A DNA stretch of 33,009 nt from Candidatus Woesearchaeota archaeon. Lineage in GTDB: Archaea > Nanobdellota > Nanobdellia > SCGC-AAA011-G17 > JAFCDX01. Where the stretch lies: NCBI GenBank assembly GCA_017609465.1, contig JAFCDX010000009.1:1-33009 (forward strand), read 5' to 3'. Shown in pieces: positions 1 to 33,009 of this stretch. The notes beneath the pieces were generated by a model. It did no database searches, was not told the DNA's origin, and saw only the letters and a list, made by a program, of their open reading frames with translations. Each line of letters begins with the position of its first letter. Positions within the stretch are counted from its first letter, which is position 1. Position numbers and translations under genes: made by a program.

Positions 1-36
1 ATCAATAAAGTTTATATATTTAGAATCTTTAGTCAT
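1..36 (-). CDS. N-terminus of a truncated gene, unknown product
   Basis: Only the first 12 codons (MTKDSKYINFID) lie in the window, and the gene runs off the left edge. The start is supported by a strong Shine-Dalgarno match, GAGGTGA, a few bases upstream on the minus strand. That SD lies inside the left arm of a 10-bp inverted repeat. The product cannot be named from so little sequence. Confidence 0.5.
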   Translation of the reverse strand, partial: MTKDSKYINFID

Positions 37-39
37 ATT

Positions 40-80
40 TAATCACCTCTTGGTATTTTCGTAATAACTTGAGGTGATTA
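40..80. repeat. 10-bp inverted repeat over a ribosome binding site
   Basis: TAATCACCTC at 40-49 is the exact reverse complement of GAGGTGATTA at 71-80, with 21 bases between. Read on the minus strand, the proximal arm contains the GAGGTGA ribosome binding site of the gene starting at 36. In a transcript starting beyond 80 the hairpin would hide the SD. It could be an RNA control element, a protein operator, or a leftover duplication of an SD region. Confidence 0.5.
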
Positions 81-138
81 TATTTTATATAAAATATGGG
101 GTTTCAGCACAGCCGGTTTTTAAATAAATTCTGAAGAA

Positions 139-516
139 TTAGATTAAAACTCCGTTAAGGGTCCCTTCTTGTCCTGGCCTATTAGTTATCTTTGCTTTTC
201 CAATTTCAGTATCAACTATAGTTCCTTTTGTTATTATATTTCTTCTAACAAAATGTCTATTTGAAGGAGTTTCTATAATTGTTTTTATTTTTACTTTTTT
301 GTATTTTTTTGATTTTGGATCATAAAGATTTATGATGTTGTTTGATAATGATATTAATTTCTTATTGCTACCTTTCCCTCTTAATATTTTTCTTTTTAAT
401 TCTCCTAATTTAGTTAAAGTAGGTTCTCTTGCTATTTCATGCAATTTTTTCTTTCTATAAGGAATATATCTCCCTCCTGTTGCTTTTCTTTTTGGTCTTG
501 ATGATGTTTTTGACAT
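139..516 (-). CDS. rps8e: 30S ribosomal protein eS8 (S8e)
   Basis: This is the archaeal/eukaryotic small-subunit ribosomal protein eS8, 125 residues, the normal archaeal length. The N-terminal GGRYIPYRKKK segment and the C-terminal part with RRNIITKGTIVDTEIGKAKI followed by TNRPGQEGTLNGVLI are family hallmarks. It is strongly basic, as expected for an rRNA-binding protein. The gene is divergent from the LSm gene. An AT-rich TATA-like stretch (TTTTAAAATA, minus strand, around 535-545) sits about 24 bases upstream of the ATG, which suggests a leaderless mRNA. Confidence 0.95.
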   Translation of the reverse strand: MSKTSSRPKRKATGGRYIPYRKKKLHEIAREPTLTKLGELKRKILRGKGSNKKLISLSNNIINLYDPKSKKYKKVKIKTIIETPSNRHFVRRNIITKGTIVDTEIGKAKITNRPGQEGTLNGVLI

Positions 517-534
517 ATTAATTTTGAATGATAT

Positions 535-545
535 TATTTTAAAAA
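535..545 (-). promoter_or_regulatory. TATA-like box of the eS8 gene
   Basis: On the minus strand a TTTTAAAATA stretch is centred about 24 bases before the eS8 ATG, the usual archaeal TATA-to-start distance for a leaderless transcript. The assignment rests only on position and composition. Confidence 0.4.
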
Positions 546-572
546 ACTTTCTTTTTTCTAATAACCGAATAA

Positions 573-580
573 TTTAAATA
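573..580 (+). promoter_or_regulatory. TATA box for the LSm-eL37 operon
   Basis: TTTAAATA lies about 36-43 bases upstream of the LSm ATG. Transcription would start near 603 and leave a short leader holding the GAGGT ribosome binding site at 604-608. Confidence 0.5.
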
Positions 581-615
581 CTTAATAAAAGATAGGATTT
601 TAAGAGGTTTTTATA

Positions 616-843
616 ATGACTGTAGAAAGACCATTGGATATATTAAACAATGCTAGAAACAAGAAAGTAATAGTGGAGCTTAAGAATGGAAAACAGCTAG
701 TTGGAATCTTAAAGGCTTTTGACATACATATAAATACTGTATTGGAGAACACAGAAGAAAAGGAAAACGGAAACACAACAAGAAAGTTGGGCAACACATT
801 CCTAAGAGGGGATACAATAATCATGATTTCTCCGGAAAGTTAA
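616..843 (+). CDS. Sm-like archaeal protein (LSm)
   Basis: A 75-residue Sm-fold protein that by family assembles into a heptameric ring and binds U-rich RNA. The Sm1 part is visible ([20 protein letters not shown], with the D-x-H-x-N RNA-binding residues), as is the Sm2 part ([12 protein letters not shown], with the R-G pair). GAGGT lies just upstream of the ATG. The stop is followed after one base by the eL37 gene, and the LSm-eL37 pair is a well-known archaeal arrangement, so the two are surely co-transcribed. Confidence 0.95.
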
Positions 844-844
844 A

Positions 845-1009
845 ATGACAAAAGGAACACCTTCTATGGGTAAAAAGTCTGGTAAAAGAAATAATATAAA
901 ATGTAGAAGGTGTGGAAATACTTCTTATCACAAAAAAAAGAAAGTATGCAGTTCTTGTGGTTTTGGAAAGAGTTCTAAATTAAGAAGATATAACTGGCAG
1001 AAAAAATAA
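845..1009 (+). CDS. rpl37e: 50S ribosomal protein eL37 (L37e)
   Basis: A 54-residue protein starting [13 protein letters not shown], typical of eL37. It has a four-cysteine zinc ribbon (CRRCG and CSSCGFGK) and ends LRRYNWQKK. It binds 23S rRNA in the large subunit. It starts one base after the LSm stop codon, so translation is probably coupled. Size and residues match the archaeal family. Confidence 0.95.
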
Positions 1010-1021
1010 TCATTAGTAATC

Positions 1022-1029
1022 TTTTTAAA
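1022..1029 (+). promoter_or_regulatory. TATA box of tRNA-Leu
   Basis: TTTTTAAAT-like sequence about 25-30 bases upstream of the mature tRNA 5' end, the expected archaeal promoter distance. Confidence 0.45.
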
Positions 1030-1052
1030 TGTAAAATTAAAGAGTATTCTAT

Positions 1053-1136
1053 GCGGGGGTGCCGGAGTGGACAAACGGGCTGGGTTTAGGCCCCAGTGGC
1101 TTAGTGCCTACGCAGGTTCGAATCCTGTCTCCCGCA
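1053..1136 (+). tRNA. tRNA-Leu (anticodon UAG)
   Basis: The cloverleaf folds by eye. The acceptor GCGGGGG pairs with CTCCCGC (one G-U) and the discriminator is A. The anticodon stem CTGGG/CCCAG encloses the loop TTTAGGC, giving anticodon TAG. A long class II variable arm and the T-loop GTTCGAATC are present. The length (84 nt) and extra arm fit tRNA-Leu. No CCA is encoded and no intron is seen. Confidence 0.95.
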
Positions 1137-1145
1137 TTTTTAAAA

Positions 1146-4100
1146 TTATCTTCCTTCAGATTGTGCAACAGTGGTTTTTTCATCTTCATCTATAAATAAA
1201 ATTCTTTTATTATTGGGATTTGAATTAAGTTCTTCGTCTGTTAAAGGAATTGTTATTCTTTTTCCAGTTATAAATCTTCCAGAATCATCAAAAGAATCTT
1301 TGTTGTCCTTATATAATAAAAATCTCCTTATAAAATCATCATTATTTGACTCTTTATTACTATAAAAATTCCTTATAATTCTTTTAACATCCCAATTAGA
1401 ATCAATTTCCTTTCCAAAATAATAATCTTTTTCTAAATCATTTTTATTAGAACAACTTTCTCTAAACTCAGACCAACCGCATTTATTACAATTAGAACAT
1501 TCTTTCTCTAAATTTAATTCTCTACAATTTTCTGGACATATCTCACAAGTTGTTTTTTTAGAGATCCATAAAATAGTTTCGTAATTCAAATAACAATCTG
1601 CCTTTTCTGTATCATATGAATTACATCTTTTATCTGTTTTACAACCTCCATATATCTCATTACAATCATTACAAGAAATTTCTTTAGTTTCTATTTCTCT
1701 TTTACTTATTTCTATGTTTAAATCAACTTCATTAGTAGCAAAATCAATATTATTTAGATTATATTTTATGTTATAATTATTGTAAGGAATTGATTTAGAT
1801 TCTCCCTTTTTTAATTCAATGCTTTCTCTTAGACCTGGTACCCCAATAGAAGCACTTCCATCATTTATATTTATTTTATTAATAGAAACTATTACTCTAA
1901 TACCCTCTAATTTCATTGGTAAATCTAATGATTCTCCTAATTTCAATTTATATTCTTTTGATATTGGAAAAGTTATTATGTCTTCTTCTTTATCTTCCTT
2001 CTCTTTAGTTGTAATATCTCCTTTGCTTCCTTTTTCAATTTCCTCAGCAACTAAAGTATTTCCAGTATTTAATAGATTACCCAAATCATAATATATTTGT
2101 CCAACCATGTATTGTGCTTTTAATTTTGTTTCTGCATCTTGTGAATAAATTGATAATTCCCTGAAATTTACTACAATGTTTTCTCCTGTTGACGTTTGCC
2201 CTACAAGGCCTTGAACTGAACCAGAAAGTAAATTAAGCAATTCATTCTTTTTCTTAATTTTATCTATATCCTGTTTTGATAAATCTTCGTATCTTGTCTT
2301 TAATGCATCATAATATGTTTTGCTATTTGCTTCATCAAAGAATTTTATTTTAATTTCATCAACAGCATTTCTGCTTGCCTTTATCTTACTTTCATCTATG
2401 CTTAATTGTTCAAGAACGTCTTCTCTTTTGTAAACATTATCTATACTTACACTTTCTTTGTCCAACCAACAATACCCTAAATTATGTCCCTGTTCATCTT
2501 TGCCACAATTTCCAACAACTTTCCATTTTCCAGGATCTGTTGCTTCATTAGGATCACGTACAGAACATATTCTTATTAAACCCGTACTTGTTGCACCATA
2601 TTTTCTTGGTAATGCTATGCTTCCCAAAGAAGGACTTGTTCTTGAATATTCTGGAACACAATCTTCCATTGAATTTATATCTTGTCTTAATGCTTCATCT
2701 TCAACAAACAAGTCCTGTGCTGCATTTACTGCAAAAGATGTACTTGCTTTTCCAATTCCACAAAACTCTCTTCCATTCAGCCATATGCACATCCTATCTA
2801 ATCCTGAAGGACCGTAAGTTACTATTGTCTGGTCTGCTGATTGTTCATAAGGCAAAATACCATAATACTTGTTTGGATCATTTGAAATTACAGGAAGTGT
2901 TTGTGATCTGTCTGCATTTGTCAAGTAAACAGAATATCTTATACCCTGACGTGTATATCCTGTTTTAGCAAATTCAGGAACATTACCTGCGTAAATATGA
3001 TAATAAACGCTGTATTCTGATTGCTGCTGGTATCTTGGTCTTCCTTGCTGATCTAGAGTTTGTCCTCCCTGCAATGACCAAGGTGATTCGCTAAACCATC
3101 CTGTTGCTTGTGGTGGTCTTTCAGGCTCGGATAACTGGTCTACAAAGTCTCCAACATCTGAAAACTTGCCATAAACTGCTGCTTTACAAACTTCCCCTCC
3201 TATTTCTTCTGTAGATTTTCCTCTAAAAGATTCAAAAGAAGATGTTGCATATTGTTTTGTGAAATAATCTATATTTTCTGAAACAGCGTCCAGTTTTTGA
3301 TTTAAATTACCTAAGTATTCCCCTCCACTTCTAGCTTCTTCGCCATATAATTTTTCATTAATTACTCCAATCAAGCTCCCTCTTAACTTGAATACTGTTA
3401 TTGCTTCTCTCCATAATATTTCACAAATACCAACTGATCTTATTGTATCACATATACCTGTATTTTCTCCGCTTGCAACTTGTGTACGCAAGCATTCATT
3501 TAAATCAACAAAAACAGATTTTATATTTTCCAATCCTGCCAATACTCCTGGAAGGCAAATAGGCTTGTTGAAATTTCTTTGTCCCAATATTAATGAACCT
3601 ATTATTCCTTTTTGAACTATACTTTCGTCATTTCCAAAATTATAAGCTCCACCAAAATCAAATCTTGATGCCGGACATACAACAGGATCGCAAACCGTGA
3701 ATAAGGTTCTGCAATCACTAGGATCCATTACATCTTGGCAATGTGTTTCCAAACCTTTTGTGTCTTCTCTGTGAGCTCTATCTTCACATTTCCAGCTTCT
3801 TCCTGCAATTGGTATTCCCAAATCTTCTCCAGGATCACATTTTAAACCTCTGGTTAATGATTTTAATTTTCCAAATTCATTTGTATCTCTTGCTAACTCT
3901 TCAGGATCTTCTATAAGAACATCATCTTCTGTACATAACTCTCCATCTGGACCAACATTCATCTTATATACAAATCCTTTTATGGGTTCTCCAAGTGTAT
4001 TCCATGCATCATCACCTCCTTTTATCCAATAATAATCTCCATCTCTTGCAGGAATACAATAAGGCCTTCCTTTGCTATCAATCTGCAATTTTGCATTTTG

Positions 4101-7100
4101 TGCATAATTTCCTCTTTCACCTGTTTCAGAATAAACAAACTCTTCTAATGAAAGATAATAATCATTGCTATCTGATTTGTATATATTAATATCTTCCTTG
4201 AAAGAAACTTTTAATTTATCCAAATATCCATTGCTCTTAATTTTTTCTATACAATTTGTATCATCTCTTCCAACACATTCCAATTCTGCTTTTTCATTAT
4301 AGGCTTTGCTTCCTCTTATACCTTTATCCCCATATTTGGGTATTGATAATTTTATTGTATTGAATTGCTTTCCTGATTTTATATAACCAACATATTGTCC
4401 ATTTCCTTGATCTGAAACAGTAGTAAGCACATCTTTAATCTCAACACCATATTCTTCTTTTGCTTCTTCTTTTAAATCATCTTCATCATAACTTTCTTTT
4501 AGCTCAGAATTTAAACTCAAGGTTCTTAAATGATTATATTGACTCAAAACTTTTACTTGTTGTTCATAAGTAAGGGTATTGAATTGATTTTCATTGGTTA
4601 AGTAAGTTGAATATGATTTCCCATTTAATTGAACCCCCTCCAATGTGTTTAATGCAATTGTTGTTGCTTCTGTTTCTTCATTAATTATTGCTGTTGCTTC
4701 TTCGCACTTAACATCAAATTCACTTAAATATCTTTCACCAATGTTAATATTTAGATTTTCTTCCTGATAAGCAACACAATATTTGTAATAGTCTGAGAAA
4801 ACATTATCTGGAATCTCGTATTCTATTCCTGCTCCTTGTTTTAATTTATCAAATTTATCAACATTTTCTATATTTAAATTACATTTATCTTGTTTCTCTG
4901 CAATTGTTTTTGCTTTTTCACATTCCTCTGCAGTCTCTATAAAATTTTCTGCAATATCCAGATTAGATTCTATTTCACTTGATAAATCATTCATACAATC
5001 ATCATAAGTAGGATATTGCCCTTCTTCCCTTCCTATTTTATCTTTACAATATTCAGAATAAACAGGCATTATATCCTTTCTTGCCTTGTTTCTCTCAACC
5101 ACATTTCCAAGGAAAGAATTCTTTACAATCAAATAACTCCAAGTAACAAGACATACATTTTTCCAATTCTTAATCAAATCTGTCAAAGTATCTATGTTAC
5201 TGTTAAGATTTTCTATTATATCTTCATTTTTTTCTATTTGGTCCTCAACTTCATCAGGATTGAATTGGATTGCTCTTTTGTCTATTGGAAGATGAACAAG
5301 GAAACTTGATTCAGAATACGCATTTCCTGTTCCGGGGTAAACAGTAACATAAGCTCTTTTGTTTGATATTATATCTGTTAATTTTACATTTTTTCCATCT
5401 ATATTTCTTTCTTCTCCTTTTCTTATTTCAATTTTTTCATTTGTGGGTCTTCCATCAATATATTGCCTTAATACAACATAATTATTTCCTGTGTCCTGTA
5501 TTTTCCATTCAGAAAGAGTTCCTGAAGACCTTACAACAAAAAGGGTCTCTGGAAGATTATTTGTATATCTTGTCTCTGATTTTCCATCAACAACAAATTT
5601 AACATTGCTTTTTTCTGACTCTGTATTCTCTACAAGATTTATACTCTTTAAACTTAATTTAACGCCTTCATCCCTTAACCAAACTATATTTGTCTTAACA
5701 TTTTTTATTGCCTTTTCTTTAATTTCTTCTGCATCATCATTTTTCCCTGCTTTCTTATAATAATAATACGAGAGTCCCAATATATTCTCCCTTACTTCTT
5801 TTGATTCTTCATCCAGTCTTACATCTTCAAATTCATAATGTTCTGATAATTTATCAAATGCTTTTGCAATTTGTGAATATATTTCATTATCTTTTTCTTC
5901 TTCCCCTGTGAGTGCTTTTTGATATTCTTTGACAGATGTGCAATAAAGCCTTCTTGCATCTCGTGTGATTAATTCTATTTGGGAAGGCATTGTCTTTCCT
6001 GAAACAGAAGCCAATTCTATTTTTTCTTTAACTAACATCTCATTAAGGATAGCATTTTCACTATAGAAATCGTCTATTATATATTCATCAGAACATACTT
6101 CTCTTTCTGTTTCCCTTACATTTTCTTCTCCAATGGTTTTTATCCCAATATTTTCAGATGTTTTCTTGTATTCTCTTGTCAATGTCTGGGTTTGTCCAAA
6201 GATATTTTCAATAACAACTCTTTCAACAAATTTTCCATTTTGAGTTATTCTTTCAATGCTTCCCTCTTGTATCTTCCAATTAGAACCCGGGAAAATTCTT
6301 TCTTCTTCTGTTAACTTTCTTCCTATTTCACTATCACCAAAATCAACCTCTATTGATGCTGTGTCTTTTGGATCTGTTACTTTGTTTAATTTAATTCTTA
6401 TTCTATCATTAAAAAAGGATGAGCTTCCTGGCAATGTTAATATCCTTGATTCCCCTTCGCTTAATGTTATTATTCCCCTGCTTTCAAATTCATCATCCTG
6501 ATAAGGTATTGCCGGAATAAGCCCTGAACCATATAATTGCACTTTAGCTCTTCCGCTTTCTGCATCTATTAATCTTAAATATCCTTTTCTGTTCCAGAAA
6601 GAAGATTCAGGGGCATTCTCTTCCCAATCTTCTTCATCAGTAGATTCCTTTAAAACTAAATCAACAGCTGATTTATCTCCAAAACCAGATGTTGTATCAA
6701 AGAATACTTTCATGCTCATGTTAAGAACTATTTCATCAGGAACCTCATTTTCATTTGGAATCTTTTTTAATAAAACCACCAAATACCCCATATTCTGCAA
6801 GTCCATATCCAATCTATTTGGTCTTATATAATAAGGACTTCCTACAACATACTCCCTTGATCTTGGATCAAGAGTTACATAAGCTCTTTTTATTCTTGGA
6901 GTTGACAAGAAAGGAGATGCTTCTGTACCTCCTTCCCCAAATAATAATGAGCCAGCAGTATGTCCACTCAAATAAACATAAACAGGAGTATTTGAATTTT
7001 CTATGAATTTGCTTTTTAGAGGAGCTTTTGGTTCTATGTCTGCAACATTAATCACTATTGCTTCACCCAGGTTTATTGTTCCTCCTGCAAAATCCCCTGC

Positions 7101-7274
7101 ATACAAGTCACTGCTTCCAAATCTAGAATCTGTATATGCCCTATCTATACTTGGGAATCTCTGAGATTCAAAATAATCTATTGAAAATGATATTGGTGTA
7201 ACTAGTATAAACAATATCAATGATATTGCTATTAATTTCTTATTCAGGATATCTGAAGTTTGGGTTGTTTTCAT
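1146..7274 (-). CDS. giant secreted cysteine-containing protein, possible adhesin
   Basis: A 2042-residue protein of unknown function. It starts with a hydrophobic Sec-type signal (about residues 12-32, LIAISLILFILVTPISF) and has no C-terminal membrane anchor that I can see, so it is probably secreted. A long central part is rich in E/K/N/D with helical stretches. A cysteine cluster with CDPVVCP lies near residues 1190-1200, and a second Cys-rich block near 1868-1941. At least four copies of a beta-like module with a GES/GEE core (near 265-328, 608-648 and two in tandem at 1761-1861) are visible. The first 35 bases overlap the end of the upstream 658-residue pilin-like gene, so the two are probably translationally coupled and work together. 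Surface adhesin or filament-associated protein is inference; I recognise no enzymatic domain. Confidence 0.85.
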   Translation of the reverse strand: MKTTQTSDILNKKLIAISLILFILVTPISFSIDYFESQRFPSIDRAYTDSRFGSSDLYAGDFAGGTINLGEAIVINVADIEPKAPLKSKFIENSNTPVYVYLSGHTAGSLLFGEGGTEASPFLSTPRIKRAYVTLDPRSREYVVGSPYYIRPNRLDMDLQNMGYLVVLLKKIPNENEVPDEIVLNMSMKVFFDTTSGFGDKSAVDLVLKESTDEEDWEENAPESSFWNRKGYLRLIDAESGRAKVQLYGSGLIPAIPYQDDEFESRGIITLSEGESRILTLPGSSSFFNDRIRIKLNKVTDPKDTASIEVDFGDSEIGRKLTEEERIFPGSNWKIQEGSIERITQNGKFVERVVIENIFGQTQTLTREYKKTSENIGIKTIGEENVRETEREVCSDEYIIDDFYSENAILNEMLVKEKIELASVSGKTMPSQIELITRDARRLYCTSVKEYQKALTGEEEKDNEIYSQIAKAFDKLSEHYEFEDVRLDEESKEVRENILGLSYYYYKKAGKNDDAEEIKEKAIKNVKTNIVWLRDEGVKLSLKSINLVENTESEKSNVKFVVDGKSETRYTNNLPETLFVVRSSGTLSEWKIQDTGNNYVVLRQYIDGRPTNEKIEIRKGEERNIDGKNVKLTDIISNKRAYVTVYPGTGNAYSESSFLVHLPIDKRAIQFNPDEVEDQIEKNEDIIENLNSNIDTLTDLIKNWKNVCLVTWSYLIVKNSFLGNVVERNKARKDIMPVYSEYCKDKIGREEGQYPTYDDCMNDLSSEIESNLDIAENFIETAEECEKAKTIAEKQDKCNLNIENVDKFDKLKQGAGIEYEIPDNVFSDYYKYCVAYQEENLNINIGERYLSEFDVKCEEATAIINEETEATTIALNTLEGVQLNGKSYSTYLTNENQFNTLTYEQQVKVLSQYNHLRTLSLNSELKESYDEDDLKEEAKEEYGVEIKDVLTTVSDQGNGQYVGYIKSGKQFNTIKLSIPKYGDKGIRGSKAYNEKAELECVGRDDTNCIEKIKSNGYLDKLKVSFKEDINIYKSDSNDYYLSLEEFVYSETGERGNYAQNAKLQIDSKGRPYCIPARDGDYYWIKGGDDAWNTLGEPIKGFVYKMNVGPDGELCTEDDVLIEDPEELARDTNEFGKLKSLTRGLKCDPGEDLGIPIAGRSWKCEDRAHREDTKGLETHCQDVMDPSDCRTLFTVCDPVVCPASRFDFGGAYNFGNDESIVQKGIIGSLILGQRNFNKPICLPGVLAGLENIKSVFVDLNECLRTQVASGENTGICDTIRSVGICEILWREAITVFKLRGSLIGVINEKLYGEEARSGGEYLGNLNQKLDAVSENIDYFTKQYATSSFESFRGKSTEEIGGEVCKAAVYGKFSDVGDFVDQLSEPERPPQATGWFSESPWSLQGGQTLDQQGRPRYQQQSEYSVYYHIYAGNVPEFAKTGYTRQGIRYSVYLTNADRSQTLPVISNDPNKYYGILPYEQSADQTIVTYGPSGLDRMCIWLNGREFCGIGKASTSFAVNAAQDLFVEDEALRQDINSMEDCVPEYSRTSPSLGSIALPRKYGATSTGLIRICSVRDPNEATDPGKWKVVGNCGKDEQGHNLGYCWLDKESVSIDNVYKREDVLEQLSIDESKIKASRNAVDEIKIKFFDEANSKTYYDALKTRYEDLSKQDIDKIKKKNELLNLLSGSVQGLVGQTSTGENIVVNFRELSIYSQDAETKLKAQYMVGQIYYDLGNLLNTGNTLVAEEIEKGSKGDITTKEKEDKEEDIITFPISKEYKLKLGESLDLPMKLEGIRVIVSINKININDGSASIGVPGLRESIELKKGESKSIPYNNYNIKYNLNNIDFATNEVDLNIEISKREIETKEISCNDCNEIYGGCKTDKRCNSYDTEKADCYLNYETILWISKKTTCEICPENCRELNLEKECSNCNKCGWSEFRESCSNKNDLEKDYYFGKEIDSNWDVKRIIRNFYSNKESNNDDFIRRFLLYKDNKDSFDDSGRFITGKRITIPLTDEELNSNPNNKRILFIDEDEKTTVAQSEGR

Positions 7275-9216
7275 TGTCTTCTATTGAAAAATATAAACTG
7301 CTTAATTCTTGCTGAGTTCCTGGAATATTATCAACCATTGTATAAAATGTTATTTGATTTTTATTAATTGTTTCGTAATCAAGATTCCATTCAAATTCAG
7401 CCCCTCCTTTAATAACTTCATCAACAATAATGTCATCTATATCAACATTAAAACATTCCTCATCTTTTTTATACAATCCTAATATAGTTGGTATTTTTGT
7501 TTCAATGCATTTTTCATAACTTTGCCCTCTCAATGTAATTGGCCATGTGCTATCTCCAATTACATAAGATTTTATATTATATTCACCTGGAATTAAATTT
7601 ATTTTTTCAATATCGGGATAAACAAAGGTCGCTGAAAAATCATTATTTTTATTTTCAAGCTCAAAAATTACTCTTTCGGATTCATAAGGGTCTCTTACAT
7701 CCCCTGTATTTTTTTCAATCAATCTAACATCTATGTTTTTTTCTCTTAAAGGTTCTAAAATTAAAATAATTTGTTTTTCTTCGTTTGTTGTCAAAAATTT
7801 TTCTGCCTTATAGTATCCTTCTTTTTCTCCTATTAATAAGCCGTTCATGCAGAAAGGAAATTCTTCAGTAAGCACTGCTTCATTAAATTCATCCTTTCTT
7901 GATATTCCCATTTTGCATTTTGTTGTAAAGCATTTGAAATTTATATTAACATTTTCCAATGGCTGTATATTTCCATATTGATCTGTTCCGAATGTAAATA
8001 CTGTTATTTCATTAGAAGGGTTTTCACAAATAGGAAAATCAAGCTCAGGCAATTCCAAATTACCAAGCTTATTTTCCTTTGGCTGGTTGTTTTTAATTAT
8101 AACTTGAGTAGCATACTGAAAAACAAAATTCTCGTTTGTTGAATCCACTAATGTAATTAATAAAGGATACTGAATGTCATAAACAAAATGATAATTATCT
8201 ATACATAAGAAAGAACCTAAGGCCCCTAATGAATCTGAAAATTCCCTGGTTATTTGATCTGATTTTAATATTCCATTTTCAGAAGGATAAATATCAACTT
8301 TAGTTGGCCATGTAGGAGAATACAAGAAAAAAGAATCTGAAGTTACATCATTCAACCCCATACTAAAATAACCTCCTATAGCATTTTCTTGTGAAGGTTT
8401 CAATGCACCTAGATTTAATGAAATCAAGTCTTTTAATTCCTGAATAATCTCATATTTACTCCAAACTTTCTCTGTACAAGTTAATTCAGTTCCAGATAAT
8501 GGGATTTCGTCATAAGAAGCTATAACATCAAAAGTTTTTTCTTCAAATATATTTGTTGTTTGCTCAATTTCCTGAATTTTTCTTGCTTCATCATACAATT
8601 TTCCAAAAGGAACTTCTATTATAGCAAAATGCTTGTCTAAATTAAAATTAAAATCCTTTAATGATACTTCTACAGGTAAATCAACACTTACTATTGTTCT
8701 TTCATCTTCAATCAATATATTTGTTTCAGGTTCATAATCAATGGAAAAATCATAACCATCTTCCGAAAAACCATTTAGACTTGCAACACAAACACCTATA
8801 TTTTCTATTATAAATCTTGAAATTTGTTCCTTGACTTCATCTTCATCAGGAATTTGAGACCTTTGTATCCCATTTGATGTTTCATAAAACCAATAAGGAA
8901 CTTCTTGACCAGAACTTAAAGACAATGCATTAGAAAAAGGAGTTATGGGATTTACAGGAAGATTATCTTCTGGAACATATACATATCCTCCCTGTGAACC
9001 TGCTCTTTTTAATGCTTCACTCGTAATTCCATATAGGCACCCATCCATAAATTCCTTTACAGGACGCACCTGCTCAGGCACATTGGCATATTTTTCAATA
9101 TCTCTTTCTAAAGAAGATTTTAATATGCCCCCTCTTATTAAAAATATGGTAACAACCGCTACTAAAATAACAAATCCAATAATTAGATATACAGTAATTT
9201 GACCTCTTTTTTGCAT
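7240..9216 (-). CDS. large pilin-like secreted protein with class III signal
   Basis: A 658-residue protein whose N terminus (MQKRGQITVYLIIGFVILV) is a class III prepilin-type signal. A short basic head ends in RG, then Q and a single hydrophobic helix to about residue 26, so a prepilin peptidase would cleave after G5. The rest is a long, mostly beta-like extracellular region with scattered cysteines and no further membrane segment. Its end overlaps the start of the 2042-residue secreted protein by 35 bases. The size is far above a normal major pilin, so a tip or minor pilin that displays or partners the giant protein is likely. No named domain was recognised. Confidence 0.85.
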   Translation of the reverse strand: MQKRGQITVYLIIGFVILVAVVTIFLIRGGILKSSLERDIEKYANVPEQVRPVKEFMDGCLYGITSEALKRAGSQGGYVYVPEDNLPVNPITPFSNALSLSSGQEVPYWFYETSNGIQRSQIPDEDEVKEQISRFIIENIGVCVASLNGFSEDGYDFSIDYEPETNILIEDERTIVSVDLPVEVSLKDFNFNLDKHFAIIEVPFGKLYDEARKIQEIEQTTNIFEEKTFDVIASYDEIPLSGTELTCTEKVWSKYEIIQELKDLISLNLGALKPSQENAIGGYFSMGLNDVTSDSFFLYSPTWPTKVDIYPSENGILKSDQITREFSDSLGALGSFLCIDNYHFVYDIQYPLLITLVDSTNENFVFQYATQVIIKNNQPKENKLGNLELPELDFPICENPSNEITVFTFGTDQYGNIQPLENVNINFKCFTTKCKMGISRKDEFNEAVLTEEFPFCMNGLLIGEKEGYYKAEKFLTTNEEKQIILILEPLREKNIDVRLIEKNTGDVRDPYESERVIFELENKNNDFSATFVYPDIEKINLIPGEYNIKSYVIGDSTWPITLRGQSYEKCIETKIPTILGLYKKDEECFNVDIDDIIVDEVIKGGAEFEWNLDYETINKNQITFYTMVDNIPGTQQELSSLYFSIEDNENNPNFRYPE

Positions 9217-9253
9217 AATATGTTTTAAGAAAATTGATTTATAAGTTTTGTGA

Positions 9254-9326
9254 TGGGCTTGGAGGGAATCGAACCCTCGACCTCTGCCACGTCAAGGCAA
9301 CGTCATAACCATTAGACCACAAGCCC
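9254..9326 (-). tRNA. tRNA-Val (anticodon GAC)
   Basis: On the minus strand the acceptor GGGCTTG pairs perfectly with CAAGCCC and the discriminator is A. The anticodon stem TTGCC/GGCAG encloses TTGACGT, so the anticodon is GAC (Val). The T stem GAGGG/CCCTC encloses TTCGATT. It is 73 nt, with no CCA encoded and no intron. It lies 11 bases from tRNA-Thr on the same strand. Confidence 0.93.
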
Positions 9327-9337
9327 GTAAAATTAAA

Positions 9338-9409
9338 AGCCTCAGGAGGGATTTGAACCCCCGACCTGCTGCTTACAAGGCAGCTGCTCTTCCACTGAGC
9401 TACTGAGGC
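9338..9409 (-). tRNA. tRNA-Thr (anticodon UGU)
   Basis: On the minus strand the acceptor starts GCCTCAG and pairs with CTGAGGC, discriminator T. The anticodon stem GCTGC/GCAGC encloses CTTGTAA, giving TGT (Thr). The T arm GGGGGTTCAAATCCC is intact. It is 72 nt, no CCA, no intron. It is probably co-transcribed with tRNA-Val downstream. Confidence 0.93.
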
Positions 9410-9446
9410 TTATTAGAAAAAGTAAAAATTTATTTTAAATATCTTT

Positions 9447-10016
9447 CTATTTTAATTTATTAAACTTCTTTATGATAAAATTAGAAATAGGTACTATTTT
9501 CTTAAGCTCTTTGTTAAATCTCTTCTGTAATTTGAAGAACATTATTTCATCTGCCAACTGATCATAAGTTTTTTCCGATGCTTCTTTTTTTATCAAATCC
9601 TCTATCTTTTTCCTTAATGATGTAAGAACTTTGTTAGTACTTTTATTTTTTACAAATACCGCGGGCTTTATGATAATTCCAACATTGTCTTTTGTCTTTA
9701 ACTTAAATGATTGCTCTGCTTTTCCTTTTGATATTTTGCTCAATCTTTTTAAATAAGCTGGGATTATTTCATAACCTATAATTTCTGTATTTGCCCTATT
9801 TTCTTTTATTTCTTTTATGCCTAATAATATATTGATATTTTGCCTTTTAACATCATTTACCAAAGAAGAAAGATTACAAGAAATTCTTTTTCCAATTGCA
9901 CTTTCAGGAGTATATATATATGTTTCTCCAATTTCCTTATTATTAAACTCCTTAGGAGATAATATTGTCAGCCATACTTTCTTTCTTTTCTTTGTCGATT
10001 GTTTTGGTTTTGCCAT
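9447..10016 (-). CDS. rps3ae: 30S ribosomal protein eS1 (S3Ae)
   Basis: A 189-residue basic protein of the S3Ae/eS1 family of archaeal small subunits. Family features are the lysine-rich start (MAKPKQSTKKRKKVWLTILS), the SPKEFNNKEIGET segment, and the IGRISCNLSSL-like strand (IGKRISCNLSSLVND). It is a little shorter than the usual 200 or so residues. It lies downstream of the DHH phosphoesterase and uS15 genes; uS15, RecJ-like and eS1 in this order form a recurrent archaeal cluster, which supports all three calls. Confidence 0.93.
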   Translation of the reverse strand: MAKPKQSTKKRKKVWLTILSPKEFNNKEIGETYIYTPESAIGKRISCNLSSLVNDVKRQNINILLGIKEIKENRANTEIIGYEIIPAYLKRLSKISKGKAEQSFKLKTKDNVGIIIKPAVFVKNKSTNKVLTSLRKKIEDLIKKEASEKTYDQLADEIMFFKLQKRFNKELKKIVPISNFIIKKFNKLK

Positions 10017-10050
10017 ATCTTGAGCTCAAAATGAAAATTAATAAACCTTT

Positions 10051-11445
10051 CTATTTGTTATTAAAAACTTTTTCTATGGATTTTATAAATTCCTTTTCTT
10101 TTTCCATAGGAATTAAACATCCTGCAGCTGCTTTATGTCCCCCGAATTGTATATCTAAGTTTTTGTTTATGTTTTCAAGAAGATGCTTTAAATTAGTCTC
10201 TTTATTTATAGATCTTATAGATGCCTTTACTTCATTATCAGGTGTATATACCATTCCAACAATGATAGTTCCATCATCATAAATATTTGATTTAGATATC
10301 AATGAGGTTAATGTTCCTAGAAGAGTATCTCTGATATTATTTTCTGCATTGAATATCACAAGATTATTGTTTTCCTTTATAGAATCTGTCTCTCGGCTTG
10401 AATGGAACCAATTCAAAGAGTTTATTATTTCTTTTTTATACATAAGCAATAATTCTTCAGCCATATTTTTTGAATTTTGGTCATTTAAACATATGCCTAT
10501 TCCAACTGCAGATTTGTTTAATTTTCCACATGCATTTAATAAAGTGGAGAATTCATTTGCGTTCCTTAAAACAGACTTTTCATTTTCATCCTCCAAAACA
10601 TAAATGTCCCCTAAAACTTTTTCTGGTTCTTCTTCACTTCCCATCCTCTTTAATATTATTCCTGTAACAAGATTCTTTACCTCTTCCTCAGACAGATCAT
10701 ATAATTTTCTCCATTCCCCTTTTTCATTTTTAATAGGGATCCTCAATTCATTGAGGAAATGTATTGCTCCTTCAGGATTACCTGTAATCCCAGGTATAAA
10801 TGGGTCTGTACTATATTCCAATAACTTGTTTATTGAACGAGTCTGCAATCCAAATAATTTCAGTCCTTTTTCTTTTTTTAATTTCTTAGAATATAATGCA
10901 TCCTTCAATATTTCTTTGTTAAGACCTTCAAAACCTTCTTTCTTATTGTTGTATTGAACATCACCAAAAGCACCTATAACAGCCAAATATGCAAGATCTG
11001 TATTTTTCTCATTTAAGAACTTAGAAAAAAGGTAAGATACTCCTGCACCAGAAATTTCATGAGTCCCATCTATATCATAAGCATGAGGATTGACAAAATT
11101 CAACCTAGTTTCTTTTTTTTCAGGAATATGGTGGTCGAGTATGAAAATTTTTTTATTCTTGAATATGGATTCTATCTCTGTAATATTGTTAGAACCTAAA
11201 TCAATGAAAAAATAAATCTTGTAATCCTCCCTTGAGAATTCCTTTAACCTCAGTGATGTTATTTGTTTTATTATGCTCAAAGAAAATTTTCTGTTTTCTC
11301 TCCTAAGTGCCTTTATCAATATAGATGCTGCTGATATTCCATCTGCATCAAGATGAGATATAATTCTTATAGGTATATTTGGGTCTAGTTCCTTAAATCT
11401 TGAAACTGCTTCTTTGATGGAATCATAAAAATCTTTATACATCAT
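10051..11445 (-). CDS. DHH/DHHA1 phosphoesterase, archaeal RecJ-like
   Basis: A 464-residue DHH-superfamily phosphoesterase. Motifs seen: HLDADGISAA (31-40), DLGS (82-85), DHH (104-106) and, in the C-terminal DHHA1 domain, GGHKAAAG (about 435-442). All metal-binding residues of the DHH core look intact, so it is probably an active Mn-dependent nuclease acting on single-stranded DNA or RNA. Archaeal relatives work as RecJ-like exonucleases, including the GINS-associated nuclease. The gene starts 2 bases after the uS15 stop and precedes eS1. The exact substrate (DNA or RNA) cannot be read from the sequence. Confidence 0.9.
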   Translation of the reverse strand: MMYKDFYDSIKEAVSRFKELDPNIPIRIISHLDADGISAASILIKALRRENRKFSLSIIKQITSLRLKEFSREDYKIYFFIDLGSNNITEIESIFKNKKIFILDHHIPEKKETRLNFVNPHAYDIDGTHEISGAGVSYLFSKFLNEKNTDLAYLAVIGAFGDVQYNNKKEGFEGLNKEILKDALYSKKLKKEKGLKLFGLQTRSINKLLEYSTDPFIPGITGNPEGAIHFLNELRIPIKNEKGEWRKLYDLSEEEVKNLVTGIILKRMGSEEEPEKVLGDIYVLEDENEKSVLRNANEFSTLLNACGKLNKSAVGIGICLNDQNSKNMAEELLLMYKKEIINSLNWFHSSRETDSIKENNNLVIFNAENNIRDTLLGTLTSLISKSNIYDDGTIIVGMVYTPDNEVKASIRSINKETNLKHLLENINKNLDIQFGGHKAAAGCLIPMEKEKEFIKSIEKVFNNK

Positions 11446-11447
11446 AA

Positions 11448-11903
11448 TTAGCCAATAAGAAGTTTCGCTGTTTCCCTGTCAAATTTCCAATCTTCAGGAA
11501 GCTTTCCTTTTCTTTTATAATATTTTGAAATTCTCAATATTTTTGATTCTGTTAATTGCAAACCTCTGGTTGAAGGCTTGTCTTTCTTGTTTTTTTCAAG
11601 ATGATTTAATATTGTTATATGTTTTTTAATCAACGCGTTAAGATCTTCAGGTATTTTTATTTCAACTTTGTTTTGCTTTAAAACATCTGTTATTTTTTTA
11701 TCGAGAACTTTTCTCACATCAGGAATTCCATATGTATCTCTTAAAATTATCCCAATTTGTGAAGGTGTTTTTTCTTCCTTGTATAATTTTAATATAATCT
11801 TTTCTATTTCCTTTGCATTATAACTTGACCATGTAGGTTTTGAAGATTCTACTGGTTTTTTGGAGCCAGATTTTCCTTTCTTTCTCGAATGCATTCTTGC
11901 CAT
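11448..11903 (-). CDS. rps15: 30S ribosomal protein uS15 (archaeal type)
   Basis: A 151-residue protein of the archaeal/eukaryotic uS15 type, which has an N-terminal extension absent from bacterial S15. It shows MARMHSRKKGKSGSKKP, the KLYKEEKTPSQIGIILRDTY segment followed by GIPDVR, and the C-terminal TESKILRISKYYKRKGKLP helix. It binds 16S rRNA in the small-subunit platform. It is the first gene of the uS15-DHH-eS1 cluster. Confidence 0.95.
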   Translation of the reverse strand: MARMHSRKKGKSGSKKPVESSKPTWSSYNAKEIEKIILKLYKEEKTPSQIGIILRDTYGIPDVRKVLDKKITDVLKQNKVEIKIPEDLNALIKKHITILNHLEKNKKDKPSTRGLQLTESKILRISKYYKRKGKLPEDWKFDRETAKLLIG

Positions 11904-11976
11904 TTTAATATATTAAAGAATAAACTCAGATAGAGTATAAACAAGCCTCAACTGATTTATCCCTTTTGATTGTGAT

Positions 11977-12234
11977 TCACTCTTCTACTTTATAAACTTT
12001 ATCATTGGGTCTTACTTTATCTTTTACTTTTATACCAACAGAATCTCCTTTATTTGCCTTCTCTACAGAATTGTTTTCTATCTGCATGGAGTCAATTTTC
12101 TGGGTAAAATCTGTGGTAGCTCCTTTTATGTGTATAGTATCCCCAACTTTTAGAGTATCTTTTAGATCTATTGCTGCTACGTTTATCTTGCTATAAAAGC
12201 TGAAAATCTTTCCTATTTCTTTTTCTTTTGCCAT
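11977..12234 (-). CDS. EF-Tu domain-2-like small beta-barrel protein
   Basis: An 85-residue protein resembling the isolated domain 2 of EF-Tu-type translation GTPases. It has the GKIFSFYSKINVAAIDL strand start, then LKVGDTIHIKGATTDF, then a V-x-x-A-x-x-GDSVGIKVKDKVRPND pattern. No GTPase domain is present. Such short 'translation elongation factor-like' proteins are common in archaea; their function is unknown. The neighbours, uS15 and tRNA-Gln, are translation genes. Confidence 0.85.
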   Translation of the reverse strand: MAKEKEIGKIFSFYSKINVAAIDLKDTLKVGDTIHIKGATTDFTQKIDSMQIENNSVEKANKGDSVGIKVKDKVRPNDKVYKVEE

Positions 12235-12272
12235 AAAAAGTATAAGAAGTCAAAATTTATAAAATTATTGGA

Positions 12273-12345
12273 TAGCCCCACCAGGATTCGAACCTGGGTC
12301 TCCAGCTCCAAAGGCTGACATGCTTGGCCGCTACACTATGGGGCT
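12273..12345 (-). tRNA. tRNA-Gln (anticodon UUG)
   Basis: On the minus strand the acceptor AGCCCCA pairs with TGGGGCT and the discriminator is A. The D stem GTGT pairs with GCAT. The anticodon stem TCAGC/GCTGG encloses CTTTGGA, which reads TTG. The T stem is CCAGG/CCTGG. The A1-U72 first pair agrees with archaeal tRNA-Gln, where it is a known recognition feature for the amidotransferase route. No CCA is encoded. Confidence 0.92.
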
Positions 12346-12389
12346 ATAAAAAATAAGTTGGTTTAATCATTTTAAAAGATTTTCTATTA

Positions 12390-12845
12390 TTAAAATAAGA
12401 TATATCCTAAATACAACAAATCAATTCCCAACAATATTAAAAATAAAATTAATTCAACAAAGCTTCCTGTTAATATAAAACCAGATATTCTTAATTTTGA
12501 GACGGGATAGAGAAAATTTATTCCTGCCTTTGTAAATCCATCTATAAACAAATGAGAACCATATCCAGTTATTATTGCAATAGCAATTATATTAAAATTC
12601 AAATACCAGGCAATCATTACAAGAACCAATATTGGAAAAACAGTATGCAATATACCTCTGTGCCTAAAAATTCTTGAAATTATTTTGTGTCTTCTTCCAA
12701 TTTTTGAATCATTATTATCTATGTCGGGAAAGATTGAAAAAAATAATGCAACAAAAAGAAACAATAATATTTCATTAATATTCAATAATCTCATAACAAT
12801 CAAAGAAACTAAAAATCCAAAAGCCAAGTGAGTTTTAAACATCAT
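12390..12845 (-). CDS. DUF457/YdjM-type membrane metal-dependent hydrolase
   Basis: A 151-residue membrane protein with about four hydrophobic segments. Conserved polar residues of the DUF457/YdjM family are visible: H6 at the N terminus (KTHLAFG), PDIDNND (D41, D43), HRGILHT (H62, H67) and GSHLFIDGFTKAGINFLYP (H98, D102). The family is predicted to be a membrane-bound metal-dependent hydrolase; the substrate is not established. It follows the RPA gene by 2 bases, so the two are probably one transcript. Confidence 0.85.
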   Translation of the reverse strand: MMFKTHLAFGFLVSLIVMRLLNINEILLFLFVALFFSIFPDIDNNDSKIGRRHKIISRIFRHRGILHTVFPILVLVMIAWYLNFNIIAIAIITGYGSHLFIDGFTKAGINFLYPVSKLRISGFILTGSFVELILFLILLGIDLLYLGYILF

Positions 12846-12847
12846 CT

Positions 12848-13825
12848 TTATGTTATGCTTTCCATTTCAACCTTGTTTATCTCTTCAACTTCATTTGCTA
12901 TAAATTCTATATTATTAAACATGTTGCTAGTTGCTCTTCCTTTTAATGAAAATTGCTTCCCAACAATATTATTTTTCAATTCTTCAAACTTAGAAGAGTC
13001 TGTTTTTATTGTTTTAATAACATCTATGGATTTATTCATAATCTTCTCAGCTTGTTCTCTGAAAGCAACAACCCTTATATTTGAAGAGCCATCATCAACA
13101 TAAAAATTAATCAACGGAACTAATTTTGGTTCTATTATCCCGTGTTCATCACAAACATACTTCTCATTTTGGTAAGGTGTTCTTTTGTTGCATAAAGGAC
13201 ATACCTCATATGTTTTTGGCTCAAATATCTGTATTATTGTCCCCATTATCTCTGCATTGTCATTCTCATTCAACTCTGAAATTTTTTTCTTTTGCATTTC
13301 TCTCTTAAATGAGACTTCTCCAATACTAATTCCTTCGGGATTTATATCAAGATGGGTATTTGACCCCATATGAAGTTCTTTGAAAGAATTATTTTCTTTG
13401 CAATATGCTCCTTTAACTTTTATTATATCATTTTCCTTTAATTCACTTGCCTTGTTTATTATATTATCATCCCATATAACCAACCTTATAATTCCTGTTT
13501 CATCCCCTATAGACATTGCTTTTAATCTTCCTTTTCTATCCTGTTTTTGAAATTCTCTTGTTTCATATATATTAAGAACTTTAGCATTTAAGTTTATTAA
13601 TCTCATACCTGGCATTAAGTCCTTTATTTTTAATCCTTCTTTTGCCTCCTGTGATAATTTAACATTTAATTCATTAGCAATTATGTGTGCTGCACCCTCT
13701 CTGCTAACTAAATCGGATAATTCCTTTAATTTATCGTTTATCTTGGATTCAAGCTCTTCTTTGGAAATATTGGATTTTTCAAGAATTAAATTTAAAATTT
13801 GATCATAAGTAAGATTAAACATCAT
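12848..13825 (-). CDS. replication factor A / RPA single-stranded DNA-binding protein
   Basis: A 325-residue archaeal RPA-like protein that binds single-stranded DNA in replication and repair. After an N-terminal helical part, one OB fold spans about 70-165 (MPGMRLINLNAKVLNIYETR followed by IGDETGIIRLVIWDD). A second OB-like region carries a zinc finger near residues 208-232 (CPLC ... CDEHG, C-C-C-H type), followed by FYVDDGSSNIRVVAF. The ATG is preceded by GGTGAA. Domain order matches euryarchaeal single-subunit RPAs. Confidence 0.9.
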   Translation of the reverse strand: MMFNLTYDQILNLILEKSNISKEELESKINDKLKELSDLVSREGAAHIIANELNVKLSQEAKEGLKIKDLMPGMRLINLNAKVLNIYETREFQKQDRKGRLKAMSIGDETGIIRLVIWDDNIINKASELKENDIIKVKGAYCKENNSFKELHMGSNTHLDINPEGISIGEVSFKREMQKKKISELNENDNAEIMGTIIQIFEPKTYEVCPLCNKRTPYQNEKYVCDEHGIIEPKLVPLINFYVDDGSSNIRVVAFREQAEKIMNKSIDVIKTIKTDSSKFEELKNNIVGKQFSLKGRATSNMFNNIEFIANEVEEINKVEMESIT

Positions 13826-13884
13826 TTCACCATAAATATAAAATCTTGATTATTTATTAAGTTTTCTCTGATGTAGAGCATAAA

Positions 13885-14586
13885 TTAAGATGCAAGTGTT
13901 TTTTCTATGCCAAATACTATATTTATATCTTTTAAATCACATGGGTTTTTAATTGACTTATACTCATAAATCTTGGCATTTTCATCACTAAATACTGCTT
14001 TAGCACCTATTTCTTTCAGGCATTCTTCCCTGCCTTCTTTGTAAATACAATAAAGTAATACTTCAAAATCATCAAAATTATCCAATAATTCTATATTCAC
14101 TATTGGGTTTTGTCTTGATTGTATGGACAATTTTCCGATTTGTTTTTCAAACTCAACATTATTTTTAGGCAATATTTTTTTATTATTAACATCTAAATCA
14201 TACTCGAAAGATATATTTTTTCTTGAAAGATATTTTTCAAAATTATCCTTAAAATAAGCATTGAATCTTCTTTTGTAATCGGCAGGATCGCATTCTTCAT
14301 TCTTGTTTATTCCAATATCCCATATAGGATAGTCATTGTAAATGCAAGGTATATTTTTTCCAGATGACATATCGACTAAAGAATCGCACCATGCTAATCT
14401 TGCAGAATCTTTTATATAAAAATAATTTAATTCTGATTCTGTTATAAAATTTATAACTTCTGCTGATTTTTCTCCAACAACCTCATTCTTGCTTTTTAAG
14501 ATATCCCCATAAAAAATCATTCCCAAAGTTCCTATAATTATCAAAAGTATTATTGCAAGCATCGGCAAAAATATTCCTTTCTTCAT
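13885..14586 (-). CDS. pilin-like protein, last gene of the type IV filament locus
   Basis: A 233-residue protein with a single N-terminal hydrophobic helix after a short basic head (MKKGIFLPMLAIILLIIIG), fitting a class III prepilin signal cut after G4. The rest is an extracellular domain with several cysteines (WCDS, PCIYN, ECDP, YCIYKEGREEC, PCDL). It overlaps the upstream pilin-like gene by 4 bases (ATGA type) and is the last gene of the leftward locus. No named domain; a minor pilin is the best guess. Confidence 0.75.
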   Translation of the reverse strand: MKKGIFLPMLAIILLIIIGTLGMIFYGDILKSKNEVVGEKSAEVINFITESELNYFYIKDSARLAWCDSLVDMSSGKNIPCIYNDYPIWDIGINKNEECDPADYKRRFNAYFKDNFEKYLSRKNISFEYDLDVNNKKILPKNNVEFEKQIGKLSIQSRQNPIVNIELLDNFDDFEVLLYCIYKEGREECLKEIGAKAVFSDENAKIYEYKSIKNPCDLKDINIVFGIEKTLAS

Positions 14587-15023
14587 ATTCTCAACTCCAA
14601 CACTATATTTTCATTTCCAGGTATTTGTGTTTGTGATATAATGCTTCCTTCTGATTTTTCCAATTCTCCTATTAATTTATCCCCATCAATTTCCAAAGAA
14701 TATTTCTTATCCATGGTTTTGTCAAATATTTTTAATGATTCTTCTTTTAATTTTTCTTTATAAGAAGCATCTTTTCTATAAAGCCTTATCAGGTCGGACA
14801 TAAATATCTCATTTTCATTAACTGTAACAGGGGTTTTAAGATAATTTAACAATAAAATATCATAATTTAATTTTTCCTGTGCAACAAGACTTTCTTTTGA
14901 AGGGGTTATATTTGCAGTAGGAATTACAAAGAAATACCAATATATAACTAACAAAGCAAAAATCAATAATATCGCAAACAAACCATATACTGCTGTTGCC
15001 TGTGCTTTTTTATTTAATTTCAT
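14583..15023 (-). CDS. pilin-like protein with class III signal
   Basis: A 146-residue protein starting MKLNKKAQATAVYGLFAILL. The KKA/Q junction followed by a long hydrophobic helix fits a prepilin peptidase site after A7. The C-terminal part is a small soluble domain without cysteines. It overlaps both neighbours by 4 bases, which indicates tight translational coupling in the filament operon. Function is inferred from signal type and location only. Confidence 0.78.
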   Translation of the reverse strand: MKLNKKAQATAVYGLFAILLIFALLVIYWYFFVIPTANITPSKESLVAQEKLNYDILLLNYLKTPVTVNENEIFMSDLIRLYRKDASYKEKLKEESLKIFDKTMDKKYSLEIDGDKLIGELEKSEGSIISQTQIPGNENIVLELRI

Positions 15024-15532
15024 CTTTGATCTCCTGAACCTTCAAATTTCCTTTCAGAAAATTCATACTCTCCAGCATTATATTTTTTCAATAATATATC
15101 TACTTCAAGAAATTCCGGAATTTTATTATCAATCAATACATACTCTTTTGTAGTATAGCATGTATATGGGAAATTATCCAAATCAGCACCACACAATTCC
15201 CGGTTTCCTTTGTAAGTTTCCTCATTAACATAATATTCTTCATTGCTATTAACTAAAGATATCTTCAAAGAAGCATCTTTAAAACCAAGACAATTTTCCA
15301 AAATTTCTAATTTTGATTTGTCTATTGACCCTAAATTTTTCCTTTCTTCACCATAAGATATACATGAAAGCATTTTATGATAAACCAATTGCGATTCATA
15401 TTCACTTATTTCTATGTCTCTTGATATATGGACATAAATTCCTGACACTAAAGTAACTAGTATTATTATCAATAAGAAAAATCTTACAAACCATATTGGT
15501 GTTTCTAATCCCAAATCATACCCTTTTTTCAT
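15020..15532 (-). CDS. pilin-like protein with class III signal
   Basis: A 170-residue protein starting MKKGYDLGLETPIWFVRFFL. The basic head ends in KKG, and the hydrophobic helix begins about ten residues later, further from the site than in its neighbours. The extracellular part has cysteines (LSCIS, ENCLG, ELCGA, YTCYT) that could form disulfides. It overlaps both neighbouring genes by 4 bases. Minor pilin is the likely role. Confidence 0.75.
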   Translation of the reverse strand: MKKGYDLGLETPIWFVRFFLLIIILVTLVSGIYVHISRDIEISEYESQLVYHKMLSCISYGEERKNLGSIDKSKLEILENCLGFKDASLKISLVNSNEEYYVNEETYKGNRELCGADLDNFPYTCYTTKEYVLIDNKIPEFLEVDILLKKYNAGEYEFSERKFEGSGDQR

Positions 15533-15918
15533 TTTACTATAATCTGTTCCTGTTTCTTGTTAATTTCTAAAAATGGAAATTTGGCCTCTCCTGAAGCAAT
15601 GTTTGAGGCAATGCATCTGTAAGAAACATAATTTGACCTATCATTCTTTAAAACTTTTACTAGGCAAGGATCGTTTAATATTTCTAATATAAAATCCTCT
15701 TCTTCATAAGTTATTTTTATATTTAGATTGTCATTTGAAATAGATACAGAATCAATCAATAATGAGGTATCCAATGCAGTGCTTTTCATCTTAAAAGCAG
15801 TATCATCTCTTAAATCAACTGCAAAAACAATTAATATTGCTCCAACCATAAATGCCAAAATCAAATAGAACAAATAAATGAATAGCTTTTCTCCACCAAA
15901 TTCTCCCCTTTTATTCAT
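15529..15918 (-). CDS. pilin-like protein with class III signal
   Basis: A 129-residue protein starting MNKRGEFGGEKLFIYLFYLI. The KRG/E junction with Glu at +1 and a hydrophobic segment from about residue 12 to 31 fit an archaeal prepilin-like signal. A short extracellular domain of about 90 residues holds two cysteines. It overlaps the next gene by 4 bases and follows the M23-like gene after 36 bases. Confidence 0.75.
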   Translation of the reverse strand: MNKRGEFGGEKLFIYLFYLILAFMVGAILIVFAVDLRDDTAFKMKSTALDTSLLIDSVSISNDNLNIKITYEEEDFILEILNDPCLVKVLKNDRSNYVSYRCIASNIASGEAKFPFLEINKKQEQIIVK

Positions 15919-15954
15919 AAATAGAAAAATGAATTAAATTATATAAATTTATGC

Positions 15955-17076
15955 TTAAGCTGTTGATATTTCTTTTTGTTCTGTTAAAACAATTTTATTT
16001 GATTCTAAACTATCTAAAAACACTATTGGATTTAATATTCTATCATCTTTATTTTCTAAATATAATTCTGCACATATATTATTTTTTCTTTCAAGAATTT
16101 CATCAGAATACCATACAATATTACTTGAAACTCCTGGTTTATAAACTTCAAGATGGAGCATTCCACATGTGGTTGCTTTTCCTAAAAATTGTCCTGCCTC
16201 AACTTTTTCTCCAACACTTACAGCAACATCTCCTTCATTAATCTCTCCATAATTTACAACAAAATCACCATGGTCAATAATTAATGCAATAGCAGGGCCT
16301 CCTGAGCATATATTTGTAAAAGTATAAATATTAATCACTTTTCCTTTTGTTATTGCTCTAATTCTCCCTTCTCCCTTTGTGAAGATATCGTTGCCCACAT
16401 GACATCTCTTAAATACACCATTTGTTTTTCTTCTATCACCCCAATTTCTTAGGTTTGTTGATCTACTATCTGAATAGATTGGATAATAAAATTCTCTTTG
16501 TTCATCAATTTCAATAGATTTATACTCTTTTTGCCCTTCTTTAGGAGAAAGAAATTCTGATTCTATCTCTGAAGCCTCTGTATTTATAAACAAATGATCT
16601 AAATCTTTAGCAAAAAATAATTCTTTTAATAAACCATCTCCTTTTTTAATTATATTTTTTTCTCCATCATAAATACTTATTGAATTAATGCCTTCTATTT
16701 CTTTACAATAATTTTCCACACATTCATTATTATTTAATTCACACACACATAAAAATGAACTTATTTTATTTTCATTAAATCTTTGGAATATGTTTGTTGG
16801 AGTATTAATATTTCCTGTAGCTCCTGATTTAAAGAAGCCGACCAATGCACATTTATCTTCTCTTAATATTATTCCAGATTCTCCTTCTGTTTTTTGATTA
16901 ATCAAGAATGCTAATGAGTCCAACGAGCTTTCTACTTCATCACCAAGACATACAGAAGAAGTTGGAAAATAAACCTCTTTTAATTTAAAGGTTATACCTA
17001 TCAAGGATAATGCAATTATAAATCCTACAATCAAAAAAATAGCAAACTTTAAAGTGGTTATTTGTCCTTTTACCAT
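15955..17076 (-). CDS. pilin-like N-terminus fused to degenerate M23 (LytM-type) domain
   Basis: A 373-residue protein. The start MVKGQITTLKFAIFLIVGF is a class III prepilin-type signal (cut after G4) with a single helix. Residues about 35-195 are an extracellular linker with cysteines. Residues about 196-325 match the M23/LytM fold: RCHVGNDIF carries the zinc ligands H226 and D230, followed by a VNIYTF-like strand, IIDHGDFVVNYGEI, VSVGEKVEAGQFLG and GMLHLEVY with the third zinc ligand H308. The two catalytic histidines of active M23 enzymes look replaced, with Y-G-E where Y-x-H is usual (E278) and M306 where HxH has its first His. So it may bind zinc or a glycan without cutting. The gene sits inside the pilin operon, 1 base after the upstream gene. 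Confidence 0.85.
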   Translation of the reverse strand: MVKGQITTLKFAIFLIVGFIIALSLIGITFKLKEVYFPTSSVCLGDEVESSLDSLAFLINQKTEGESGIILREDKCALVGFFKSGATGNINTPTNIFQRFNENKISSFLCVCELNNNECVENYCKEIEGINSISIYDGEKNIIKKGDGLLKELFFAKDLDHLFINTEASEIESEFLSPKEGQKEYKSIEIDEQREFYYPIYSDSRSTNLRNWGDRRKTNGVFKRCHVGNDIFTKGEGRIRAITKGKVINIYTFTNICSGGPAIALIIDHGDFVVNYGEINEGDVAVSVGEKVEAGQFLGKATTCGMLHLEVYKPGVSSNIVWYSDEILERKNNICAELYLENKDDRILNPIVFLDSLESNKIVLTEQKEISTA

Positions 17077-17077
17077 T

Positions 17078-17281
17078 TTATATCTCTGATGATATTAAAC
17101 TATTTATAATTTCCTTGAATTTTGAAATTATATCTCCTGATGTTCCAGACAGTATCAATGCCATTATAATCAAAGCCAAAACAGCAAGTATTGTAGCTAT
17201 TATTGTCTTTAAGGGAAGTTCCTGCCCTTTTTTATTCTTAAAAAAATTAAATAGGTTCAGAAGAACATTCTTCATCTTCAT
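17078..17281 (-). CDS. small pilin-like protein
   Basis: A 67-residue protein consisting of a basic head (MKMKNVLLNLFNFFKNKKG), a prepilin-type junction KKG/QELPL, a hydrophobic helix (TIIATILAVLALIIMALIL) and a 20-residue tail. The size and Q-E after the Gly are close to small archaeal major pilins. Its start overlaps the upstream gene by 35 bases. A later Met (codon 3) is possible as start. It is a candidate major subunit because it is almost all helix, but that is inference. Confidence 0.75.
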   Translation of the reverse strand: MKMKNVLLNLFNFFKNKKGQELPLKTIIATILAVLALIIMALILSGTSGDIISKFKEIINSLISSEI

Positions 17282-17618
17282 TTTCTATTACAGGACAATT
17301 CACGTTAAGTCTTTTACAGGTTTGTTGCTCTAAATCGGCCTCTCCATCTCCGTCAGAATCTATATCAAATGTCTTTCCACCGCAGAAATTATCCCTATAA
17401 GAAGGTAATCCTGTCAAATCATAATTTTCACAATAACCATTACACTGCAATTGCGCGGATGAAACATCTATTGCTGAAGATCCTACAACTCCTCTTATTT
17501 TGTTTATCAAAGAAGACATTCCTCCTGTAAAAAAGACTGCAACTACAACAAGAACCAAGACAACTAATATGGTGATTATTATTGTATTCATAGAAAGTCC
17601 TTGTCCTCTTTTTTTCAT
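17247..17618 (-). CDS. cysteine-rich pilin-like protein with Ca-binding-type loop
   Basis: A 123-residue protein starting MKKRGQGLSMNTIIITILVV, a clear class III signal cut after G5. The extracellular part of about 85 residues has six cysteines (59, 63, 79, 101, 108, 118) and an acidic loop, DIDSDGDGEAD (D85, D87, D89, D91, with D95), of the EF-hand or thrombospondin-3 type that usually binds calcium. A disulfide- and Ca-stabilised minor pilin is likely. It overlaps the next gene by 35 bases. Confidence 0.8.
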   Translation of the reverse strand: MKKRGQGLSMNTIIITILVVLVLVVVAVFFTGGMSSLINKIRGVVGSSAIDVSSAQLQCNGYCENYDLTGLPSYRDNFCGGKTFDIDSDGDGEADLEQQTCKRLNVNCPVIENEDEECSSEPI

Positions 17619-17657
17619 GTCTTATGCACCTCTGAATAATTTATATGAATTTAATAT

Positions 17658-18260
17658 TTAAATGTTTTGTTCTTCACATTGGCTTAATTTAATGCTATCT
17701 AAATTAACATTCAATAATTCAGGTATTATAAAACAAACATTATCTCCTTTTTTGTAAAAATTTCTTTCTTCTGAATAAGCAAAAGGCAAATTATATTCCC
17801 CATAATTTGAATCTGATGGTAATCCTATAATAACATAAGGATTTGCTTTAAATCCTAATTTCATATTGTTAGGTTCTTTTATAACAAGTTTGTTATTTTC
17901 AAAAGCAAGATAGCATTTTAAATTCCCTTCATATTCATGCTCTATTCTTCCAATTACACCTTTTTCATAAAATGTAATTGTATTTGGTTTAGAGAATCCA
18001 AATAAATACTTTGAAGGGAAATTTATTATTTTTATTGAACATAAACATCCTTTTTCAGGGGAATTTTTGTTTAAGCATTTATCAAATTCTGAAAACATGA
18101 CTTCTGCAGCTTCTTGAATTGATTTTGTATCTCCCTCAACAGGATTTGGACCAAATCCAAGAAATTTATCTGCAATGGGTCTTCCCAAAGTTAGGAAAAA
18201 AATACTAATTCCTATCACAATCAAAGTTAATATTCCATAAACAATTGTTTTTGTTTCCAT
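17658..18260 (-). CDS. membrane-anchored extracellular protein of the filament locus
   Basis: A 200-residue protein with one N-terminal hydrophobic segment (IVYGILTLIVIGISIFFLTL) directly after METKT and no G/A prepilin site, so it is probably anchored, not processed. The outer part has cysteines (KCLN, GCLCS, KCYL, VCFI, QCEE) and predicted strands. Its ATG overlaps the stop codon of the upstream 52-residue gene by one base. Not recognised otherwise. Confidence 0.72.
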   Translation of the reverse strand: METKTIVYGILTLIVIGISIFFLTLGRPIADKFLGFGPNPVEGDTKSIQEAAEVMFSEFDKCLNKNSPEKGCLCSIKIINFPSKYLFGFSKPNTITFYEKGVIGRIEHEYEGNLKCYLAFENNKLVIKEPNNMKLGFKANPYVIIGLPSDSNYGEYNLPFAYSEERNFYKKGDNVCFIIPELLNVNLDSIKLSQCEEQNI

Positions 18261-18418
18261 TATCTAAACCTCAGAAAATTTTTAAAGGCATTAAATGATG
18301 ATACTATTTTATCTTTCGATTTCCATATTATTATCAAGATAAATACCAACACTGCTAATGCAATCAACATTTTTGCTACAGTATCCCAGGTTATATCTGC
18401 TTTTTTATTTAATTTCAT
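18260..18418 (-). CDS. 52-residue pilin-like microprotein
   Basis: A short gene starting MKLNKKADITWDTVAKMLIA with one hydrophobic helix (MLIALAVLVFILIIIW) and a basic tail ending NFLRFR. The MKLNKKA head is the same as in the pilin-like gene at 14583-15023. The start is one base before the upstream gene ends and its stop TAA shares a base with the next ATG, so the coding phase is certain from packing. It is probably a tiny pilin or assembly subunit. Confidence 0.75.
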   Translation of the reverse strand: MKLNKKADITWDTVAKMLIALAVLVFILIIIWKSKDKIVSSFNAFKNFLRFR

Positions 18419-19150
18419 TTAAAATATACCTGCACTTTTACATACTTCATTTATATTATCTATATCTCCTTCCAATAATAAAAAAGGGCAATATTCAAAA
18501 TCTCCTGTTAAATCCTTTTGTATATATCTTGAATATATTCCAAAAAGAGGATTTCCATATTGAATTATATTATTAAGGATATTTAATTTTTGAACAGCTC
18601 CGTATATGATATATAAATTGTCATTCACTTCTATTTCATTTAAACTTTCTTTTAACTTTAATCTTTTTTCTTCATCAACATTTTTATATAAATAATCTGC
18701 ATAACCTTCATTTTCCAAATAGTCATAAAAACCATTTAATTTTTCTCCTTTTAATGAATCATCAAAAACTATTGTAGCGCAAGGACTGCAATATACTTCT
18801 CTTCCTCCAAAATTATATTCTCCAAGAAAATTTAATTCTCCTGCACCAAACTTGTACCAGCAATCATACATTGCATTTGCCATTTCCTCTTTTGCTTCTC
18901 TCTCCCAATTTCTTGATCTTTCAATTATTACTGGTTGCTGAGGTTTGCATTTCAATGGTGAATTTATTAATTCCTTTCCTAAAATTTTAGAATTTGCTCT
19001 TATTTCAACACTTTGTCTGCATGCCTCTATATCTGACCTAGACTCAAAAAAAGTTAGAGTATTTCCAATTGTAGGTATTAATATGATTAATGCTGCTGCT
19101 AGAATTATCAAAGTTACTACAAGGGCCATAGACATTCCTTTAGAATCCAT
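18419..19150 (-). CDS. pilin-like protein with cysteine-containing ectodomain
   Basis: A 243-residue protein starting MDSKGMSMALVVTLIILAAA, with a KG junction before a long hydrophobic helix, a plausible prepilin signal. The ectodomain has at least seven cysteines (ACRQS, KCKPQ, DCWYK, YCSPC, YCPFL, VCKSA) including a CSPC pair. It overlaps the upstream 42-residue gene by 11 bases and abuts the downstream 52-residue gene. Likely minor pilin. Confidence 0.75.
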   Translation of the reverse strand: MDSKGMSMALVVTLIILAAALIILIPTIGNTLTFFESRSDIEACRQSVEIRANSKILGKELINSPLKCKPQQPVIIERSRNWEREAKEEMANAMYDCWYKFGAGELNFLGEYNFGGREVYCSPCATIVFDDSLKGEKLNGFYDYLENEGYADYLYKNVDEEKRLKLKESLNEIEVNDNLYIIYGAVQKLNILNNIIQYGNPLFGIYSRYIQKDLTGDFEYCPFLLLEGDIDNINEVCKSAGIF

Positions 19151-19268
19151 TTGTAAAACCTCTTAATATCTTAAATACTCCAATTACTATCATTATAAGG
19201 AAAGCTAAAAACAAAATAAGCCAGACCAAAATCTTTGGGGATAATTTTATAGACGCTCTTTTATTCAT
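19140..19268 (-). CDS. 42-residue pilin-like microprotein
   Basis: A short gene starting MNKRASIKLSPKILVWLILF, with a KRA junction and one hydrophobic helix, ending GFTNGF. It lies between the platform protein gene (34 bases upstream) and the next pilin-like gene, which it overlaps by 11 bases. It is short, but its position, phase and signal type match the other locus members, so I take it as real. Confidence 0.65.
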   Translation of the reverse strand: MNKRASIKLSPKILVWLILFLAFLIMIVIGVFKILRGFTNGF

Positions 19269-19302
19269 AATATAAAAATACAAACTTAATTTATAAAAGT
19301 TT

Positions 19303-21444
19303 TTATAATCCTCCAAGACCCAAGCTTCCTGCTAATATGGCCATTCCTAACAAATTAAACAGCAAAATTACGACAGCTGAAATTCCAACATACAATATAG
19401 AACCTCTTATCAAATTTTTTCCCAGTAAATATTCTTCATTGGTCTTGTCAGTTCCATTTTCAATACCGTTTGCTAGAATGGTCAGTATGTAAATTAATTC
19501 TATTATGTAAATACCAACAATTATCTGAAAGAAATAAGATGGGATAACGTCAGCTGGATTAAATAATTCTATCCATCCTGCAAGACCTTCAACACTACCT
19601 GAAACACCCTCAAGATTTCCTGTTCCTCCTGCTGCAAGACTTCCAAATATGTCTGTCATGTTTACAATTATATTAACTATCATTGAACCAATACCAATAA
19701 CTATTCCTGCAATTAGGGGGGCCATAAAAGAAATCTGGGATTTCATGGAAGAAATTATTTCGGATAATAAATCCTTTAATCTTTCATTTACCTTATGTAT
19801 CTCAGAAACATAATTTGATATACTTGTAAGAGCTTGTGCTGCTATCTTAGATCCTTTTTTAATGCTCTCTAATAATATTTCCATTGAAGATTGAATCAAT
19901 GATGATGGGTAATATAATATTGCTCCTGTTTTCAGATTAAAAATAGCTTCTTTCAAGTTCATTCCAAAATTTCTTATATTTACTGAAACTATTCTGAAAA
20001 AATTTCCTGTTGGTGTTCCAGCCATGTTTTTTGCAACAGTCCCGAATGCCAATTCTGCAGGCACTCCGTCTGCCAACCTGTTTCCTAGTTGGAATAAAGA
20101 TGATGCAAACTCTTTTTCAAGTTTTTTTGTCTCGTTTCTTATTTTGACAATATCTTTTGTCTTTAATTTATAATATAATCCAATTCCCAGTCCTAAACCC
20201 AAGGGAATTGAGAGACTCATTAATAAAGCTCCTAAACCAAAAGGGCCACATTCTCCGTCGCATTTGTAATCCATAAAATTACCAAAAAAGGATCCTAATT
20301 CAAAATCAAAACCAGGAATTATAAAATGAATTATTAATGGGAAAAAACCCAAAAACAACATTGAAACTATTATTAAAGTTGGTAAAAAAAGAGATGTTTT
20401 TCCGGACATTTTTTTCTGCATTTCTGATTCCCCATAACCTGTTGGTCTTTTTATTAATAAATTATAACCAAAAACAAAAACAGTTACAGGCAAAATAACA
20501 TTGTATAATAATGCCAAATGATACCATCTTATATATTCTCCCATGAAAGACGCTAACAAAGGAAATATAACAAGTCCTAAAATTGGTAATATAACTCCAA
20601 GCATATGTAGCATTGTAATGGGGTTTTTTAGATCATGAGCATAATGGAGCATTTTTTCATAAGTCCCTTCAAGCATTACTTCCAAACTTTTATCTAATAA
20701 TTGCAGTCTTCTTTCTTGTGAAGGCTCCATCAAAGAGGACTCTACCAAATGGAATGAGTTTATAAATTCAAGATTATATTCTCTCCAAGTTTCAAGATAA
20801 TGGTCGAGGGATCCTCTTATTGTAGGAAAGGTTCCTGTCTCAACATCCCAAAATACTTTTCTAAAATCCAATGATAAAGGAGGCCCTATGTGAGAAGATG
20901 CAAACTTTATTGCATGTTCAAGATTTGAAGTGTGCCTCATGTATATAACAACATAAAGCATACATAAGACCATTTGGTTGCTTGCCTTTAATCTCCAGCT
21001 GTTTGCTATATAAACAGGAAGTTTTGATAAAGGCTTGAAAATTATTGCTGCTGTTAATATTATTATCAAGGGAAAGAATATCATTAAATTGTCAAACAAC
21101 AAATATACAAAAGCTGAAAGAAATATTGCAAACAATATAAGAAAACCAGAGATTAATGTAGCAAAAGTTACAGCCCCTTCAGGACTAATCTGCAAATGTG
21201 CTGTCTCTATTGATCTGTTTATTTCATCATAATCCTTTGCAGGAGCATTAACAGAAATTATATTTTCTGCCTTATTACATAATTTTTCGTACCATGACAA
21301 TGAAGAAGGAAGTGATTCTTTTCTAAACTGTTTATATTCACTGGAAAATTTAGTATCAGAGGGGATTTCATCCATCTTGACACTTCCTTCCAATCTCTTT
21401 TCATATTTTTTTAAAATGTCTTTTACATCCTCTGCTATGTTCAT
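19303..21444 (-). CDS. type IV filament platform protein with two T2SF domains (TadC/FlaJ-like)
   Basis: A 713-residue polytopic membrane protein, the assembly platform of a type IV filament. The first T2SF-like part is about residues 160-330 (ending in LGVILPILGLVIFPLLASFM) and the second about 435-640 (FASSLFQLGNRLADGVPAELAF ... LKDLLSEIISSMKSQISFMA), each followed by membrane helices; roughly nine to ten TM segments in all. Archaeal FlaJ-type proteins carry the same duplication. The ATG overlaps the ATPase stop by 4 bases, and GAGGTGA lies immediately upstream. It is the expected partner of that ATPase. Confidence 0.92.
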   Translation of the reverse strand: MNIAEDVKDILKKYEKRLEGSVKMDEIPSDTKFSSEYKQFRKESLPSSLSWYEKLCNKAENIISVNAPAKDYDEINRSIETAHLQISPEGAVTFATLISGFLILFAIFLSAFVYLLFDNLMIFFPLIIILTAAIIFKPLSKLPVYIANSWRLKASNQMVLCMLYVVIYMRHTSNLEHAIKFASSHIGPPLSLDFRKVFWDVETGTFPTIRGSLDHYLETWREYNLEFINSFHLVESSLMEPSQERRLQLLDKSLEVMLEGTYEKMLHYAHDLKNPITMLHMLGVILPILGLVIFPLLASFMGEYIRWYHLALLYNVILPVTVFVFGYNLLIKRPTGYGESEMQKKMSGKTSLFLPTLIIVSMLFLGFFPLIIHFIIPGFDFELGSFFGNFMDYKCDGECGPFGLGALLMSLSIPLGLGLGIGLYYKLKTKDIVKIRNETKKLEKEFASSLFQLGNRLADGVPAELAFGTVAKNMAGTPTGNFFRIVSVNIRNFGMNLKEAIFNLKTGAILYYPSSLIQSSMEILLESIKKGSKIAAQALTSISNYVSEIHKVNERLKDLLSEIISSMKSQISFMAPLIAGIVIGIGSMIVNIIVNMTDIFGSLAAGGTGNLEGVSGSVEGLAGWIELFNPADVIPSYFFQIIVGIYIIELIYILTILANGIENGTDKTNEEYLLGKNLIRGSILYVGISAVVILLFNLLGMAILAGSLGLGGL

Positions 21445-23747
21445 TCACCTCTTTTTTCAAGACTTCTGAGTTTGATGTTCTTTTTTAATTCTTGTTCCCA
21501 TTTATTAAATATCTTTTTATTGTTCAGTTTTCCTTCTTTTTCTTTAACCTCTTCCATAACTCGGTGGAATACATCATTAAAATATATTGTTGATTTTGCT
21601 TCAAGCAATTCAGGCATTTTGTATTTCTTTGAATAATCAACCAAAGTTTCTTTTATTTTTGCTCTTAGTAATATGTTTTCCCAAACAGCATCCCAGCTTC
21701 CTGCCCATTCCTTTACTTTTCCTGCAACATTTTTTATTATCTCTGAATCTCCGTTTATTAATTCCTGAGTTGGTTCAAGAGAATCTGTATGAGGATTATA
21801 AACCATCAGGTCAACAAAACCTTTCTCTCTTAAGGGGTCTTCTTCCCACGTCTTTCTAACTTCTGTTATTTGGGTTACACGCCTCATTGAATGAAGACCA
21901 TCAGGAGACTTTACAGGATTACAAATCACTATTATGTCTGTTGCTTTAAAGCTTGTTCTTGGAACTTCTAAATCATTAACAACTCTGTCAAAAACACCAT
22001 AAGGACTGTCTCCATGAATTGTTCCTGCAACAACATTTGCCAATGCCCCAACTCTCATAGCCTCATACAATGCCAATGCTTCTTTGCTTCTTATTTCTCC
22101 CACAATCAATGATGAATCCCCTAATCTCAATGATGTTCTTATACCTTCATCTGCTGCAAGTTCTGCACCTTTACCCATCAATGCAGCTCTTACTTTCATT
22201 GGTTGTATATTATAACCCAATTCTCTTAATCTTTGAGTCGATAGTTCCATTGTATCTTCAACAGTGATTATTCTATATTTTCTCATAATTTCAATAAGAC
22301 AAGAATCTAACAAAGAGGTTTTACCTGATGATCTTGTACCTGCTATAAGCATAGTACGCGCACCATCAATCAAAAAAGATAATAATCCTGCTGCAAGAGG
22401 GCTTATCATTTTATTTTCAACAAATAAAGGAAGAGTCCATGGCTTGTCTCTATGCCTTCTGAATGCAAATGCAAGCCCGTAAGGATTAAGAGGCCTCGTT
22501 ATTATAGCAACCCTGTTTTTTGATTTTGGCAATTCCAATTCTGTATCTAAAACAGGATTTGCCTCATCAAGAGGTCTTCCCGATATCAACCTGAATTTTG
22601 TTGCCCATGATTCTCCATCATCAGATGAGGGGTATATGTTTGTAACACACTCCCCATAATCTGCATGAACTATAAAAATTGGTGTCTGACCTATTGGACC
22701 ATTAATCGTAACATCCTGAATTCTCTTATCATTAAGAAGAATTTCCATAAGTCCAAAACCAACAGTATAACGAACAAGTATTTCAGCCATTTCCTCTATT
22801 TCATTATATTCTATCTCAATATTTTTAGATGTTGCTAGCTCAGTTATAAGATCTTTTCCTATGTTGAAGAAAGTTTTTCTCATTCTTTCAACATCAACAA
22901 ACTCTTCGGATTTTGGCTTGTGCTCAGAAAGAACAGAACGGGCTAAATTTAATAACATGAACTTGTCTTCAGACAATTTGAATTCAGGGGGGCTTAAATG
23001 ATACAGTGTCTTTATATCACCTGGAATTTTATACATATTGACTTCTGTTTTTTCATCTACAGAATAAGTATCCAATAATTCCCCATTGATCGGGTGATCT
23101 ATTGTTAATTTTGTAAACATGAAATCTGGAGTTATTATTGGCCTGAATATGTTTCTGTAAACATCTCTATTGCCAAGAGAATAACCATCAAGATACGGTT
23201 TTGCCATCTCAATCATTTTTGTATTGTCAAGAAAGGCCAGAATATTCCTTAATAGGTTAATGAAATGTTCTCTGCAGTTTATGCATCTTGGAATTGTTGT
23301 TTTCTTTAGTATTATGTTTTCCTCCCTTATCATTCTTTTTAGTTCAACATAAGCTCCAAGAGGATCTGATTTTAACAAGCTTAATATTATATATTGTATC
23401 TGAGAAAGTCTTGTAGGATAGCAATTCATGCAGTTTGGTGAAGTTCCCATTGCATTTAATGTCAAAACTTTTTTTTGTTTTATGAAATGATTGTAAATAT
23501 TTGCTACTTCTGTTAGCATTGATGTTTGTTCATAACCGTATTCGTAATTTTTTCCCATTTGCGAGAAAATTATTTTTACAACACTTGGATTCTGGGTTAA
23601 GAATTCTATTGTACGCGACATGCACAACGAACTGTCTTCAATAGAGGGAGAATACGGATAATTATTATAATTAATTTGTATTACTTCCTCTTCACCCTCT
23701 TTTACTATTTGGTAATAGCCGGGCTTAACCTTTTTATTAAATAACAT
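21441..23747 (-). CDS. type II/IV secretion system ATPase (TadA/FlaI/PilB-like)
   Basis: A 768-residue hexameric secretion ATPase that powers filament assembly. Seen: Walker A GTRSSGKTS (about 470-478), the Asp box ITVEDTMEL, a Walker B-like LIVGEIRSKEA, and the His box GTIHGDS. The N-terminal part holds two CxxC pairs (C106/C109 and C155/C158) likely to bind zinc. It is longer than typical PilB or FlaI because of this N-terminal region. It is the first gene of the leftward locus, divergent from the coiled-coil genes with only 38 bases between. Confidence 0.93.
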   Translation of the reverse strand: MLFNKKVKPGYYQIVKEGEEEVIQINYNNYPYSPSIEDSSLCMSRTIEFLTQNPSVVKIIFSQMGKNYEYGYEQTSMLTEVANIYNHFIKQKKVLTLNAMGTSPNCMNCYPTRLSQIQYIILSLLKSDPLGAYVELKRMIREENIILKKTTIPRCINCREHFINLLRNILAFLDNTKMIEMAKPYLDGYSLGNRDVYRNIFRPIITPDFMFTKLTIDHPINGELLDTYSVDEKTEVNMYKIPGDIKTLYHLSPPEFKLSEDKFMLLNLARSVLSEHKPKSEEFVDVERMRKTFFNIGKDLITELATSKNIEIEYNEIEEMAEILVRYTVGFGLMEILLNDKRIQDVTINGPIGQTPIFIVHADYGECVTNIYPSSDDGESWATKFRLISGRPLDEANPVLDTELELPKSKNRVAIITRPLNPYGLAFAFRRHRDKPWTLPLFVENKMISPLAAGLLSFLIDGARTMLIAGTRSSGKTSLLDSCLIEIMRKYRIITVEDTMELSTQRLRELGYNIQPMKVRAALMGKGAELAADEGIRTSLRLGDSSLIVGEIRSKEALALYEAMRVGALANVVAGTIHGDSPYGVFDRVVNDLEVPRTSFKATDIIVICNPVKSPDGLHSMRRVTQITEVRKTWEEDPLREKGFVDLMVYNPHTDSLEPTQELINGDSEIIKNVAGKVKEWAGSWDAVWENILLRAKIKETLVDYSKKYKMPELLEAKSTIYFNDVFHRVMEEVKEKEGKLNNKKIFNKWEQELKKNIKLRSLEKRGE

Positions 23748-23763
23748 TTTAAACCCAAAACTT

Positions 23764-23773
23764 TTATATATAA
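23764..23773. promoter_or_regulatory. palindromic TATA box, bidirectional promoter
   Basis: TTATATATAA is a perfect palindrome in the middle of the 38-base divergent region between the ATPase gene (ATG at 23747, minus) and the coiled-coil gene (ATG at 23786, plus). It can act as a TATA box in either direction. Distances to the annotated ATGs (about 18-21 bases) are a little short, so the plus gene may use its second Met (at 23810). Confidence 0.45.
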
Positions 23774-23785
23774 GACAAGTATAAT

Positions 23786-24187
23786 ATGCTATATAAAACT
23801 TATCAAAAAATGCCGCAACAAACCCAATCTCAAAATGATGTTCTTGTAGACTTGAATATGAGAATAAGAATTCTTGAAGAAAAACAAAACATAATTAGAG
23901 AAAGATTATTAGTAATAAATCAAAACATGATTGATGAGTATAAAAGACTTGTAAGAGAAGTAAAAACAATAAATTCAGACATAGGAGAATTAAAGGAAGA
24001 TATATCAAATATAAAGGATATAACTAAAAATGTAATAAGAGATATGCAAAAATTTGCGAAAAAAGACTCTGTTAATGTTTTGGAAAAGTATATTAAGATG
24101 TGGAACCCTTTAAATTTTATGACAGAAGATGAAGTGAGGTCTATTATCAAAAAAGAGGTAGGTAAATATGGCAGACAGACTGAATGA
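23786..24187 (+). CDS. coiled-coil protein next to filament ATPase
   Basis: A 133-residue, mostly coiled-coil protein (about residues 20-95) ending with a conserved-looking tail, MWNPLNFMTEDEVRSIIKK. No membrane segment. A second in-frame Met, M9 (at 23810), is a possible alternative start. It is divergent from the ATPase gene and overlaps the next coiled-coil gene by 20 bases. It may be a cytoplasmic accessory part of the filament machine, similar in place to FlaC/FlaD proteins of archaella, but no clear homology to these is seen. Confidence 0.75.
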   Translation: MLYKTYQKMPQQTQSQNDVLVDLNMRIRILEEKQNIIRERLLVINQNMIDEYKRLVREVKTINSDIGELKEDISNIKDITKNVIRDMQKFAKKDSVNVLEKYIKMWNPLNFMTEDEVRSIIKKEVGKYGRQTE

Positions 24188-24782
24188 AATAAAAAAGCAG
24201 GTTTCAAATGATGATATTATGAATCCCCCTACACCTTCAAATCCTCAAGGTATGATACCTTCTATTGTTGGAAAAGGAAAGCAACAGCAAGACCAGAAAC
24301 AAGAACAAATCCCTCAACAAGACCAGGAAAACATGCCCCCCAAACCTCAACAGCAACAGGAAGAGCAGATGAATGATCCTTATATGCAATCATCCCAATC
24401 ACCACCTGCAGGACCTTCTATGAATATTCCACAGCAAGGAATGCAGGGAAGCACAGAGGATTTTCAGGAATTAGCTGAAAGCATAATAAATGAAAAATGG
24501 GAAGAGCTAGTTTCAAGTGTAGGGAATATTACATTGTGGAAAGAAAAAGTTCAGACAGATATTTCTTCTATCAAACAGGAAATATTAAGATTAGAAGGAA
24601 GATTTGAAAACTTGCAAAAGGCAGTATTGGGAAGAGTAGAAGAATATCACAGTAAAATATCTGATGTTGGAAGCGATATTAAAGCACTTGAGCAGGTATT
24701 TGAGAAAATACTTCAACCATTAACTACAAACATAAAAGAACTTGGAAAAATAACAGAGGATTTAAAGAAAAAGAAAAAATAG
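24168..24782 (+). CDS. Q/P-rich plus coiled-coil protein
   Basis: A 204-residue protein. Residues about 17-97 are low complexity and rich in Q, P, M and N. Residues about 98-195 are a coiled coil (STEDFQELAESIINEKWEEL, then heptads with RLEGRFENLQK), ending in a lysine tail. Its start overlaps the upstream coiled-coil gene by 20 bases, and its stop abuts the convergent membrane gene (24783). No known domain; probable scaffold or accessory protein of the filament locus. Confidence 0.75.
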   Translation: MADRLNEIKKQVSNDDIMNPPTPSNPQGMIPSIVGKGKQQQDQKQEQIPQQDQENMPPKPQQQQEEQMNDPYMQSSQSPPAGPSMNIPQQGMQGSTEDFQELAESIINEKWEELVSSVGNITLWKEKVQTDISSIKQEILRLEGRFENLQKAVLGRVEEYHSKISDVGSDIKALEQVFEKILQPLTTNIKELGKITEDLKKKKK

Positions 24783-25298
24783 CTAAGCTACTTCTTTTGA
24801 AATTAATTTTATTGCCAATGATGCTATTATAAGTATAAATATTGCACCAAGAACTCTTGGATGGAATAAAGTCTTAAGGGTTTGCCCACCAATAGTTTTT
24901 CCATCATCACTTTCTTCATAAGGGGTAAATAATTCTTCAAAAACAGTTACAAACCCAACCAACAAAATAAGAAATATTACTATTAAAATAGTCCATATAT
25001 TGAGAGTGTCCCATATATCTTGTTTAGATTTTCCCAAAAATAAAAAAACTGCAAATAATAATGTCAAAAATATGAATAAGAACGCAAACCATGGAACTAC
25101 AAAACTTATTAAATCAATTGCAGGCTGCACAAATAAAGATACCAATGCTATTGATAGGGCTGCAATAAAATTAAGGGAATCGTTTTTTGATAATAATTCT
25201 GTGCTCTTTAATACTGCAAACAACACCGTAAATATAAATATGAATACAAAAAATGGTAAGAAATGCAATAACAATGTTGTATCTAATAATGTTGCCAT
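24783..25298 (-). CDS. multi-TM protein, copy 3 of tandem paralogue triplet
   Basis: A 171-residue integral membrane protein with about four to five TM segments and little outside the membrane. The N-terminal FLPFFVFIFIFTVLFAVLKS segment corresponds to the conserved LPFLLVFAI-FA-LEK motif of the two genes upstream, though it is more diverged. It is the last gene of the tandem set; it starts one base before the previous gene ends, and the convergent plus gene stops right at its end. Function unknown. Confidence 0.75.
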   Translation of the reverse strand: MATLLDTTLLLHFLPFFVFIFIFTVLFAVLKSTELLSKNDSLNFIAALSIALVSLFVQPAIDLISFVVPWFAFLFIFLTLLFAVFLFLGKSKQDIWDTLNIWTILIVIFLILLVGFVTVFEELFTPYEESDDGKTIGGQTLKTLFHPRVLGAIFILIIASLAIKLISKEVA

Positions 25299-25299
25299 T

Positions 25300-25833
25300 T
25301 TATTTTCCTTTTAAACTATTAGCAAATTTTTCAATCCATGAGTCATTTGAAGTTTTTGATCTTCCAATATATGATATTACAATCACAATAGTAACAATCA
25401 ATATTATCCATGCTTTTTCCTGAGCATCAGGTCTGAACCATTCTGGAAATATGAATGCACTTCCGGGATATAATGCCCATATAATAGCAAGTATTGAAAT
25501 TATGAATGCTACAAACAATGCATATCCACTCCAATCTCCTGCTTTTGCACCAAACATTCCTGCTATAACTAAAAACATCAAAACAACTATTATAAACATT
25601 GAAACTTTTGGAATAAAATTATTTATCAAATAAGTTATTTCAGGTCTTGATATTAATATTAATCCTGAAATTAAAGCAATTATTAAATTAACGTTTTTTT
25701 TATCATTCCCAAAGATTTGCAATTTCTCAAGTACAGCAAATAGTATTGCAAATACCAAAAGAAATGGGAGTATGAAATCATAAATACCCATTGCCTGTAA
25801 TTCTAAAAACACCGATGTAAAATCTACAACCAT
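25300..25833 (-). CDS. multi-TM protein, copy 2 of tandem paralogue triplet
   Basis: A 177-residue integral membrane protein with about five TM segments. The signature YDFILPFLLVFAILFAVLEK is followed by IFGNDKKNVNLIIALISG and, in the third helix, VVLMFLVIAGMFG. The same pattern is in the neighbouring copies. The ATG is preceded by a strong SD, GAGGTGATTT, located after the upstream stop. Function unknown; duplication is evident. Confidence 0.8.
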   Translation of the reverse strand: MVVDFTSVFLELQAMGIYDFILPFLLVFAILFAVLEKLQIFGNDKKNVNLIIALISGLILISRPEITYLINNFIPKVSMFIIVVLMFLVIAGMFGAKAGDWSGYALFVAFIISILAIIWALYPGSAFIFPEWFRPDAQEKAWIILIVTIVIVISYIGRSKTSNDSWIEKFANSLKGK

Positions 25834-25845
25834 TAAATCACCTCA

Positions 25846-26418
25846 TTACTTATCCTCATTTCCTCCTTTTCCTCCAACAATATAAATTATTGCTCCAACG
25901 ATAACAGCTAACAAAATTAAACTTGAAACTATTGAACCCCCCCAATAGTTTAATACATAATCATAACCATATCCTAACCATGATTGTCCTGAGCTTGTTT
26001 CTATTGCCCCCAAAAAGATTAATATTACACCTATAAACATTATTGCAATAAAAATTTTATAATAATTTTCATGTTCTCCTTTTAAAGAGAATTCATTTGT
26101 TGTTGCAAAAACACCAACTAACATAAGGAATGAAACTGCAACGATTACCAACAACACAATATTTGGCAATGCTGTTGTTATTGCATTAACTATCTGGTTT
26201 GAAGCTACAACAAACAAAGCAATAACAAAAGAAACCATTGAATTAAGATTCTTTTTTGGAATTTGATCTTCCTTTTTTCCTTCTGTGCCTAATATCCTTG
26301 TCTTTTCAAGTATCGCAAAAACAATTGCAAAAACAAGAAGGAATGGAAGCACTACATCAAATAAACCAAAATTTTTGAAAAACTGAATAGCATTTGCTAA
26401 AGGTGAAGATTCTACCAT
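25846..26418 (-). CDS. multi-TM protein, copy 1 of tandem paralogue triplet
   Basis: A 190-residue integral membrane protein with about five TM segments. The signature FDVVLPFLLVFAIVFAILEK is followed by RILGTEGKKEDQIPKKNLNS and VVASNQIVNAI, then FLMLVGVFA, close to copy 2. It has the longest charged loop after the first helix. It is the first gene of the triplet; no gene function is recognised. Confidence 0.8.
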   Translation of the reverse strand: MVESSPLANAIQFFKNFGLFDVVLPFLLVFAIVFAILEKTRILGTEGKKEDQIPKKNLNSMVSFVIALFVVASNQIVNAITTALPNIVLLVIVAVSFLMLVGVFATTNEFSLKGEHENYYKIFIAIMFIGVILIFLGAIETSSGQSWLGYGYDYVLNYWGGSIVSSLILLAVIVGAIIYIVGGKGGNEDK

Positions 26419-26456
26419 ACCAAAATAAACAAATATTAGTATATAAAAGTTATGTT

Positions 26457-26729
26457 TTATTCCTCTTCACTTTCTTCTTCTGAAGAGGGTATTGCTGTTT
26501 TAGAAACTATCATAATATTATCAACAGCTTTTACTAACTGGTGTGGAATTATTACTCCTTTTGCTCCACCCAATACCCGACTAAGCATTGATCCTTTTGT
26601 GGATTTTACTCTCCATCCAAAAACTTTGTTATCTTCTATAACAGATTCCTCCACAATTCCAAAAAAAGAACCCTCATCTGTATAAACACTCATATCATGA
26701 ACATCTGTAATATTTTTTACATTTAACAT
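26457..26729 (-). CDS. PRC-barrel domain protein
   Basis: A 90-residue PRC-barrel domain protein: LNVKNITDVHDMSVYTDEGS, GIVEESVIEDNKVFGWRVKS, GVIIPHQLVKAVDNIMIV. Ends in a run of acidic residues. Small PRC-barrel proteins are common in archaea; they are thought to be regulatory or RNA- and cell-division-associated, but a role is not established. A near-perfect SD (GGAGGTAA) lies upstream. It precedes the TM triplet and is divergent from traB. Confidence 0.85.
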   Translation of the reverse strand: MLNVKNITDVHDMSVYTDEGSFFGIVEESVIEDNKVFGWRVKSTKGSMLSRVLGGAKGVIIPHQLVKAVDNIMIVSKTAIPSSEEESEEE

Positions 26730-26756
26730 TATGACTTACCTCCAATAAAGGCAAAC

Positions 26757-26764
26757 TTTTTAAG
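26757..26764 (+). promoter_or_regulatory. TATA box of the TraB gene
   Basis: TTTTTAAG is centred about 27 bases upstream of the TraB ATG (26788), which fits a leaderless mRNA. A second AT-rich candidate, TTTAAATAA at 26765-26773, is a bit too close. Confidence 0.4.
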
Positions 26765-26787
26765 TTTAAATAATTTTCTATGTTAAA

Positions 26788-27456
26788 ATGATATCATATA
26801 AAAATATAACTATTATAGGCACATCTCATATATCTTCTGAAAGTGTGAGGGAAGTAAGAGAAACTATAAGGGAAACCTTTCCTGATTTGGTGGCAATAGA
26901 GCTTGACAGAAGAAGATTTGAGGCTTTAATGTCAAAAAAATCAAAAACCTCGATAAAGGACATAAAAAAATTTGGATTAAAGGGATTTTTGATAAATGTT
27001 GTTGGAGCTTATTTTGAGAAAAAACTTGGTAAATTGACAGGAGTCGCTCCTGGGACTGAAATGAAAACTGCTGTCATCGAAGCAAAAAGAATTAATGCAA
27101 AAATTGCACTTATAGACCAGGATATAACAATAACAATAAGGAAACTTGCCAAAGTTCCTTTCAAAGAGAAATTTTTCATCATTATTGATTCAATCAAAAA
27201 TATTTTCAAGAAAGACAAAATAAAATTTAATTTGAAAAAAGTTCCCAGTAAGAAAAAGATAAGTCAATTGATAAACATGGTGAAGAAATATCCAAATTTA
27301 TATAAAGTTCTGATAGATGATAGAAATAAGTATATGGCAAAAAATCTTCATAAACTTATGAGCGAATATGAAGTCATAATAGCGGTTGTAGGCGCAGGGC
27401 ATGAAGACGATATAATAAAAGAATTAAAAAATGAAAATAACAAAAAAAGAGATTAA
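26788..27456 (+). CDS. TraB/PrgY/Tiki-like family protein
   Basis: A 222-residue protein of the TraB family. It has GTSHISSESV (11-20), AIELDRRRFEAL (about 36-47), and a C-terminal VVGAGHEDDII. These are the conserved G-T-x-H, E-x-D-x-x-R and G-x-G-H patches of the family, which includes Tiki-type metalloproteases. Archaeal members are often about 390 residues with C-terminal membrane helices; this one stops without them. It overlaps the next gene, a membrane protein, by 26 bases. Confidence 0.85.
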   Translation: MISYKNITIIGTSHISSESVREVRETIRETFPDLVAIELDRRRFEALMSKKSKTSIKDIKKFGLKGFLINVVGAYFEKKLGKLTGVAPGTEMKTAVIEAKRINAKIALIDQDITITIRKLAKVPFKEKFFIIIDSIKNIFKKDKIKFNLKKVPSKKKISQLINMVKKYPNLYKVLIDDRNKYMAKNLHKLMSEYEVIIAVVGAGHEDDIIKELKNENNKKRD

Positions 27457-28177
27457 GTATTACATAATAACAATATTAATACTTACATTTGTATTTGGAT
27501 TTAATGACAGTGCCCTAACTTTTGAGTTGGATTTTTGGTTAAGGAATCTCCTTCTTGTTTTAATAGGTGTTTCAATATCCTTTTTATTGAAGCAATTAGT
27601 TATAGAATTGATTGCAGACAGATATGGTTTTGATTATGAGTATGATTTTTGGAGGATAAGAAGATATTGGTTTAATCCTGAATCAGAATTCAAATTTAGG
27701 AGAAAAAAATTTACTATCCCTTTTGGGATTATAATTCCCTTAATTCTTACGTTAATATCAAGAGGTTTGTTTTATTTTCCTGTTGTTGGGACTTCAAAAA
27801 TAAAACCTAACTTGAAGAGAGTTGGAAAACAATTCAAGAGAGGAGAAGGAATTGAGATTGCTAAGATTTATCTTACTGGCCCCTTAACTTATTTGTTTTT
27901 AACTTTGTTTTTCTTTAATATTCAAAATTATATTGGAATAAATCTTGATGTTATTGTTCTAATTAATTTGTATCTTGCATTTTATGGTCTTTTGCCTTTG
28001 CCAAACTTAGAAGGAGCGAAGATCATGTTTAATTCATTGCCTTTGTATATATTTGCTCTTGCATTTTTCATAGCAGCATACATTTTATTAAAGAGCAGTT
28101 TGATAATAACATTAATTTTCAGTGTATTAATTGCATTCCTTATATTGATAATTTATTTCTACAAATATGAACAATAG
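27431..28177 (+). CDS. degenerate site-2-protease-like (M50) membrane protein
   Basis: A 248-residue membrane protein with about six TM helices. Its layout resembles M50 site-2 proteases, with a first signature region LLKQLVIELIADRYG where M50 has x-HExxH-x-x-x-x-x-x-x-G, a GPLTYLFLTLFFF segment, and LPLPNLEGAKI where M50 has NPxPxxxxDG. The HExxH zinc site is replaced (KQLVI) and the Asp ligand appears as Glu, so it should be catalytically dead. It overlaps TraB by 26 bases, so the two are probably made together. The M50 relation is my inference from pattern alone. Confidence 0.7.
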   Translation: MKITKKEIKYYIITILILTFVFGFNDSALTFELDFWLRNLLLVLIGVSISFLLKQLVIELIADRYGFDYEYDFWRIRRYWFNPESEFKFRRKKFTIPFGIIIPLILTLISRGLFYFPVVGTSKIKPNLKRVGKQFKRGEGIEIAKIYLTGPLTYLFLTLFFFNIQNYIGINLDVIVLINLYLAFYGLLPLPNLEGAKIMFNSLPLYIFALAFFIAAYILLKSSLIITLIFSVLIAFLILIIYFYKYEQ

Positions 28178-28178
28178 A

Positions 28179-28186
28179 TTTAAATA
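28179..28186 (+). promoter_or_regulatory. TATA box of the 49-residue gene
   Basis: TTTAAATA ends 23 bases before the ATG at 28209, consistent with a leaderless transcript. The dif-like half-site at 28192 lies between this box and the gene. Confidence 0.45.
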
Positions 28187-28191
28187 GAAAA

Positions 28192-28217
28192 TGTTCGTAT
28201 AAATTTTTATGGAAATT
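28192..28217 (+). other. Xer/dif-like half-site, copy 1
   Basis: TGTTCGTATAA (28192-28202) is identical to the left arm of the site at 32394 and one base different from that of the site at 31350-31377. A TTATGGAAATT stretch (28207-28217) resembles the right arm of E. coli dif (TTATGTTAAAT), but only 4 bases away, where 6 are usual, so this copy may be degenerate. Confidence 0.4.
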
Positions 28218-28358
28218 GAAGATAAAGCAAAATATTTGGTTGAGTATGGAAAATTTTATCCTTCTCAAATAGAAAATTGTAAGGATAAATATGATAATGT
28301 AAGATCAAGATGGTTTGATAAATACTTAAAAAGCAAGTATTGCAAAAGACCAAGATAA
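28209..28358 (+). CDS. 49-residue protein upstream of the recombinase
   Basis: A short gene starting MEIEDKAKYLVEYGKFYPSQ and ending YCKRPR. It is charged, with a WFDKYL segment. It has its own TATA box at the leaderless distance and is followed after 8 bases by the recombinase gene ATG. It could be a small helper or regulator of the recombinase. No family was recognised. Confidence 0.5.
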   Translation: MEIEDKAKYLVEYGKFYPSQIENCKDKYDNVRSRWFDKYLKSKYCKRPR

Positions 28359-28366
28359 TTATAATA

Positions 28367-29197
28367 ATGAATAAAAAAGAGGCACTTAAAAAAATAAGAG
28401 TGGAGTTGCAGATTCAAGGAAAGAGTGATATGACAAAAAAGACATATTGCTATTACAATGAAAAGTTTCTTGATTACATAAAAAAGGATTGTTCTGAAGT
28501 TAAAGAGGAAGATATTAAAAGCTATCTTGCTTATCTAATGTCTGAATTAAAATATGATAAGGGTTCTGTTGCACTTGCAAGATCGTCTCTTGCATTCTTT
28601 TATGATTCTATCTTGAAGAAAAATATTGTTGTGGATATAAAAACACCCAAGAAGCAAAGAAAGCTTCCTGATGTTCCTTCAAAGGAAGAGATAAAGTTAC
28701 TTATGGAAAATGCAGGCAAGGTAAAAAATAGATTGATAATAGGATTCATGTATGCTTCTGGATTAAGAGTCAATGAAGTTACACATTTGAAAGTTGGAGA
28801 TTTGAATTTAGAAGAAAGGACAGGTTTATTGAAAAAGGGTAAGGGTGACAAGGACAGATTTTTCATAATGTCAAATATGTTAGTCAACGATCTTAAAGGT
28901 TATATTGAGGATAAGAAAGAAACAGACTATTTGTTTCCTGGATTGAATGGAGGCCCAATAACAGTAAGAGCGATACAGAGAACATTAAAAAGGATTGCAA
29001 AAAAATCAGGAATTAAGAAAAATATATATTGCCATCTGCTAAGGCATGCATTTGCTACACATTTATTAGAAAATGGCACGGACATAAGAATAATTCAGGA
29101 ATTATTGGCACATAGCAATTTGCAGACAACACAATTTTATACAAAGGTTTCTAGGGAACAATTAAAGAAAGTTAAAAGTCCTTTAGATAATTTATAA
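28367..29197 (+). CDS. xerA: tyrosine recombinase, XerA/XerC-D-like
   Basis: A 276-residue tyrosine recombinase. An N-terminal SAM-like core-binding domain (about 1-90) precedes the catalytic domain with R134 (SGLRVNEV), K159 (KGKGDKDR), H223 and R226 (HLLRHAFATHL), H249 (LLAHSNLQTTQ) and nucleophile Y258 (FYTK). All catalytic residues are present. The ATG at 28367 is preferred; a TTG at 28340 would extend it by nine residues into the upstream gene. The length fits archaeal XerA, which acts at dif for chromosome resolution. Three dif-like half-sites in the next 4.2 kb mean it may also act as an element recombinase. Confidence 0.9.
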   Translation: MNKKEALKKIRVELQIQGKSDMTKKTYCYYNEKFLDYIKKDCSEVKEEDIKSYLAYLMSELKYDKGSVALARSSLAFFYDSILKKNIVVDIKTPKKQRKLPDVPSKEEIKLLMENAGKVKNRLIIGFMYASGLRVNEVTHLKVGDLNLEERTGLLKKGKGDKDRFFIMSNMLVNDLKGYIEDKKETDYLFPGLNGGPITVRAIQRTLKRIAKKSGIKKNIYCHLLRHAFATHLLENGTDIRIIQELLAHSNLQTTQFYTKVSREQLKKVKSPLDNL

Positions 29198-29665
29198 ATA
29201 CTTTTTTAATTCTTCGTTGAGTCTGGAAAGTTTTTCTTTGTATCTTTTTTTATATTCTTCAAAATATTTATCCACTATTTTTAGTTCATCTCTCATGTAC
29301 ACTCTATTTGCAGAAGCTAAAGATAGGCTATCTTCCTTATCAACATCTTTGATTAATTCTTTCCATGCTCTTAATTTTTCTTTTCTCAATACTTCTTGTA
29401 TCTGGTCATGCAATTTTGATATCTCTTTTTTAAAACTATTATAAAAATGAATTTGTTGTTGTATGTTATTCTTTCTTTCTTTTTGTCTGGAACTTAAATC
29501 CTTGTCCTTTTTTGGAAGGCCTTTTTTAGAACTTTCCAACTTTTTTATTTTTTCGTCAATATTAGAAATATTTCTATTATACTCTGTAGCAATTTTTCCG
29601 TCGTATTTTCCCGCACTTCCTTTTGCTTCTTCGTATATTCCCTTAAAAAAATCAAATATTCCCAT
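29192..29665 (-). CDS. coiled-coil protein of unknown function
   Basis: A 157-residue, highly charged and mostly helical protein, starting MGIFDFFKGIYEEAKGSAGK, with coiled-coil character over about residues 30-150. No membrane segment and no cysteines. It is convergent with the recombinase gene; the ends overlap by six bases. No family was recognised. Confidence 0.65.
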   Translation of the reverse strand: MGIFDFFKGIYEEAKGSAGKYDGKIATEYNRNISNIDEKIKKLESSKKGLPKKDKDLSSRQKERKNNIQQQIHFYNSFKKEISKLHDQIQEVLRKEKLRAWKELIKDVDKEDSLSLASANRVYMRDELKIVDKYFEEYKKRYKEKLSRLNEELKKYL

Positions 29666-29689
29666 TGTAAAAATAAAAAGAAGAAAAGT

Positions 29690-29878
29690 TTATCTTCTCC
29701 TTTTCTTCTTGGTAGCTTTTTTCTTAGTTACTTTTTTCTTAGTTGCCTTCTTAGAAGACTTCTTTTTCTTTTTACCGCCTCTTGCCATCTTTGCTTCGCA
29801 AACGTTACCTTTTCCGTCTACATAGTAAAGATGTCCAGGTTTTCTTTTGACTGCGTTTTTAACTATTACTTTTCCCAT
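29690..29878 (-). CDS. lysine-rich small DNA-binding-like protein
   Basis: A 62-residue protein: a short N-terminal part (VKRKPGHLYYVDGKGNVCEA, about residues 10-29) then a tail of lysine, alanine and threonine with KKATKKK/KKVTKKK repeats and ending RRR. The tail is like that of histone H1 or other chromatin proteins and should bind nucleic acid without sequence preference. SD GAGGTGA is well placed upstream. Its promoter is shared with the divergent gene at 29968. Function inferred only from composition. Confidence 0.7.
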   Translation of the reverse strand: MGKVIVKNAVKRKPGHLYYVDGKGNVCEAKMARGGKKKKKSSKKATKKKVTKKKATKKKRRR

Positions 29879-29923
29879 TTGTTTTTTTCACCTCTTGTAA
29901 AATTTTAAGTTTAAGATGTTAAA

Positions 29924-29935
29924 TTTATATATAAA
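29924..29935. promoter_or_regulatory. palindromic TATA box shared by two divergent genes
   Basis: TTTATATATAAA is a perfect palindrome between the lysine-rich gene (minus, ATG at 29878) and the unknown gene at 29968 (plus). It is about 33 bases from the plus ATG and 46 from the minus ATG; the latter leaves room for the SD leader. Confidence 0.45.
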
Positions 29936-29967
29936 TCTATCTTTTTTCCGAAGAGAAAGGTATAAAA

Positions 29968-30384
29968 ATGAAAAAAACACCAATCATATGTATGGGAAGA
30001 AAAAAACACATAGATGAATCCCAATTATATTATCTTGCCAATCAAGGAAAGCTAGAAGAGTTGGAAAAACACCCTTATATGGAATGGATTCCCGAAGAGA
30101 AAAGGTCTAATTTATTGCAAAATGCAATAATAAATAGATTGGAAGAATACTTTGAAAAAGCTTATAATTCTATGGTCGGTGACGAAGCCAAAACCTCAAG
30201 CACATATCTCATGCTCTCTATGGAATTGTTTAAAAGAATGAATTTGGAACGAAGATTATGTTCATCCTCCAATATAAAAATAGAACAAATTAAGGATATC
30301 TTCGAAGAATATCAGGATTTGTGTATGAAATTTAATCATCGCTTTGGGTATAATAGATGTAAGGTATTATATCTACCTGAATAA
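29968..30384 (+). CDS. unknown protein, accessory region
   Basis: A 138-residue, mainly helical protein starting MKKTPIICMGRKKHIDESQL. It contains a PYMEWIPEEKRSNLL segment and several cysteines (IICMG, LCSSS, LCMKF, RCKV). No membrane segment. It has its own promoter, and the start is set by the TATA distance and a GGT-type SD. No family was recognised; the context is a run of orphan-like genes. Confidence 0.65.
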   Translation: MKKTPIICMGRKKHIDESQLYYLANQGKLEELEKHPYMEWIPEEKRSNLLQNAIINRLEEYFEKAYNSMVGDEAKTSSTYLMLSMELFKRMNLERRLCSSSNIKIEQIKDIFEEYQDLCMKFNHRFGYNRCKVLYLPE

Positions 30385-30435
30385 GATTGATCTAAAACAG
30401 AAAAATATTAAAAGATAAAATTCTTCTAAATTTTA

Positions 30436-30885
30436 ATGGCTTATAAAGAAAAGGTGTATTCTAGATTAGGAAGAACATCTTTGATTAATTCTTTAAATAA
30501 AAAAGATAGTATAATTAAGAGAAGAAAGGAGGGGGATGTTGATTATTTGCTAAATATTATTGAAGAGGTTAATAATAATTACCTTATAGATAATGATTTT
30601 TTTAATTATAATTTGTATTTGGCTTATGTAGAATGCTTCATAAATCTAGAAAATGAGTTTACCGAATTTGAAGCTTGTGGTGATGAGGAGATATGTAAAA
30701 AAATTATGAAAGATTATATGATTAGGTTAATTGAATTTAAAGATTTTATATGTGAATTGGATTATATTGAAACTCCCCATGGGGAGATAACAAAAGAGAG
30801 AATTGAGGATGTTTTTGAAATTAGGAGAAATATGGGTATTGATTTGATTAAAAGTTATCAGAGAGTAAAACAATTATGCAATTAA
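30436..30885 (+). CDS. unknown helical protein, accessory region
   Basis: A 149-residue, acidic, helical protein with a segment NLENEFTEFEACGDEEICKK and three cysteines in the middle. It starts MAYKEKVYSRLGRTSL, basic, then turns acidic. It holds a 14-base perfect GC-rich palindrome in its coding sequence (30773-30786). No family was recognised. No membrane segment. Confidence 0.65.
   Translation: MAYKEKVYSRLGRTSLINSLNKKDSIIKRRKEGDVDYLLNIIEEVNNNYLIDNDFFNYNLYLAYVECFINLENEFTEFEACGDEEICKKIMKDYMIRLIEFKDFICELDYIETPHGEITKERIEDVFEIRRNMGIDLIKSYQRVKQLCN
30773..30786. repeat. 14-bp perfect GC-rich palindrome
   Basis: CTCCCCATGGGGAG is its own reverse complement and contains ten G or C in 14 bases in a region that is otherwise very AT-rich. 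It lies in the coding sequence around TPHGEIT. It may be a protein binding site, an RNA hairpin, or a chance. Confidence 0.5.
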
Positions 30886-30896
30886 AAATAAAAAGT

Positions 30897-30907
30897 TTTA
30901 TAAATAT
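30897..30907 (+). promoter_or_regulatory. TATA box of the gene at 30926
   Basis: TTTATAAATAT lies about 20-29 bases upstream of the ATG at 30926, consistent with a leaderless transcript. Confidence 0.45.
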
Positions 30908-30925
30908 TTTTCTTATTACAATAAA

Positions 30926-31348
30926 ATGGAAATATATTATATGAATAATAAACAAATGGATGAATTATGTAGAAAAGAAACAGCGGAAGAAGGGATGCAT
31001 ATTTGTAGAATTTTAGAGGAAAATTTGTGTTCTCCCGAATGTTTGGAAGAAAAAACAAGGGAATTGATATCTTGTTATGATGATGTTACAGTTCATAAAA
31101 TCAGAGTGGTTAAGCTTCGTAATGAAATAAGAAACAAGTTTAGTCAATTGGATTCTTATCCTGGAGATAAAAGAAAGAGAGAATATAAAAAATTTAAAGC
31201 ATCATTGCAAGGAGAAATAGATGGATGTATGGATAAGATGAAAGATTCTTTGAATTATCTTGGGAAAAATGGAATTGATAATGCAAGGGGAGAGGTTGCC
31301 CTAAAAAATTATTCTCAAAGATATCAGGATAAATTTGTTAAGAAATAG
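30926..31348 (+). CDS. unknown helical protein, accessory region
   Basis: A 140-residue helical, charged protein starting MEIYYMNNKQMDELCRKETA, with four cysteines in its first half (LCRKE, ICRIL, LCSPECL, ISCYDD). No membrane segment. A second Met at residue 6 could serve as start. It is convergent with the membrane-anchored gene; the 32-base gap between their stops is almost all taken by a dif-like site. No family was recognised. Confidence 0.65.
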   Translation: MEIYYMNNKQMDELCRKETAEEGMHICRILEENLCSPECLEEKTRELISCYDDVTVHKIRVVKLRNEIRNKFSQLDSYPGDKRKREYKKFKASLQGEIDGCMDKMKDSLNYLGKNGIDNARGEVALKNYSQRYQDKFVKK

Positions 31349-31349
31349 A

Positions 31350-31377
31350 TATTGATTTAATCGTTCTTATACGAACC
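31350..31377 (-). other. Xer/dif-like site, copy 2 (inverted)
   Basis: Read on the minus strand, the left arm GGTTCGTATAA (31367-31377) is followed by a 6-base spacer GAACGA and a right arm TTAAATCAATA (31350-31360). The left arm matches E. coli dif (GGTGCGCATAA) at 9 of 11 positions and copy 3 at 10 of 11. The right arm is less similar. It fills the 32-base gap between two convergent genes, so it is not a promoter. Confidence 0.45.
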
Positions 31378-31380
31378 TTT

Positions 31381-31980
31381 TTATTTTAACTTATTAATCT
31401 GATTTATCTTGCCCCTATTTGTTCTAATTTTAAAGAAAAAGGACTTTCCAAGAGAGATTATTTTATCATAAGATATATTAAATTTATTAATAATTTTCTC
31501 TTTTATTGACCCCACATCTTGTTGGGAGATTAATAAAGATATATTTATCAATTTAAAATCGGGACAAATTGAGTTTATGCTTGTTATTTCTTTATTTGTT
31601 AATCTATTTTGACTTAATAAGATTAATGTGGATATTTCTTCTTCATTAAAAGATTGCATTATACTTTCGTTCTTTATCAAAAATTTCAGAAAATCAGGAA
31701 TATTTGTATCCTCTTTAGATTTAAAATATATTAGCGAGCCTATCAAAATATTCTTTATTTTAACATAAAGAAGGTCTTTTTTATATAATTCAATCATTAT
31801 TTCCTCCAAATTCTTCTCTTCTATATAATTTTTATCTAGGAAGGATTCAATTTGATATTTATTTAAATTTTCCAATTCTTTAATGAATTCCTCTATTCTG
31901 TATTTTCTACTTATTCTTTTAAATAACCTTAATAATTTATTTTTTATTTTTTCATTGGAATTTATTATATTTAACCCCAA
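31381..31980 (-). CDS. 3' part of a membrane-anchored helical protein, probably frameshifted
   Basis: The 199-residue reading frame from the ATG at 31980 encodes a charged helical protein. The same frame stays open upstream to 32112 and there encodes two hydrophobic segments (WINLILLLFFLCL and NLIIIVLSLTLGL), but with no ATG or GTG. The 31-residue gene at 32091-32186 ends in the other frame just before. One extra A in the run at 32101-32105 would join them into a protein of about 268 residues with two N-terminal TM helices. So the gene is probably longer and interrupted. No family was recognised. Confidence 0.6.
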   Translation of the reverse strand: MGLNIINSNEKIKNKLLRLFKRISRKYRIEEFIKELENLNKYQIESFLDKNYIEEKNLEEIMIELYKKDLLYVKIKNILIGSLIYFKSKEDTNIPDFLKFLIKNESIMQSFNEEEISTLILLSQNRLTNKEITSINSICPDFKLINISLLISQQDVGSIKEKIINKFNISYDKIISLGKSFFFKIRTNRGKINQINKLK

Positions 31981-32090
31981 TGTTAAACTTAATACAATTA
32001 TAATTAGATTATAATCCGAAGGGAGTATGACCTCTTGTTTTAAACAAAGGAAAAATAATAAAAGAATAAGATTAATCCAACCTGTAAATG

Positions 32091-32186
32091 TTAAAATATA
32101 TTTTTCATAAACTCATAAATAGAAATAAATAAATTAGAGAAAGGTAAAAAAGAAAGCATATCTTTAATTTTATCTTGTTCTTTCAT
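32091..32186 (-). CDS. N-terminal fragment of the frameshifted membrane protein
   Basis: A 31-residue frame (MKEQDKIKDMLSFLPFSNLF and then ISIYEFMKNIF) whose ATG shares one base with the stop of the upstream 59-residue gene. It ends at a TAA right where the downstream frame begins its hydrophobic part. It is best read as the true start of the gene whose 3' part is at 31381-31980, or as a separate leader peptide if the frames are correct. Confidence 0.45.
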   Translation of the reverse strand: MKEQDKIKDMLSFLPFSNLFISIYEFMKNIF

Positions 32187-32365
32187 TAATACCCCTCCAG
32201 CCCCCCTTTTAACAAAAAATAAACAAATAATATTGTAATTGTTATAACTATGCCTAAAAAAATCCATTCGATTATTGATTTTATTAATTCTTGAAAAAGT
32301 AAGGGAAATAATGAAATTAGTATTATTATTAAAACAATTAATTGGAAGATTTCATTATTTCTCAT
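32186..32365 (-). CDS. 59-residue two-TM protein
   Basis: A small membrane protein, MRNNEIFQLIVLIIILISLF at the start and a second helix around EWIFLGIVITITILFVYFLL, ending KGGLEGY. It is a hairpin of two TM helices. Its stop overlaps the next ATG by one base, so it is the first gene of the operon with the frameshifted membrane protein. A TATA-like TTTTATATT sits about 20 bases upstream. It might be a holin- or toxin-like small membrane protein, but there is no direct evidence. Confidence 0.55.
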   Translation of the reverse strand: MRNNEIFQLIVLIIILISLFPLLFQELIKSIIEWIFLGIVITITILFVYFLLKGGLEGY

Positions 32366-32393
32366 AAAAATAATGGATTAATAGAATATAAAA

Positions 32394-32421
32394 TGTTCGT
32401 ATAAGCTTCGTTATCTGGTTT
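32394..32421 (+). other. Xer/dif-like site, copy 3
   Basis: Left arm TGTTCGTATAA (32394-32404), 6-base spacer GCTTCG, right arm TTATCTGGTTT (32411-32421). The left arm matches E. coli dif (GGTGCGCATAA) at 8 of 11 positions and the right arm (TTATGTTAAAT) at 6 of 11; the spacer length is canonical. It lies in the divergent gap between the 59-residue gene and the gene at 32467. Confidence 0.5.
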
Positions 32422-32466
32422 TCTATTAATAAAAAATCTTTTAAAGTTATAAAACAATAAAATATT

Positions 32467-32682
32467 ATGTCTAAAAAGTCTATTGAAGAAGTAAGAAGAA
32501 ATCTTATAGAAAGACTTAAAGAAGAAGGCTTGGAATCCTTTGATATGGTGGTAGAATTTACTAATGATGATGTTCCAAAATGGCTGGAAGAATATGAAAA
32601 ATACAAACAAAGATGCAAGGAAATTCATTTTAGAATAAAATCAAAATATGAAGAGGTTCCAAATTATAATATGGAAAAATAA
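32467..32682 (+). CDS. unknown 71-residue helical protein
   Basis: A small charged, helical protein with MSKKSIEEVRRNLIERLKEE and a WLEEYEKYKQRCKE segment. No membrane segment. It has a long leader (about 73 bases from the nearest TATA-like box). No family was recognised; it lies on the right side of the dif-like site 3. Confidence 0.6.
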   Translation: MSKKSIEEVRRNLIERLKEEGLESFDMVVEFTNDDVPKWLEEYEKYKQRCKEIHFRIKSKYEEVPNYNMEK

Positions 32683-32752
32683 TAAAATAGAAATAAATGG
32701 TTCTAAGATTTATTTAATGACCAATGTTATGTGATTTCTTAAGTTGTATAAT

Positions 32753-32765
32753 TTGCATTATGCAA
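32753..32765. repeat. 13-base palindrome, possible operator
   Basis: TTGCAT and ATGCAA are perfect inverted copies around a single T. It lies about 30 bases upstream of the TATA-like box of the gene at 32826, where an archaeal activator could bind. The region 32683-32825 has no gene. Confidence 0.35.
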
Positions 32766-32794
32766 TATATTATTAGAGATTATAAAACCGAAAG

Positions 32795-32807
32795 ATATAT
32801 ATATAAT
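32795..32807 (+). promoter_or_regulatory. TATA box of the truncated secreted gene
   Basis: ATATATATATAAT-like stretch about 19-31 bases before the ATG at 32826, the leaderless distance. Confidence 0.4.
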
Positions 32808-32825
32808 ATTTCTTAAAATTAATTA

Positions 32826-33009
32826 ATGAAAAAGAGTTTGATATTAATTTGTTTATTATTTTTAGTAAGTATTTCTTTTGTGGATGCGCAATTAGAAGAA
32901 CAGAAACAATGTGTTTTTAATGTAATTCAAACTAAAGCATTAGTAGATGATAATTATAACACTATTATTGAAGATTGTAAAACCAATAATGAAGGGGTTT
33001 CACTTAATT
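32826..33009 (+). CDS. N-terminus of a secreted protein, truncated by window end
   Basis: The first 61 codons start with a signal peptide: MKKSLILICLLFLVSISF, then VDA before Q, a good signal peptidase site. The mature part begins QLEEQKQCVFNVIQTKAL and has two cysteines so far. It is probably an extracellular protein. The gene continues beyond the right edge, so the product cannot be named. Confidence 0.7.
   Translation, partial: MKKSLILICLLFLVSISFVDAQLEEQKQCVFNVIQTKALVDDNYNTIIEDCKTNNEGVSLN

Follow-up and report, generated by a model that had tools for sequence, protein, structure and literature searches.

Replacing the catalytic histidines of M23 peptidases (LytM/lysostaphin family, PF01551) abolishes activity in the enzymes that have been studied. 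The M23 fold also occurs in a set of degenerate LytM domains (EnvC, NlpD, DipM, Csd2, SpoIIQ, and LECT2), in which the catalytic residues are altered. Among bacterial filaments, the Kil/Tad pili of Myxococcus xanthus carry interchangeable minor-pilin tips that are used in predation (PMC12075869). Archaeal peptidoglycan hydrolases that kill bacteria have been described, and zoocin-like M23 proteins were counted in four Nanoarchaeia genomes (PMC12352652). Putative "vampiristic" (predatory) Woesearchaeota with lytic transglycosylases have also been reported (PMC9723730).

The locus described here lies in a window (the whole stretch of DNA that was analysed) of 33,009 nucleotides from a Candidatus Woesearchaeota archaeon. 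It comprises a pilus operon whose fourth pilin-like position, slot 4, encodes P0001, a prepilin with a C-terminal M23-fold domain (Table 1). P0001 resembles the M23 peptidases in fold, in the order of its motifs, in the HxxxD motif and final His, and in the Tyr that precedes the catalytic position. It differs in that Glu and Met replace the catalytic histidines, the Glu being common to all members of a branch that we call E-type, and in that the domain is fused to a prepilin. With the degenerate LytM domains it shares the M23 fold and altered catalytic residues; in the E-type branch, however, the zinc triad does not vary and Glu, the replacing residue, is itself conserved. The degenerate zinc motif that characterizes the EnvC/NlpD type (PMC8594824) is absent from P0001, whose triad is intact. 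The Kil/Tad pilus and the P0001 operon would both produce a type IV-family filament with variable minor-pilin domains facing another cell, but the word hydrolase does not occur in PMC12075869, whereas here the varying domains are murein-enzyme folds, in an archaeon. The hydrolases of PMC12352652 likewise are bacterial-type wall-enzyme domains in archaea; the ones studied combine a catalytic domain with one that binds the wall, and pili and pilins go unmentioned in that work. PMC9723730 also concerns a DPANN lineage and a proposed attack on bacterial murein; it lists genes by function and mentions neither pili nor M23. No paper on hydrolase-bearing archaeal pilins was found in the literature searched, the coverage of which was incomplete and leaves priority unproven.

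Table 1. Features of P0001 and of the surrounding pilus operon, in window coordinates
Feature	Position	Strand	Basis or remark
Type II/IV secretion ATPase of the pilus cluster	21441..23747	-	Pfam T2SSE 1e-13
Putative platform membrane protein (TadC-like by position)	19303..21444	-	Conserved, adjoins ATPase; no Pfam match
Pilin-like slot 1	18419..19150	-	Conserved order
Pilin-like slot 2 (SLT-bearing in G007, G031)	17658..18260	-	Conserved order
Pilin-like slot 3 (short and well conserved, may be the main pilin)	17247..17618	-	Conserved order
Small pilin-like ORF, 67 aa, ...NKKGQ signal	17078..17281	-	Overlaps slot 3
P0001, slot-4 prepilin with C-terminal E-type M23 domain	15955..17076	-	373 aa, open frame, ATG start
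P0001 class III signal and N-terminal pilin helix, residues 1-36	16969..17076	-	Sequence; model helix 6-36
P0001 pilin head/linker, residues 37-190, cysteine-containing	16507..16968	-	Common to G002, G003, and hydrolase-free slot-4 pilins
P0001 M23/LytM-fold domain, residues 226-318	16123..16401	-	Pfam match and fold search
H226 codon, zinc ligand position	16399..16401	-	Alignments
D230 codon, zinc ligand position	16387..16389	-	Alignments
E278 codon, position of LytM's first catalytic His	16243..16245	-	Glu in 15/15 E-type rows
M306 codon, position of first His of HxH	16159..16161	-	Met in 13/15 E-type rows
H308 codon, zinc ligand position	16153..16155	-	Alignments
Pilin-like slot 5 (classical M23 in G012, G093, G094)	15529..15918	-	Conserved order
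Pilin-like slot 6	15020..15532	-	Conserved order
Pilin-like slot 7	14583..15023	-	Conserved order
Pilin-like slot 8 (SLT in G061, G093, G094; Amidase_2 in G078)	13885..14586	-	Conserved order

The gene order of the operon is conserved and runs from the secretion ATPase and platform-like membrane protein through pilin-like slots 1 to 8 to an OB-fold-like and a YdjM-like gene, the last two named by inference; slots in other genomes were assigned by position and, where visible, by homology to the pilins of the window. The pilus ATPase is present in 95 of the 103 genomes of the order. The operon pilins begin with K/R-G/A followed by a hydrophobic helix, which we read as class III prepilin signals with predicted cleavage, and a prepilin peptidase (PF01478, 2e-14) is encoded in P0001's own genome. 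The T2SSE ATPase, the prepilins of class III, and the peptidase for them are three components of an archaeal type IV pilus-like machine; the membrane protein beside the ATPase is a putative fourth, the platform. Ahead of the ATPase lie three tandem multi-helix membrane proteins (24783-26418, minus strand), an order that is conserved in relatives. In many relatives, among them G001:C24, G003:C22, G041:C23, and G101:C19, a long, in-frame, intein-like insert interrupts the ATPase, giving frames mostly of ~1,250 to 1,500 aa with matches broken near residues 450 to 510; the window ATPase has no such insert. A DPANN-type ATPase with 59% identity was also found on a contig titled Methanosarcinales archaeon (L094, JAFCBX010000041.1), for which the bin or the title may be wrong.

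The N-terminus of P0001 (MVKGQITTLKF...) leads into a long hydrophobic helix at residues 6 to 36, seen both in the sequence and in the AlphaFold model, and cleavage is predicted between G4 and Q5 (MVKG|Q). PF01551 matches residues 226 to 318 with 33 bits against a curated cut-off of 28.7, and this is the sole match to that family in the 801-kb genome. In the PDB, P0001 alone reached lysostaphin only weakly (E 0.04), whereas the profile built from related domains matched zoocin, lysostaphin, EnvC, and LytM; in PHROGs, P0001 found distant endolysin/peptidase families only, and no NCBIfam model scored above its cut-off. The full-length AlphaFold model was poor outside the helix and the M23 core (mean pLDDT 49), and the model of the domain alone was of moderate quality (mean pLDDT 64; 66 to 91 in ten-residue blocks of the core, mostly 70 to 90). 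The best PDB matches of this domain model in Foldseek were lysostaphin (E 4.6e-6), EnpA, EnvC, and LytM (5.9e-5), spanning E values of about 5e-6 to 1e-4. The first-pass annotation of this DNA had described a class III pilin signal fused to an M23/LytM fold, a reading that the signal in the sequence, the Pfam match, and Foldseek all support. Residues 1 to 175 are homologous to the slot-4 pilins of two genomes of the same family (G002, E 4.5e-9; G003, E 4.5e-7), and over its whole length P0001 had no close orthologue among 61 relatives.

Positions 278 and 306 of P0001, which correspond to LytM catalytic histidines 260 and 291, are Glu and Met. When a profile of related domains was aligned to the solved structure of an M23 peptidase (9gy1), YGE of P0001 fell on YGH and MLH on HLH; where P0001 was aligned with four classical M23 domains found on pilins, E278 and M306 each stood opposite His in 4/4. 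H226, D230, and H308, in contrast, were identical in all 19 aligned rows (15 E-type and the four classical domains) and would bind zinc. The earlier proposals that the zinc ligand positions are kept and that both catalytic histidines are changed thus hold, and fold prediction with alignment to M23 returned the M23 fold, with 278 and 306 falling on the catalytic positions. Judged by these alignments, P0001 is an M23-fold protein; since both catalytic histidines are missing, we do not class it with the canonical M23 peptidases.

These replacements recur well outside the window. A tblastn search with the P0001 domain found bacterial and phage relatives, and a phylum-wide profile search found seven further E-type domains in DPANN genomes, scoring 80 to 103 bits versus at most 39 for all others. 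For this analysis we defined the E-type branch by Glu at 278, no His at 306, the zinc triad, Tyr276, and Glu310. Glu and the zinc triad are present in all 14 other M23 domains compared, which come from bacteria, phages, and DPANN archaea, and Met is present in 12 of them. With P0001 included, Glu278, Tyr276, Glu310, and the triad are invariant in 15 domains, and position 306 is Met in 13, Val in one, and Thr in the other; the rows were picked by similarity, so some agreement among them is expected, and their identity to P0001 is only 26 to 37%. A tree set the E-type domains apart from classical M23 domains (support 100/98). The first-pass annotation had called the catalytic histidines "lost": they are indeed replaced, but the conserved Glu across this M23 branch argues against private decay. 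Decay of a once-active enzyme in P0001's genome alone was rejected on the recurrence of Glu278 in 14 other domains.

E-type domains are often found together with murein enzymes. Four of the 14 other members carry a second one in the same polypeptide: Amidase_2 in a Sinorhizobium protein (L135), the D,D-carboxypeptidase domain M15_4 (L144), SLT (L148), and Amidase_3, which follows the E-type domain in a 2,986-aa open frame (L149, G301:C5:9257-9691). Two members (L136 and L145) showed no second murein-enzyme domain within the stretch scanned. Phages and Bosea have E-type forms with this domain alone; the phage proteins or regions measure 155 to 168 aa, and their nearest PHROG families are endolysins and peptidases. 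Against viral contigs, the phage E-type protein found three relatives and the Bosea protein none. One E-type match fell in Acinetobacter, a genus for which M23-domain type VI secretion effectors are listed in the literature, at genus level and not for this match itself.

Within the pilus operons of related genomes, the C-terminal module of slot 4 varies. In G002 it consists of SLT plus Amidase_2 (5e-26 and 5e-30) and in G003 of Amidase_2 alone (8e-32), while two HMM-detected slot-4 relatives of 166 aa (L203, E 2e-7) and 172 aa (L210, E 6.5e-6) have no hydrolase, so the slot-4 domain is an add-on. Other slots are also used: SLT on slot 2 (G007, and G031, which has M23 on slot 4), classical M23 on slot 5 (G012, and G093 and G094, which add SLT on slot 8), SLT on slot 8 (G061), and Amidase_2 on slot 8 (G078). 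A glucosaminidase domain (6e-22) sits on a pilin-like protein without an assigned slot in a further cluster, that of L122. In alignment, the SLT catalytic Glu is kept in G002, G031, G007, G061, G093, G094, and the separate SLT protein of the window genome, and is changed to Val or Thr in the slot-4 SLT folds of G081 and G083; by eye, the catalytic His/Asp of the slot-4 Amidase_2 domains in the sister genomes look intact. An M15 match on slot 4 of G078 fell below the Pfam cut-off (20 versus 27 bits) and is a lead only. Possible M15-like D,D-carboxypeptidase motifs were seen in the slot-4 pilins of L200 (11374-12993), below the Pfam cut-off, and of L197 (8307-9419), by eye. Hydrolase matches within 15 kb of the ATPase numbered 15 of 162 against about 5.4 expected across three families, an enrichment that is modest (P 0.01 to 0.04 per family), partly because the genomes are fragmented. 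In many clusters of the order no hydrolase was detected on any of the pilins; murein attack is therefore not a core function of the pilus, and the modules are optional. Comparison of the slots across genomes shows the P0001 domain as one of several interchangeable, predicted murein-enzyme modules on this pilin set.

The genome encoding P0001 (assembly 89% complete) had no match to the Mur ligase family PF08245 or the transpeptidase family PF00905, so a role in the cell's own wall is unlikely; Amidase_2 had no match either. It does encode a separate 289-aa SLT-type transglycosylase with an intact catalytic Glu and a hydrophobic N-terminal stretch (G000:C26, L202, 7838-8707, minus strand). The window also holds a secreted-looking giant protein of 2,042 aa (1146-7274, minus strand) that adjoins a 658-aa pilin-like protein (7240-9216). 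In relatives of the giant protein (L042, L044, L046, and L054) M23, accompanied in some by SLT, lies near the C-terminus; neither domain was seen in the copy in the window, which ends in a cysteine-rich region.

Hydrolase modules on the same or neighboring pilins suggest a pilus aimed at bacterial cell walls. Hydrolases tied to pili in bacteria may ease the pilus through the producer's own wall, a need that an archaeon without murein would not have. Because the SLT and Amidase_2 domains in sister slot 4 look intact, as do M23 and SLT in neighboring slots, the likely target is murein, and an outward, murein-directed role fits P0001 best. We therefore consider P0001, with somewhat better than even confidence, to be a module carried on a pilin and directed at murein in bacteria that serve as partners or prey. 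The first-pass annotation had proposed a recognition device, a non-cutting domain for a glycan or peptide of a host or partner cell. Binding is a plausible idea, given the slot-4 SLT folds of G081 and G083 that have no catalytic Glu; the "non-cutting" part is not established, because Glu278 is conserved in 14 other branch members, and bacterial murein is the more likely target when set against an unspecified glycan or peptide of a host. A lectin for host glycans was considered and rejected: none of the evidence favors it, and neighbors and fusions point to murein.

As a murein-directed module, P0001 would be a subunit resembling minor pilins in a type IV-pilus-like machine of DPANN archaea, slot-4 pilins being presumably minor or tip subunits. 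Its N-terminus would be processed by the genome's own prepilin peptidase, and the protein would then be incorporated in the filament or stay anchored in the membrane. The outward-facing E-type domain would engage bacterial murein at its stem or cross-link peptides by means of a zinc coordinated by H226, D230, and H308, with Glu278 in place of a catalytic histidine. Either the domain would cut, with Glu278 assisting in activation of the water bound to zinc, or it would only grip murein while the separate lytic transglycosylase or other factors cut; we regard the two as about equally probable. The likely purpose would be contact with, and perhaps local opening of, the wall of a bacterial partner or prey.

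The domain may instead be purely a recognition device that no longer acts as a peptidase: a zinc-stabilized adhesin at the end of the pilus that binds murein or some other surface containing peptides. We give this serious possibility somewhat less than an even chance. The replacement of both reference histidines is consistent with it, as are the altered SLT folds of G081 and G083, which suggest that catalytic loss may recur in this slot. Degenerate LytM domains such as those of EnvC and NlpD act by binding (PMC9662197), and pilin-borne lectin and VWA domains are adhesins in other type IV pili (PMC12075869). The slot-4 domains of G002 and G003, however, have intact-looking catalytic positions, and the zinc triad and Glu278 are invariant (15/15) across archaea, bacteria, and phages, whereas relaxed decay would not fix one replacement. 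The same strict conservation argues for an active zinc peptidase of altered chemistry or specificity with Glu278 as its base, a reading that we also hold at a little under even probability. Glu acts as a base in related LAS metallopeptidases. The phage single-domain forms, with endolysins and peptidases as their nearest PHROG families, and the repeated fusion of E-type domains to murein enzymes point the same way; yet Glu278 lies on the strand of LytM His260 and not at the M15-type ExxH position, and no activity-tested E-type protein was found in the literature searched.

An EnvC-like activator of an amidase or transglycosylase would agree with the pairing of E-type M23 with Amidase_2 or Amidase_3 in one polypeptide and with the M23 fold of EnvC-like activators (PMC9662197). 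We consider this improbable: P0001's own genome has no Amidase_2 match (Amidase_3 lay outside that search), and its triad is intact, whereas the zinc motif of EnvC and NlpD is degenerate (PMC8594824). A horizontally acquired relic drifting without function in one genome, as might be read from the single M23 match and the missing whole-protein orthologue, is very improbable given the open frame, the conserved slot, and signature residues conserved throughout the branch.

More broadly, and tentatively, at just short of an even chance, the order-wide DPANN pilus would, in lineages bearing exchangeable murein-enzyme modules, pierce the walls of bacteria, whether hosts or prey; in the E-type case the zinc site would be rewired. 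Its modules would include M23, E-type M23, lytic transglycosylase, amidase, and probably glucosaminidase and M15-like domains. The E-type branch poses a question for enzymology, namely what role a conserved Glu plays when it replaces an M23 catalytic His while the zinc triad stays. For the contact of Woesearchaeota and Nanoarchaeia with other cells, and their attack on bacteria, the earlier work considered here supplied wall-degrading genes without a delivery device; the conserved pilus operon with its murein-enzyme modules is a candidate for such a device, and its proteins can be expressed and tested.
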